37,621 nucleotides of DNA from Desulfobulbaceae bacterium. Its GTDB lineage: Bacteria > Desulfobacterota > Desulfobulbia > Desulfobulbales > Desulfocapsaceae. The DNA is taken from assembly GCA_026988015.1 (NCBI GenBank), contig JALSMA010000068.1, positions 1 to 37,621 on the forward strand, given 5' to 3'. The notes under the pieces were generated by a model. That model saw nothing but the letters and a program-made list of their open reading frames with translations, ran no database searches and was not told the origin of the DNA. A program made the position numbers and the translations under genes. Below, in pieces: positions 1 to 37,621 of this stretch; within the stretch, counting starts at the first letter, position 1, and each line of letters opens with the position of its first letter.

Positions 1-2
1 TC

Positions 3-143
3 ATCGCGATCATAAAAAAACGACTTGGAATTAAGGAAAATCTCTACACAATTCTACAGGTCTTGAGTATCACAGTATTAAAAAAAACTCCATTAGTTCA
101 GTATGTTACTGGATCAGCTTACAAAAAACGAGAAACCGCCTAA
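3..143 (+). CDS. IS4-family transposase, C-terminal fragment (cut by window edge)
   Basis: An open frame enters from the left edge and ends at the TAA at 141-143, giving 46 residues. The stretch KKRLGIKENLYTILQ, followed by a 'LKKTPLVQYVTG'-like end, resembles the C-terminus of DDE transposases of the IS4 group (the type with an N-terminal DUF4372), which typically end with 'KK.L....LY.ILQILS...F.KTP'. The catalytic DDE residues lie outside the window, so activity cannot be judged. About 30 bases past the stop, TTGGGACACTAGTG (175-188) includes the palindrome ACACTAGTGT and could be near the right end of the element; this is only a guess because the left end is not visible. The element sits directly upstream of tolB. 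Confidence 0.7.
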   Translation: MAIIKKRLGIKENLYTILQVLSITVLKKTPLVQYVTGSAYKKRETA

Positions 144-453
144 CGTTATCCAGTTGAAATTATTTGATTAAACGTTGGGACACTAGTGTTCACTCTTATC
201 ATTATTTTGAAAAAATCCAGACTGTATCACCAGCTACCACTCACGAGTTCAGGTTAAATTCAGTTTTTCATTTTTGAATGAATTCGTAAAAACTTAATAA
301 TCGAATGGCTGAAGTAAAAACACTTCATGTGCGAAGTTCACTTTTGTTTGATTTCATCGTGTACCGAGATATCATATATTGAACAACAAATGGAACTACC
401 AGGCAGGTGAATACTTTTTACGAAACCATCATTATCTAACCCTATTATCTGCC
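144..453. other. Gene-free spacer between transposase and tolB
   Basis: This AT-rich stretch of 310 bases has no convincing reading frame. It probably contains the right end of the insertion sequence and whatever promoter now drives tolB. A short inverted repeat, TGAAGT/ACTTCA, lies at 310-327. The string CTCACGAGTTCAGGTTAAA near 240-258 is a partial match to the dispersed palindrome described at 5232, 10381 and 12505. I see no tRNA and no clear -35/-10 pair. Confidence 0.5.
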
Positions 454-1743
454 ATGAAATTACGCTTTTTCACTGCCTTTCTTGTACTGTTATTATCCAT
501 CAGCAGCACAACTGCTCAGGCTAATAAAATTGCCTACATCGACATCACTTCTGCCAACGCCAGAAAGATAAACATTGCTGTTCCCTGGTTTGTGAACAGT
601 GACCAGCCAGGACGTCTCCAGAATCTTGGCCGCGATCTTGCCGACACCCTTGCCGGGTCCTTGGTTTTCCATGGGATATTTAATCTTATTCCCGGTGAAC
701 GTTACGGAAACAGACAGGACACAAATTGGAAATCAACTGGAGCCGATTTTGTTGTTCTTGGCACTTACACACTTTCGGCCAAAGGGATGACCATAGAAAT
801 CCGCCTCCTTGATGTCGCAGGCGGTGATATGCTCATGGGAAAACGCTACAATGGCAAAAGAGATCACCAGCAAAGCATGCTATTTCGTTTTACCGACTCT
901 GTGGTTAAGGAAATGACAGGTGAATCTGGTATTTCATCCAGTAAAATTGCCTTTGTCTCTGACAGTAATGGCCACAAGGAAGCATACCTCACAGACATAC
1001 TTGGTCAGAAGGTTCGCCAAATAACCCGACATAAAAATCTTGTCGTATCGCCTCGCTTCCTGCCGGGTGGCAGGTATATGACCTACACGTCCTACCATTC
1101 AGGTAATTCAAATCTCTATATCACTGACCTGAAACAGAGCAGAACCACACGTCCCCTATCCAGAAGAAGCGGAATGAATCTCGCCCCGGCATGGTCGCCT
1201 GATGGCAAAAGGATGATTCTCACTTTGAGTAAAGATGGTAATCCAGACCTTTTTCTTCTCGACAGAAAGGGGAAGATCATTAAACAGCTCACTAGGAGAT
1301 CGGGGATCAATGTCTCCCCTACCTGGTCCCCTGACGGAAAACAGGTCGCCTTTGTATCAGATCGCAGTGGCCGACCACAGATATACCTTATGACCCTGGG
1401 AAATGGCAAGATGCAGCGTCTCACTTTTAAAGGGCGTGAAAATGCAGAACCTGACTGGTCTCCGAAGGGAGATCTTATAACCTATTCCAGTCTTGTAGAT
1501 GGCTCCTATCAGATTTTCACCATCGCAACCGTACCAGGTTCCAGCCCCAGGCAGATTACCAACGGGCCAGGACAACATGAATCACCTACCTGGTCACCTG
1601 ACGGAAAACAGATTCTCTTTTCACTTCGTAAAGGTCAAAATCAGAAAATTTATGCTGTATTGAAAAACGGCACCCATATGCGGAAGCTTTTTAACATCAA
1701 TGGTAATCAAACCTACCCGCGTTGGACAAGAAGCCAAGACTAA
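454..1743 (+). CDS. tolB: Tol-Pal system beta-propeller protein TolB
   Basis: Periplasmic component of the Tol-Pal envelope complex, which links the inner membrane, peptidoglycan and outer membrane during division. The product is 429 residues, the usual TolB length. I chose the ATG at 454 because it begins a clean signal peptide (MKLRFF..., cleaved after AQA, about residue 24); the frame is open upstream to 379, but those codons encode no sensible leader. The N-terminal domain (about 25-150) precedes a six-bladed propeller with repeated WSPDGK-type blades (for example APAWSPDGK, SPTWSPDGK, PDWSPKGD). The next gene is cpoB-like, 28 bases on. Neither tolQRA upstream nor pal downstream is present here, which is unusual for this operon. 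No good Shine-Dalgarno is visible. Confidence 0.95.
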   Translation: MKLRFFTAFLVLLLSISSTTAQANKIAYIDITSANARKINIAVPWFVNSDQPGRLQNLGRDLADTLAGSLVFHGIFNLIPGERYGNRQDTNWKSTGADFVVLGTYTLSAKGMTIEIRLLDVAGGDMLMGKRYNGKRDHQQSMLFRFTDSVVKEMTGESGISSSKIAFVSDSNGHKEAYLTDILGQKVRQITRHKNLVVSPRFLPGGRYMTYTSYHSGNSNLYITDLKQSRTTRPLSRRSGMNLAPAWSPDGKRMILTLSKDGNPDLFLLDRKGKIIKQLTRRSGINVSPTWSPDGKQVAFVSDRSGRPQIYLMTLGNGKMQRLTFKGRENAEPDWSPKGDLITYSSLVDGSYQIFTIATVPGSSPRQITNGPGQHESPTWSPDGKQILFSLRKGQNQKIYAVLKNGTHMRKLFNINGNQTYPRWTRSQD

Positions 1744-1771
1744 CTCTACAATTTTATATACAGGCAACGTC

Positions 1772-2797
1772 ATGAAAAAGAAATATATCACCGCTTTCCT
1801 TGTACTTAGTTTCTTACTACTCCTCAGTAGCTGCGCATCCCAGCAGGATGTCCAGGCTTTGAATTATCATGTTCGGTCCATCAATAAAAAACTTGATGAT
1901 ATGAAAGTCAACACAGTTGATCAGATGCAGCAGAGACAGGCGATGTCCTCAGGACAACTTGATCAACTGCAAGTCGACATCCTGAAACTCAAAAGTAAAC
2001 TTGAAGAGAACAACCATAAAAACAGGATGCTTGAAGAGCAGAACAAAGAATTACAGTTGGCCGTTGAGCGTCTTGCCTCCCAACTTGAAGGTAAGCTCAA
2101 CCTCAAGCTTTCCGAACTTGACTCCAAGATTGCCAGTCAAAAAGAGACATTAACTGCACTTCAGCTGGCACGAATTCAGGATGCCGAACGACGTTCAAGG
2201 GCCGCAAAACTCGCAGCTGATGCCGCCATGCAAAAAGCACAACAGGCAGCTCTTGCAAGAAACAGCGGCGCTAAGTCAATCGTTCATATCAAGGCTATTT
2301 CCAAAAAGGTACTTTTCCAACAAGGCACAAGGTCTAACATAAAGGTAAACCCCATAGCAACAACACCCAAAAGTTCAGATTCAACGAAACCCTCGAGAAG
2401 TACTCCACCTGCGCAAACGGCAGTCGTTGAGCAGGTAGATAATTATGCAAGTGGCATGCAAAGCTACCGTGATGCCGATTATAGAAAGGCCTATAAATAT
2501 TTCCAAAAAAGTATTTCTGACAAAGGATCAAGGAGCAGTGTGATCACCTCTAGGTATATGATGGGTGAATCGCTCTTTAAACTCGGACAATATGATCAGG
2601 CTATCATTGAATACCAGCAGATAATTTCCAATTTCCCCGGTAATCCTCAGGCTGCTAAAGCTCTTTTACGCCAGGGGGAGGCATTTGAGCAGCTATCTGA
2701 TAAAGAAACAGCAAAGATAATTTACAAAAAGCTCATTGCCTCTTATGGCTCATCACCTGAAGCTGCAACGGCAAAGAAAAAGATTTCCTCCCTGTAA
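1772..2797 (+). CDS. cpoB: CpoB/YbgF-like Tol-associated TPR lipoprotein
   Basis: 341 residues from the ATG at 1772. The leader MKKKYITAFLVLSFLLLL ends in a lipobox (L-S-S-C), so this is probably a lipoprotein, whereas E. coli CpoB is a soluble periplasmic protein. Residues about 25-150 form a long coiled coil rich in Q, E, K and L. A Ser/Thr/Pro linker follows, and the C-terminal ~120 residues carry three TPRs of the YbgF type (Y..G...Y....Y..A...F......, GES.FKLG.Y..AI..Y...I..FP, then a final YKKLIASYGSSPEA repeat). In the family it coordinates peptidoglycan synthesis with outer-membrane constriction alongside TolA. It sits directly after tolB, which supports the call; pal, usually between them, is missing. 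A BamD/YfiO-like role is a less likely alternative. Confidence 0.85.
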   Translation: MKKKYITAFLVLSFLLLLSSCASQQDVQALNYHVRSINKKLDDMKVNTVDQMQQRQAMSSGQLDQLQVDILKLKSKLEENNHKNRMLEEQNKELQLAVERLASQLEGKLNLKLSELDSKIASQKETLTALQLARIQDAERRSRAAKLAADAAMQKAQQAALARNSGAKSIVHIKAISKKVLFQQGTRSNIKVNPIATTPKSSDSTKPSRSTPPAQTAVVEQVDNYASGMQSYRDADYRKAYKYFQKSISDKGSRSSVITSRYMMGESLFKLGQYDQAIIEYQQIISNFPGNPQAAKALLRQGEAFEQLSDKETAKIIYKKLIASYGSSPEAATAKKKISSL

Positions 2798-2828
2798 TTG
2801 GGTATGACTACTTCCGGCCAAACACCCA

Positions 2829-3557
2829 ATGGATAAAATTCGCCTGGACGAGTTACTGATATTGAAAGGACTTGCTGAGAATCTGCAACAGGCTCAGGGA
2901 TTCATAGGTGCGGGCCATGTCACGGTGAATGAGACGCGTGCCGACAAGGCTGGTATGCTTTTCAGAGAGGATAACACCCCTGTCGTTAAAGAACGCTGCC
3001 CCTATGTTTCAAGGGGAGGGTACAAGTTAAAAGGGGGGCTTGACAGGTTCTCCATTCACCCAGAGGGGTTAACCTGTGTTGACATCGGGGCATCCAGTGG
3101 AGGTTTCACAGACTGCCTGCTGCAGTACGGTGCCAGAAAAGTGTACGCAGTTGATGTTGCCTACGGAATGCTGGACTGGAAGTTACGCCAGGATGAGAGG
3201 GTGGTGGTCATAGAACGATTTAATGCCAGAAAAATCAGCCGGGAACAGATCCCAGAGAAAATTGACCTGGCTGTTATCGATGCTGCATTTATCTCCCTAA
3301 CAAAACTTATTCCACCACTCATTCCCCTTTTCAGTGACAACCTGGCAATTATCTGTCTGATAAAACCACAGTTTGAACTTCCCCGCCATCTGATCCCCAA
3401 AGGCGGTGTCGTTCATGAACCGTTACACCACCAGCAGGCCATAGACAAGATATGTTCCTTTATTAAAGACATAGGCCTCAATGTCCAGGCAATGGAGCCG
3501 AGCCCCATACTTGGCCCCAAAGGCAACAGGGAGTTCCTGCTTTTCATAAACAACTGA
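2829..3557 (+). CDS. tlyA: TlyA family rRNA 2'-O-methyltransferase (hemolysin A-type)
   Basis: 242 residues, the normal size of TlyA. Residues 1-60 are an S4 RNA-binding domain (RLDELLILKGLA..., VTVNE..). The rest is an FtsJ/RrmJ-type SAM methyltransferase: GGYKLKGGLDRF leads into motif I, VDIGASSGGFTDCLL, followed by YAVDVAYG and the late motif LIKPQFE. In mycobacteria, family members methylate 16S and 23S rRNA cytidines; the substrate here is inferred. The gene starts 31 bases after cpoB on the same strand and ends only 7 bases from the convergent pepA gene. No hairpin separates the two. The Shine-Dalgarno is weak. Confidence 0.9.
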   Translation: MDKIRLDELLILKGLAENLQQAQGFIGAGHVTVNETRADKAGMLFREDNTPVVKERCPYVSRGGYKLKGGLDRFSIHPEGLTCVDIGASSGGFTDCLLQYGARKVYAVDVAYGMLDWKLRQDERVVVIERFNARKISREQIPEKIDLAVIDAAFISLTKLIPPLIPLFSDNLAIICLIKPQFELPRHLIPKGGVVHEPLHHQQAIDKICSFIKDIGLNVQAMEPSPILGPKGNREFLLFINN

Positions 3558-3564
3558 TACTTTT

Positions 3565-5106
3565 TCAGGAAAACTTTTTCCAGTCTCTTACCAGCTCAAC
3601 AAGTGTCCTCACTGCAATACCAGAAGGACCTTTTGGTATATAACTCTTTTTTGTAAAATCCCAGGCAGTACCGGCAATATCAAGATGAACCCAGGGTGTA
3701 TTCCCAACAAATTTTTGAAGATACGCTGCTGCAGTAATGGTTCCGGCAGGACGCCCTCCTGTATTTTTGATATCTGCAACATCTGACTCTATCTGTTCAG
3801 TATATTCTTCATCCAGTGGCAGCTGCCAGAGAGGTTCACCACTTTTATCTCCAGCTCTAATAACACGATCAATAAGCCCCTGATTATTCCCGAGAATGCC
3901 TGTGCGATGATGCCCGAGTCCGAGGATCACTGCTCCTGTCAAGGTGGCGAGATCCACAACACAAGTTGGCTTATAACGTTTTATTCCATAGGCCAGACTA
4001 TCAGCAAGTATCAACCTACCTTCGGCATCGGTGTTGACTATTTCCGATGTAATACCACCATAATGTTTTATAATATCACCGGGTTTAAGTGCTGAGCTAC
4101 CTCCCATATTATCTGTTGCAGGGATTATGGCAATGACGTTTACATCCGGTTGTTCTGCACCGACAACGCTCATGGCAGAGAGGGCCGCGGCCCCACCACA
4201 CATATCATATTTCATATCCTGCATCCCAGCTGATGGTTTAAGACTCACCCCACCCGAATCAAAGGTGAGCCCTTTCCCTACAAAGAGAATGGTATCTGCC
4301 TTTTTCTTTGGTGCCTTATACTCAAGTATGACAAGTTTTGGCGGTTCAGAAGATCCCTGATTGACACCGAGTAGCCCTCCCATTTTAAGGCGTTTCATAC
4401 CACCCTTACCAAGAACCGTACAGGTCATTTTGTGCTTCCCGGCAAGTTCTCTTGCATACACGGCAAAACTGGTGGGAGTCCAGCCATTTCCAGGTTCATT
4501 GGCCATATCGCGAGCTTTGCAGGCGGCTCTGGCAGAATTCACAGCACGACTAATTCCCTTCTCAATTTTGCCATTATTTTCACTTCCTGAAGAAAAACCA
4601 ACGATTTCTTTTATTCCTTTAAAACTCCTTTTTTCCTTTTTACTGCTTTTACTCTTATATTTCTCAAAACGATAATCACCAAGCAATATTCCTTCCACAA
4701 GACTTTCAACACCATCCTCACCAACGCTAGACAATAGATTGTCCAGACAAATACCAAGGTGTGAGCTCTTTGTTTTTCTTGCCTCAGTGGCGATGAGACC
4801 ACCGGTTTTTCGTAAGAGTTCACGCGTTTTATTGTTATTTTTTTCCTCTACATTTCCGAGAGAAGCAATAAAAACCCGGCTGACATTAAGCTTTTTCTTT
4901 GCACTTCCTGATGGATAGAAAAGAAGAGTGTCCCCCTGTTTACCCTTGAAATCACCAATGGATATTGCATCGTCCAACTCCTGCTCAACAACATTTGGAC
5001 CTCTGATTATTTTTTCTTTGTTGTTTAAAAAAGGGGTATAAATGAGCAGATCACCATCAAACGTATCCGGTTTTTTTCTGCTCAAACGAATTGTTGTATC
5101 GGTCAC
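3565..5106 (-). CDS. pepA: Leucyl aminopeptidase (M17, PepA family)
   Basis: Cytosolic metallo-aminopeptidase of 513 residues. The C-terminal catalytic domain has the family metal and active-site segments: GKGLTFDSGGVSLKP, DMKYDM, and the signature NTDAEGRL at about 358-365, which supplies the Asp and Glu ligands. The N-terminal domain (1-170) is divergent, as is normal in the family. The start is a GTG at 5106, decided by a very good GGAGG seven bases upstream. Binuclear Zn/Mn catalysis and release of N-terminal Leu-type residues are family knowledge. It is a single gene convergent with tlyA and divergent from the CNNM gene. XerC/D recombination or carAB regulation, as in E. coli PepA, cannot be inferred from sequence. 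Confidence 0.95.
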   Translation of the reverse strand: MTDTTIRLSRKKPDTFDGDLLIYTPFLNNKEKIIRGPNVVEQELDDAISIGDFKGKQGDTLLFYPSGSAKKKLNVSRVFIASLGNVEEKNNNKTRELLRKTGGLIATEARKTKSSHLGICLDNLLSSVGEDGVESLVEGILLGDYRFEKYKSKSSKKEKRSFKGIKEIVGFSSGSENNGKIEKGISRAVNSARAACKARDMANEPGNGWTPTSFAVYARELAGKHKMTCTVLGKGGMKRLKMGGLLGVNQGSSEPPKLVILEYKAPKKKADTILFVGKGLTFDSGGVSLKPSAGMQDMKYDMCGGAAALSAMSVVGAEQPDVNVIAIIPATDNMGGSSALKPGDIIKHYGGITSEIVNTDAEGRLILADSLAYGIKRYKPTCVVDLATLTGAVILGLGHHRTGILGNNQGLIDRVIRAGDKSGEPLWQLPLDEEYTEQIESDVADIKNTGGRPAGTITAAAYLQKFVGNTPWVHLDIAGTAWDFTKKSYIPKGPSGIAVRTLVELVRDWKKFS

Positions 5107-5231
5107 TGAAAAGCCTCCAATAGTATTTAACCTGCATCTGTGGGTGTTCCGATGATGATGCAGCCTGGTTTTTTTAACATGGATGATTACGAGTTGTGTA
5201 CCTATCGTTCAATATGTTGTCAAAAAAACCG

Positions 5232-5259
5232 ATCACGAATCCGTTTGGATTCAGGTTTA
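5232..5259 (+). repeat. Dispersed intergenic palindrome, copy A
   Basis: The sequence contains GAATCC-GTTT-GGATTC, a perfect 6+6 hairpin, flanked by ATCAC and AGGTTTA. Related copies lie at 10381-10406 (same strand) and 12505-12535 (opposite strand). About 80 bases upstream (from 5148) the string TCCGATGATGATGCAGCC plus a T-run also resembles the sequence before the 10381 copy, so the repeat unit may be longer. All copies are between genes. Confidence 0.6.
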
Positions 5260-5356
5260 ATTAACTTACTATAGCGCCTCACAACTATTTGGCAAAGAAT
5301 TAAAAGACAAGTATAATAGGAAAAAAATCAGTCTTCTTCCAACATTGGAGTACCTT

Positions 5357-6400
5357 TTGACAAGTACACTTATTTTTTCCATTAGCCTGGCGATCGCCGT
5401 TTCCGCCTTCTGCTCAATCCTTGAAGCAGTTCTTTATTCCATCTCCTCAAGCCAGGTGGAAATGCTGAAAAAACAAGGGCACAATTCCGCCGCGCTTCTC
5501 CAGGAGTTACGTGATGATATCGATGAACCTATCACGGCAATCCTCACTCTAAATACCATCGCCCACACCATTGGTGCCGCGGTGGCCGGCGCTGCAGCAG
5601 CTGTTGTATTTGGTGAACAGAATCTTATTCTCTTTTCCATACTCTTTACTTTGGCGATCCTCCTCTTTTCAGAAATCCTACCTAAAACCATTGGAGTAAG
5701 TTACGCCGTCTTACTCGCACCCTACATAGCACGTCCACTTCACTGGATGGTTATTATTTTAAAGCCTATTGTCTGGCTGTGTCAATTAATGACTAGACTC
5801 ATCCCACAGCCTGAAAACAACGACTCTATTTCAGCAGAAGAGCTTCAAACTATTGCCGCACTGTCACGACAGTCAGGAGAAATTGGGGCCGATCAGGAGC
5901 GGGTAATTTTCAACATTCTTGAACTTGGAAGCAGAATAGTGCGTGATGTTATGACTCCTCGAACCGTCACTTTCACACTTGACGAAACATTGACTGTTGC
6001 TGAGGTTATGGAGAACAAAACGCCACTGTCAAGTCACAGTAGAGTTCCGGTATATTTGGGGGAAGCCGATAACGTCACCGGTATCATTATGCGTCGCGAT
6101 GTGCTGCTCGCTGCAGCAGAACAGCGATACAGCACCCAGCTTTCAACGCTTAAATCCCCTGTTCACTTTGTAGCGGAAACATCTCCGCTAAACCGTGTTC
6201 TAGTGGAATTTTTTGAAATGCATCAACATCTCTTTGTTGTGGTTGACGAATATGGTGCTGTTACCGGGGTAATATCAATGGAAGATGTGCTTGAGGAGAT
6301 TGTCGGCAGAGAAATAATGGATGAATCAGATAAAACAAAGGATATGCGTGAACTTGCCAGGAAGCTGAACAGAAGAATCCCCTCAATCAAAAACAAATAA
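5357..6400 (+). CDS. CNNM/HlyC-CorC family membrane protein, short form
   Basis: 347 residues from a TTG at 5357, chosen because GGAG lies six bases upstream; a TTG at 5345 is possible but lacks a ribosome-binding site. The N-terminal DUF21/CNNM transmembrane domain (about 1-150) has hydrophobic helices, including one with the typical LFSEILPKTIGVSYA motif. A CBS pair follows (about 180-310; RDVMTPRTVTFTL... and VVDEYGAVTGVISMEDVLEEIVG). CNNM/CorC proteins are linked to Mg2+ and Co2+ transport. The usual C-terminal CorC/HlyC domain is absent: the protein ends about 35 residues after the CBS pair in a basic tail. It lies next to mgtE, another CBS-containing Mg2+ transporter. It ends four bases before the convergent htrA stop. 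Confidence 0.85.
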   Translation: MTSTLIFSISLAIAVSAFCSILEAVLYSISSSQVEMLKKQGHNSAALLQELRDDIDEPITAILTLNTIAHTIGAAVAGAAAAVVFGEQNLILFSILFTLAILLFSEILPKTIGVSYAVLLAPYIARPLHWMVIILKPIVWLCQLMTRLIPQPENNDSISAEELQTIAALSRQSGEIGADQERVIFNILELGSRIVRDVMTPRTVTFTLDETLTVAEVMENKTPLSSHSRVPVYLGEADNVTGIIMRRDVLLAAAEQRYSTQLSTLKSPVHFVAETSPLNRVLVEFFEMHQHLFVVVDEYGAVTGVISMEDVLEEIVGREIMDESDKTKDMRELARKLNRRIPSIKNK

Positions 6401-6404
6401 CAGA

Positions 6405-7523
6405 TCAATCCGACAGGGCATCCAGACGTATTGTCAGCTTAGCAGGAATACCATCACGTAGGATTGCAACTTCAACCTGATCTCCCACCGCATATTTTTC
6501 CAACTCATTTCTGATGTCATCATAAGAGGTCACCTTATTCCCCTGAATGGCAGTGATGATATCGCCAATTACTATTTCGTTGCCATACTGGGTTGTCGGC
6601 CTGATCCCGGCCTTATGCGCCGGCCCCCCCTGCTCCACACCGAGTACCAGCACTCCTTCCCCCTCAATACCAAGTCGCCTTACAAGTCTTGCATCGGCAA
6701 GAGAGGCGCCGATACCAGGACGGATCAGCTTTCCACTTCTGATAAGTTGTGGTATTACCCTGTTTATTTCACTGACCGGTACAGCAAAACCAATCCCAGC
6801 ATAAGCACCTGAGGGAGAATAAATAGCTGTGTTTACACCGATAAGACGTCCAGCACTGTCAAGGAGCGGTCCACCTGAGTTGCCGGGATTAATTGCCGCA
6901 TCGGTCTGAATCATATTGCGGATGGTTCGCCCTGTTATAGCCTTAATTTCACGACCAAGTGCTGAAATAATTCCAGCGGTAATGGTCTGATCCAGACCAA
7001 AAGGGTTGCCAACAGCAAACACCTTTTGCCCTACCTGAAGGTCAATTGACTCACCCACCGGAATAGGTTTAAGAAGATGCGATGGAGCATTTATCTGTAA
7101 GACCGCAAGGTCTTTATCAGGTGCGGCACCGACCAGTACGGCCTTCCAGGTGGAATGATCAGCCATGGTAACCTCTATCCTGCTGGCATCATTGATCACA
7201 TGAAAATTGGTAACCACCCTGCCCTGGTTGTCCCAGACAAACCCGGTTCCTGTTCCCCGCGGTATTTCCACTGCATTCAGGGAAAACATATTCCTCCGAA
7301 TGGCAATGGTTGTAATATAGACAACAGAAGGTGAGATATTTTTGAATATTTCTATGGTATTTTTTTCATCTTCTGCAAGGTCCCCCCTTGCGGTAATGGC
7401 TCTCGGGGTCGCTGCTGGGTCAAATAATCTGTTTTCAAAGGGCCTGAAAAGCAGCCAAGTTCCCAGCAGGAATAAAATAAGGATGGCAAACGGCGAGACT
7501 CTGCCTGACGTTGATCTCAGCAT
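6405..7523 (-). CDS. DegS/HtrA-type S1C serine protease, membrane anchored
   Basis: 372 residues. One N-terminal transmembrane segment (about 10-27) anchors it, leaving the protease in the periplasm. The trypsin-like domain shows the full triad: His108 in TNFHVI, Asp138 in DKDLAVLQ and Ser216 in GNSGGPL. A single PDZ domain fills about 255-365 (EGEGVLVLGVEQGGPAHKAGI...GDIITAIQGNKV). One PDZ plus a membrane anchor is DegS-like rather than DegP-like, but no rseA/rpoE partner is visible. It starts 16 bases after the mgtE stop on the same strand, so the two are probably cotranscribed. No strong Shine-Dalgarno precedes the ATG, which would fit translational coupling to mgtE. Confidence 0.93.
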   Translation of the reverse strand: MLRSTSGRVSPFAILILFLLGTWLLFRPFENRLFDPAATPRAITARGDLAEDEKNTIEIFKNISPSVVYITTIAIRRNMFSLNAVEIPRGTGTGFVWDNQGRVVTNFHVINDASRIEVTMADHSTWKAVLVGAAPDKDLAVLQINAPSHLLKPIPVGESIDLQVGQKVFAVGNPFGLDQTITAGIISALGREIKAITGRTIRNMIQTDAAINPGNSGGPLLDSAGRLIGVNTAIYSPSGAYAGIGFAVPVSEINRVIPQLIRSGKLIRPGIGASLADARLVRRLGIEGEGVLVLGVEQGGPAHKAGIRPTTQYGNEIVIGDIITAIQGNKVTSYDDIRNELEKYAVGDQVEVAILRDGIPAKLTIRLDALSD

Positions 7524-7539
7524 GTTGTAGGTATGGCAA

Positions 7540-8976
7540 TCAGAGATTGAGGAGAAATTTAGCGATCATGAAATAGGCAAGAACGCCGAGAATATCAATG
7601 GCTGTGGTGACAAAGGGGCCTGTTGCAATGGCCGCATCAATATCAAAACGTTTTAGAATCAACGGGATGATGGTTCCTATGGTTGCAGCCATAGCCATGG
7701 AAAAGAAAATCGACAGACCTACCACCAACCCAAGGAGTTTTGGTTCTGCGTAACCAAAATAGGCAAGAACGCCTAAAAAACTGCCATACAGAACTCCTAG
7801 AATAATCCCGACCCGCATCTCTTTAAAAACGATTTTGTGAAAATCGTCCATGTTAATCCGACCAGTTGCTATACCACGGACAACAATGGTTGACGATTGA
7901 GTGGCGATATTTCCACCCATTCCCATGACAATAGGAATAAATGATGCCAGAGCAAGTACCTGGGTTAACTCTTTTTCAAATGCACCAATAATAAAAAGAG
8001 CCATAACCCCGCCAATCCAGGAGGCAAAGAGCCATGGTGCCCGTAGAACTGCATTTTCGGTTGTAGACTTAAGCAAGATCTCACGATCTTTACCAGCACC
8101 GGCCATCTGTAGAAAAGCCTCAGTGGCTTCCTCACGCATCACGTCAATGATATCATCAACTGTGACAATCCCAACCAGGCGATAACTGGCATCAACCACA
8201 GGAACAGCAAGAATGTTATACTGGGAAATTACATGAGCTACTTCTTCCTGATCCGTGTCTGTAGTTACGGAAAGAACATTCTCCCGCATGATATTCTTGA
8301 GTTGTCTGTGAGGGGGATTGGTGAGTAATTCACGCAGAGAAACAACACCGGCGAGTTTTCCGTCCCCAAAAGTTATATAGAGATAAAAGACCATCTCCTT
8401 TTCTTCACTGCGTTTCTGAACCTTGGCTATGGCCTCTCCAACAGTCAGTTCCTCATCAAGATACATGAAATCAGGCGACATGAGTCCACCTGCAGTTTCC
8501 GGATGATACTGAAGCAGCTCATCCACTTCTTCACGGTCAGCCTGTTCCATCTGGGCACGGATGGCAGCTCCAAATTCATCGGGCAATGCCTCTATAATGT
8601 CAGCAGCATCATCTGACGCCATTTCGCTGATAACGTCTGCCATAAACTGGGGTGTGAGGTTTTCAACAAGTGGTACCATGACAGACTCATCAAGTTCACT
8701 TAAGAACTCTCCAACCTGATCAGTCTGGGCGAGAATATTGAAAACCTCATTTCGTTCAAGCTCAGTAAGATGCCTGAACACCCATGCAGTGTCAGCCGGG
8801 TGAGTCTTACTAATCAACTTAAGGAGGTGCTCCGTTGCTCCGCGGCGGTTTAATCTGCGGATCATATCAAGCAGAAGTTTGCCTTCCGTACCTATAAGTT
8901 CTTTCTTTTCTCTAGATTGCATTGTCAGCACCAGTTTAACGACAGCTACATTTGCTCTGTTTAAGAAACCCCGCAA
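7540..8976 (-). CDS. mgtE: Magnesium transporter MgtE
   Basis: 478 residues with the MgtE domain order: N-terminal superhelical domain (about 30-150; LSELDESVMVPLVENL), CBS pair (about 150-280; AGGLMSPDFMYLDEE, GIVTVDDIIDVM) and a C-terminal region with five transmembrane helices (about 300-478). The GGNIATQSSTIVVRGIATG stretch is the pore-forming helix signature. In the family, the cytosolic domains close the channel when Mg2+ is high. I kept the TTG at 8976 because AGGAAG lies six bases upstream; the ATG at 8922 (MQSREKK...) would give 460 residues and is a fair alternative. It leads the htrA pair and lies near a CNNM gene, giving a small divalent-cation neighbourhood. Confidence 0.95.
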   Translation of the reverse strand: MRGFLNRANVAVVKLVLTMQSREKKELIGTEGKLLLDMIRRLNRRGATEHLLKLISKTHPADTAWVFRHLTELERNEVFNILAQTDQVGEFLSELDESVMVPLVENLTPQFMADVISEMASDDAADIIEALPDEFGAAIRAQMEQADREEVDELLQYHPETAGGLMSPDFMYLDEELTVGEAIAKVQKRSEEKEMVFYLYITFGDGKLAGVVSLRELLTNPPHRQLKNIMRENVLSVTTDTDQEEVAHVISQYNILAVPVVDASYRLVGIVTVDDIIDVMREEATEAFLQMAGAGKDREILLKSTTENAVLRAPWLFASWIGGVMALFIIGAFEKELTQVLALASFIPIVMGMGGNIATQSSTIVVRGIATGRINMDDFHKIVFKEMRVGIILGVLYGSFLGVLAYFGYAEPKLLGLVVGLSIFFSMAMAATIGTIIPLILKRFDIDAAIATGPFVTTAIDILGVLAYFMIAKFLLNL

Positions 8977-9074
8977 GCTTGACTTCCTAAGTGAATAACA
9001 CTACATGATACTACCAGTATGACGAATCCGTCAATTTGATTTAACCGTTTAGCTCAAAAATCCATATTTAATAC

Positions 9075-10292
9075 ATGAACGAGACTTCCAGTAATCCAGA
9101 CACCACCCCAGAAGACCTGAACGCACTCTTCACTACTGCCTGCAATCACCACGAAAACAACGAATTTGAAAAGGCGGTCACAGTCTATAATCACATTATA
9201 TCCCTGATTCCTCCCTCAGCCCTGCTCCATTTTAACTGCGGCCTGGCATTGTATGAACTTGGCCGACACAATGAGGCAGATGAACAATACAGAATTGCAT
9301 TGAAAACAGATGCAATGGATCCGGATATTCCTTATAACCATGGCCTCAACCTGAGGCGTCTTGGTCAAATTTCTGAAGCCATAACGTCCTTTCAACAGGT
9401 ATTAGCCCTTGGTGACACATCAGTGGACACCCTATACAACCTTGCGCTCTGCCATCAAGATCTTGAACAGTTAAAAGAAGCTGAACAGCTCTACACAACA
9501 ATTCTTGCAACAGTTCCAGGTCATACAGCAAGCCTCAACAACTATGCCTACCTCTGTCATAAATCAGGTTCGATATCCAAGGCAATAGAACTTTACAGCA
9601 GACTCCTCGAGATAAATCCAGATCATTATGCGGCTCGACATATGTTCAATTCTCTCTCCGGTAAGACACCAGATTCCGCACCACTTGAGTATGTTGAGAC
9701 CGTATTCGACAACTATGCTGATAATTTTGAAAAAAGCCTGGTAGAAAAACTTCATTACAAAACTCCTTCTTTACTTAAGGAATTATACCTTCGCCATTTC
9801 AGCAATGACCCTGAAAAAAATTGCCTCGACCTCGGCTGCGGCACAGGACTTGCCGGATTGGAATTCAGAAGCTACTGTTCAAGCCTCACCGGCCTTGATA
9901 TTTCAGAAAAAATGCTTCAAAAAGCCGCAGATAAAAACATCTACGACAATCTTGTCAAAGATGACATCCTTCATTATCTACAGGTAAGCAGTGACGTTTT
10001 CGATATGATTCTGGCAGCTGATGTCTTCACATATCTCGGCGATCTGAGTCCGATTTTTTTCGAATGTACTGCAAGAAGCAGTACCGGCGCTCTACTTCTC
10101 TTTTCAGTAGAAGAATCTACTGCTGATCAGTTTGAATTAAAGGCCACCGGCCGTTTTGGACACTCCCTAGACTACATCAGGAAACTCAGCAAAGACCATG
10201 GCTGGACACTGAAGGAAGTAAGCTCATCTCAACTGCGACAAGACAAGGGAAACTGGATAAACGGCCACCTGCTACTCCTTGAAAAGAATTAG
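9075..10292 (+). CDS. TPR-repeat class I SAM methyltransferase
   Basis: 405 residues in two halves. Residues 1-200 are tandem TPRs (for example CGLALYELGRHNEADEQY, NHGLNLRRLGQISEAI, NYAYLCHKSGSISKAIELY). After a linker (YVETVFDNYADNFEKSL), residues about 250-400 form a Rossmann methyltransferase with motif I NCLDLGCGTGLAG and the acidic loop LTGLDISEKM. Proteins with the 'VFD.YA..FD..L...L.Y..P' linker form a known family of predicted TPR methyltransferases of unknown substrate. It is a lone gene with no operon partners. A perfect 12-base inverted repeat overlaps its stop codon. Confidence 0.8.
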   Translation: MNETSSNPDTTPEDLNALFTTACNHHENNEFEKAVTVYNHIISLIPPSALLHFNCGLALYELGRHNEADEQYRIALKTDAMDPDIPYNHGLNLRRLGQISEAITSFQQVLALGDTSVDTLYNLALCHQDLEQLKEAEQLYTTILATVPGHTASLNNYAYLCHKSGSISKAIELYSRLLEINPDHYAARHMFNSLSGKTPDSAPLEYVETVFDNYADNFEKSLVEKLHYKTPSLLKELYLRHFSNDPEKNCLDLGCGTGLAGLEFRSYCSSLTGLDISEKMLQKAADKNIYDNLVKDDILHYLQVSSDVFDMILAADVFTYLGDLSPIFFECTARSSTGALLLFSVEESTADQFELKATGRFGHSLDYIRKLSKDHGWTLKEVSSSQLRQDKGNWINGHLLLLEKN

Positions 10293-10301
10293 CAGGTGGC
10301 C
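10263..10301 (+). terminator. Hairpin over the methyltransferase stop codon
   Basis: GGCCACCTGCTA (10263-10274) is perfectly complementary to TAGCAGGTGGCC (10290-10301), with a 15-base loop. The TAG in the right arm is the stop codon of the methyltransferase. There is no T-run after it, so it may be an mRNA 3'-end stabiliser or a weak terminator rather than a classic intrinsic terminator. Confidence 0.5.
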
Positions 10302-10380
10302 AAACCAATTAGCGTCCGATGATGACACAACCATTTTTTTGACCTCAGCATACCATATTTTCCGGTACAAAGAGAACAAC

Positions 10381-10406
10381 CATGAAACCGTCACGGATTC
10401 AGGTTA
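10381..10406 (+). repeat. Dispersed intergenic palindrome, copy C
   Basis: CATGAAACCGTCACGGATTCAGGTTA can be written as GAAACCG-TCA-CGGATTC, a 7+7 near-palindrome with one mismatch. It shares CCGT, GGATTCAGGTT and flanks with the copies at 5232 and 12505. The upstream TCCGATGATGACACAACC plus T-run (from 10315) is also shared with copy A. Confidence 0.6.
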
Positions 10407-10424
10407 CCAGCTTGTCAGACGGGA

Positions 10425-10625
10425 TCACATGACAAAGCCACTACGCTGAACAAACCAGCATATCAAAAGCCCTGACGACATGGACAAGAGCCCCATCATA
10501 CGTAAATGTTCCGCTTTCATTTCACTTATCCTGCGTAACCATTCTTTCATGGATTCCGGGGAGGCAACATAGGGAATACCTTCAACTATCAAGACCATAC
10601 CTAAAAGTAATAATAATATTTTCAT
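10425..10625 (-). CDS. DUF2065 (YjeT-like) small membrane protein
   Basis: 66 residues with two hydrophobic helices: about 2-20 (ILLLLLGMVLIVEGIPYVA) and about 42-60 (MGLLSMSSGLLICWFV). The layout, with 'EGIPY...P...K' after the first helix and 'R..GL.....GL' at the second, matches DUF2065, whose E. coli member YjeT sits by the hflXKC/purA region; its function is unknown. The ATG at 10625 is preceded by AAGGGAAAAGG. Here it is divergent from purM rather than in an hfl cluster. Confidence 0.8.
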   Translation of the reverse strand: MKILLLLLGMVLIVEGIPYVASPESMKEWLRRISEMKAEHLRMMGLLSMSSGLLICWFVQRSGFVM

Positions 10626-10772
10626 ACCTTTTCCCTTGTAATTTGAAACTTTTCCACGGGTAAGAGCCCAGACAGCATCACTGAGACCTCTTGCAATTTC
10701 ACAAAACTATTACTAGTGTGATATTAAATATTTTCACTGTTAAACAGACCACAAAATGAGCACAATAAAAAC

Positions 10773-11834
10773 ATGAGTGACACAAAACAATCAAAATATA
10801 GTGAAGCTGGCGTTGATATCGACAAGGGTAATGCATTTGTTCATGGGATTAAAGACATTGTCAAATCAACGCACCAACGGGGAGTTCTCAATGACATTGG
10901 TGGCTTCTCCAGTCTTTTTGCCATTGATACCGACAAGTATAAACAACCTGTACTGGTTACCTCAACAGACGGTGTCGGTACCAAGCTTGATATAGCTAAA
11001 AGATGCGGCAAACATGACACAATAGGGATCGATCTTGTTGCCATGTGTGTAAATGATATCATCGTGGGTGGTGCAAAGCCACTCTGTTTTCTTGATTATT
11101 ACTCAGTGGGAAAACTTGAACTTGACGTTGCCACAGAAGTAGTAAAAGGAATAGCCGAAGGCTGTATTCAGTCGAAATGTTCTCTTGTAGGCGGTGAAAC
11201 AGCCGAGATGCCAGGACTCTATAAAGCCGGTGACTACGACCTTGCCGGATTTGTTGTGGGCATAGGAGACCGTGACGAACTCATCGATGGAACAGATATC
11301 AGGGTTGGAAATAAAATTATAGGCCTTAAATCTTCCGGCCTTCATTCAAACGGTTTTTCCCTGGTTCGTAAAATTTGTTTCACAGACCACGATCTCAGTG
11401 TCGATGACCACATTGAAAGTCTTGGAAGTACACTGGGTGAAGAACTCCTTAAACCCACCAGAATTTATGTACAATCTGTACTTGCAGTACTCAAACATTA
11501 TAAGATTAATGGTATTGTGCATAACACAGGAGGTGGATTTATTGATAATATTCCACGGATCCTGCCTGCTGGATGTAAGGCTGAGATCGATTGCAGGAGC
11601 TGGCAGCCCCCCCCCATCTTTACATTCCTTGCCGAAAAAGGAAGTGTTCCGAGGGAGGAAATGTATCGCACATTCAATATGGGCATAGGCATGCTGCTGG
11701 CAGTTGATGACGATATTGTCGAAGATGTGATCCATCGTTTCCATGCGCATGGTGAAGAGGCCTTTGTCATAGGTGAAATAACACCACTAAAAGGTGACGA
11801 CGAACAAGTAGACCTGCAATTTCAAGATATCTAG
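10773..11834 (+). CDS. purM: Phosphoribosylformylglycinamidine cyclo-ligase (AIR synthetase)
   Basis: 353 residues, the normal PurM length. It performs step five of purine synthesis, the ATP-dependent closure of FGAM to AIR. The signature segments are present: TDGVGTKLDIA, DLVAMCVNDIIVGGAKPLCFLDYY, LVGGETAEMPGLY, and the Gly-rich C-terminal HNTGGGFIDNIPRILP. The coding strand contains nine consecutive C residues at 11607-11615 (W-Q-P-P-P-I), an uncommon homopolymer for a core gene. It is monocistronic and closes at the bidirectional terminator at 11893. No PurR-like operator was recognised. Confidence 0.97.
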   Translation: MSDTKQSKYSEAGVDIDKGNAFVHGIKDIVKSTHQRGVLNDIGGFSSLFAIDTDKYKQPVLVTSTDGVGTKLDIAKRCGKHDTIGIDLVAMCVNDIIVGGAKPLCFLDYYSVGKLELDVATEVVKGIAEGCIQSKCSLVGGETAEMPGLYKAGDYDLAGFVVGIGDRDELIDGTDIRVGNKIIGLKSSGLHSNGFSLVRKICFTDHDLSVDDHIESLGSTLGEELLKPTRIYVQSVLAVLKHYKINGIVHNTGGGFIDNIPRILPAGCKAEIDCRSWQPPPIFTFLAEKGSVPREEMYRTFNMGIGMLLAVDDDIVEDVIHRFHAHGEEAFVIGEITPLKGDDEQVDLQFQDI

Positions 11835-11892
11835 ATTCCCGCCGTTGGTATGTTCTTTTTTGGCTGCAGCAGTATCCACCAAATCACAAGAT

Positions 11893-11933
11893 AAAAAAAG
11901 CTTGAGCGCCCCATGACGCTCAAGCTTTTTTTT
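11893..11933. terminator. Bidirectional intrinsic terminator between purM and mogA
   Basis: The arms GCTTGAGCG (11900-11908) and CGCTCAAGC (11917-11925) form a perfect nine-base-pair stem with an eight-base loop. An A-run before and a T-run after extend the pairing and supply a U-tract on both strands. The position between the convergent purM and mogA genes fits termination of both. Confidence 0.93.
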
Positions 11934-11976
11934 ATTCAGAGTTCAGGGAAATATTACAGTTGCTGCGGGCATCCTT

Positions 11977-12486
11977 TCAGCCCACCCCACAGTCACTGGT
12001 ACCACCCTGGATCTTATCCAGTGCATGGGCAAGTGCAGGTAAAAGTACGGCAATATTCTCTCTGGCCGCCTTCTCACTACCCGGCAGGTTAATTATCAGG
12101 CTATTCCCCCTAATCCCAGCCTTTCCCCTTGAGAGAACGGCATTGGGTGTTTTCTTCAGGCTTTCTGCCCGCATGGCCTCTGCCATCCCAGGTATTTCTT
12201 TTTCAATAACCCCTGTCATGGCCTCCGGGGTCACATCCGTTGGAGCTACCCCGGTACCACCAGTGCTGATAATAATATCAATTTTCTCATCATCTACCCA
12301 TGATATGAGGGTTTTCTGTATGGCCTCAATATTATCAGGGATAATAGAGTAAGCCTTCTCTCTGTAGCCCAGATCAGCAAGAGTCTTCACCAGATATGGT
12401 CCACTGGTATCCTGCCGCTCGCCACGTGAACCTTTATCACTCATGGTCAGGACACCAAATGAGAATTTCCCTGTGTCTATTTTCAT
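11977..12486 (-). CDS. mogA: MogA/MoaB family molybdopterin adenylyltransferase
   Basis: 169 residues. The MoCF_biosynth fold signature is clear: GVLTMSDKGSRGERQDTSGP near the start, then DIIISTGGTGVAPTDVTPEA (about 84-103) and NLPGSEKAARENI near the end. In the family it adenylylates molybdopterin before Mo or W insertion; MoaB-type paralogues exist, and sequence alone does not settle which form this is. A molybdenum or tungsten cofactor is expected in an anaerobe with oxidoreductases. The ATG has AAGGTG about nine bases upstream. It follows fusA2 by about 60 bases on the same strand, with a dispersed palindrome in between. Confidence 0.9.
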   Translation of the reverse strand: MKIDTGKFSFGVLTMSDKGSRGERQDTSGPYLVKTLADLGYREKAYSIIPDNIEAIQKTLISWVDDEKIDIIISTGGTGVAPTDVTPEAMTGVIEKEIPGMAEAMRAESLKKTPNAVLSRGKAGIRGNSLIINLPGSEKAARENIAVLLPALAHALDKIQGGTSDCGVG

Positions 12487-12504
12487 TTACGCAACACCTT
12501 CTGT

Positions 12505-12535
12505 CTAAACCTGAATCCGTAACGGCTTCGTGATT
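12505..12535 (-). repeat. Dispersed intergenic palindrome, copy B
   Basis: On the minus strand this reads AATCACGAAGCCGTTACGG followed by ATTCAGGTTTA, nearly identical to the copies at 5232 and 10381. It lies between fusA2 and mogA, so it would be transcribed if the two genes are cotranscribed. Confidence 0.6.
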
Positions 12536-12548
12536 AGTATCTTGTTTC

Positions 12549-14603
12549 TTATTTATCCTGTGCTGCAGCTATAATCTTTTCAGCAATCTGAGATGGAACT
12601 TCTTCATAGTGAGAAAATTCAACCGTAAATTTTCCTAGGCCACCGGTCATCGCAGTAAGATCTGCTGCATACAGCAGTACCTCAGCCTGGGGTACCTGGG
12701 CATTAATAATCTCATAGCCCTGGTCTGAGTCCATCCCCATAACCTTTCCGCGACGTGAGTTAAGGTCACCCATCACATCACCGACATGATCCTTGTCCAC
12801 CATGATGGTCATATCCACATACGGTTCAAGAAGTATAAGACCTGCCTCCTGGGCACCTTTTTTAAAGGCAAGAGATCCAGCAATCTTAAAGGCCATTTCG
12901 GAGGAATCAACGTTGTGGTGTGAACCGTCAATTAGACTGATTTTAATATCTACCACAGGGTACCCGGCCAGAACACCTTTTTCCATGGCCTCTACAATAC
13001 CTTTCTCAACGGCAGGTCGGTACTGTTGAGGAATCACCCCACCGACGATCTTATCTTCAAATTCAAACCCGTTCCCATTGGTTGGACTTATCTCAATAGT
13101 ACAGTCACCAAACTGACCCCGCCCACCACTCTGCTTTTTATGTTTTCCCTGTACTGTGGCAGTACCACGAATAGTTTCCTTGTAAGGGATCTTGGGTACA
13201 GAGAGCTCCATTTCAACCCCAAACTTTCGTGTAATCCTGGCACCAACCACTTCAAGGTGTACCTTTCCAACACCAGATATGAGGACCTCACCTGTTTGCG
13301 GTTCTCGGGACAGCCGTAAGGTAAGATCTTCGTCAAGCATTCTGGTAATTGAGGAAAACAACTTTTCCTCATCACCCTTACTGGCCTTGATGGCATAAGA
13401 AATAACAGGTTCAAGCACATCAAGATCATCAAAGACAATAGGCGCCGAAGCATCGCACAGTGTGTCACCGGTTGTGGTTTCTTTTAGCTTGGCAACAGCA
13501 ACTATCATACCGGGCCCTGCACTGTCTACCGCACGCTGTTCCTTCCCCTCTGGAAGAAACAGTTGTCCAAAACGCTCTTCAACCCCCTTGCTTGAGTTGT
13601 AAAAAGAATCACCTGAAAGGGTTCCAGAATAAATTTTAAAAATAGTGAGTCTTCCAGCATAAGGATCAGCCATTGTTTTAAACACCTGGGCCGAGAATTT
13701 TTCGTCAAGGGCAGGTTTTCTTTCAACAGGCTCACCAGAGGCATCAACACCCATTACGTCAGGCCGGTCAGCTGGAGATGGCATGAACTCATTTATAACA
13801 TCAAGCAATGGGGATGTTCCAAAATTACTTGTGGCGGCACCGACACATACCGGAACAATGATTCCAGTTACAACACCATTTCTCAAACCACTCTTGAGAT
13901 CTTCCTGGGAGAGTTCACCATCTTCAAGAAACTTTTCAATGAGATCATCATCTGTCTCTGCAACATTTTCCATCAAGCTTTCTCGGTATTCATTCACGCT
14001 GTCGATCATATCAGCAGGAATTTCTGTTTCTGTTACTGCACCGGACTCCCCATCAAAAAGATAAGCTTTTTCAGTTATTATATTCACAAGGCCACAAAAA
14101 GACTCCTCCTCACCAATGGGAAGATGGATAACCACTGGAGTTACTGGTAAAGACTCTTTAATCTGTTCAAGGGTCCGGCTGAAATCAGCACGTTCCCGAT
14201 CAAGTTTGTTGATCATGATCACAGCGGGCAGCGATCTATCTGCTATAAATCGGGCAAACTTTATGGTCTGCCCTTTCACACCGAGAACTGCTCCAACTAT
14301 GAATACTGTACTGTCAACAACCTGAGTTGCAATATACGTTTCATTGAGAAAATTATCATCACCAGGGGTGTCCATCAAAAAGACATCATGCTTTTTCCAT
14401 GAGTAGTTATGGAAAGAAGTGTTTATTGATATATTTCGCTGCAACTCTTCATCGTCAAAATCCAAGGCAGAACTGCCATCATCAACTTTCCCAAGACGCT
14501 TAATCTTACCAGCCGTGAACAACATAGCCTCAGCCAAAGAGGTTTTCCCACAATTTCCATGTCCAATGATCACGATGTTTCTTATCTTATTGATATCCTG
14601 CAT
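12549..14603 (-). CDS. fusA2: Elongation factor G-like GTPase (EF-G paralogue)
   Basis: 684 residues with complete EF-G architecture: G domain (1-270), domain II (about 300-385), domain III, domain IV (about 470-590) and domain V. The P-loop is GHGNCGKT (14-21), G3 is DTPGDDNF and G4 is NKLD. The switch I region reads DDEELQRNISI rather than the canonical 'E..RGITI', which marks it as a divergent paralogue (fusA2/EF-G-2 type) and not the main translocase. Its role could be ribosome recycling or a specialised translocase; this is inference. The start at 14603 has a perfect AAGGAGG. No rpsL/rpsG/tuf neighbours are present, which supports the paralogue call. Confidence 0.93.
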   Translation of the reverse strand: MQDINKIRNIVIIGHGNCGKTSLAEAMLFTAGKIKRLGKVDDGSSALDFDDEELQRNISINTSFHNYSWKKHDVFLMDTPGDDNFLNETYIATQVVDSTVFIVGAVLGVKGQTIKFARFIADRSLPAVIMINKLDRERADFSRTLEQIKESLPVTPVVIHLPIGEEESFCGLVNIITEKAYLFDGESGAVTETEIPADMIDSVNEYRESLMENVAETDDDLIEKFLEDGELSQEDLKSGLRNGVVTGIIVPVCVGAATSNFGTSPLLDVINEFMPSPADRPDVMGVDASGEPVERKPALDEKFSAQVFKTMADPYAGRLTIFKIYSGTLSGDSFYNSSKGVEERFGQLFLPEGKEQRAVDSAGPGMIVAVAKLKETTTGDTLCDASAPIVFDDLDVLEPVISYAIKASKGDEEKLFSSITRMLDEDLTLRLSREPQTGEVLISGVGKVHLEVVGARITRKFGVEMELSVPKIPYKETIRGTATVQGKHKKQSGGRGQFGDCTIEISPTNGNGFEFEDKIVGGVIPQQYRPAVEKGIVEAMEKGVLAGYPVVDIKISLIDGSHHNVDSSEMAFKIAGSLAFKKGAQEAGLILLEPYVDMTIMVDKDHVGDVMGDLNSRRGKVMGMDSDQGYEIINAQVPQAEVLLYAADLTAMTGGLGKFTVEFSHYEEVPSQIAEKIIAAAQDK

Positions 14604-14898
14604 GCAAACCTCCTTGAAAATAACGGTGATGCCTTAGTCTCGTCGATGAAAAATACGAATTCTTTCTCAACAGGGTTGACTCCCTGTTCCGGCCTGACAA
14701 ATCTTAACAAACTACTATCCATATATTCAACATTTCTAATGAAAGTCAAGGATGTTCACCAATTCAGTGGTACATTGGCCGGAATTAATAAAAAGGATAT
14801 TTTGAGGATGAGTTTATCTGGTAAAGGTGGTAAATAAACTGTACAATTTAAAACTTCTATTGTCCTTCCGATTTATAATTTTTTTTCCCAGCCATTAC

Positions 14899-16488
14899 GT
14901 GAAAAAAGAAGCAAAACAGAGTGGTAATATAGCAAAGTCTGCTGGCACTGTCTCAATAGCTGTTATGTGCAGTCGGGTTCTCGGACTTGTCAGGGAGCAG
15001 ATTTTCGCAGCTATGTTTGGTGCAGGAATGGCTTATGACGCCTTTGTTGTCGCCTTTCGGATTCCAAACCTGTTGCGCGATCTTTTTGCTGAAGGTGCGC
15101 TTTCCGCTGCCTTTATCACCGTTTTCACCGATTACGACACCAATCGAAGCAAAGAAGAAACATGGCAGCTCGCCTCCAATGTCATCGTATTTTTCGGAAT
15201 ATTGCTCTCTATCCTCACCCTGCTCGGTAGCTACTATGCAGAACCCCTGGTGAATCTCCTTGCTGCAGACTTCTCACAGGTGAATGGAAAGATCGAGCTC
15301 ACCATCTGGCTTACCAGAATCATGCTGCCATTTCTTGTCTTTATATCTCTCTCTGCCGTGGTTATGGGGATTCTGAACGCTAAAGGGAAGTTCTTTATCC
15401 CAGCCATGGCCTCAGCCTTCTTCAACCTTGGATCCATCGTTGGAGGTGTCAGCCTGGCCCTGATTCTACCAAACTTCGGATACCCTGCAATTGTTGGTAT
15501 GGCTTGTGGGACACTACTTGGTGGAATATTGCAGCTTATAATACAGTTTCCGACACTTGCCAGATGCGGATTCAAATTCATCCCTAGGCTTCGCATACAA
15601 GATCCTGGTCTGAAAAAAATTATCTTTTTAATGATTCCTGCAGTAATCGGGCTCTCCCCAACCCAGATTAATATTTTTATTAACACCAACTTTGCCTCTT
15701 CATGTGTGGAAGGTTCTGTTTCCTGGCTCAACTATGCATTCAGGCTCGTGCAACTTCCCATCGGAGTTTTCGGTGTAGCACTTTCCATTGCTGCCATGCC
15801 GGTGCTTGCCAGACATGCCGCAAAAAACGACGTTAAGGGCATGAAAGAAACAATGGCATCTTCACTTACCATGGTTTTCAGTCTTACAATTCCTGCAACC
15901 ATCGGACTTATCCTCCTCTCACAGCCTATCATTCACGTCATCTTTGAAAGAGGTGCCTTCACTTCTCTGGACACTATTGCCACAGCCAATACCCTGACCC
16001 TTTATGCCATAGGCCTTTTTGCCTATTCTTCCAATAAAATTTTAGTGCCTGTCTTTTATGCCCTTGAAAACACAAAATACCCTCTCATCGCCTCTTTCAT
16101 CGCTGTTGCAAGTAATTATTTCATTATCAAGCAGACCATTGACAGCTATCAACACCTGGCTATAGCCTTTGCCACATCCTGCTCAATGATAATTAATTTC
16201 CTTTTTCTAAGTATCGTTCTCTATTGGAAAATAGGTGGGTACCCCCTTGCATATCTTATTCGAGCACTTGGAAAAATAATAGCTGCCGGTATTGTTATGG
16301 CTGGATTCATCATGCTTTCCAAAAAGTATCTGATGGTAGCATTTAATAATAACCTTTTGCTGTCAACCATGCTCCTTCTCGTGATCATCACTACAGCTGC
16401 AATCATTTATGGCTCTGTTCTCCACCTCCTTAAACTTCAGGAGCTTACCTCTGTTACTCTTAAAATCCGCGAGAAATTCACACGATAA
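14899..16488 (+). CDS. murJ: Lipid II flippase MurJ (MviN)
   Basis: About 529 residues from the GTG at 14899, which begins the conserved N-terminus (SGNIAKSAGTVSIAVMCSRVLGLVREQIFA). The frame is open back to a GTG at 14827, but the extra 24 residues look unrelated to the family; no strong ribosome-binding site marks either. The protein is hydrophobic throughout with about 14 helices. Family landmarks are RIPNLLRDLFAEGALSAAFI in the first third and the 'SRVLGLVRE' charged motif. It flips lipid II across the inner membrane for peptidoglycan synthesis. It is divergent from fusA2. Confidence 0.94.
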   Translation: MKKEAKQSGNIAKSAGTVSIAVMCSRVLGLVREQIFAAMFGAGMAYDAFVVAFRIPNLLRDLFAEGALSAAFITVFTDYDTNRSKEETWQLASNVIVFFGILLSILTLLGSYYAEPLVNLLAADFSQVNGKIELTIWLTRIMLPFLVFISLSAVVMGILNAKGKFFIPAMASAFFNLGSIVGGVSLALILPNFGYPAIVGMACGTLLGGILQLIIQFPTLARCGFKFIPRLRIQDPGLKKIIFLMIPAVIGLSPTQINIFINTNFASSCVEGSVSWLNYAFRLVQLPIGVFGVALSIAAMPVLARHAAKNDVKGMKETMASSLTMVFSLTIPATIGLILLSQPIIHVIFERGAFTSLDTIATANTLTLYAIGLFAYSSNKILVPVFYALENTKYPLIASFIAVASNYFIIKQTIDSYQHLAIAFATSCSMIINFLFLSIVLYWKIGGYPLAYLIRALGKIIAAGIVMAGFIMLSKKYLMVAFNNNLLLSTMLLLVIITTAAIIYGSVLHLLKLQELTSVTLKIREKFTR

Positions 16489-16524
16489 ACAGCTCTGCTA
16501 TTTATTTTTTCATTAAAAAAGCAC

Positions 16525-16552
16525 TTGCTTTATTCGCTATACCACATAGAGT
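16525..16552 (+). promoter_or_regulatory. Possible sigma-70 promoter for the DEAD-box helicase
   Basis: TTGCTT (16525-16530) and TAGAGT (16547-16552) are separated by 16 bases between the murJ stop and the helicase. If used, the transcript would have a leader of more than 100 bases that contains the hairpin at 16600-16642. The match to consensus is only partial. Confidence 0.3.
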
Positions 16553-16599
16553 ATCTTAAAAAGCGAATTCTTAAAGAATTACCTATTTGCAGTAATCGT

Positions 16600-16642
16600 A
16601 AAAACTGTGCAGCTTTCCTGATTGGGTTGCACAGTTTTTTTA
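16600..16642 (+). terminator. Intrinsic terminator or attenuator just before the helicase gene
   Basis: AACTGTGCA (16603-16611) pairs with TGCACAGTT (16628-16636), extended by an A-run and followed by seven T residues. It is a textbook intrinsic terminator, yet its T-run ends only about 35 bases before the helicase start at 16676. It either closes the murJ transcript or acts as a leader attenuator for the helicase. Confidence 0.88.
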
Positions 16643-16675
16643 TTTATGAGTCTAGCCAATCAGGTTGGTATATAT

Positions 16676-18388
16676 ATGAAAAATTTTAATGAACTTGGCA
16701 TTAACAGCGACATCCTCAAGGGTCTTGCATCACTTAACTTTGAAAACCCCACCCCTGTACAAGAAGAGGTCATTCCTCTTATGCTTGAAAAGCGGGTGGA
16801 TCTGGTCAGTCTTGCACAAACCGGAACCGGGAAAACCGCGGCCTTTGGAATTCCTCTTATCCAACAATCCAATCCCGCAAAAAAACATACTCAATGCCTG
16901 GTTCTCTGCCCAACCAGAGAACTTTGCGTCCAGGTCGCAAGAGATCTGGAATCTTTTGCCAGATTTATCCCTAAAATGAAAATACTCGCCGTATATGGCG
17001 GGGCACGAATTGATCAGCAGATGAACAGCCTTCGCAAAGGCGTGCAGATTGTCGTTGCAACCCCTGGACGTCTGAAGGATCTTATCAGCAGGAAAGCTGT
17101 GGATCTGTCCAAGGTAAACTATGTAGTCTTTGATGAAGCAGACGAAATGCTGCAGATGGGATTTCAGGATGAACTCACTGCCATTCTCGCCAGCACCCCG
17201 AAAAAGAAAAACACCCTGCTCTTTTCTGCAACCATGCCAAAAGAGGTCGCATCAATATCCAGAAAATATATGAGCAATCCCGTTGAACTCACCATTGGAA
17301 CCAAAAATGCGGGAGCTGAAAATGTACGGCACGAATTTTATTTGGTCCACCAGAGGAATCGCTATGCAGCACTCAAGCGAATAGTTGACAACAGCCCTGA
17401 CAACTACTCAATCATTTTCTGCAGAACTCGCAGAGAAACCAATGAGGTTGCCCATAAACTCATCCAGGACGGCTATAATGCAGATGCGCTCCATGGTGAC
17501 CTGTCCCAGGCCCAGCGTGATCAAGTCATGGGTAAATTCAGATGCAGAAATATCCAAATTCTTGTGGCAACAGATGTTGCTGCCCGGGGCCTTGATGTGA
17601 ACGACTTGAGTCACGTCATAAACTATAACCTTCCGGATGAGCCAGCTGCTTATACTCATCGTAGTGGTCGTACAGGAAGGGCCGGACGTAAGGGAACTTC
17701 AATCGTCATTGTGACCTCAAAGGAAAAGTACAAACTGCGCCTTATTGAAAAGAAAATACAAAAACAGTTTATTCAGTGCAAGATCCCCACTGGCCTGGAA
17801 ATCTGCAGAAAACAACTCGTCAGTCAGATCGACAGAGTGAATAATGTCACCGTAAATAATGAGCAGATTGCACCATTATTTGATGAAATTGAAGATAAAC
17901 TCGGGCACCTTAGCCGTGAAGAAATGATTAAACGTTTCGTCTCCCTTGAATTCAATAGATTTCTCGAATACTACAAAAATGCACCAGATCTTAATGCCAC
18001 ATCTCAGTCACAATCTGCAGGTCGCCGCCATGATCGCGACCGTAGGGATTCCAGACCTGAGCTGCACCCAAAAAATAAGTTCACAACATTCAGTATCAAC
18101 GTGGGCAGAAGGCAGGGAATCATGCCGCAGGGGTTAATAGGAAAAATTAATGAGATCCAGGATGTGGGACGAATAAAGATCGGTCGAATTGAAATTTTAA
18201 GGAACTCAGCCACCCTTGAGGTGGATAGCAGATACACAGCCCAAGTTCTTGGAGCATTCCAGCGATCTGAAATAAACGGTAAGACTGTTAATATTGAAGT
18301 TGCGAAATTAACAGGTCCCAAAAAGAAGTATCAAGGAAAACGCAAGGGGAATTTCCATAGCAAGGGACGCAAACCCCAGTTTGCATAG
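16676..18388 (+). CDS. deaD: DEAD-box ATP-dependent RNA helicase (DeaD/CsdA type)
   Basis: 570 residues from the ATG at 16676, chosen because earlier in-frame starts (16622, 16646) fall in or directly after the terminator hairpin, and AGGTTGG precedes 16676. Core motifs in order: Q motif (NPTPVQEEVIP), I AQTGTGKT (about 47-54), Ia PTRELCVQV, Ib ATPGRL, II DEAD, III SAT, IV IIFCRTRRET, V ATDVAARGLDV and VI HRSGRTGRAGRKG. The C-terminus (about 465-550) is a DbpA/CsdA-type RNA-binding domain (FSINVGRRQGIMPQGLIGKI) followed by a basic tail. CsdA-type helicases assist ribosome assembly and mRNA decay, often at low temperature; the latter is inference here. Confidence 0.95.
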   Translation: MKNFNELGINSDILKGLASLNFENPTPVQEEVIPLMLEKRVDLVSLAQTGTGKTAAFGIPLIQQSNPAKKHTQCLVLCPTRELCVQVARDLESFARFIPKMKILAVYGGARIDQQMNSLRKGVQIVVATPGRLKDLISRKAVDLSKVNYVVFDEADEMLQMGFQDELTAILASTPKKKNTLLFSATMPKEVASISRKYMSNPVELTIGTKNAGAENVRHEFYLVHQRNRYAALKRIVDNSPDNYSIIFCRTRRETNEVAHKLIQDGYNADALHGDLSQAQRDQVMGKFRCRNIQILVATDVAARGLDVNDLSHVINYNLPDEPAAYTHRSGRTGRAGRKGTSIVIVTSKEKYKLRLIEKKIQKQFIQCKIPTGLEICRKQLVSQIDRVNNVTVNNEQIAPLFDEIEDKLGHLSREEMIKRFVSLEFNRFLEYYKNAPDLNATSQSQSAGRRHDRDRRDSRPELHPKNKFTTFSINVGRRQGIMPQGLIGKINEIQDVGRIKIGRIEILRNSATLEVDSRYTAQVLGAFQRSEINGKTVNIEVAKLTGPKKKYQGKRKGNFHSKGRKPQFA

Positions 18389-18399
18389 AATACCCTCAG

Positions 18400-18434
18400 T
18401 TACAGGAGAGTTATCGTTTATAACTCTCCTGTAA
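18400..18434. terminator. Perfect 15-bp hairpin between convergent deaD and phasin genes
   Basis: TTACAGGAGAGTTAT (18400-18414) and ATAACTCTCCTGTAA (18420-18434) are fully complementary around a five-base loop. It lies in the 64-base gap between two convergent genes. There is no clear T-run on either side, so it is a strong hairpin but an imperfect intrinsic terminator. Confidence 0.65.
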
Positions 18435-18452
18435 ATTATTATGCATCTACAG

Positions 18453-18761
18453 TTATCCCTGCTGCTCTTTGTCTATCTTTTCCCTCAGTTCCTCAATTTC
18501 ACTCTTCAGAGCAGCCACATCACTTTTTTTAGCAAGGTCCATCTTATCCAAAACAGTGGCCATTATTTCTTCAACCTGTTTCTGCAACTCTTTACGTGAC
18601 TCATCAGAACGAGCCAGAAGATCATCAACTAGAGCCTTCCCTTCCTCTTCACTCATCTTCCCCTTTTCGACAAAATCTCTGGCTAGCTCTTCAATTTTTT
18701 CCTTAGTTAAGGCTGCCACCCCAACTCCGGTCAACAGTGTTTTTTTTACTAAATCAATCAT
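18453..18761 (-). CDS. Phasin-like small helical protein
   Basis: 102 residues from the ATG at 18761, which has an excellent GGAGGAA. The frame is open upstream to 18860, but that part lies within dus. The sequence (MIDLVKKTLLTGVGVAALTKEKIEELARD, then VEKGKMSEEEGKALVDDLL) matches small predicted phasin or polyhydroxyalkanoate-granule-associated regulators. A coiled coil fills about 60-100. Such genes are widespread in Desulfobacterota without PHA synthesis, so a granule role is unproven. The ATG lies within the last codons of dus (8-base overlap), pointing to translational coupling. Confidence 0.75.
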   Translation of the reverse strand: MIDLVKKTLLTGVGVAALTKEKIEELARDFVEKGKMSEEEGKALVDDLLARSDESRKELQKQVEEIMATVLDKMDLAKKSDVAALKSEIEELREKIDKEQQG

Positions 18762-19737
18762 CACTTCCTCCTTTGATTTTATCAAAAAACTCATTGGCGA
18801 CTGCCTTTGCCTCTTTAATACTTTTACTGTTCTGTACCCCGGTCGCAAAATGATGACCAAAGGTGAAATTTGAACTGTAATAGTGAGTAAACTGCTTCAA
18901 ACGGCCCAAGCGCCGTTCCGGTAAAAATCGTTCACTTAGCAACTCTATAAAACGAAAATAAACATCTTTGAAATTTATTCCAGTATCTATGTCTAAATTA
19001 TAAATATTTTTTGCGATGTCAGCAAACAACCATGGCTTACAGACAGCCCCCCTGCCTATCATCAACCCATCAGCTTCAGATTGTTCAAGACAGTTAGCAG
19101 CATCTTCGACGCTAAAGATCCCACCGTTTGCAATAACAGGTACTTTTACAGCTTTTTTTACCTTGGCTACCCAACCCCAGCGAGGTTTTCTGCAGAATTT
19201 TTCACCTTGCAGACGGGCATGTACGGTCAACAGATCTATCCCTTCATCTTCGAGCATCCTGCAGAAGGAAAGCAGGCTATCCTGATCAAGAGTTTTTCCC
19301 AGGCGAATCTTGGCACTTATTGGTAATGATGTAGCTAAGCGTAAACAGCGTACCATATTTCGCACCTCAGTTGGTCCCATAAATGACCCTGCTCCAAGTT
19401 TTCGGACAGCAGGAGCGGGACAGCCAAGATTTAAATCTATTCCCTGCGCATTGAGTTGGTGCAGTCGGTTAACTGCAGGGACTATATCTTGACCTGGGCC
19501 AGCAAAGATCTGGTAGATAAATGGTGTTTCAGCCGGAGTGCGGCAAAGAAATGGAGAAACTGTCTCGTTCTCGATTGGAAGTCTGGTAACAGAAAGCATC
19601 TCACTGAAAAACAGTCCTATACCACCGAGTTCCAAGATGAGGATCCGTAACGCGGAATGGGAAAGCCCGACCATGGGAGCTAGAGCCAGAGGAGGACTGC
19701 AGGGAACAGAGTTTTGCAGCATCAACGCGTCACACAT
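18754..19737 (-). CDS. dus: tRNA-dihydrouridine synthase
   Basis: 327 residues. A flavoprotein that reduces uridine in the tRNA D-loop using NADPH. It has the TIM-barrel signatures: LALAPMVGLSHSALR at the start, the active-site loop DLNLGCPAPAVRKLGAG with catalytic Cys106, LLTVHARLQGEKF, and the FMN-phosphate segment VPVIANGGIFSVEDA...GLMIGRGA. Whether it is DusA, B or C type cannot be decided here. The ATG at 19737 is preceded by TTGGAGG. It lies 56 bases after the HEAT/PilZ gene and overlaps the phasin gene, so the three form a likely operon. Confidence 0.93.
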   Translation of the reverse strand: MCDALMLQNSVPCSPPLALAPMVGLSHSALRILILELGGIGLFFSEMLSVTRLPIENETVSPFLCRTPAETPFIYQIFAGPGQDIVPAVNRLHQLNAQGIDLNLGCPAPAVRKLGAGSFMGPTEVRNMVRCLRLATSLPISAKIRLGKTLDQDSLLSFCRMLEDEGIDLLTVHARLQGEKFCRKPRWGWVAKVKKAVKVPVIANGGIFSVEDAANCLEQSEADGLMIGRGAVCKPWLFADIAKNIYNLDIDTGINFKDVYFRFIELLSERFLPERRLGRLKQFTHYYSSNFTFGHHFATGVQNSKSIKEAKAVANEFFDKIKGGSDD

Positions 19738-19793
19738 CGAGCGCCTCCAAAGTCAGCAAATCCATACTGCAATTATACTGTCTGTGACTTCTT

Positions 19794-22166
19794 TTACTGA
19801 ATACTGACAATGTTTTTTACGGTTTTGGAAGGGATGGTTTCGTTGAATAAAACATGAACCGAATAATCACTCTCCACATAACGCTGCAAACGAACCGCAA
19901 CTATTACCCCCTGACATTCAAAGGTGCCACCTGTACCATCTTCCAGGATGGTTTTAATACCACGGCCCAGCAGCAATCTGGCATTTTCTTTCCGGGAAAT
20001 TTTTATATAAAATGAGAACCCACCTTCAGAAAAATCAACTATCTCTCCGTTAAAACTTCTCATGCTCGGATTTCCATATTCATCCAGCAAGGTATGTTTC
20101 ACAAGAATAGTTACAGGAAATCGTGGATATTGGCGGCGATCCTCTCCTGACATTTCAAGGAGTTCAGGGATTTTTTCACTTTTCTCACAATACTTCAGCA
20201 GGCACGATTCAAGACCCGGGTACTGATCCAGTAATTCAAGAAATTTCTTTCTTTCAAGAACATGGATATTTGTCTTTCCTATGGCAGTGAGGGTAACTGT
20301 CCAGACGGAGACATCAAAAAACGGTACCGTACCGACAATGTCCCCAGGGCCAATTTTTTTTAAGAATATCTCATTCTTGCCTCTCCAGCAGGTCAATCTG
20401 GCCTGACCAGAATTAATAAAATAGAGAAAGGGATTGTTCGTTCCCTGTTCAACTATAATTGAACCGGACGTGTAATTTTTGGACTTTAAAATGTAGTAGA
20501 GTGCATTGAATTCGTCAGTGGTCAATGTACCATAAAGATCCTGCCAGATCGTCAGGTGATTGGAAGAAATAGAAGAATTTCGCTCCTCCTCTATACACTC
20601 ACCTGCTTTAATCACCTCTGCCAGGGCATTGGGATCAACTTCAAGTATTCTGTCCCTCAACATTTCAGCGACATCAAAATTTTTATCTTTTGCTGCCTCC
20701 ACACATTCTTCATAGAGGAGTTGGCCGGCTTCTGTGATTTTGCCTTTTCCAAGAAGAGCTGTCACCTCATCATTGATTTTCTGGACAACTCTCTTTGCAG
20801 GATCTCGGGTAGCAGGATCACCAACAAAGGAAACATCTTTTTCCAGTGGTTCTACAAATTCAACTTCCGGTTCTTCTGGTAGCTCATCTCTGGTGAATCT
20901 GGGTTTTAAAATTTGCAGACTCTGTATAACCACCTGAGAGACTGGATCATTCTCACGGTCAGGGTGATTACTTCTCTCTTCCAGGATCATTGTGAGCAGA
21001 TTTACAGCGCGAATGGAATTGCTCAGGCGTACCTGAACAGCAAGCACCTGCAGCAGGTCATCACAAACTTTAGGTGAGTAATTGTCACGCAGTGCAAGAA
21101 GATCCAGGAAAGCTTCTGTTGTTTCTATTCCTCCTAATTGTCCGAGATAGCGAACAAGTCCTACCTTCAGTTCGTCATTTACCAGTGGCAGGGCTGCCAA
21201 AAGATATCTTCCGGGATTGTCAGTTGCGACTTCTGTGATACAGTCAATAACCTGCTGCTGAATTCTGATGTCTTCGTGTTCAAGACAGGGCATGATAAGG
21301 GGGATGAGTTCGGGGTCATCCATTGCAGTTATCATTAGGATGATATTGCGAATTCCATACCAGGGTAGGTTTTTCTGGAGATACTCTTTCAGTACAGAAA
21401 CTGCTGCATACCCGGTAGCGGGAATGAGCCCTATAAGGCGAAGCCTATCCGCTTTTTCCTGACAGGAAAGGAGTGTATCAAGAAGGTGAATGGCAGCTTT
21501 TCTACCAAGGTGGATCAGAATTCGTTCGGCATTTTGTCTTCTTTCGCCACGGCCCCGGAGACAGACAATAGTTAACTCTTCAAGGATATAACTGGTGGCT
21601 ATTTCTTCCTGAGCACGACTCACCACACTGCGAATTGCATTACTCTTCTCATTGATCCCGGATTGTATTTGATAAAACACTTCAAGGAGATAGTCGCATT
21701 CCTTCCAAAGCCCCTCTTCCAGCATACGAATACCGTGCTTTTGCAGCTGTTTACAGACAGTACCGCAAACTGACAGGAAAATGGTTTCAGCACGGAGCCA
21801 TCGAAGCAATATCCCGGTAATAAGTTCAATAAGATCAGGATGTTCTTTTTTGTGCAACCCACTCATACAGAGACTTAAGGCCATCACCGCACGCTCTCTG
21901 AGCCTGGAGTCTTCACTGCATGCACACTCACCAAGATTTTCAAACAGTACCTTCACTCTGTCTCTATTGCCTGACTCACAGTAGGTAGAGATAATACCAG
22001 GAAGGTTCTCCATGAGTTCATCATTCAGCAAAACCTCACTACGCCCAATCTCAAGGTCATTAACAAGCTTAAACAATCGACGCTCAGCGCGCTGCTGCTC
22101 TTCCTGCAACAGGAGTTTCCTGGCTTTCTCCTGAGCCTCCTTTTGTTTATCAATATTAATTTCCAT
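19794..22166 (-). CDS. HEAT-repeat protein with cyclic-nucleotide-binding-like and PilZ domains
   Basis: 790 residues, no signal peptide, so cytosolic. An N-terminal basic/coiled segment (about 5-50) is followed by alpha-helical HEAT-like repeats (about 60-440, for example EDIRIQQQVIDCITEVATDNPGR). A cNMP-binding fold occupies about 540-655 (YTSGSIIVEQGTNNPFLYFINSG...). Its phosphate-binding cassette reads GTVPFFDVSVWTVTLTA and lacks the Glu and Arg that hold cAMP phosphate. The C-terminal PilZ domain (about 676-790) has both c-di-GMP motifs, RQYPR (RxxxR) and DFSEGG (DxSxxG). It is probably a c-di-GMP effector with a scaffold role; the target is unknown. First gene of the dus/phasin group. 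Confidence 0.85.
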   Translation of the reverse strand: MEINIDKQKEAQEKARKLLLQEEQQRAERRLFKLVNDLEIGRSEVLLNDELMENLPGIISTYCESGNRDRVKVLFENLGECACSEDSRLRERAVMALSLCMSGLHKKEHPDLIELITGILLRWLRAETIFLSVCGTVCKQLQKHGIRMLEEGLWKECDYLLEVFYQIQSGINEKSNAIRSVVSRAQEEIATSYILEELTIVCLRGRGERRQNAERILIHLGRKAAIHLLDTLLSCQEKADRLRLIGLIPATGYAAVSVLKEYLQKNLPWYGIRNIILMITAMDDPELIPLIMPCLEHEDIRIQQQVIDCITEVATDNPGRYLLAALPLVNDELKVGLVRYLGQLGGIETTEAFLDLLALRDNYSPKVCDDLLQVLAVQVRLSNSIRAVNLLTMILEERSNHPDRENDPVSQVVIQSLQILKPRFTRDELPEEPEVEFVEPLEKDVSFVGDPATRDPAKRVVQKINDEVTALLGKGKITEAGQLLYEECVEAAKDKNFDVAEMLRDRILEVDPNALAEVIKAGECIEEERNSSISSNHLTIWQDLYGTLTTDEFNALYYILKSKNYTSGSIIVEQGTNNPFLYFINSGQARLTCWRGKNEIFLKKIGPGDIVGTVPFFDVSVWTVTLTAIGKTNIHVLERKKFLELLDQYPGLESCLLKYCEKSEKIPELLEMSGEDRRQYPRFPVTILVKHTLLDEYGNPSMRSFNGEIVDFSEGGFSFYIKISRKENARLLLGRGIKTILEDGTGGTFECQGVIVAVRLQRYVESDYSVHVLFNETIPSKTVKNIVSIQ

Positions 22167-22456
22167 GAATTAGTGAATCACCTAATTAACATTCATTCTC
22201 CCTAAAATACGTATCATGAAAAGAGGGAGGAGTGTTGAATTAACAAGAGCTTAATGTGATACAGACAGTAAAACATTATAAAAAAAACCATTCAAATAAC
22301 ACAAGCAGTTCATATAAAGAAAATATTTCAAACCACTCGTTTCAGTCTTCCCTCCTCTGTTCTGAAAAAGAAAAGTGGAGAAAAAATGAAAACATACAAT
22401 ATACTACCACAATTATGAGAAATCTTACCACAGTAGTCAATTATTGAAAACAACTT
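22167..22456. other. AT-rich spacer with no recognised feature
   Basis: This 290-base stretch lies between the HEAT/PilZ start and the Sel1 gene stop. A 63-codon plus-strand frame at 22256-22447 has a low-complexity Asn/Ser/Lys composition and no ribosome-binding site, so I do not call it. Promoter elements for the HEAT/PilZ gene are expected here, but none stands out. Confidence 0.4.
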
Positions 22457-22996
22457 TCAATTACAGGAAACGTCTTCCTCACTGAGCAAACGCTGCTGGG
22501 CACTCTTCAACTCAATCATATCTTTAAACACTGAGCGTGGCAGGAGTCTCCCTAAATTATTTTCTGCACCTGGATAATCATACTCAGCGGCAAGCCCGAC
22601 TAGTACCGTAGCCATATCCATAGAGACAGGTACACCACGTCCTTTTTCGTACATATCAGCAAGAAAGATCTGTGCCGCAGGCCAGTCTTTTCTGGCTGCA
22701 CAACGATACCAGCATGCGGCTTTGGAGAGATTTTTGTTCACTCCGTTCCCATATTCATACTTTAGACCTAAATAAAAACATGCCCCGCCCACATTACCGG
22801 TCGCTGCTTTTATCATCCACTTCAGGGCCTGTTTCTGATCTTTCGCTATTGTTTCTGTACCATACTCAAACAGTAACGCAGCAGCATACTGTGAATCAGG
22901 ATCACCAGTCCCTGCAGCTTTCAGAATGTCCGCTTCGTAGCTCCCTGCAAACACAACGACAGGAAATAAAAACATGGCAATCAACAGTAGTTTCAC
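22457..22996 (-). CDS. Exported Sel1-repeat protein
   Basis: 179 residues from a GTG at 22996, chosen because it starts a good signal peptide (MKLLLIAMFLFPVVVFAG, cleavage near residue 18). The frame is open to 23104 through non-leader-like sequence, and no Shine-Dalgarno marks any start, so the 5' end is uncertain. The mature part has three Sel1-type repeats (about 25-135): DPDSQYAAALLFEYGT, GGACFYLGLKYEYGNGV and PAAQIFLADMYEKGRGV. Such repeats mediate protein contacts, often at the envelope. The gene follows a terminator-closed lipoprotein gene and probably has its own promoter. Confidence 0.75.
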   Translation of the reverse strand: MKLLLIAMFLFPVVVFAGSYEADILKAAGTGDPDSQYAAALLFEYGTETIAKDQKQALKWMIKAATGNVGGACFYLGLKYEYGNGVNKNLSKAACWYRCAARKDWPAAQIFLADMYEKGRGVPVSMDMATVLVGLAAEYDYPGAENNLGRLLPRSVFKDMIELKSAQQRLLSEEDVSCN

Positions 22997-23110
22997 ATTA
23001 TGAAACAAAAAAATACTTTTATCATGAATGCGTGAGCGTTCGCTGGTGCTGCAACCTATTTTTCTCAAATTGACCTCATTGCAAATTTCATATTTGCAGC
23101 TCAATCTGTA

Positions 23111-23160
23111 AAAAAAAAAACAGCCGCGACTCCTCTACAGAGGAAGCACTGCGGCTGTTT
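23111..23160 (-). terminator. Intrinsic terminator of the lipoprotein gene
   Basis: AAACAGCCGC (23118-23127) and GCGGCTGTTT (23151-23160) form a ten-base-pair stem, and a TCCT/AGGA inner stem lies in the loop. On the minus strand it is followed by a run of T residues (the A-run at 23110-23120). It lies 24 bases after the lipoprotein stop. Confidence 0.92.
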
Positions 23161-23184
23161 TAAAGAAAAACACATTCTGGCGAA

Positions 23185-23685
23185 CTACTCGATGGGCTCT
23201 CCAAAGGCATTCAGAGCTCTCCCGGCAGTTGCATCTACGGTGACATACATAGTAAGGGTTGTGTCGGACATCTTACCATTTGGTTTAATATGCATCATGC
23301 ATGTTTTACCTGGTTTGGTAAAGGCAAGAATGGCATACTGGGTGGAGACCTCACCTGCAAGTTTCCATTTGTTTTTCTTCATGGATGCAATAATGAACTC
23401 CTTCAGAGAATACATTTCGACCCTGCCGGAATAATGAATTATACCACCCCGGAAAGATTCGGTTCTGATGGACATACTCTCTTTGGATGAGTATGTCATT
23501 TCTGCGGGTATTTCAATATCATCATAGTTTCCGACAGTACTTGCCATACTGGGAAGGTCTTCTATTCCTTCAGCTGAGATGCTCCCTGTCTGGCTATTTC
23601 CAGGCATACATCCGCCTAGTGCAAAGAGAAAAACTGCTATTAAGCCAAAAATAACGCCACGATACCGATTCTTCCCATACTCCAT
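23185..23685 (-). CDS. Small predicted lipoprotein, DUF-like
   Basis: 166 residues from the ATG at 23685, which has GGAGA seven bases upstream; the frame continues to 23739 without a better start. The leader (YRGVIFGLIAVFLFAL) ends in a lipobox L-G-G-C, so it should be lipidated and sent to the envelope. The mature domain (about 55-160) contains YSSKESMSIRTESFRGGIIHYSGRV-type beta-strands and MKKNKWKLAGEVSTQYAILAFTK, reminiscent of DUF4810/DUF799-like envelope lipoproteins, but I cannot name the family with confidence. It is monocistronic, closed by a strong terminator. Confidence 0.75.
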   Translation of the reverse strand: MEYGKNRYRGVIFGLIAVFLFALGGCMPGNSQTGSISAEGIEDLPSMASTVGNYDDIEIPAEMTYSSKESMSIRTESFRGGIIHYSGRVEMYSLKEFIIASMKKNKWKLAGEVSTQYAILAFTKPGKTCMMHIKPNGKMSDTTLTMYVTVDATAGRALNAFGEPIE

Positions 23686-23850
23686 AGTTATTTCTCCATT
23701 TTTTCTTGTTAACAGCATTATGCCCGATTTGAAAAACAATATCTATTCCAGTTATTAAATACTCTGCAAGACGTTGTTATCGGATAAATAGTTCAGCAAG
23801 CACATTTTGTCGAGTAATTTCATTACTGCACTAGGTCCCTCCATCTGTTC

Positions 23851-25302
23851 TCATGCCAGTCCCCCCAGACACATATATTTAATTTCAAGATACTCTTCTA
23901 TACCGTATTTTGAGCCTTCTCGACCAATACCAGACTCCTTCATTCCTCCAAATGGCGCCGCCTCTGATGAAAGAATTCCGGTGTTTACTCCAACCATGCC
24001 ATACTCAAGTGCTTCTGCAACCCGCCAGCACCTGGCCATATCACGACTGAAAAAATATGATGCAAGACCATATTCAGAATCATTGGCCATGGAAACCCCT
24101 TCATCTTCTTCCTTGAAAACAAAAAGGGGAGCAACAGGACCAAAGGTCTCTTCAGTTGCTATTTTCATATCTGTTGTAACGTTCATCAGAATGGTCGGTT
24201 CAAAGAAATACCCCCCAGCATCAGAACGCCTGCCGCCAGCAAGAATAGTAGCCCCCTTATCACAGGCATCTTTTATCTGATCCTCAACTTTTATAACAGC
24301 ATTGAGGTCAATGAGTGGTCCCTGGTTCACTTCAGCATCAAAACCGGACCCAACCCGAAGCTGTTCCTTCACAGCAATGGTCAGTTTTTCAGCAAACTCC
24401 TGATACACACCTTCCTGAACAATAAATCTATTGGCACAGACACAGGTCTGTCCTGCATTTCTATATTTTGAGGAGACCGCATCAACCACAGCTGCATCGA
24501 TATCGGCATCATCAAAAATGATAAAAGGTGCATGACCACCTAGTTCAAGTGAAACTTTTTTTACGCTTTTACTGCAGGCAGCCATAAGCTGCTTTCCAAC
24601 AGGTGTTGAGCCGGTAAAACTCAGTTTACGAACAATGGAGCTTCCGGTGAATTCAGCACCAATTTCACGAGCAGCACCTGTAATTATATTAAGTACACCT
24701 TTGGGAATTCCTGCTCTATGGGCTAGTTCTGCCAGGGCAAATGCAGAATAAGGAGTCTGTACTGCAGGTTTTACAATAATTGTACATCCAGCTGCAAGTG
24801 CGGGGGCAACTTTTCTGGTAATCATGGCAGAAGGAAAATTCCAGGGGGTAATAGCAGCACAAACCCCAACCGGTTCTTTGAGTACAATAATTCTCTTCCC
24901 TTTCTGGGACATGGGAACAGTATCACCATAGACACGTTTTGCTTCTTCTGCAAACCACTCCACATAAGATGCGCCATAGAGTACTTCACCCTCTGCCTCT
25001 GCCAGTGGCTTTCCCTGTTCACTGGTCATGATTCGAGCAAGATCCTTTTTATGGGCATTGATCAGGTCGAACCAGTCCCTCAAATAAACAGAACGTTCTT
25101 TGGCTGTAAGCTTCCTCCAGAGCACAAATGCTCGTTGAGCTGCATCAATGGCGGCAGATGCCCCCCCCCCTCCAAGAGACGGTACTGTCCCCAAAAGCCT
25201 GTTATCTGCAGGGTTAAAGACATCTATGCTCTTGTCTGCACCGACCCACTCGCCGTTGATGTAGCATTTTTGTTTAAATAAAGCAGAATCCTGTAACTCC
25301 AT
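23851..25302 (-). CDS. gabD: NAD(P)-dependent succinate-semialdehyde dehydrogenase-like enzyme
   Basis: 483 residues, full length for the ALDH superfamily. Landmarks: AITPWNFPSAMITRKVAPALAAG with the KPA cofactor segment, FTGSTPVGKQL, the catalytic Glu in LELGGHAPFIIFDDAD, and the catalytic Cys in NAGQTCVCANRF. The 'GQTCVCANR' form is typical of GabD, which oxidises succinate semialdehyde to succinate, but other short-chain aldehydes are possible. The ATG at 25302 has AGAGGTG five bases upstream. A run of ten G residues (coding strand; 25161-25170) encodes part of L-G-G-G-G-A near residue 45, a potential slippage site. No gabT or transporter is adjacent. Confidence 0.88.
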   Translation of the reverse strand: MELQDSALFKQKCYINGEWVGADKSIDVFNPADNRLLGTVPSLGGGGASAAIDAAQRAFVLWRKLTAKERSVYLRDWFDLINAHKKDLARIMTSEQGKPLAEAEGEVLYGASYVEWFAEEAKRVYGDTVPMSQKGKRIIVLKEPVGVCAAITPWNFPSAMITRKVAPALAAGCTIIVKPAVQTPYSAFALAELAHRAGIPKGVLNIITGAAREIGAEFTGSSIVRKLSFTGSTPVGKQLMAACSKSVKKVSLELGGHAPFIIFDDADIDAAVVDAVSSKYRNAGQTCVCANRFIVQEGVYQEFAEKLTIAVKEQLRVGSGFDAEVNQGPLIDLNAVIKVEDQIKDACDKGATILAGGRRSDAGGYFFEPTILMNVTTDMKIATEETFGPVAPLFVFKEEDEGVSMANDSEYGLASYFFSRDMARCWRVAEALEYGMVGVNTGILSSEAAPFGGMKESGIGREGSKYGIEEYLEIKYMCLGGLA

Positions 25303-25815
25303 TTGACACCTCTATGCAGACGTTTTGACTATATCCAGATATTGAATATCATACCTGAGTTCGCGACGATTCAGTGATTATTTTTTTACCATATTGATAA
25401 GCAAATTTAAACTTGATGACGTCGTAAAAACTCCTCACCTGCTTCGTTGCTGCATTTTTTGTTCAATTACAACGTACCTTACTTAATACGCAGAAATAAA
25501 ACAAAAAATACGCGCCTCGCACTCGCAGGAAGTGCTCTTGGGGTGCATCTGAAGTTTTTCGAAGTATGCACTTACCACCTAGCCATCAGTGATTTTAACT
25601 TTTATAAGACCATCTAACTTAACAAACAGGTATATTAGTAAAAATCACTCACTGATCCAAACTGTAATTACCATAGGGTTTTGAAGAAATCATCAGCAGA
25701 ATACCGGAGTTCCAAGTTACAGGAACATCTTCTCTCGACAAGAACCTGCCTGTGGAATACAGTGCGGTAAGTCTGTATAACACCAACCCTTCACAACAGG
25801 TCAACCACTGAAAAG
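25303..25815. other. 513-base gene-free region between gabD and the S4 gene
   Basis: I see no coding frame here. It contains the palindromic element at 25415-25569 and, outside it, an approximate inverted pair: GATTCAGTGATTATTTTTTTAC (from 25368) against TAGTAAAAATCACTCACTGATC (about 25636-25657). That pair could bound a non-autonomous mobile element of about 290 bases, but the arms match only loosely. Confidence 0.45.
25415..25569. repeat. Large imperfect palindromic intergenic element
   Basis: The left end GATGACGTCGTAAAAACTCC is roughly complementary to the right end GAAGTTTTTCGAAGTATGC. Inside, GCATTTTTTGTT (25452-25463) pairs with AACAAAAAAT plus ACGC (25500-25513). The whole can fold back as a hairpin of about 150 bases. 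I recall similar 'TCGTAAAAACTC...' palindromic elements between genes of sulfate-reducing Desulfobacterota; this is memory, not a search result. Function unknown. Confidence 0.55.
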
Positions 25816-26043
25816 ATGAGTATAGCAACAGCCGTAGAGATCAAAAAAGAACCAATACGCTTAAGCCAGTTCCTGAAACTTGCCAATGTTGTCCAAGATG
25901 GCATTGAGGCCAAAATCAGAATCACAGAAGGTGATGTTTATGTGAACGGAGCCATTGAACTGCGCAGAGGAAGAAAACTGGTCTCAAACGACCTGGTTCT
26001 CATTGATAATATGCTCTTTCAGGTCACCAGGAAAGATTCCTAG
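25816..26043 (+). CDS. Small S4-domain RNA-binding protein
   Basis: 75 residues, essentially one S4 domain: IRLSQFLKLANVVQDGIEAK, then ITEGDVYVNGAIELRRGRKL, then a closing strand (NDLVLIDNMLFQV). It resembles the YbcJ/YaaA group of stand-alone S4 proteins, which bind structured RNA; the target is unknown. The start is an ATG at 25816 with only a weak purine stretch upstream. It is convergent with the cyclase gene, ending nine bases before that gene's stop. Confidence 0.85.
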   Translation: MSIATAVEIKKEPIRLSQFLKLANVVQDGIEAKIRITEGDVYVNGAIELRRGRKLVSNDLVLIDNMLFQVTRKDS

Positions 26044-26052
26044 TCTCTACCA

Positions 26053-27615
26053 TCATGGAAGAGACACTTGGTCCGCTTGGATAGAATAAAATTTCACAGC
26101 ATGCTCCACTCCTCGTAACTCTCTGGTATCTCCCTCTTTCACCGGAAAACTTCCCCTCATGTCCTTGTAAACAGAGTCTGTTATCAAAATTTGACCGGAC
26201 TCTGTGGATGCCGCCAGCCGTTGTGCAATATTGACATCTGTTCCAATTACTGTGTAATCAAGTCTCCTTGAAGAACCCACATTTCCATGAAACATCTCTC
26301 CTCTGCTTATTCCAATCCCCAGTCCGAGCTGCTTGAAAATCGATGATTTCTGCAACCACTTACAACGTAATTCTTCAAATCCCTGTGAAAGTTCCACAGC
26401 TGTACAGATAGCAGCTTCTGATGGTTTTTCAAGCTCTATGGGGGCACCAAAAGCAACAAGAGCTGCATCCCCCATAAATTTATCCAGGGTTCCTTTCCAG
26501 GAAAAGGCCACCTCGGAGAACAGATCAAAAAACTGGGTCAGGAAGAGATGGATGTCTTCATGGGACAGGTGCTGAACAGCAAGAGTAAAGTTGCGAATAT
26601 CAGCAAATAGTACACTGATCTCTCTCACCCCACCAATATCCATGATGTCTTTGCCTGAACTAAGCAGTATTTCAGCTACTTCTGGTGCAACATACTGTTC
26701 GAAAAGCGCCTTGGTACGAATGTTTTGTTCACGCTCCTCCATATAAATGACATTTTCAAGAGCCATGACTGCCTGGCCGCAAATAACAGAAAGCATTTCA
26801 ATATCTGATTGACTGTAAACAACTTCCCTGGCAGTTTGACTGATATTCAAGACTCCCAGTACTTTTTCACGCCCTATCAGGGGAAAAGATATGGAGGCTG
26901 TAATTTCATCACGCTGTAAATGCTCTGCGAGTGGTGACTGTGCTTGAGTCTGCTTGTTTAAAATAACCGGTTCCCCGTGTTCATAGACCCAACCGGCAAT
27001 CTTCTCACCGGATTTTATGGCAACATCCGCCGCTACGCTCTCAGCGATTCCCCTTGAGGCAACAACATGGAGACAGCTATCTTCCTCAACAAACATCATA
27101 AGAGAAATTGTGGGAACATCAATCTGAACCCCGATAGCCTCAAGAAGAAGTTCATACACCTCATGTAATGAGGTGGCAGCAATAAATTTTTCACTGAGTT
27201 TATAGAGTGGCAGGATAGTTTTAAGGCGGGTACGTTCCTCCTGAAGTGCTGCAGCACTTAACGCCTGATGAACCGCATCCACTAGCTCAGAGGCATTCAG
27301 CGGTTTATTAAGAACAGCACTTAATCCACTGTTCATGGCATTTACGACCATATCTTTATCAATATAGCCCGACACCAAAATGCCAATAACCCCGGGATAT
27401 GTCTGCCTGATCATATCAAAAGTTTCCGCCCCGGTCATTCCGGGCAGCATGGCCTCGACAATGATAAGGTCAAACTGGGTGCGCAGTGCCATTTCAATGG
27501 CCTGTTCTCCACTATAGGCGCTGAAGACCTCATAACCATGATCACCGAGAGCAATACGACCCATGTCGACAATAAGTGCCTCGTCATCAATAATTAAAAT
27601 CTTTTGAAGGGCCAT
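26053..27615 (-). CDS. Receiver-GAF-class III adenylate cyclase
   Basis: 520 residues, cytosolic. Residues 1-120 form a response-regulator receiver with Asp10/Asp11 and Lys104, but Glu54 (IIVEAMLPG) stands where the phosphorylated Asp should be. A GAF domain fills about 145-290. The cyclase domain (about 330-515) is complete: metal ligands Asp339 (FADIR) and Asp383 (MGDA), purine-selecting Lys379 and Thr455 (DYTVIG), and transition-state Asn462 and Arg466. Lys/Thr at the purine positions favours ATP, hence cAMP. No kinase is adjacent. With Glu54 the receiver may act as permanently 'on' or as a dimerisation module; the GAF ligand then becomes the likely input. Confidence 0.92.
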   Translation of the reverse strand: MALQKILIIDDEALIVDMGRIALGDHGYEVFSAYSGEQAIEMALRTQFDLIIVEAMLPGMTGAETFDMIRQTYPGVIGILVSGYIDKDMVVNAMNSGLSAVLNKPLNASELVDAVHQALSAAALQEERTRLKTILPLYKLSEKFIAATSLHEVYELLLEAIGVQIDVPTISLMMFVEEDSCLHVVASRGIAESVAADVAIKSGEKIAGWVYEHGEPVILNKQTQAQSPLAEHLQRDEITASISFPLIGREKVLGVLNISQTAREVVYSQSDIEMLSVICGQAVMALENVIYMEEREQNIRTKALFEQYVAPEVAEILLSSGKDIMDIGGVREISVLFADIRNFTLAVQHLSHEDIHLFLTQFFDLFSEVAFSWKGTLDKFMGDAALVAFGAPIELEKPSEAAICTAVELSQGFEELRCKWLQKSSIFKQLGLGIGISRGEMFHGNVGSSRRLDYTVIGTDVNIAQRLAASTESGQILITDSVYKDMRGSFPVKEGDTRELRGVEHAVKFYSIQADQVSLP

Positions 27616-27898
27616 GAATAACTAAACTCTTGGTTCTAATTTATTATGCAGCCAGCAATTGAGAAAAGATATCACTAATAGTAATTTCAATAAATGATAC
27701 CATCAGCGACAAAAGCTTTCAAGGAAAAGGCCCAAGGATTTTTAATATTTACACCATAATGTTTAAATAGCGTAACACACCAAAAATTAAATTTAATTCA
27801 ATAAAATTTTATTCCCTTCATTACTTGCAATCTCTTTACAGAATGGAGTATTGATATATTTCGATGAAATTTTTCCCTCTTTTGGTATACAACTGTTT

Positions 27899-29230
27899 AT
27901 GGCCATAAAAACCCAAAAACCTCTTGCAGAACGGATGCGCCCGCAAAAGATTGATCAAATTGTGGGCCAGCAGAATATTCTTGGTAAGGGGAAGCTCCTT
28001 GACAGCACGCTTGGTACCGGATCATTGCCTTCCCTGATCCTCTGGGGTCCGCCTGGAACTGGCAAGACCACCCTTGCAAGAATCCTTGCAAAATCAACCA
28101 CTGCCGACTTTGTCTACTTCTCAGCAGTTCTCTCCGGAGTCAGGGAGGTTCGTAAGAATGTCGACCGTGCCAGAAAACTCCAGAAAAGCGAACAACGGGG
28201 GACCATCTTTTTCATAGATGAAATCCACAGATTTAATAAAAGTCAACAGGATGCGCTTCTTCCCCATGTTGAGAGTGGCCTTTTTACGCTTATTGGTGCG
28301 ACAACGGAAAATCCTTCCTTTGAGATCATATCCCCTCTTCTTTCAAGATGCCGGGTGCTGGTTCTCTCTTCATTGGCAACCGAGGATTTGAGCACTATTT
28401 TGCAACGTGCCCTCACTGACCACGACAATGGGCTGGGGTCACATGGTCTCTTATTTGGAGAAAACAGCCTTGATGCGTTGTGTGATTTAGCTGATGGTGA
28501 CGCAAGGCGCGGACTCAACATCCTTGAGATTTCAGCATCCCTGGTTATGCACCGCATCAAGAGCCGTCCCGACAATCCTGCAACTATCACTGTGGACGAT
28601 ATAAGAGAAGCTACTCAACAATCAGTCCTTAAATATGATAAAAACGGAGACGAACACTACAATCTCATTTCTGCCCTCCATAAGAGCCTTCGCGATTCAG
28701 ACCCTGACGGCAGCCTTTACTGGCTCTACAGAATGCTTAAGGCGGGAGAAGACCCTCTGTACCTCTGCAGGAGGCTCATTCGGTTTGCCTCTGAAGATAT
28801 CGGTTTATCGGATCCCCAGGCCCTTATCCACACTCTTTCCTGCAGAGATGCTTACCACACCCTTGGACTCCCAGAGGGGAAGCTGGCTCTGGCACAGGCA
28901 GTCTGTTATCTTGCAACCGCTCCAAAGAGTCACAGTCTCTACAGAGCAGAATCGGAGGTTCGTCGCTGTATTACAAAAACCGGGTCACTTGAGGTTCCCC
29001 TACACCTGCGTAACGCCCCTACCAAACTTATGAAAGACCTTCATTACGGCAAAGGCTATCAATACGCCCACGAAGCAGAGAATGCCCTGGTTGCTCAAGA
29101 TCACCTTCCCGGTGAAATCAGGTCACAGCAGTTTTACTTTCCAAGTACCCGCGGCTATGAGGCTCTTGTTAAGGAACGGCTGGAAAAATGGAAAATAATC
29201 CTTCAAAAGAGGACTGATAATGCTCAATAA
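27899..29230 (+). CDS. rarA: Replication-associated recombination protein A (RarA/MgsA)
   Basis: 443 residues from the ATG at 27899; earlier in-frame codons from a TTG at 27851 have GGAG too close to serve. AAA+ ATPase of the clamp-loader group: PLAERMRPQKIDQIVGQQ at the start, Walker A WGPPGTGKTT, Walker B FFIDEIHRFNKSQQDALL, sensor 1 IGATTENPSFE, then the C-terminal tetramerisation domain (YDKNGDEHYNLISALHKSLRDSDPD, RRLIRFASEDIGL). It acts at stalled forks with RecA. Its last 11 bases overlap the start of the selenoprotein gene, so the two are probably cotranscribed and coupled, an unexpected pairing. Confidence 0.95.
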   Translation: MAIKTQKPLAERMRPQKIDQIVGQQNILGKGKLLDSTLGTGSLPSLILWGPPGTGKTTLARILAKSTTADFVYFSAVLSGVREVRKNVDRARKLQKSEQRGTIFFIDEIHRFNKSQQDALLPHVESGLFTLIGATTENPSFEIISPLLSRCRVLVLSSLATEDLSTILQRALTDHDNGLGSHGLLFGENSLDALCDLADGDARRGLNILEISASLVMHRIKSRPDNPATITVDDIREATQQSVLKYDKNGDEHYNLISALHKSLRDSDPDGSLYWLYRMLKAGEDPLYLCRRLIRFASEDIGLSDPQALIHTLSCRDAYHTLGLPEGKLALAQAVCYLATAPKSHSLYRAESEVRRCITKTGSLEVPLHLRNAPTKLMKDLHYGKGYQYAHEAENALVAQDHLPGEIRSQQFYFPSTRGYEALVKERLEKWKIILQKRTDNAQ

Positions 29231-30839
29231 AACACGTCACTCACACCTCCTGTTCAGCCTGTTTTTTCTTACGGTCTTCATCTTCAATATTGGTATCCCT
29301 GCGCCCGGATTCGCAAACCAGAGTAGCGCCATTCGCATATTCTACTCAGGAAATGTCAAAGGGGAAACAGAACCCTGTGGCTGAAGCTCAAAGCAACTGG
29401 GCGGTCTGTCCAAAAAAGTCTTTCAAATCAAAGCTCTTTCCAGAGATGGAAAGAGAGGAAAAATCCTCCTTGATGCAGGCAATCTCCTGTTCAAGCAAAC
29501 GCGAATTAACCACGGAAAAAGCCAGGACAAGCTCGCGGCAACGACTATCATTGATATATACCGGGATCTTAACTATGACGCAGTAGGTGTCGGACCCCTT
29601 GACCTTGCTGCTGGAGCTGCATTTATCAAACCCAGTCTGAACCAGGGGTTTCCATGGATATCCGCCAACATAACAGACAAGAATGGTTCCCCAGTTTTTA
29701 GGCAGTTCACCCACAAAAAAGCAGGGTCCACTGAAATTATAATTACTGCAATCACAGCACCTCCAGGAAGAATTTTCAAAGATATTGAGGTACTCCCTTG
29801 GGAATCCGTTCTTCCTGAACTCTTCAAACGGATAAACGCAACAAAGAAGAATAAATTTCTTATTCTTCTTTCTACGTACTCCAATGAAGAAAATATCAGA
29901 ATTGCAAGATTTTTCCCCGAAATCAGCCTGATCATCGGAGCTGACAGGCGCAAGGGGAACATCTCTCCCCAGCAGTATGACAATTGCCTCATTACCCAAA
30001 CAGCAAAGCAGGGCAAATACCAGGGTGTGTTAGACATAAATCTTGGTACTACCCGCAAATGGGGCATAGAGAATGATGAAGAACTGGCCAACCTTCAAAA
30101 CAGACTCGGTTCGCTCAACTGGCAGCTCAGCAGACTTGAGAAAAAAGAACAGCACGGAGAAAAAGAAAAAAACCGCCTTAAAGCCATAATACGTCTTCAG
30201 AAAGAAAAACAGGAACTGCATCAGCAGCTGTCTGCTCTACAGGAGACAATGGAAGAAGAAAAAAGATCAGGAACCAGAAACGATCATTTCAGCAACCGCT
30301 TCATTGCACTGGCCAAGAACCTGCCCAACGACCAGGCAACAAGAGTTAAAATAGGAGACCTCAACGAGGCAATACGAGCCCTTAACAGGAAGGCAAAGAA
30401 AACAGCAGGAAAATCACCTGACACATCCATAACTTCCCTGTCCTACGATATTGCAGGATCTGGGGTGTGTGAGACATGCCACCCTGCTCAGACAGAATTC
30501 TGGAAAAACACCAGACATGCTGCGGCATATGAGACTCTGGTTGCCAAGAGGAAGAATTTTGACCTTTCCTGCCTTGCATGTCACCTCACCCTCAATCTGC
30601 AAAACGCCACAATGGCTACCATGCAACAAACAAGTCTGCTGGCATTCCCTTCTGACTTACAGTCCGTTGGCTGTGAAACCTGTCATGGAGCAGGAAAAAA
30701 GCATAGCACCAGGCCTCAACAGTACCGTCTGGCAAAGAACCCAGGAAAGGAGGTCTGTCTCACTTGTCATACTAAGGAGCATGACAACAATTTTGATTAT
30801 GATAGAAAACTGCAGCTGATAAGCTGCCCTGCCGGTTAA
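29220..30839 (+). CDS. UshA-like tetrahaem selenoprotein with in-frame UGA (Sec55)
   Basis: The frame from the ATG at 29220 runs 540 codons with one internal stop, TGA at 29382-29384 (codon 55). I read it as selenocysteine: coding quality is continuous on both sides, a SECIS-like hairpin follows, and Sec falls in a conserved-looking P52-C53-G54-U55 motif with GGL soon after. Residues 1-32 are a signal peptide (hydrophobic 10-26, cleavage near GFA). Residues 36-275 resemble the UshA/5'-nucleotidase metallophosphatase fold (YDAVGVGPLDLAAG, SANIT, LILLSTYSNEE, LIIGADRR). Residues 282-350 form a coiled coil. The C-terminus has four CxxCH haem sites at 417, 451, 485 and 513. It should be periplasmic and redox active; the substrate is unknown. 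A frameshift or pseudogene is unlikely because no other defect exists. Confidence 0.9.
29382..29412 (+). promoter_or_regulatory. UGA selenocysteine codon and bacterial SECIS hairpin
   Basis: The UGA (29382-29384) is followed after 18 bases by a hairpin: UGGGC (29398-29402), loop GGUCU (29403-29407), GUCCA (29408-29412), five base pairs. Outer pairing AAAG/CUUU is possible. From memory, E. coli fdhF has the same 18-base spacing from its UGA to the same GGUCU core, which SelB recognises. selA, selB and selC are not in this window. Confidence 0.82.
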
Positions 30840-30865
30840 TTGAACATTCGCCAAACAGAACGCAC

Positions 30866-31939
30866 TTAAGTGTCCAAAAACGCAGTCAAGAGAGGGTGTA
30901 GCACCTTTCTTGACAAGGCTTCGTTGGCCTGACCATATATTCTGACACTTCCGTTTGGATCGATTTTCCATAAATCACCACGCAGAAGAGACAGACCGAA
31001 GCCTTTTTCCTGAAGAACTGTAAAAAGGCTATCCTGAGCATTGTCATCATCCCAGACGACTATCATTTCTCTGCGAAAATGTGGTTGGGTTGTGACCAAC
31101 ATAAGCACAAGAAATTCCAGATTCCTGTCTCTTTGATATTCTTTCAAGGTCTTTAAAATGTTTACATCCCTTTCGTGCAGACTGGCGCTATCCAGGCAAA
31201 CCACAGCAACACCATATCGTATTTTCCCTATCTGATATTCTTTATAATCCCTACGCAGCAGATCAACAACCGTCATGCCATTAATATCATGTCGTTTCAT
31301 CTGCAATATTTTAAACAAACGTTTTCCGTCAATTTCACATATTGCCGTTAGAACAGATGCCATAGCATTATCTGCTGCCGTGGCTTTTTTAGATCGTTGC
31401 GACAGATTCAGGGTATCTAGGAGTATGGCGGCTAGCAGTAGACAGGCAACATCTTTATCGATAAAAGCCCTCTCCCTAACAAATTCCTGGGCCACCAGGG
31501 TCGCAGTAGAGCCAACCTGCTGTATAATTCTTGGGGAAACTGTCTGAAAAAGACCACTATCATCATGATGATCTATAATTCCGGTAACCTTGGCAGAATA
31601 CGGGTCTAAGGATAACCCTGGCTGATTGTGGTCAATGAGTACCAGACTGAAGTTTTCAGGGAACTCATCAAAAAGGACATCATCAATAAAAAGGAGATCA
31701 TCAGGCATGATACCTGTTTTCAGCAACAGGTATGATATCTCTTTGCGCAGGGGAAAATCACAGCGAAAACAATTTACAACAGGGATGGCTGGAATGTCAT
31801 GGTGGGTCGTACTCAGATATGCATAGCAAAGTGATGATACAGTGGAATCAAGATCCGCAGCTTCGTTACCTATAACTAAAATCTGAAAAGTCCCTGTCCT
31901 TTCTTTCAACGACGCGACATAGTCTCGAAACGAAAGCAT
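30866..31939 (-). CDS. DHH-DHHA2 phosphoesterase (prune/PPX1-like)
   Basis: 357 residues from the ATG at 31939; an upstream ATG at 31972 is possible, and neither has a well-placed ribosome-binding site. DHH motifs: GNEAADLDSTVSS (DxD), VLIDHNQ and the signature IDHHDD. The C-terminal DHHA2 domain (about 225-355) has FLVLMLVTTQPHFRREM and VRIYGQANEALSRKVLHPLL. The 'GNEA.DLDS' opening resembles prune and PPX1 exopolyphosphatases more than family II pyrophosphatases ('GH.NPDTDS'), so short-chain polyphosphatase activity is a reasonable guess. It converges on the selenoprotein gene and lies downstream of ppaC, with a terminator between them. Confidence 0.85.
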   Translation of the reverse strand: MLSFRDYVASLKERTGTFQILVIGNEAADLDSTVSSLCYAYLSTTHHDIPAIPVVNCFRCDFPLRKEISYLLLKTGIMPDDLLFIDDVLFDEFPENFSLVLIDHNQPGLSLDPYSAKVTGIIDHHDDSGLFQTVSPRIIQQVGSTATLVAQEFVRERAFIDKDVACLLLAAILLDTLNLSQRSKKATAADNAMASVLTAICEIDGKRLFKILQMKRHDINGMTVVDLLRRDYKEYQIGKIRYGVAVVCLDSASLHERDVNILKTLKEYQRDRNLEFLVLMLVTTQPHFRREMIVVWDDDNAQDSLFTVLQEKGFGLSLLRGDLWKIDPNGSVRIYGQANEALSRKVLHPLLTAFLDT

Positions 31940-32041
31940 GAATAATAAAGTCCCCTCAGCCTGACCCGGCATCACTTGAATAATGGAAGTTTATGTAAAA
32001 ATCTCTTAAGCAAAGAGCCAGCCAAAAACATCTTTATAAAA

Positions 32042-32076
32042 AAAAGGGTGCTTTTGGAAAATCCAAAAACACCCTG
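32042..32076 (-). terminator. Intrinsic terminator after ppaC
   Basis: On the minus strand AGGGTGTTTTTGGA pairs with TCCAAAAGCACCCT (one G-U pair), loop of three, followed by eight T residues. It lies about 47 bases after the ppaC stop and should separate ppaC from the DHH gene downstream. Confidence 0.92.
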
Positions 32077-32122
32077 AATAATAAAACCAGCTTCCAGAAA
32101 AAGCTATGATTGCTTCAGCAAA

Positions 32123-33052
32123 CTAGCAGCCAAAAGCTTTCTGAAGATCTGGAACAACCTGTTTTTTACGACTCATCATACCATCAACCCACATGGAGGT
32201 TCCATCAATTTTTCCACCGAAAGCACCTTCGATAAGAGCTTCATCGTCGGAAACGACAACCAACTCTGTTCCTTCTTTCACAACATCGGTGAGCATTAAA
32301 AGTACGGTATGGCGACCATCAGCTTTAACTTCCCTAGCAGCAGCAAGGAGGTCATCACGGATGGCAGCAACTTGGTCAAGAGTGGCAAGCTCAAGCTGAC
32401 CTACACCTACTTTCTTTCCGTTCATATCAAAATCTTTGTAGTCACGGAAGAGGAGGTCTTTTGCAGGAACACCATCAACTGAGGATTTTGCCTTGAGCAT
32501 ATCCATAAAAAGTACTTCGGTATCGTCAACACCGGCAATCACTTTCAGTTCTGCAACGGCAGCTTTGTCCTCATCGGTACAGGTCGGAGATTTAAAATTA
32601 ACGGTATCGGAGAGGATCGCGGAAAGCATACCACCAGCGACATCCTTAGGAACAGCAACACCCGCGTCTTTAAACATCTTGTTCAAAACAGTTCCGGTAC
32701 AGCCAACTGGTTCAACACGAACAAGAATAGGCTGATTGGTAGTTACATCACCAACTTTATGATGATCAACGATGGTCACAACTTCAGCATCAGTAATGTT
32801 TGCAGGAGCCTGACCAATATCACTGAAATCCACAAGAGCAACAGTCTTACCGGCAGCATCCATCATCTCTTCAGGAGCAGTAAGACCAAAACGCTCAAGA
32901 ACTACTGTTGATTCCGGATTGAGGTCACTAAGGGATGACTGCATACATGCCTTGGCATCCTGGCCCTGGGCATTTAGAAGAGCTGCAAGCCCGATGGCTG
33001 CAGTTACTGAGTCGGTATCAGGATTTGAGTGGCCTGTTACGTGAATTGTCAT
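32123..33052 (-). CDS. ppaC: Manganese-dependent inorganic pyrophosphatase (family II)
   Basis: 309 residues, full length. Hydrolyses PPi to phosphate. Active-site segments: GHSNPDTDSV (His8, Asp12, Asp14), LVDFSD (Asp75), IVDHHKVGD (Asp96, His97, His98) and the C-terminal SRKKQ near 294-298 that grips phosphate. The final domain is DHHA2. No CBS/DRTGG regulatory insert is present, so it should be constitutively active. In sulfate reducers such an enzyme pulls ATP sulfurylase forward by removing PPi, which would fit the inferred lineage. The ATG at 33052 is preceded by GGAGGAAAACACC. A strong terminator follows. Confidence 0.96.
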   Translation of the reverse strand: MTIHVTGHSNPDTDSVTAAIGLAALLNAQGQDAKACMQSSLSDLNPESTVVLERFGLTAPEEMMDAAGKTVALVDFSDIGQAPANITDAEVVTIVDHHKVGDVTTNQPILVRVEPVGCTGTVLNKMFKDAGVAVPKDVAGGMLSAILSDTVNFKSPTCTDEDKAAVAELKVIAGVDDTEVLFMDMLKAKSSVDGVPAKDLLFRDYKDFDMNGKKVGVGQLELATLDQVAAIRDDLLAAAREVKADGRHTVLLMLTDVVKEGTELVVVSDDEALIEGAFGGKIDGTSMWVDGMMSRKKQVVPDLQKAFGC

Positions 33053-33278
33053 GGTGTTTTCCTCCGTACACTTTATTTATTGAAATTTGTCCCATAACGG
33101 GATTCCTTAACTTCTTATAAATTGTTGGGAACAATAGTGCTTTAGGTGATCCGAGTCAAGTGGAAAACTAAATCCTAACGGAAAAATAATGGCACAAAAA
33201 TTAGCATGATTGGTCGTGACTTTACCTCATACTTACTGTACAATATACATTCTTTATTTTAACGATATCCCTCTATCA

Positions 33279-34376
33279 ATGACTTACTCAATGGATCCTT
33301 CTGAAGAAAAAAAACAGGACAAACCTGTCACGAAAAAGAAATCCAAACTGATTCCCCTCTTTCTACTCAGTCTTCTGGCAGCTACCATCCTCGGAATTGG
33401 CCTCTATTTCTACTCTGGCTCCAACCGTGATGTTCAATCTTCCTACTCGCCTGCTGCCTTGCCGGAAGTCCCTGCTCAACAATCTGACGAGTCTGTGCCC
33501 AGTGTTACTCCTGAGGGATCGGAACCTTCCCGGCAACAGGATATTGTTGAATCAAACATCATAAGACAACCCTCAATTTCTGAGACTGACACCTCAACAA
33601 TACAGGATCCAACCGCTCCTCCCCATGATCCTTCTGCAATCCTAGCTGAGCGTACATCAGGTACACCAGCAGTTGAAGATGAACTTGATACAAGTAACGA
33701 GCCTTCGTCACCAATCAAACCAACTACTCCCGATGTTATAAAAATCTCCATCTGTGAGAAACCAGTTCAGCAGTTAAATGAGTTTTACAATACCCTTGAC
33801 CAGCGGCCTTATATTGCAGAATACCTTCTATCAGAAGGCAGTGAGGAGCACTTTACGAATCTAATTCACAAACTCCTTGCAAATCCACCGCAGGTAACCA
33901 GGGAATCCGATGACCTCTATACCATCCTGAAAAACACAGCCCATTTCTTCAGAGTTTCTGGAAAAGACAATATCTTGATGATGAAAGGAATTCTTGATAA
34001 TGAAAAGGGCAGCATAGAACAGGTACTAGCCAACTACTATTTCCTCATCACAACACCTGAGTGTAAAGAAAATACTATTGCAAAAGATATCGACCATGCA
34101 GCACTTTATGAATATGCCTGTTTTTTCTTAAATACCATGGGGGGGCGCCTGTATCTTTTTAGACGCGATTCCCTTTCGCGCATGGTTGTTACCTATTATG
34201 CGGTTCTTCTTGTGAACCGGGCCAATGAACAAAATAACAATCTCCATGGCATCGCTTTAAAACCACTGATTGACATGCTAATTGCAGAAATGGAGGCTGG
34301 AGGATCTTCTCTTCACTCTTCTGAAGAATATCTCGATACCCTGTATGACCTCAAAGAAAAATACCAGAACGAATAA
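33279..34376 (+). CDS. Single-pass membrane protein of unknown function
   Basis: 365 residues from the ATG at 33279; the frame is open to 33210 without a better start. A charged Lys-rich N-terminus is followed by one transmembrane helix (about 24-46, LIPLFLLSLLAATILGIGLYFY), so most of the protein is probably periplasmic. A Ser/Pro/Thr/Glu-rich linker (about 50-160) leads to an alpha-helical domain (about 165-360) starting with VIKISICEKPVQQLNEFYNTLDQRPYI. I do not recognise the domain. The spacing to the next gene (87 bases) and their shared strand suggest an envelope cluster with the SprA-like, peptidase and transglycosylase genes. Confidence 0.7.
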   Translation: MTYSMDPSEEKKQDKPVTKKKSKLIPLFLLSLLAATILGIGLYFYSGSNRDVQSSYSPAALPEVPAQQSDESVPSVTPEGSEPSRQQDIVESNIIRQPSISETDTSTIQDPTAPPHDPSAILAERTSGTPAVEDELDTSNEPSSPIKPTTPDVIKISICEKPVQQLNEFYNTLDQRPYIAEYLLSEGSEEHFTNLIHKLLANPPQVTRESDDLYTILKNTAHFFRVSGKDNILMMKGILDNEKGSIEQVLANYYFLITTPECKENTIAKDIDHAALYEYACFFLNTMGGRLYLFRRDSLSRMVVTYYAVLLVNRANEQNNNLHGIALKPLIDMLIAEMEAGGSSLHSSEEYLDTLYDLKEKYQNE

Positions 34377-34463
34377 CTTTTATCGTACTGTGCTTGATTT
34401 CCAACACCTCAAAACATATAATAGTTGCAAGGGAATAGTAATGTTTTCTGAGAGTAGCGTGTC

Positions 34464-35228
34464 ATGATGCAGGGAGTATCCCAGTCATACAGCAGTAGTG
34501 TTTATGCAACTAATCAAAATGGGGCCTTGTTTCGTGCAAATTCAAGAGTTCCAACCCTCTGGAAAGAATCAGAATTTGTCTCAGGTTCAGCACCATCTGA
34601 AGATAACGCCACCATCTCTTCTCTAGGTAGGCAACTTTCTAAAAATAACGAATTATCCAGCAACAATGAAGGCGCTAAAACCCAACCTCCCGAGGAACAA
34701 AACCTCACCCCTGAGGAACTCAAAACAATGGCTGAACTTCAAAAACGTGACACTGAAGTAAGGGCCCACGAACAGGCACATCTTTCAGCAGCTGGTCAAT
34801 ATGCTGCAGGGGGTGCTTCCTTTTCCTATGTGACAGGCCCCAATGGCAAACGTTATGCCAACGGAGGTGAAGTCCCCATAGATATTTCCAAAGAAAAAAC
34901 ACCAGAAGCAACCATACAGAAAATGCGGACAGTGCGGCGTGCAGCTCTGGCACCCGCAAACCCGTCAGGAGCTGACCGAAGTATTGCAGCCCAGGCAAGT
35001 TCCATAGAAACCGAGGCCATGAAGGAGTTACAGACCCAGTCGAAGGTTTCCGCATCCGTCTCCAACACAGCTGAAGATGGAAGTACTGCTGAGAGTGTTA
35101 CAAACCGTCGTTCTGATACAGGTGGTGAAAAACAGGTTTCCAGTGTAGATACCTCTTCACAGATATCAGGGGTCAGTCGCAAATCCATGACTTCTTCATA
35201 CCAGGCCATAGCAGCGCTTGCTGCCTGA
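34464..35228 (+). CDS. SprA-like putative metalloprotease
   Basis: 254 residues; two successive ATG codons (34464, 34467) can both start it. Residues 1-85 are disordered, rich in Ser, Asn and Glu. The conserved core (about 85-180) contains the metalloprotease signature HEQAH (102-106) in the typical SprA-family setting: [41 protein letters not shown], then a helix with APA.PS..DR.IAAQAS. The Ser/Thr-rich C-terminus (180-254) is low complexity. No signal peptide is visible. Peptidase activity is inferred from HExxH only; no third zinc ligand could be assigned. Confidence 0.85.
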
Positions 35229-35259
35229 TCCTCACTTCGCTCTCAAAACATTGAAAACT

Positions 35260-36570
35260 ATGGATCTTTCTACTTTCAACCAGTGTTTTTTTGACTTCCT
35301 GGAATCTTGCCCCACTCCTTTCCATACCACCAGCTTTATAGCCTCAAAACTTCAGGAAGCCGGTTTCACAGCACTCACAGAAAATGAGCCCTGGCAGATC
35401 AACAGCAGTACCGGCTACTATTGCTGCCGAGATAACGGCAGTATCATTGCCTTCAAAAGTAGCCCTGAGTCGAGCTTGGATTCCCCATGGAGGATGTGCG
35501 GCTCTCATTGCGACAGTCCGGCATTGCAGGTAAAGCCTAATGCCGTAAGAAAAGCTGTCCACGCCATGGATCAGCTCTGTGTTGAAGTATATGGGGGGCC
35601 TCTACTTGGTACTTGGTTTGACCGCGATCTTGGAATTGCCGGCCGTGTGACGCTTGTGGACGACACGGGTCAAATTCTCTTTCGTACCATCGATTTTAAA
35701 CGACCCATGGCCATAATCCCCAGTCTGGCCATTCATCTTGACAAAACTGCCAACAAAGATCACACCATAGAAAAACAAAAACATCTTTACCCTCTACTCT
35801 GCCAGTCTCATGATAATAATCTTTCTGTAAAAGAACTTCTCCTCAAGCAACTTGGACACCAGTATTCCGATCTTTCCAACACAAAAATACTCGGCTATGA
35901 CCTCTTCTGTTATGATACTCAAAAGCCCGCTTTAATCGGCACAAACAGAGATTTTATTGCTGCTGGTAGACTCGACAATCTTACAAGCTGTTATGTCGGG
36001 TTCAAGGCATTATTAGAAGATAACCTGACTGACAACTGTCTCCTGCTCTGCAGCAATCATGAAGAAATCGGCTCATCTTCTGTGGCAGGTGCCCAGGGAA
36101 ACTTCCTGCGGTCAATTCTTGGCAGACTGCTTCCCGATATTTCACTGAAAAGCAGGATTATGAACAAATCATTCTTCATTTCAATGGACAACAGCCATGC
36201 TGTTCACCCCAATTTTGCAGAGAAGTATGACTCTCAACACCTTCCTCTTTTGAATCATGGCCCTGTAATTAAATATAACAGCAACCAGCGTTATGCGACC
36301 ACATCGCGCTCAGCTGCACCCTATCAGATACTCTGTAATGAAGTGGATGTCCCCCACCAGTCATTTGTCATGAACAATGACATGATGTGTGGGGCAACCA
36401 TTGGCCCCATAGCTGCCACCACCCTGGGAGTACAAACTGTTGATATCGGTGTCCCAAGCCTTGCCATGCACTCAATCAGGGAGACTACTGGAAGCAAAGA
36501 CCCATACATGCTCTACCAGACCATTTGTCACTATTTCACACGGTCACAGCTTCCACAGGCCTGTAATTAA
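35260..36570 (+). CDS. apeB: M18 family aminopeptidase
   Basis: 436 residues from the ATG at 35260; the frame is open to a TTG at 35218, but that overlaps the previous gene and adds no conserved residues. Zinc-binding motifs of M18: GSHCDSPAL (His83, Asp85), GRLDNLTSC, NHEEIGSSSVAGAQG, SMDNSHAVHPNF and the C-terminal IGVPSLAMHS. A cytosolic dodecameric aminopeptidase preferring acidic N-termini in studied members. The stop TAA shares its last A with the ATG of the transglycosylase, so the two are coupled. Together with pepA, the window holds two unrelated metallo-aminopeptidases. Confidence 0.94.
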   Translation: MDLSTFNQCFFDFLESCPTPFHTTSFIASKLQEAGFTALTENEPWQINSSTGYYCCRDNGSIIAFKSSPESSLDSPWRMCGSHCDSPALQVKPNAVRKAVHAMDQLCVEVYGGPLLGTWFDRDLGIAGRVTLVDDTGQILFRTIDFKRPMAIIPSLAIHLDKTANKDHTIEKQKHLYPLLCQSHDNNLSVKELLLKQLGHQYSDLSNTKILGYDLFCYDTQKPALIGTNRDFIAAGRLDNLTSCYVGFKALLEDNLTDNCLLLCSNHEEIGSSSVAGAQGNFLRSILGRLLPDISLKSRIMNKSFFISMDNSHAVHPNFAEKYDSQHLPLLNHGPVIKYNSNQRYATTSRSAAPYQILCNEVDVPHQSFVMNNDMMCGATIGPIAATTLGVQTVDIGVPSLAMHSIRETTGSKDPYMLYQTICHYFTRSQLPQACN

Positions 36571-37217
36571 TGCGAAATACATACGCCTCAATGATACTGT
36601 TCTCAATTTTCACCCTGCTTCTCACTATTGGCAATACTGAAGCAGCCGAATTACAGAGCAGTATTAACAAGTACAAGGGGGCAGAAGTAAGCTCCAGGAC
36701 CCTTCGACAATTGGAACCCTATAATAAGTATATTGAATATTTTTCTCAGTTCACCTTTTTCAGGAAAAACCATAAAGTGAGTCCTGACTTTATTCGGGCA
36801 CTGATCATTGCAGAATCAAACGTTGATCCCCGCGCAGTATCGCCCAAGAATGCTATGGGACTCGGACAGATCATACTCACCACGGGTCAGGAAGCAGCAA
36901 AGGAGATATCACGATCCAGGTTCTCCTTTGAATACGTAGATAAAGAAAAACTGAAAAATCTTAAGCGGGAAGATCTTTTTGATCCGGCAACAAACATATT
37001 ACTTACCTGCTACCTTATTTCTAAATATAACTATAAGTTCAATGGAAAACTGGAACTGGTCCTCTCTGCATGGAACGCTGGCGAAAACCATAAGGCCCTC
37101 AGCGATGGGCGTCCAGTTCCTTACCAGGAGACAATGAACCTCATCGGAAAAATTAATGGCTATTACATTTCCCTGCTTCAGAAAAAGAAACGAATCACCA
37201 TCTATTCAAGACCCTGA
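36570..37217 (+). CDS. Lytic transglycosylase (SLT domain)
   Basis: 215 residues. A signal peptide (about 1-26, SMILFSIFTLLLTIGNTEAA) exports it. The SLT domain spans about 68-200: PDFIRALIIAESNVDPRAVSPKNAMGLGQI carries the catalytic Glu82, and LVLSAWNAGEN is the second family motif. It cleaves peptidoglycan to 1,6-anhydromuramyl products. It starts on the last base of the M18 stop. No LysM or lipobox is present. With the Tol genes and murJ it adds to the envelope theme of the window. Confidence 0.92.
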   Translation: MRNTYASMILFSIFTLLLTIGNTEAAELQSSINKYKGAEVSSRTLRQLEPYNKYIEYFSQFTFFRKNHKVSPDFIRALIIAESNVDPRAVSPKNAMGLGQIILTTGQEAAKEISRSRFSFEYVDKEKLKNLKREDLFDPATNILLTCYLISKYNYKFNGKLELVLSAWNAGENHKALSDGRPVPYQETMNLIGKINGYYISLLQKKKRITIYSRP

Positions 37218-37553
37218 TATCACTCACCCTACCAGACAAACAAATCAACCTGATGGACTATCCCTACGCTGCCATTTTCCCTGACAAAAACTCCTGTGGA
37301 TTGACCTGCCAGAGGGGATTATTACTCGCATTTCTCAAAGAAAAAGTGGTTACTGCGGAACCTGAATAGATGGCTCCAATTTCCTTTTCTCCAAGACCAA
37401 AAAGTCTATCGTTTCCTTATTAATCTCCCTGACACTCATGACCGATGGGACAACGTGCTCTGATCTTCCTTGACATGGTCAGATGAAAAAGCGTGGTAGT
37501 GTCAAATATTTTTCGCACATTCTGTACAAGGTGGTCTCGCTTACTTTCGTTTT
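37218..37553. other. Gene-free right-hand spacer
   Basis: I find no supported gene in these 336 bases. A 38-codon frame at 37253-37369 (MDYPYAAIFPDKN...) lacks a ribosome-binding site, and the opposite strand shows short broken frames (for example MSVREINKETIDFLVLEKRK from 37438 leftwards, then a stop). These may be decayed coding fragments. Confidence 0.4.
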
Positions 37554-37621
37554 TCAATAAAAATCTTTTACCAAAGCTTTCAATTTCCGGTTAAGCTCGT
37601 TTAGTAGCGGATTGCAAGGCT
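37554..37621 (-). CDS. Possible C-terminal end of a minus-strand gene (cut by window edge)
   Basis: Read leftwards from the edge, one frame encodes P-C-N-P-L-L-N-E-L-N-R-K-L-K-A-L-V-K-D-F and a final Tyr before a TGA at 37556-37554. The composition resembles a helical protein end, but 22 codons cannot prove a gene. I cannot assign a family. Confidence 0.3.
   Translation of the reverse strand, partial: PCNPLLNELNRKLKALVKDFY

Follow-up and report, generated by a model that had tools for sequence, protein, structure and literature searches.

A predicted NF041198-family selenoprotein with a Cys-Gly-Sec motif and a tetrahaem module, a candidate quinol-linked redox enzyme of Desulfobulbaceae

The window analysed here, a stretch of 37,621 nucleotides from a Desulfobulbaceae genome, contains a long frame interrupted by a single TGA. 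Is this codon read as selenocysteine (Sec), and if so, what would a protein that combines Sec with four haems do? The initial annotation had chosen the Sec reading and named as checks Cys or UGA at the same position in homologues, sel genes in the genome and a possible sequencing error at the TGA.

Gene frame and codon 55

The candidate selenoprotein gene (29220–30839; this and all features below lie on the + strand) begins with ATG and ends with TAA, and its sole internal in-frame stop is the TGA of codon 55, exactly as first described. It would encode 539 residues (540 codons including the stop). From base composition alone, the chance of the 484 codons after the TGA remaining open is about 5e-12. 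The first in-frame ATG, GTG or TTG downstream of the TGA lies at 30027, so residues 56–269 could not be made by re-initiation at a common start codon. The segments GNVKGETEPCG(U) and SSKQLGGL, singled out in the initial annotation, are both directly visible in the translation; the translation and a 50-row alignment place a Pro52-Cys53-Gly54-Sec55 motif at 29373–29384, with the TGA at 29382–29384. The signal peptide proposed earlier corresponds to a hydrophobic, putatively signal-like N-terminus (residues 1–33, MLNKTRH to GFANQ around a hydrophobic core; 29220–29318), read by eye, and AlphaFold2 placed an N-terminal helix with moderate confidence (pLDDT 61–76).

The genome carries selA (597 bits), selB (375 bits), selD (374 bits) and tRNA-Sec (76 bits), each above its cut-off; among 14 control genomes, the cut-offs were exceeded in 1, 2, 2 and 5, respectively. 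The 50 aligned rows (the window, locus L009, 29 best-match loci and 19 mostly TGA-free matches) were chosen, not sampled at random. Position 55 was occupied by Sec in 30 of them, by Cys in 17 and by Arg in one, with two gaps; thus Sec or Cys was found in 47 of the 48 rows having a residue there, and the copy with Arg (L027) retains neither Cys nor Sec. Within the genus, the codon-55 TGA recurs in six further genomes, or seven if the split gene of G404 is counted, so a sequencing error is untenable. Comparison with relatives showed that the protein sequence is conserved on either side of the TGA; dN was 0.32–0.77 across the nucleotidase and haem parts, with dS saturated or undefined and hence weak support from this measure. 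In this comparison a hairpin of L099 was disregarded, as it belongs to an upstream TGA, and L102 was not recovered.

A hairpin downstream of the TGA

Folding and pair counts identified a SECIS-like hairpin (29398–29412) located 18 nt past the UGA, with a 5-bp stem (29398–29402 paired with 29408–29412) and the loop GGUCU (29403–29407). Its loop may resemble that of the E. coli fdhF SECIS, a likeness given no weight here. The bacterial SECIS model of PMC13188914 (Fig. 2A) specifies a loop of 3–9 nt with G in its first two positions, a stem of 4–16 bp, a distance of 16–37 nt from the UGA and a minimum free energy (MFE) of at most -7.5 kcal/mol. The window hairpin fits this geometry (loop 5 nt, stem 5 bp, distance 18 nt) but fails the energy limit, its MFE being -6.8 kcal/mol whether 51 or 41 nt are folded; a 64-nt region reached -8.1 kcal/mol only by including an extra, unrelated hairpin. 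Taken alone, the hairpin had a non-significant shuffle z-score for MFE (-0.07), and 16% of synonymous variants folded equally well. Rfam at gathering cut-offs gave no match over the window. Significance comes only from comparison across relatives.

This comparison used synonymous-codon variants for 47 of the 50 rows, excluding L009 and L070 (gap) and L027 (Arg). Sec rows had a mean hairpin energy of -8.7 kcal/mol over 24 nt versus -4.2 for the synonymous null, with all 30 below the null mean, whereas Cys rows averaged -3.5 versus -4.2 kcal/mol, with 3 of 17 below it. Only one of the seven Cys rows with a plain CGC motif fell below the synonymous null; L068 is a Cys row, yet it folds well (fraction 0.005). 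Clear covariation was not found in either of two registers, the score being reached by 90 of 500 shuffles for register 1 (10 rows) and by 158 of 500 for register 2 (20 rows). In register 2, 93% of cells were paired, a value reached by none of 500 shuffles, although the rows had been sorted after folding, which favours pairing; the register-1 structure left only 38% of cells paired on the register-2 rows.

We conclude that decoding of UGA codon 55 as Sec, as initially proposed, is well supported by the machinery, the Cys/Sec pairs and a hairpin that appears to be kept only with UGA. That the TGA is instead a genuine stop (an error, a pseudogene, or a short secreted peptide followed by a re-initiated haem protein) is exceedingly improbable: an in-frame TGA is a stop by default and the window's own hairpin is weak, but 30 of the 50 rows and the six (or seven, with the split G404 gene) other genus genomes share the codon, protein conservation extends upstream and downstream of it, no common in-frame start precedes 30027 and the Sec machinery is complete.

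Family membership

The whole chain matched NCBIfam NF041198, "UshA-like (seleno)protein" (UshA_like_PCGU, equivalog), with 499.2 bits against a cut-off of 275, over profile positions 5–518 of 519. The predicted protein is thus a member of an already catalogued selenoprotein family, not of a new one. It carries the family's CxU motif as C53-G54-U55, and the family is entered as CxU in passages of two reviews. It shares PCGU, the coiled coil and the haem module with the family and shows no difference that would exclude membership; Asn replaces the Asp of DxH, as in 4 other rows of 25, and it has a rarA-linked locus in common with its order. The fusion to a tetrahaem module had initially been thought undescribed, a claim that is not supported: the 519-position profile spans the chain end to end, haems included.

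Of the other 29 best-match loci, 26 likewise have four CxxCH motifs. Three Sec relatives (L029, L032 and L037) are without the haem module, so haems seem dispensable for some family members. A looser tally, in which a threshold of E 0.001 admitted 323 of 395 genomes, was left unused, as 9 of the 14 control genomes matched too, none over the cut-off. No relatives were found among the viral contigs scanned and no match on plasmids. Among named relatives the nearest is L009, a metagenome bin from Deltaproteobacteria.

A second family, NF049981 (UshA-like (seleno)protein family 2), is alike in N-terminal domain type and in having Sec near the N-terminus, but the window protein matched it with 34 bits (residues 39–128), under its cut-off of 140. 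Its motif is given as CxxU, not CxU, in the relevant passage of a review, and it is rare in the phylum (1 of 59 genomes above the cut-off). SoxB, a metal hydrolase, was rejected as an identity for the window protein (TIGR04486, 22.2 bits versus a cut-off of 550).

Passages of the literature on NF041198 gave no function for the family. In a 2008 ocean survey (PMC2398784), a COG0737 UshA-like CxU selenoprotein was among three major-family exceptions without a conserved Cys-based redox motif; this is probably the NF041198 family.

Domain architecture

The N-terminal part (residues about 36–280; 29325–30059) was assigned to the 5'-nucleotidase (UshA) type by profile alignment and ligand comparison, and the family profile matched the 5'-nucleotidase 3ivd with an E-value of 1.1e-30. 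In 5'-nucleotidases, the metal ligands are supplied by DxH, GD, GNHE, His and GHxH, and in UshA a nucleotidase C-terminal domain follows the N-domain. The window protein is homologous to these enzymes (3ivd, 1ush, CD73) in its N-domain but has a coiled coil and a tetrahaem module in place of the C-terminal domain, and has lost the metal ligands: its aligned residues are N45, K47, N88, P126, L127, T219, D242 and R244, none of the eight being kept in the alignment. Across 25 family rows, the ligands were kept, in the same order, in 19, 2, 5, 0, 0, 5, 6 and 1. These alignments show homology of the predicted N-domain to 5'-nucleotidases and loss of the dimetal site. The "nucleotidase-like fold" of the initial annotation therefore stands as a description of a homologous, UshA-like domain and, with the ligands gone, should not be taken as a function.

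Within residues 20–399, Cys or Sec occupied a column in all 25 rows only at positions 53 and 55, which shows the predicted Cys53-Gly54-Sec55 pair to be the sole conserved thiol/selenol of the N-domain.

The coiled coil and the four CxxCH motifs reported earlier were both recovered. Single-sequence AlphaFold2 was poor overall (mean pLDDT 39.9) and gave no structural model linking Sec to haem; it did place a long helix pair at about residues 278–349 (30051–30266), within the NF041198 match, with block mean pLDDT of 85–94 over residues 291–340. The tetrahaem module (30459–30785), placed by Pfam and alignment, has CxxCH motifs starting at residues 417, 451, 485 and 513, within Pfam Cytochrome_C554 (47 bits) and Paired_CXXCH_1, as predicted for a tetrahaem c-type protein; it also has invariant His433 and His495. 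It aligns with the tetrahaem cytochrome c554 (1bvb), but over only part of the c554 chain, and differs in being fused to another domain and in that two of its four haems are without a conserved extra His. Motifs and alignment together show a predicted cytochrome-c554-type module with four haem motifs after the coiled coil.

Gene neighbourhood

The first 11 nt of the selenoprotein gene also belong to a rarA/mgsA-type AAA ATPase gene (27851–29230), an overlap by which the two genes may be co-translated. rarA was found in 10 of 49 loci; nine of these come from the window's own order or family, and the tenth is the nearest relative, L009. Multihaem partners occur in several other lineages: an NrfH/NapC-type 16-haem cytochrome, and a membrane protein with nine haems and a b-type domain (CbcL-like). 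NrfH/NapC-type proteins are classically quinol-oxidising. Among the 54 genomes holding the 16-haem cytochrome, 25 have its gene within 5 kb of the NF041198-family gene; these represent 8 family-level groups, and in 25 of 25 the family gene has one TGA. Of 20 loci picked before their neighbours were known, 5 had one or both partner genes and the other 15 neither, by gene calling.

This cassette is absent beside the window gene. At E 1e-40 the window's own genome has no match to the 16-haem protein; what it does contain is a weak N-terminal match. A quinol circuit is thus carried over by homology. In architecture, the neighbours in other genomes, as distinct from the selenoprotein itself, resemble CbcL-type proteins (nine CxxCH plus a b-type domain) and NrfH/NapC-anchored ImcH/NapC-type cytochromes as described in sections of PMC6295460, where ImcH homologues have 6–10 haems, fewer than the 16-haem neighbour. 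What is new here is the loss of the nucleotidase metal ligands, Cys53/Sec55 as the only conserved N-domain thiol/selenol, and the recurrent 16-haem neighbour.

Proposed function

Our preferred reading, to which we give a probability of roughly 60%, is that this exported NF041198 selenoprotein would act as a quinol-linked reductase, with a Cys-Gly-Sec redox site wired by four haems. The family's task is probably electron transfer to or from a substrate, and we infer a quinol-linked periplasmic redox enzyme. Cys-Gly-Sec sits in the loop directly after the former metal-binding strand, where it would form the redox active site, cycling between selenol/thiol and selenenylsulfide or passing through a substrate-bound selenenyl form. 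The four haems would connect it to other cytochromes, one electron per step. The 16-haem and CbcL-like genes neighbouring the family in other lineages point to a likely circuit from the quinol pool through a membrane multihaem cytochrome and the tetrahaem module to Cys-Gly-Sec and a periplasmic substrate; the window's genome would have to use partners other than the cassette cytochromes.

More tentatively, and at somewhat less than even odds, NF041198 may represent an unrecognised class of respiratory selenoenzymes, in which a metal-free nucleotidase fold has turned into a Cys-Gly-Sec domain and quinol electrons reduce a periplasmic substrate at selenium via the tetrahaem module and quinol-oxidising multihaem cytochromes. 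In this reading, the two haems that lack a conserved distal His could provide open positions cooperating with the Cys-Gly-Sec domain. The lost metal site, single Cys/Sec pair, haem module and quinol-cytochrome neighbours make a membrane-linked electron-transfer selenoenzyme a testable hypothesis; if true, this would be a new kind of reaction centre for respiration in these bacteria.

The electrons could also flow the other way, the Sec site taking electrons from a periplasmic thiol or reduced sulfur compound and the haems passing them on towards quinone. Kinship in fold with SoxB would fit, given the weak NCBIfam match of the window protein and the family profile's matches to PDB 2wdc and 4uwq. 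We nevertheless consider this unlikely, as the TIGR04486 score (22.2 versus 550 bits) is far under the cut-off, the metal ligands are gone in the window protein and NrfH/NapC-type neighbours are of a classically quinol-oxidising kind. In its favour, a passage of PMC6295460 suggests that CbcL-type proteins run in both directions.

Handling of metals or metalloids appears quite improbable. Here Cys-Gly-Sec would chelate a soft metal (Hg, Cu, As), which the haems would reduce unless their role is accessory. Two conserved soft ligands in CxU spacing would suit this reading, but the N-domain is without further conserved Cys and quinol-type cytochromes are the commoner neighbours (5 of 20 loci; 25 genomes). 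An ArsP-type permease gene does lie near the family gene, but in only 2 of the 20 loci, L077 and L083; the ArsP call was made by Pfam on L083 only, and L077 falls in the same sequence cluster.

Reading frame and family

The gene at 29220-30839 (+) runs from an ATG to a TAA (539 residues), and direct reading confirmed the frame described in the initial annotation, with a TGA at 29382-29384 (codon 55) as its sole other in-frame stop. From base composition alone, its 484 open codons have a chance probability of ~5e-12. The earliest in-frame ATG, GTG or TTG 3' of the TGA lies at 30027, so the conserved stretch between the two cannot arise by re-initiation at a common start. The N-terminus of the protein is signal-like; next come a 5'-nucleotidase-type domain, in which PCGU stands close to the beginning, and a coiled coil, followed by a four-CxxCH module that Pfam assigns to Cytochrome_C554 and Paired_CXXCH_1.

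The protein matches NCBIfam NF041198 ("UshA-like (seleno)protein") at 499 bits (cut-off 275) over profile positions 5-518 of 519. Because this match covers the whole chain, the haem module belongs to the curated family, and 26 of the 29 other loci from the family search carry four CxxCH motifs. The initial annotation had called a missed selenoprotein with an undescribed fusion to a tetrahaem module; the selenoprotein stands, while its family was already known and its profile already includes the haems. The putative function of NF041198 is now better constrained. Tables of two reviews, PMC13188914 (by accession) and PMC9312934, list the family as a selenoprotein with a CxU motif, and "COG0737 UshA" appears among the predicted selenoproteins in a third, PMC7435645. 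An ocean survey from 2008 (PMC2398784) has the entry "COG0737, UshA-like, CxU" and notes that, exceptionally among the survey's major families, it lacks a conserved Cys-based redox motif; we regard this entry as NF041198. Within the literature searched, PMC13188914 alone carried the accession, and among papers pairing selenoproteins or UshA with cytochromes, the family's haems came up in no title and in none of the abstract openings. As far as those searches reach, the UshA-like–haem fusion is unreported in print.

Selenocysteine at codon 55

The initial annotation had tied its call to homologues at codon 55 and to sel genes elsewhere in the genome, and both were found. We aligned 50 rows, picked rather than drawn at random: the window protein, its nearest named relative (L009, from a Deltaproteobacteria metagenome bin), 29 family-search loci (a further one, L021, being the window) and 19 of 20 further loci, mostly chosen for having no reported TGA (the 20th, L071, duplicates L027). 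Position 55 holds Sec in 30 rows, Cys in 17, Arg in one and a gap in two; position 53 holds Cys in 42, a gap in three, Glu in three, Ser in one and Gly in one. Of the 17 Cys rows, seven have a plain CGC motif; the other 10 come from divergent paralogues, in which the motif is CxxC-like or GCGC and the loop alignment less certain. At locus L027:34-1512 (genome G111), PSGR replaces PCGU: Cys and Sec are both gone and four haem motifs are kept.

Eleven genomes of the window's genus were searched. Eight, its own among them, have a match above the NF041198 cut-off, and seven of these matches contain one TGA. In the eighth (G404:C240:1640-3159), an assembly error or a frameshift has left the gene in two pieces that lie in different frames, the TGA being in the piece other than the match. 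No match exceeded the cut-off in G398 (99% complete), G399 (78%) or G402 (85%).

The window's assembly encodes the Sec machinery above every curated cut-off (selA 597, selB 375, selD 374 and tRNA-Sec 76 bits); among 14 control genomes, the cut-off was exceeded by selA in 1, selB in 2, selD in 2 and tRNA-Sec in 5. The selD gene of the window's genome (L051, G000:C17:37204-38145) has one in-frame TGA and is therefore probably a selenoprotein gene too. By all sequence tests run except one, the UGA at codon 55 is a Sec codon, and we give the selenoprotein reading a probability of about 0.97.

A hairpin downstream of the UGA

The UGA is followed, 18 nt 3', by a hairpin whose 5-bp stem carries the loop GGUCU. 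In loop, stem and spacing it fits the bacterial SECIS model outlined in PMC13188914, but at -6.8 kcal/mol it falls short of that model's limit of -7.5 kcal/mol; its shuffle z-score is -0.07. More weight falls on a comparison among relatives, in which 30 Sec and 17 Cys rows were set against a null that fixed the protein and drew synonymous codons. All 30 Sec rows folded better than the null mean (average -8.73 vs -4.23 kcal/mol; Wilcoxon p 9e-10, the rows being related, not independent) and 13 fell in its best 5%, the window hairpin only in its best 16%. By comparison, 3 of 17 Cys rows, among them one of the seven plain CGC rows, were better than the null mean (-3.49 vs -4.18 kcal/mol), and one of the 17 fell in the best 5% (Sec vs Cys, Mann-Whitney p 1.5e-7, again for related rows). 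Thus something besides the LGGL protein motif maintains the hairpin, which persists only in genes that use UGA. It has two registers, to which rows were assigned by their fold before pairs were counted: the first, with 10 rows, has 95% of its cells paired, and the second, with 20 rows, 93%; covariation is not clearly above shuffles in either.

A nucleotidase-type domain and its haem module

A profile of 25 family members found the 5'-nucleotidases 3ivd (E 1.1e-30) and UshA 1ush (3.6e-20) in the PDB, as well as SoxB 2wdc (5.2e-16). Aligned to 3ivd, the established metal ligands of 5'-nucleotidases (D, H, D, N, H, H, H, H) correspond in the window protein to N45, K47, N88, P126, L127, T219, D242 and R244; the ligand letter is kept in 19, 2, 5, 0, 0, 5, 6 and 1 of the 25 members, respectively. 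Invariant instead are G48, C53, G54, Sec/Cys55, G61, G62, D85, G87, D128, G132 and L217. Over residues 20-399, Cys or Sec occupies columns 53 and 55 in all 25 rows, and no other column is near-conserved as Cys (at most 6/25, at columns 28 and 211), which makes Cys-Gly-Sec the only conserved soft pair. The most plausible reading of the domain is that of a retired hydrolase: its nucleotidase site is dead, and what it conserves is the Cys-Gly-Sec loop immediately following the former DxH strand.

The haem module gave an alignment with cytochrome c554 (1bvb) and a weak one with hydroxylamine oxidoreductase. Four CxxCH motifs are present in 23 of the 25 rows, and in these the invariant His number exactly six: one in each motif plus His433 and His495. 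This leaves two haems without a universally conserved extra His. Three loci (L029, L032 and L037), the first two from the window's taxonomic family, have the Sec motif and no haem motif in the gene; six-frame scans found none in the L029 locus and scattered motifs in the others (one in L032, two in L037). In a 55-row N-domain tree, whose bootstrap had not fully settled, the window groups with its order in a clade of 18 rows (100/98), of which 17 have Sec and one, L054, has Cys. L029 and L032 adjoin the window's genus (96/97). These positions indicate that a Sec-to-Cys change and haem loss both probably happened near the window lineage. The Sec domain can probably work without haems in the same chain.

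Haem-less and tetrahaem UshA-like genes also stand in tandem (L082:7142-9464, L130:4343-6676, and L135 around 4757-6900, its haem copy taken from the family search). Five genomes (G145, G396, G401, G406 and G408) encode stand-alone proteins of 163-198 aa matching only the haem part of NF041198 (profile ~395-519).

Multihaem cytochrome neighbors

Cytochrome genes of apparent quinol type recur beside the family in other lineages. We first noticed the link in a diversity set of 20 loci, five of which had a 16-haem gene, a 9-haem gene or both (by simple gene calling, which missed some genes). The 16-haem protein, with an NrfH/NapC-type N-terminus, occurs in 54 of 395 genomes of the phylum at E 1e-40. 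Among the matches listed, at least 37 of these 54 also have an NF041198-type match, at least 28 have both genes on one contig, and at least 25, from eight family-level groups, have them within 5 kb; the remaining three same-contig pairs are 7 kb, 22 kb and 1.9 Mb apart. Those 25 genomes fall within the 69 of 395 above the NF041198 cut-off among the matches listed, and each of their NF041198 rows contains one TGA. The 9-haem gene carries a b561/formate-dehydrogenase-gamma-like domain, the architecture described for CbcL in PMC6295460, and is present in 12 of 23 loci, all picked because either cytochrome gene was seen there. In the window's genome, the 16-haem search gave no match at E 1e-40, only a weak N-terminal one (E 1.3e-6), and CbcL-like matches lie on contigs other than the window's, which argues against a general neighbor rule.

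A cassette of 9-haem plus b-type membrane protein, UshA-like selenoprotein and NrfH/NapC-anchored 16-haem cytochrome recurs, in varying gene orientation, at L075:4988-6958 and 9793-11991, L081, L082, L130, L134, L140, L141 and L143-L145. Other neighbors in the diversity loci resemble aldehyde ferredoxin oxidoreductase (3/20; L073, L074, L077) or are ArsP-type permeases (2/20; L077, L083); Pfam checks of these neighbors used one member per sequence cluster.

A putative reductase

We propose that quinol would supply electrons, that the haems would conduct them, and that Cys-Gly-Sec would be the reaction center at which a periplasmic substrate is reduced; we give this mechanism roughly even odds. 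Electrons may instead flow in the reverse direction, or the motif may have a metal-binding role.

Other genes at the window locus

Upstream, a rarA/mgsA-type gene adjoins the selenoprotein gene, its last 11 bases overlapping the start. We saw this pairing at 10 of 49 loci (L009 and nine from the window's order or family), many of the 49 having only 1-1.5 kb of flank, and it says little about function. On the minus strand, 30866-31975 encodes a divergent DHH/DHHA2 paralogue that scores 120 bits, under the cut-off of 283, and neighboring 32123-33052 a regular manganese-dependent pyrophosphatase (387 bits). Two gene fusions hint at cyclic-nucleotide signaling near the locus: response regulator-GAF-adenylate/guanylate cyclase at 26053-27615 (-) and HEAT-cNMP-binding-PilZ at 19794-22166 (-).
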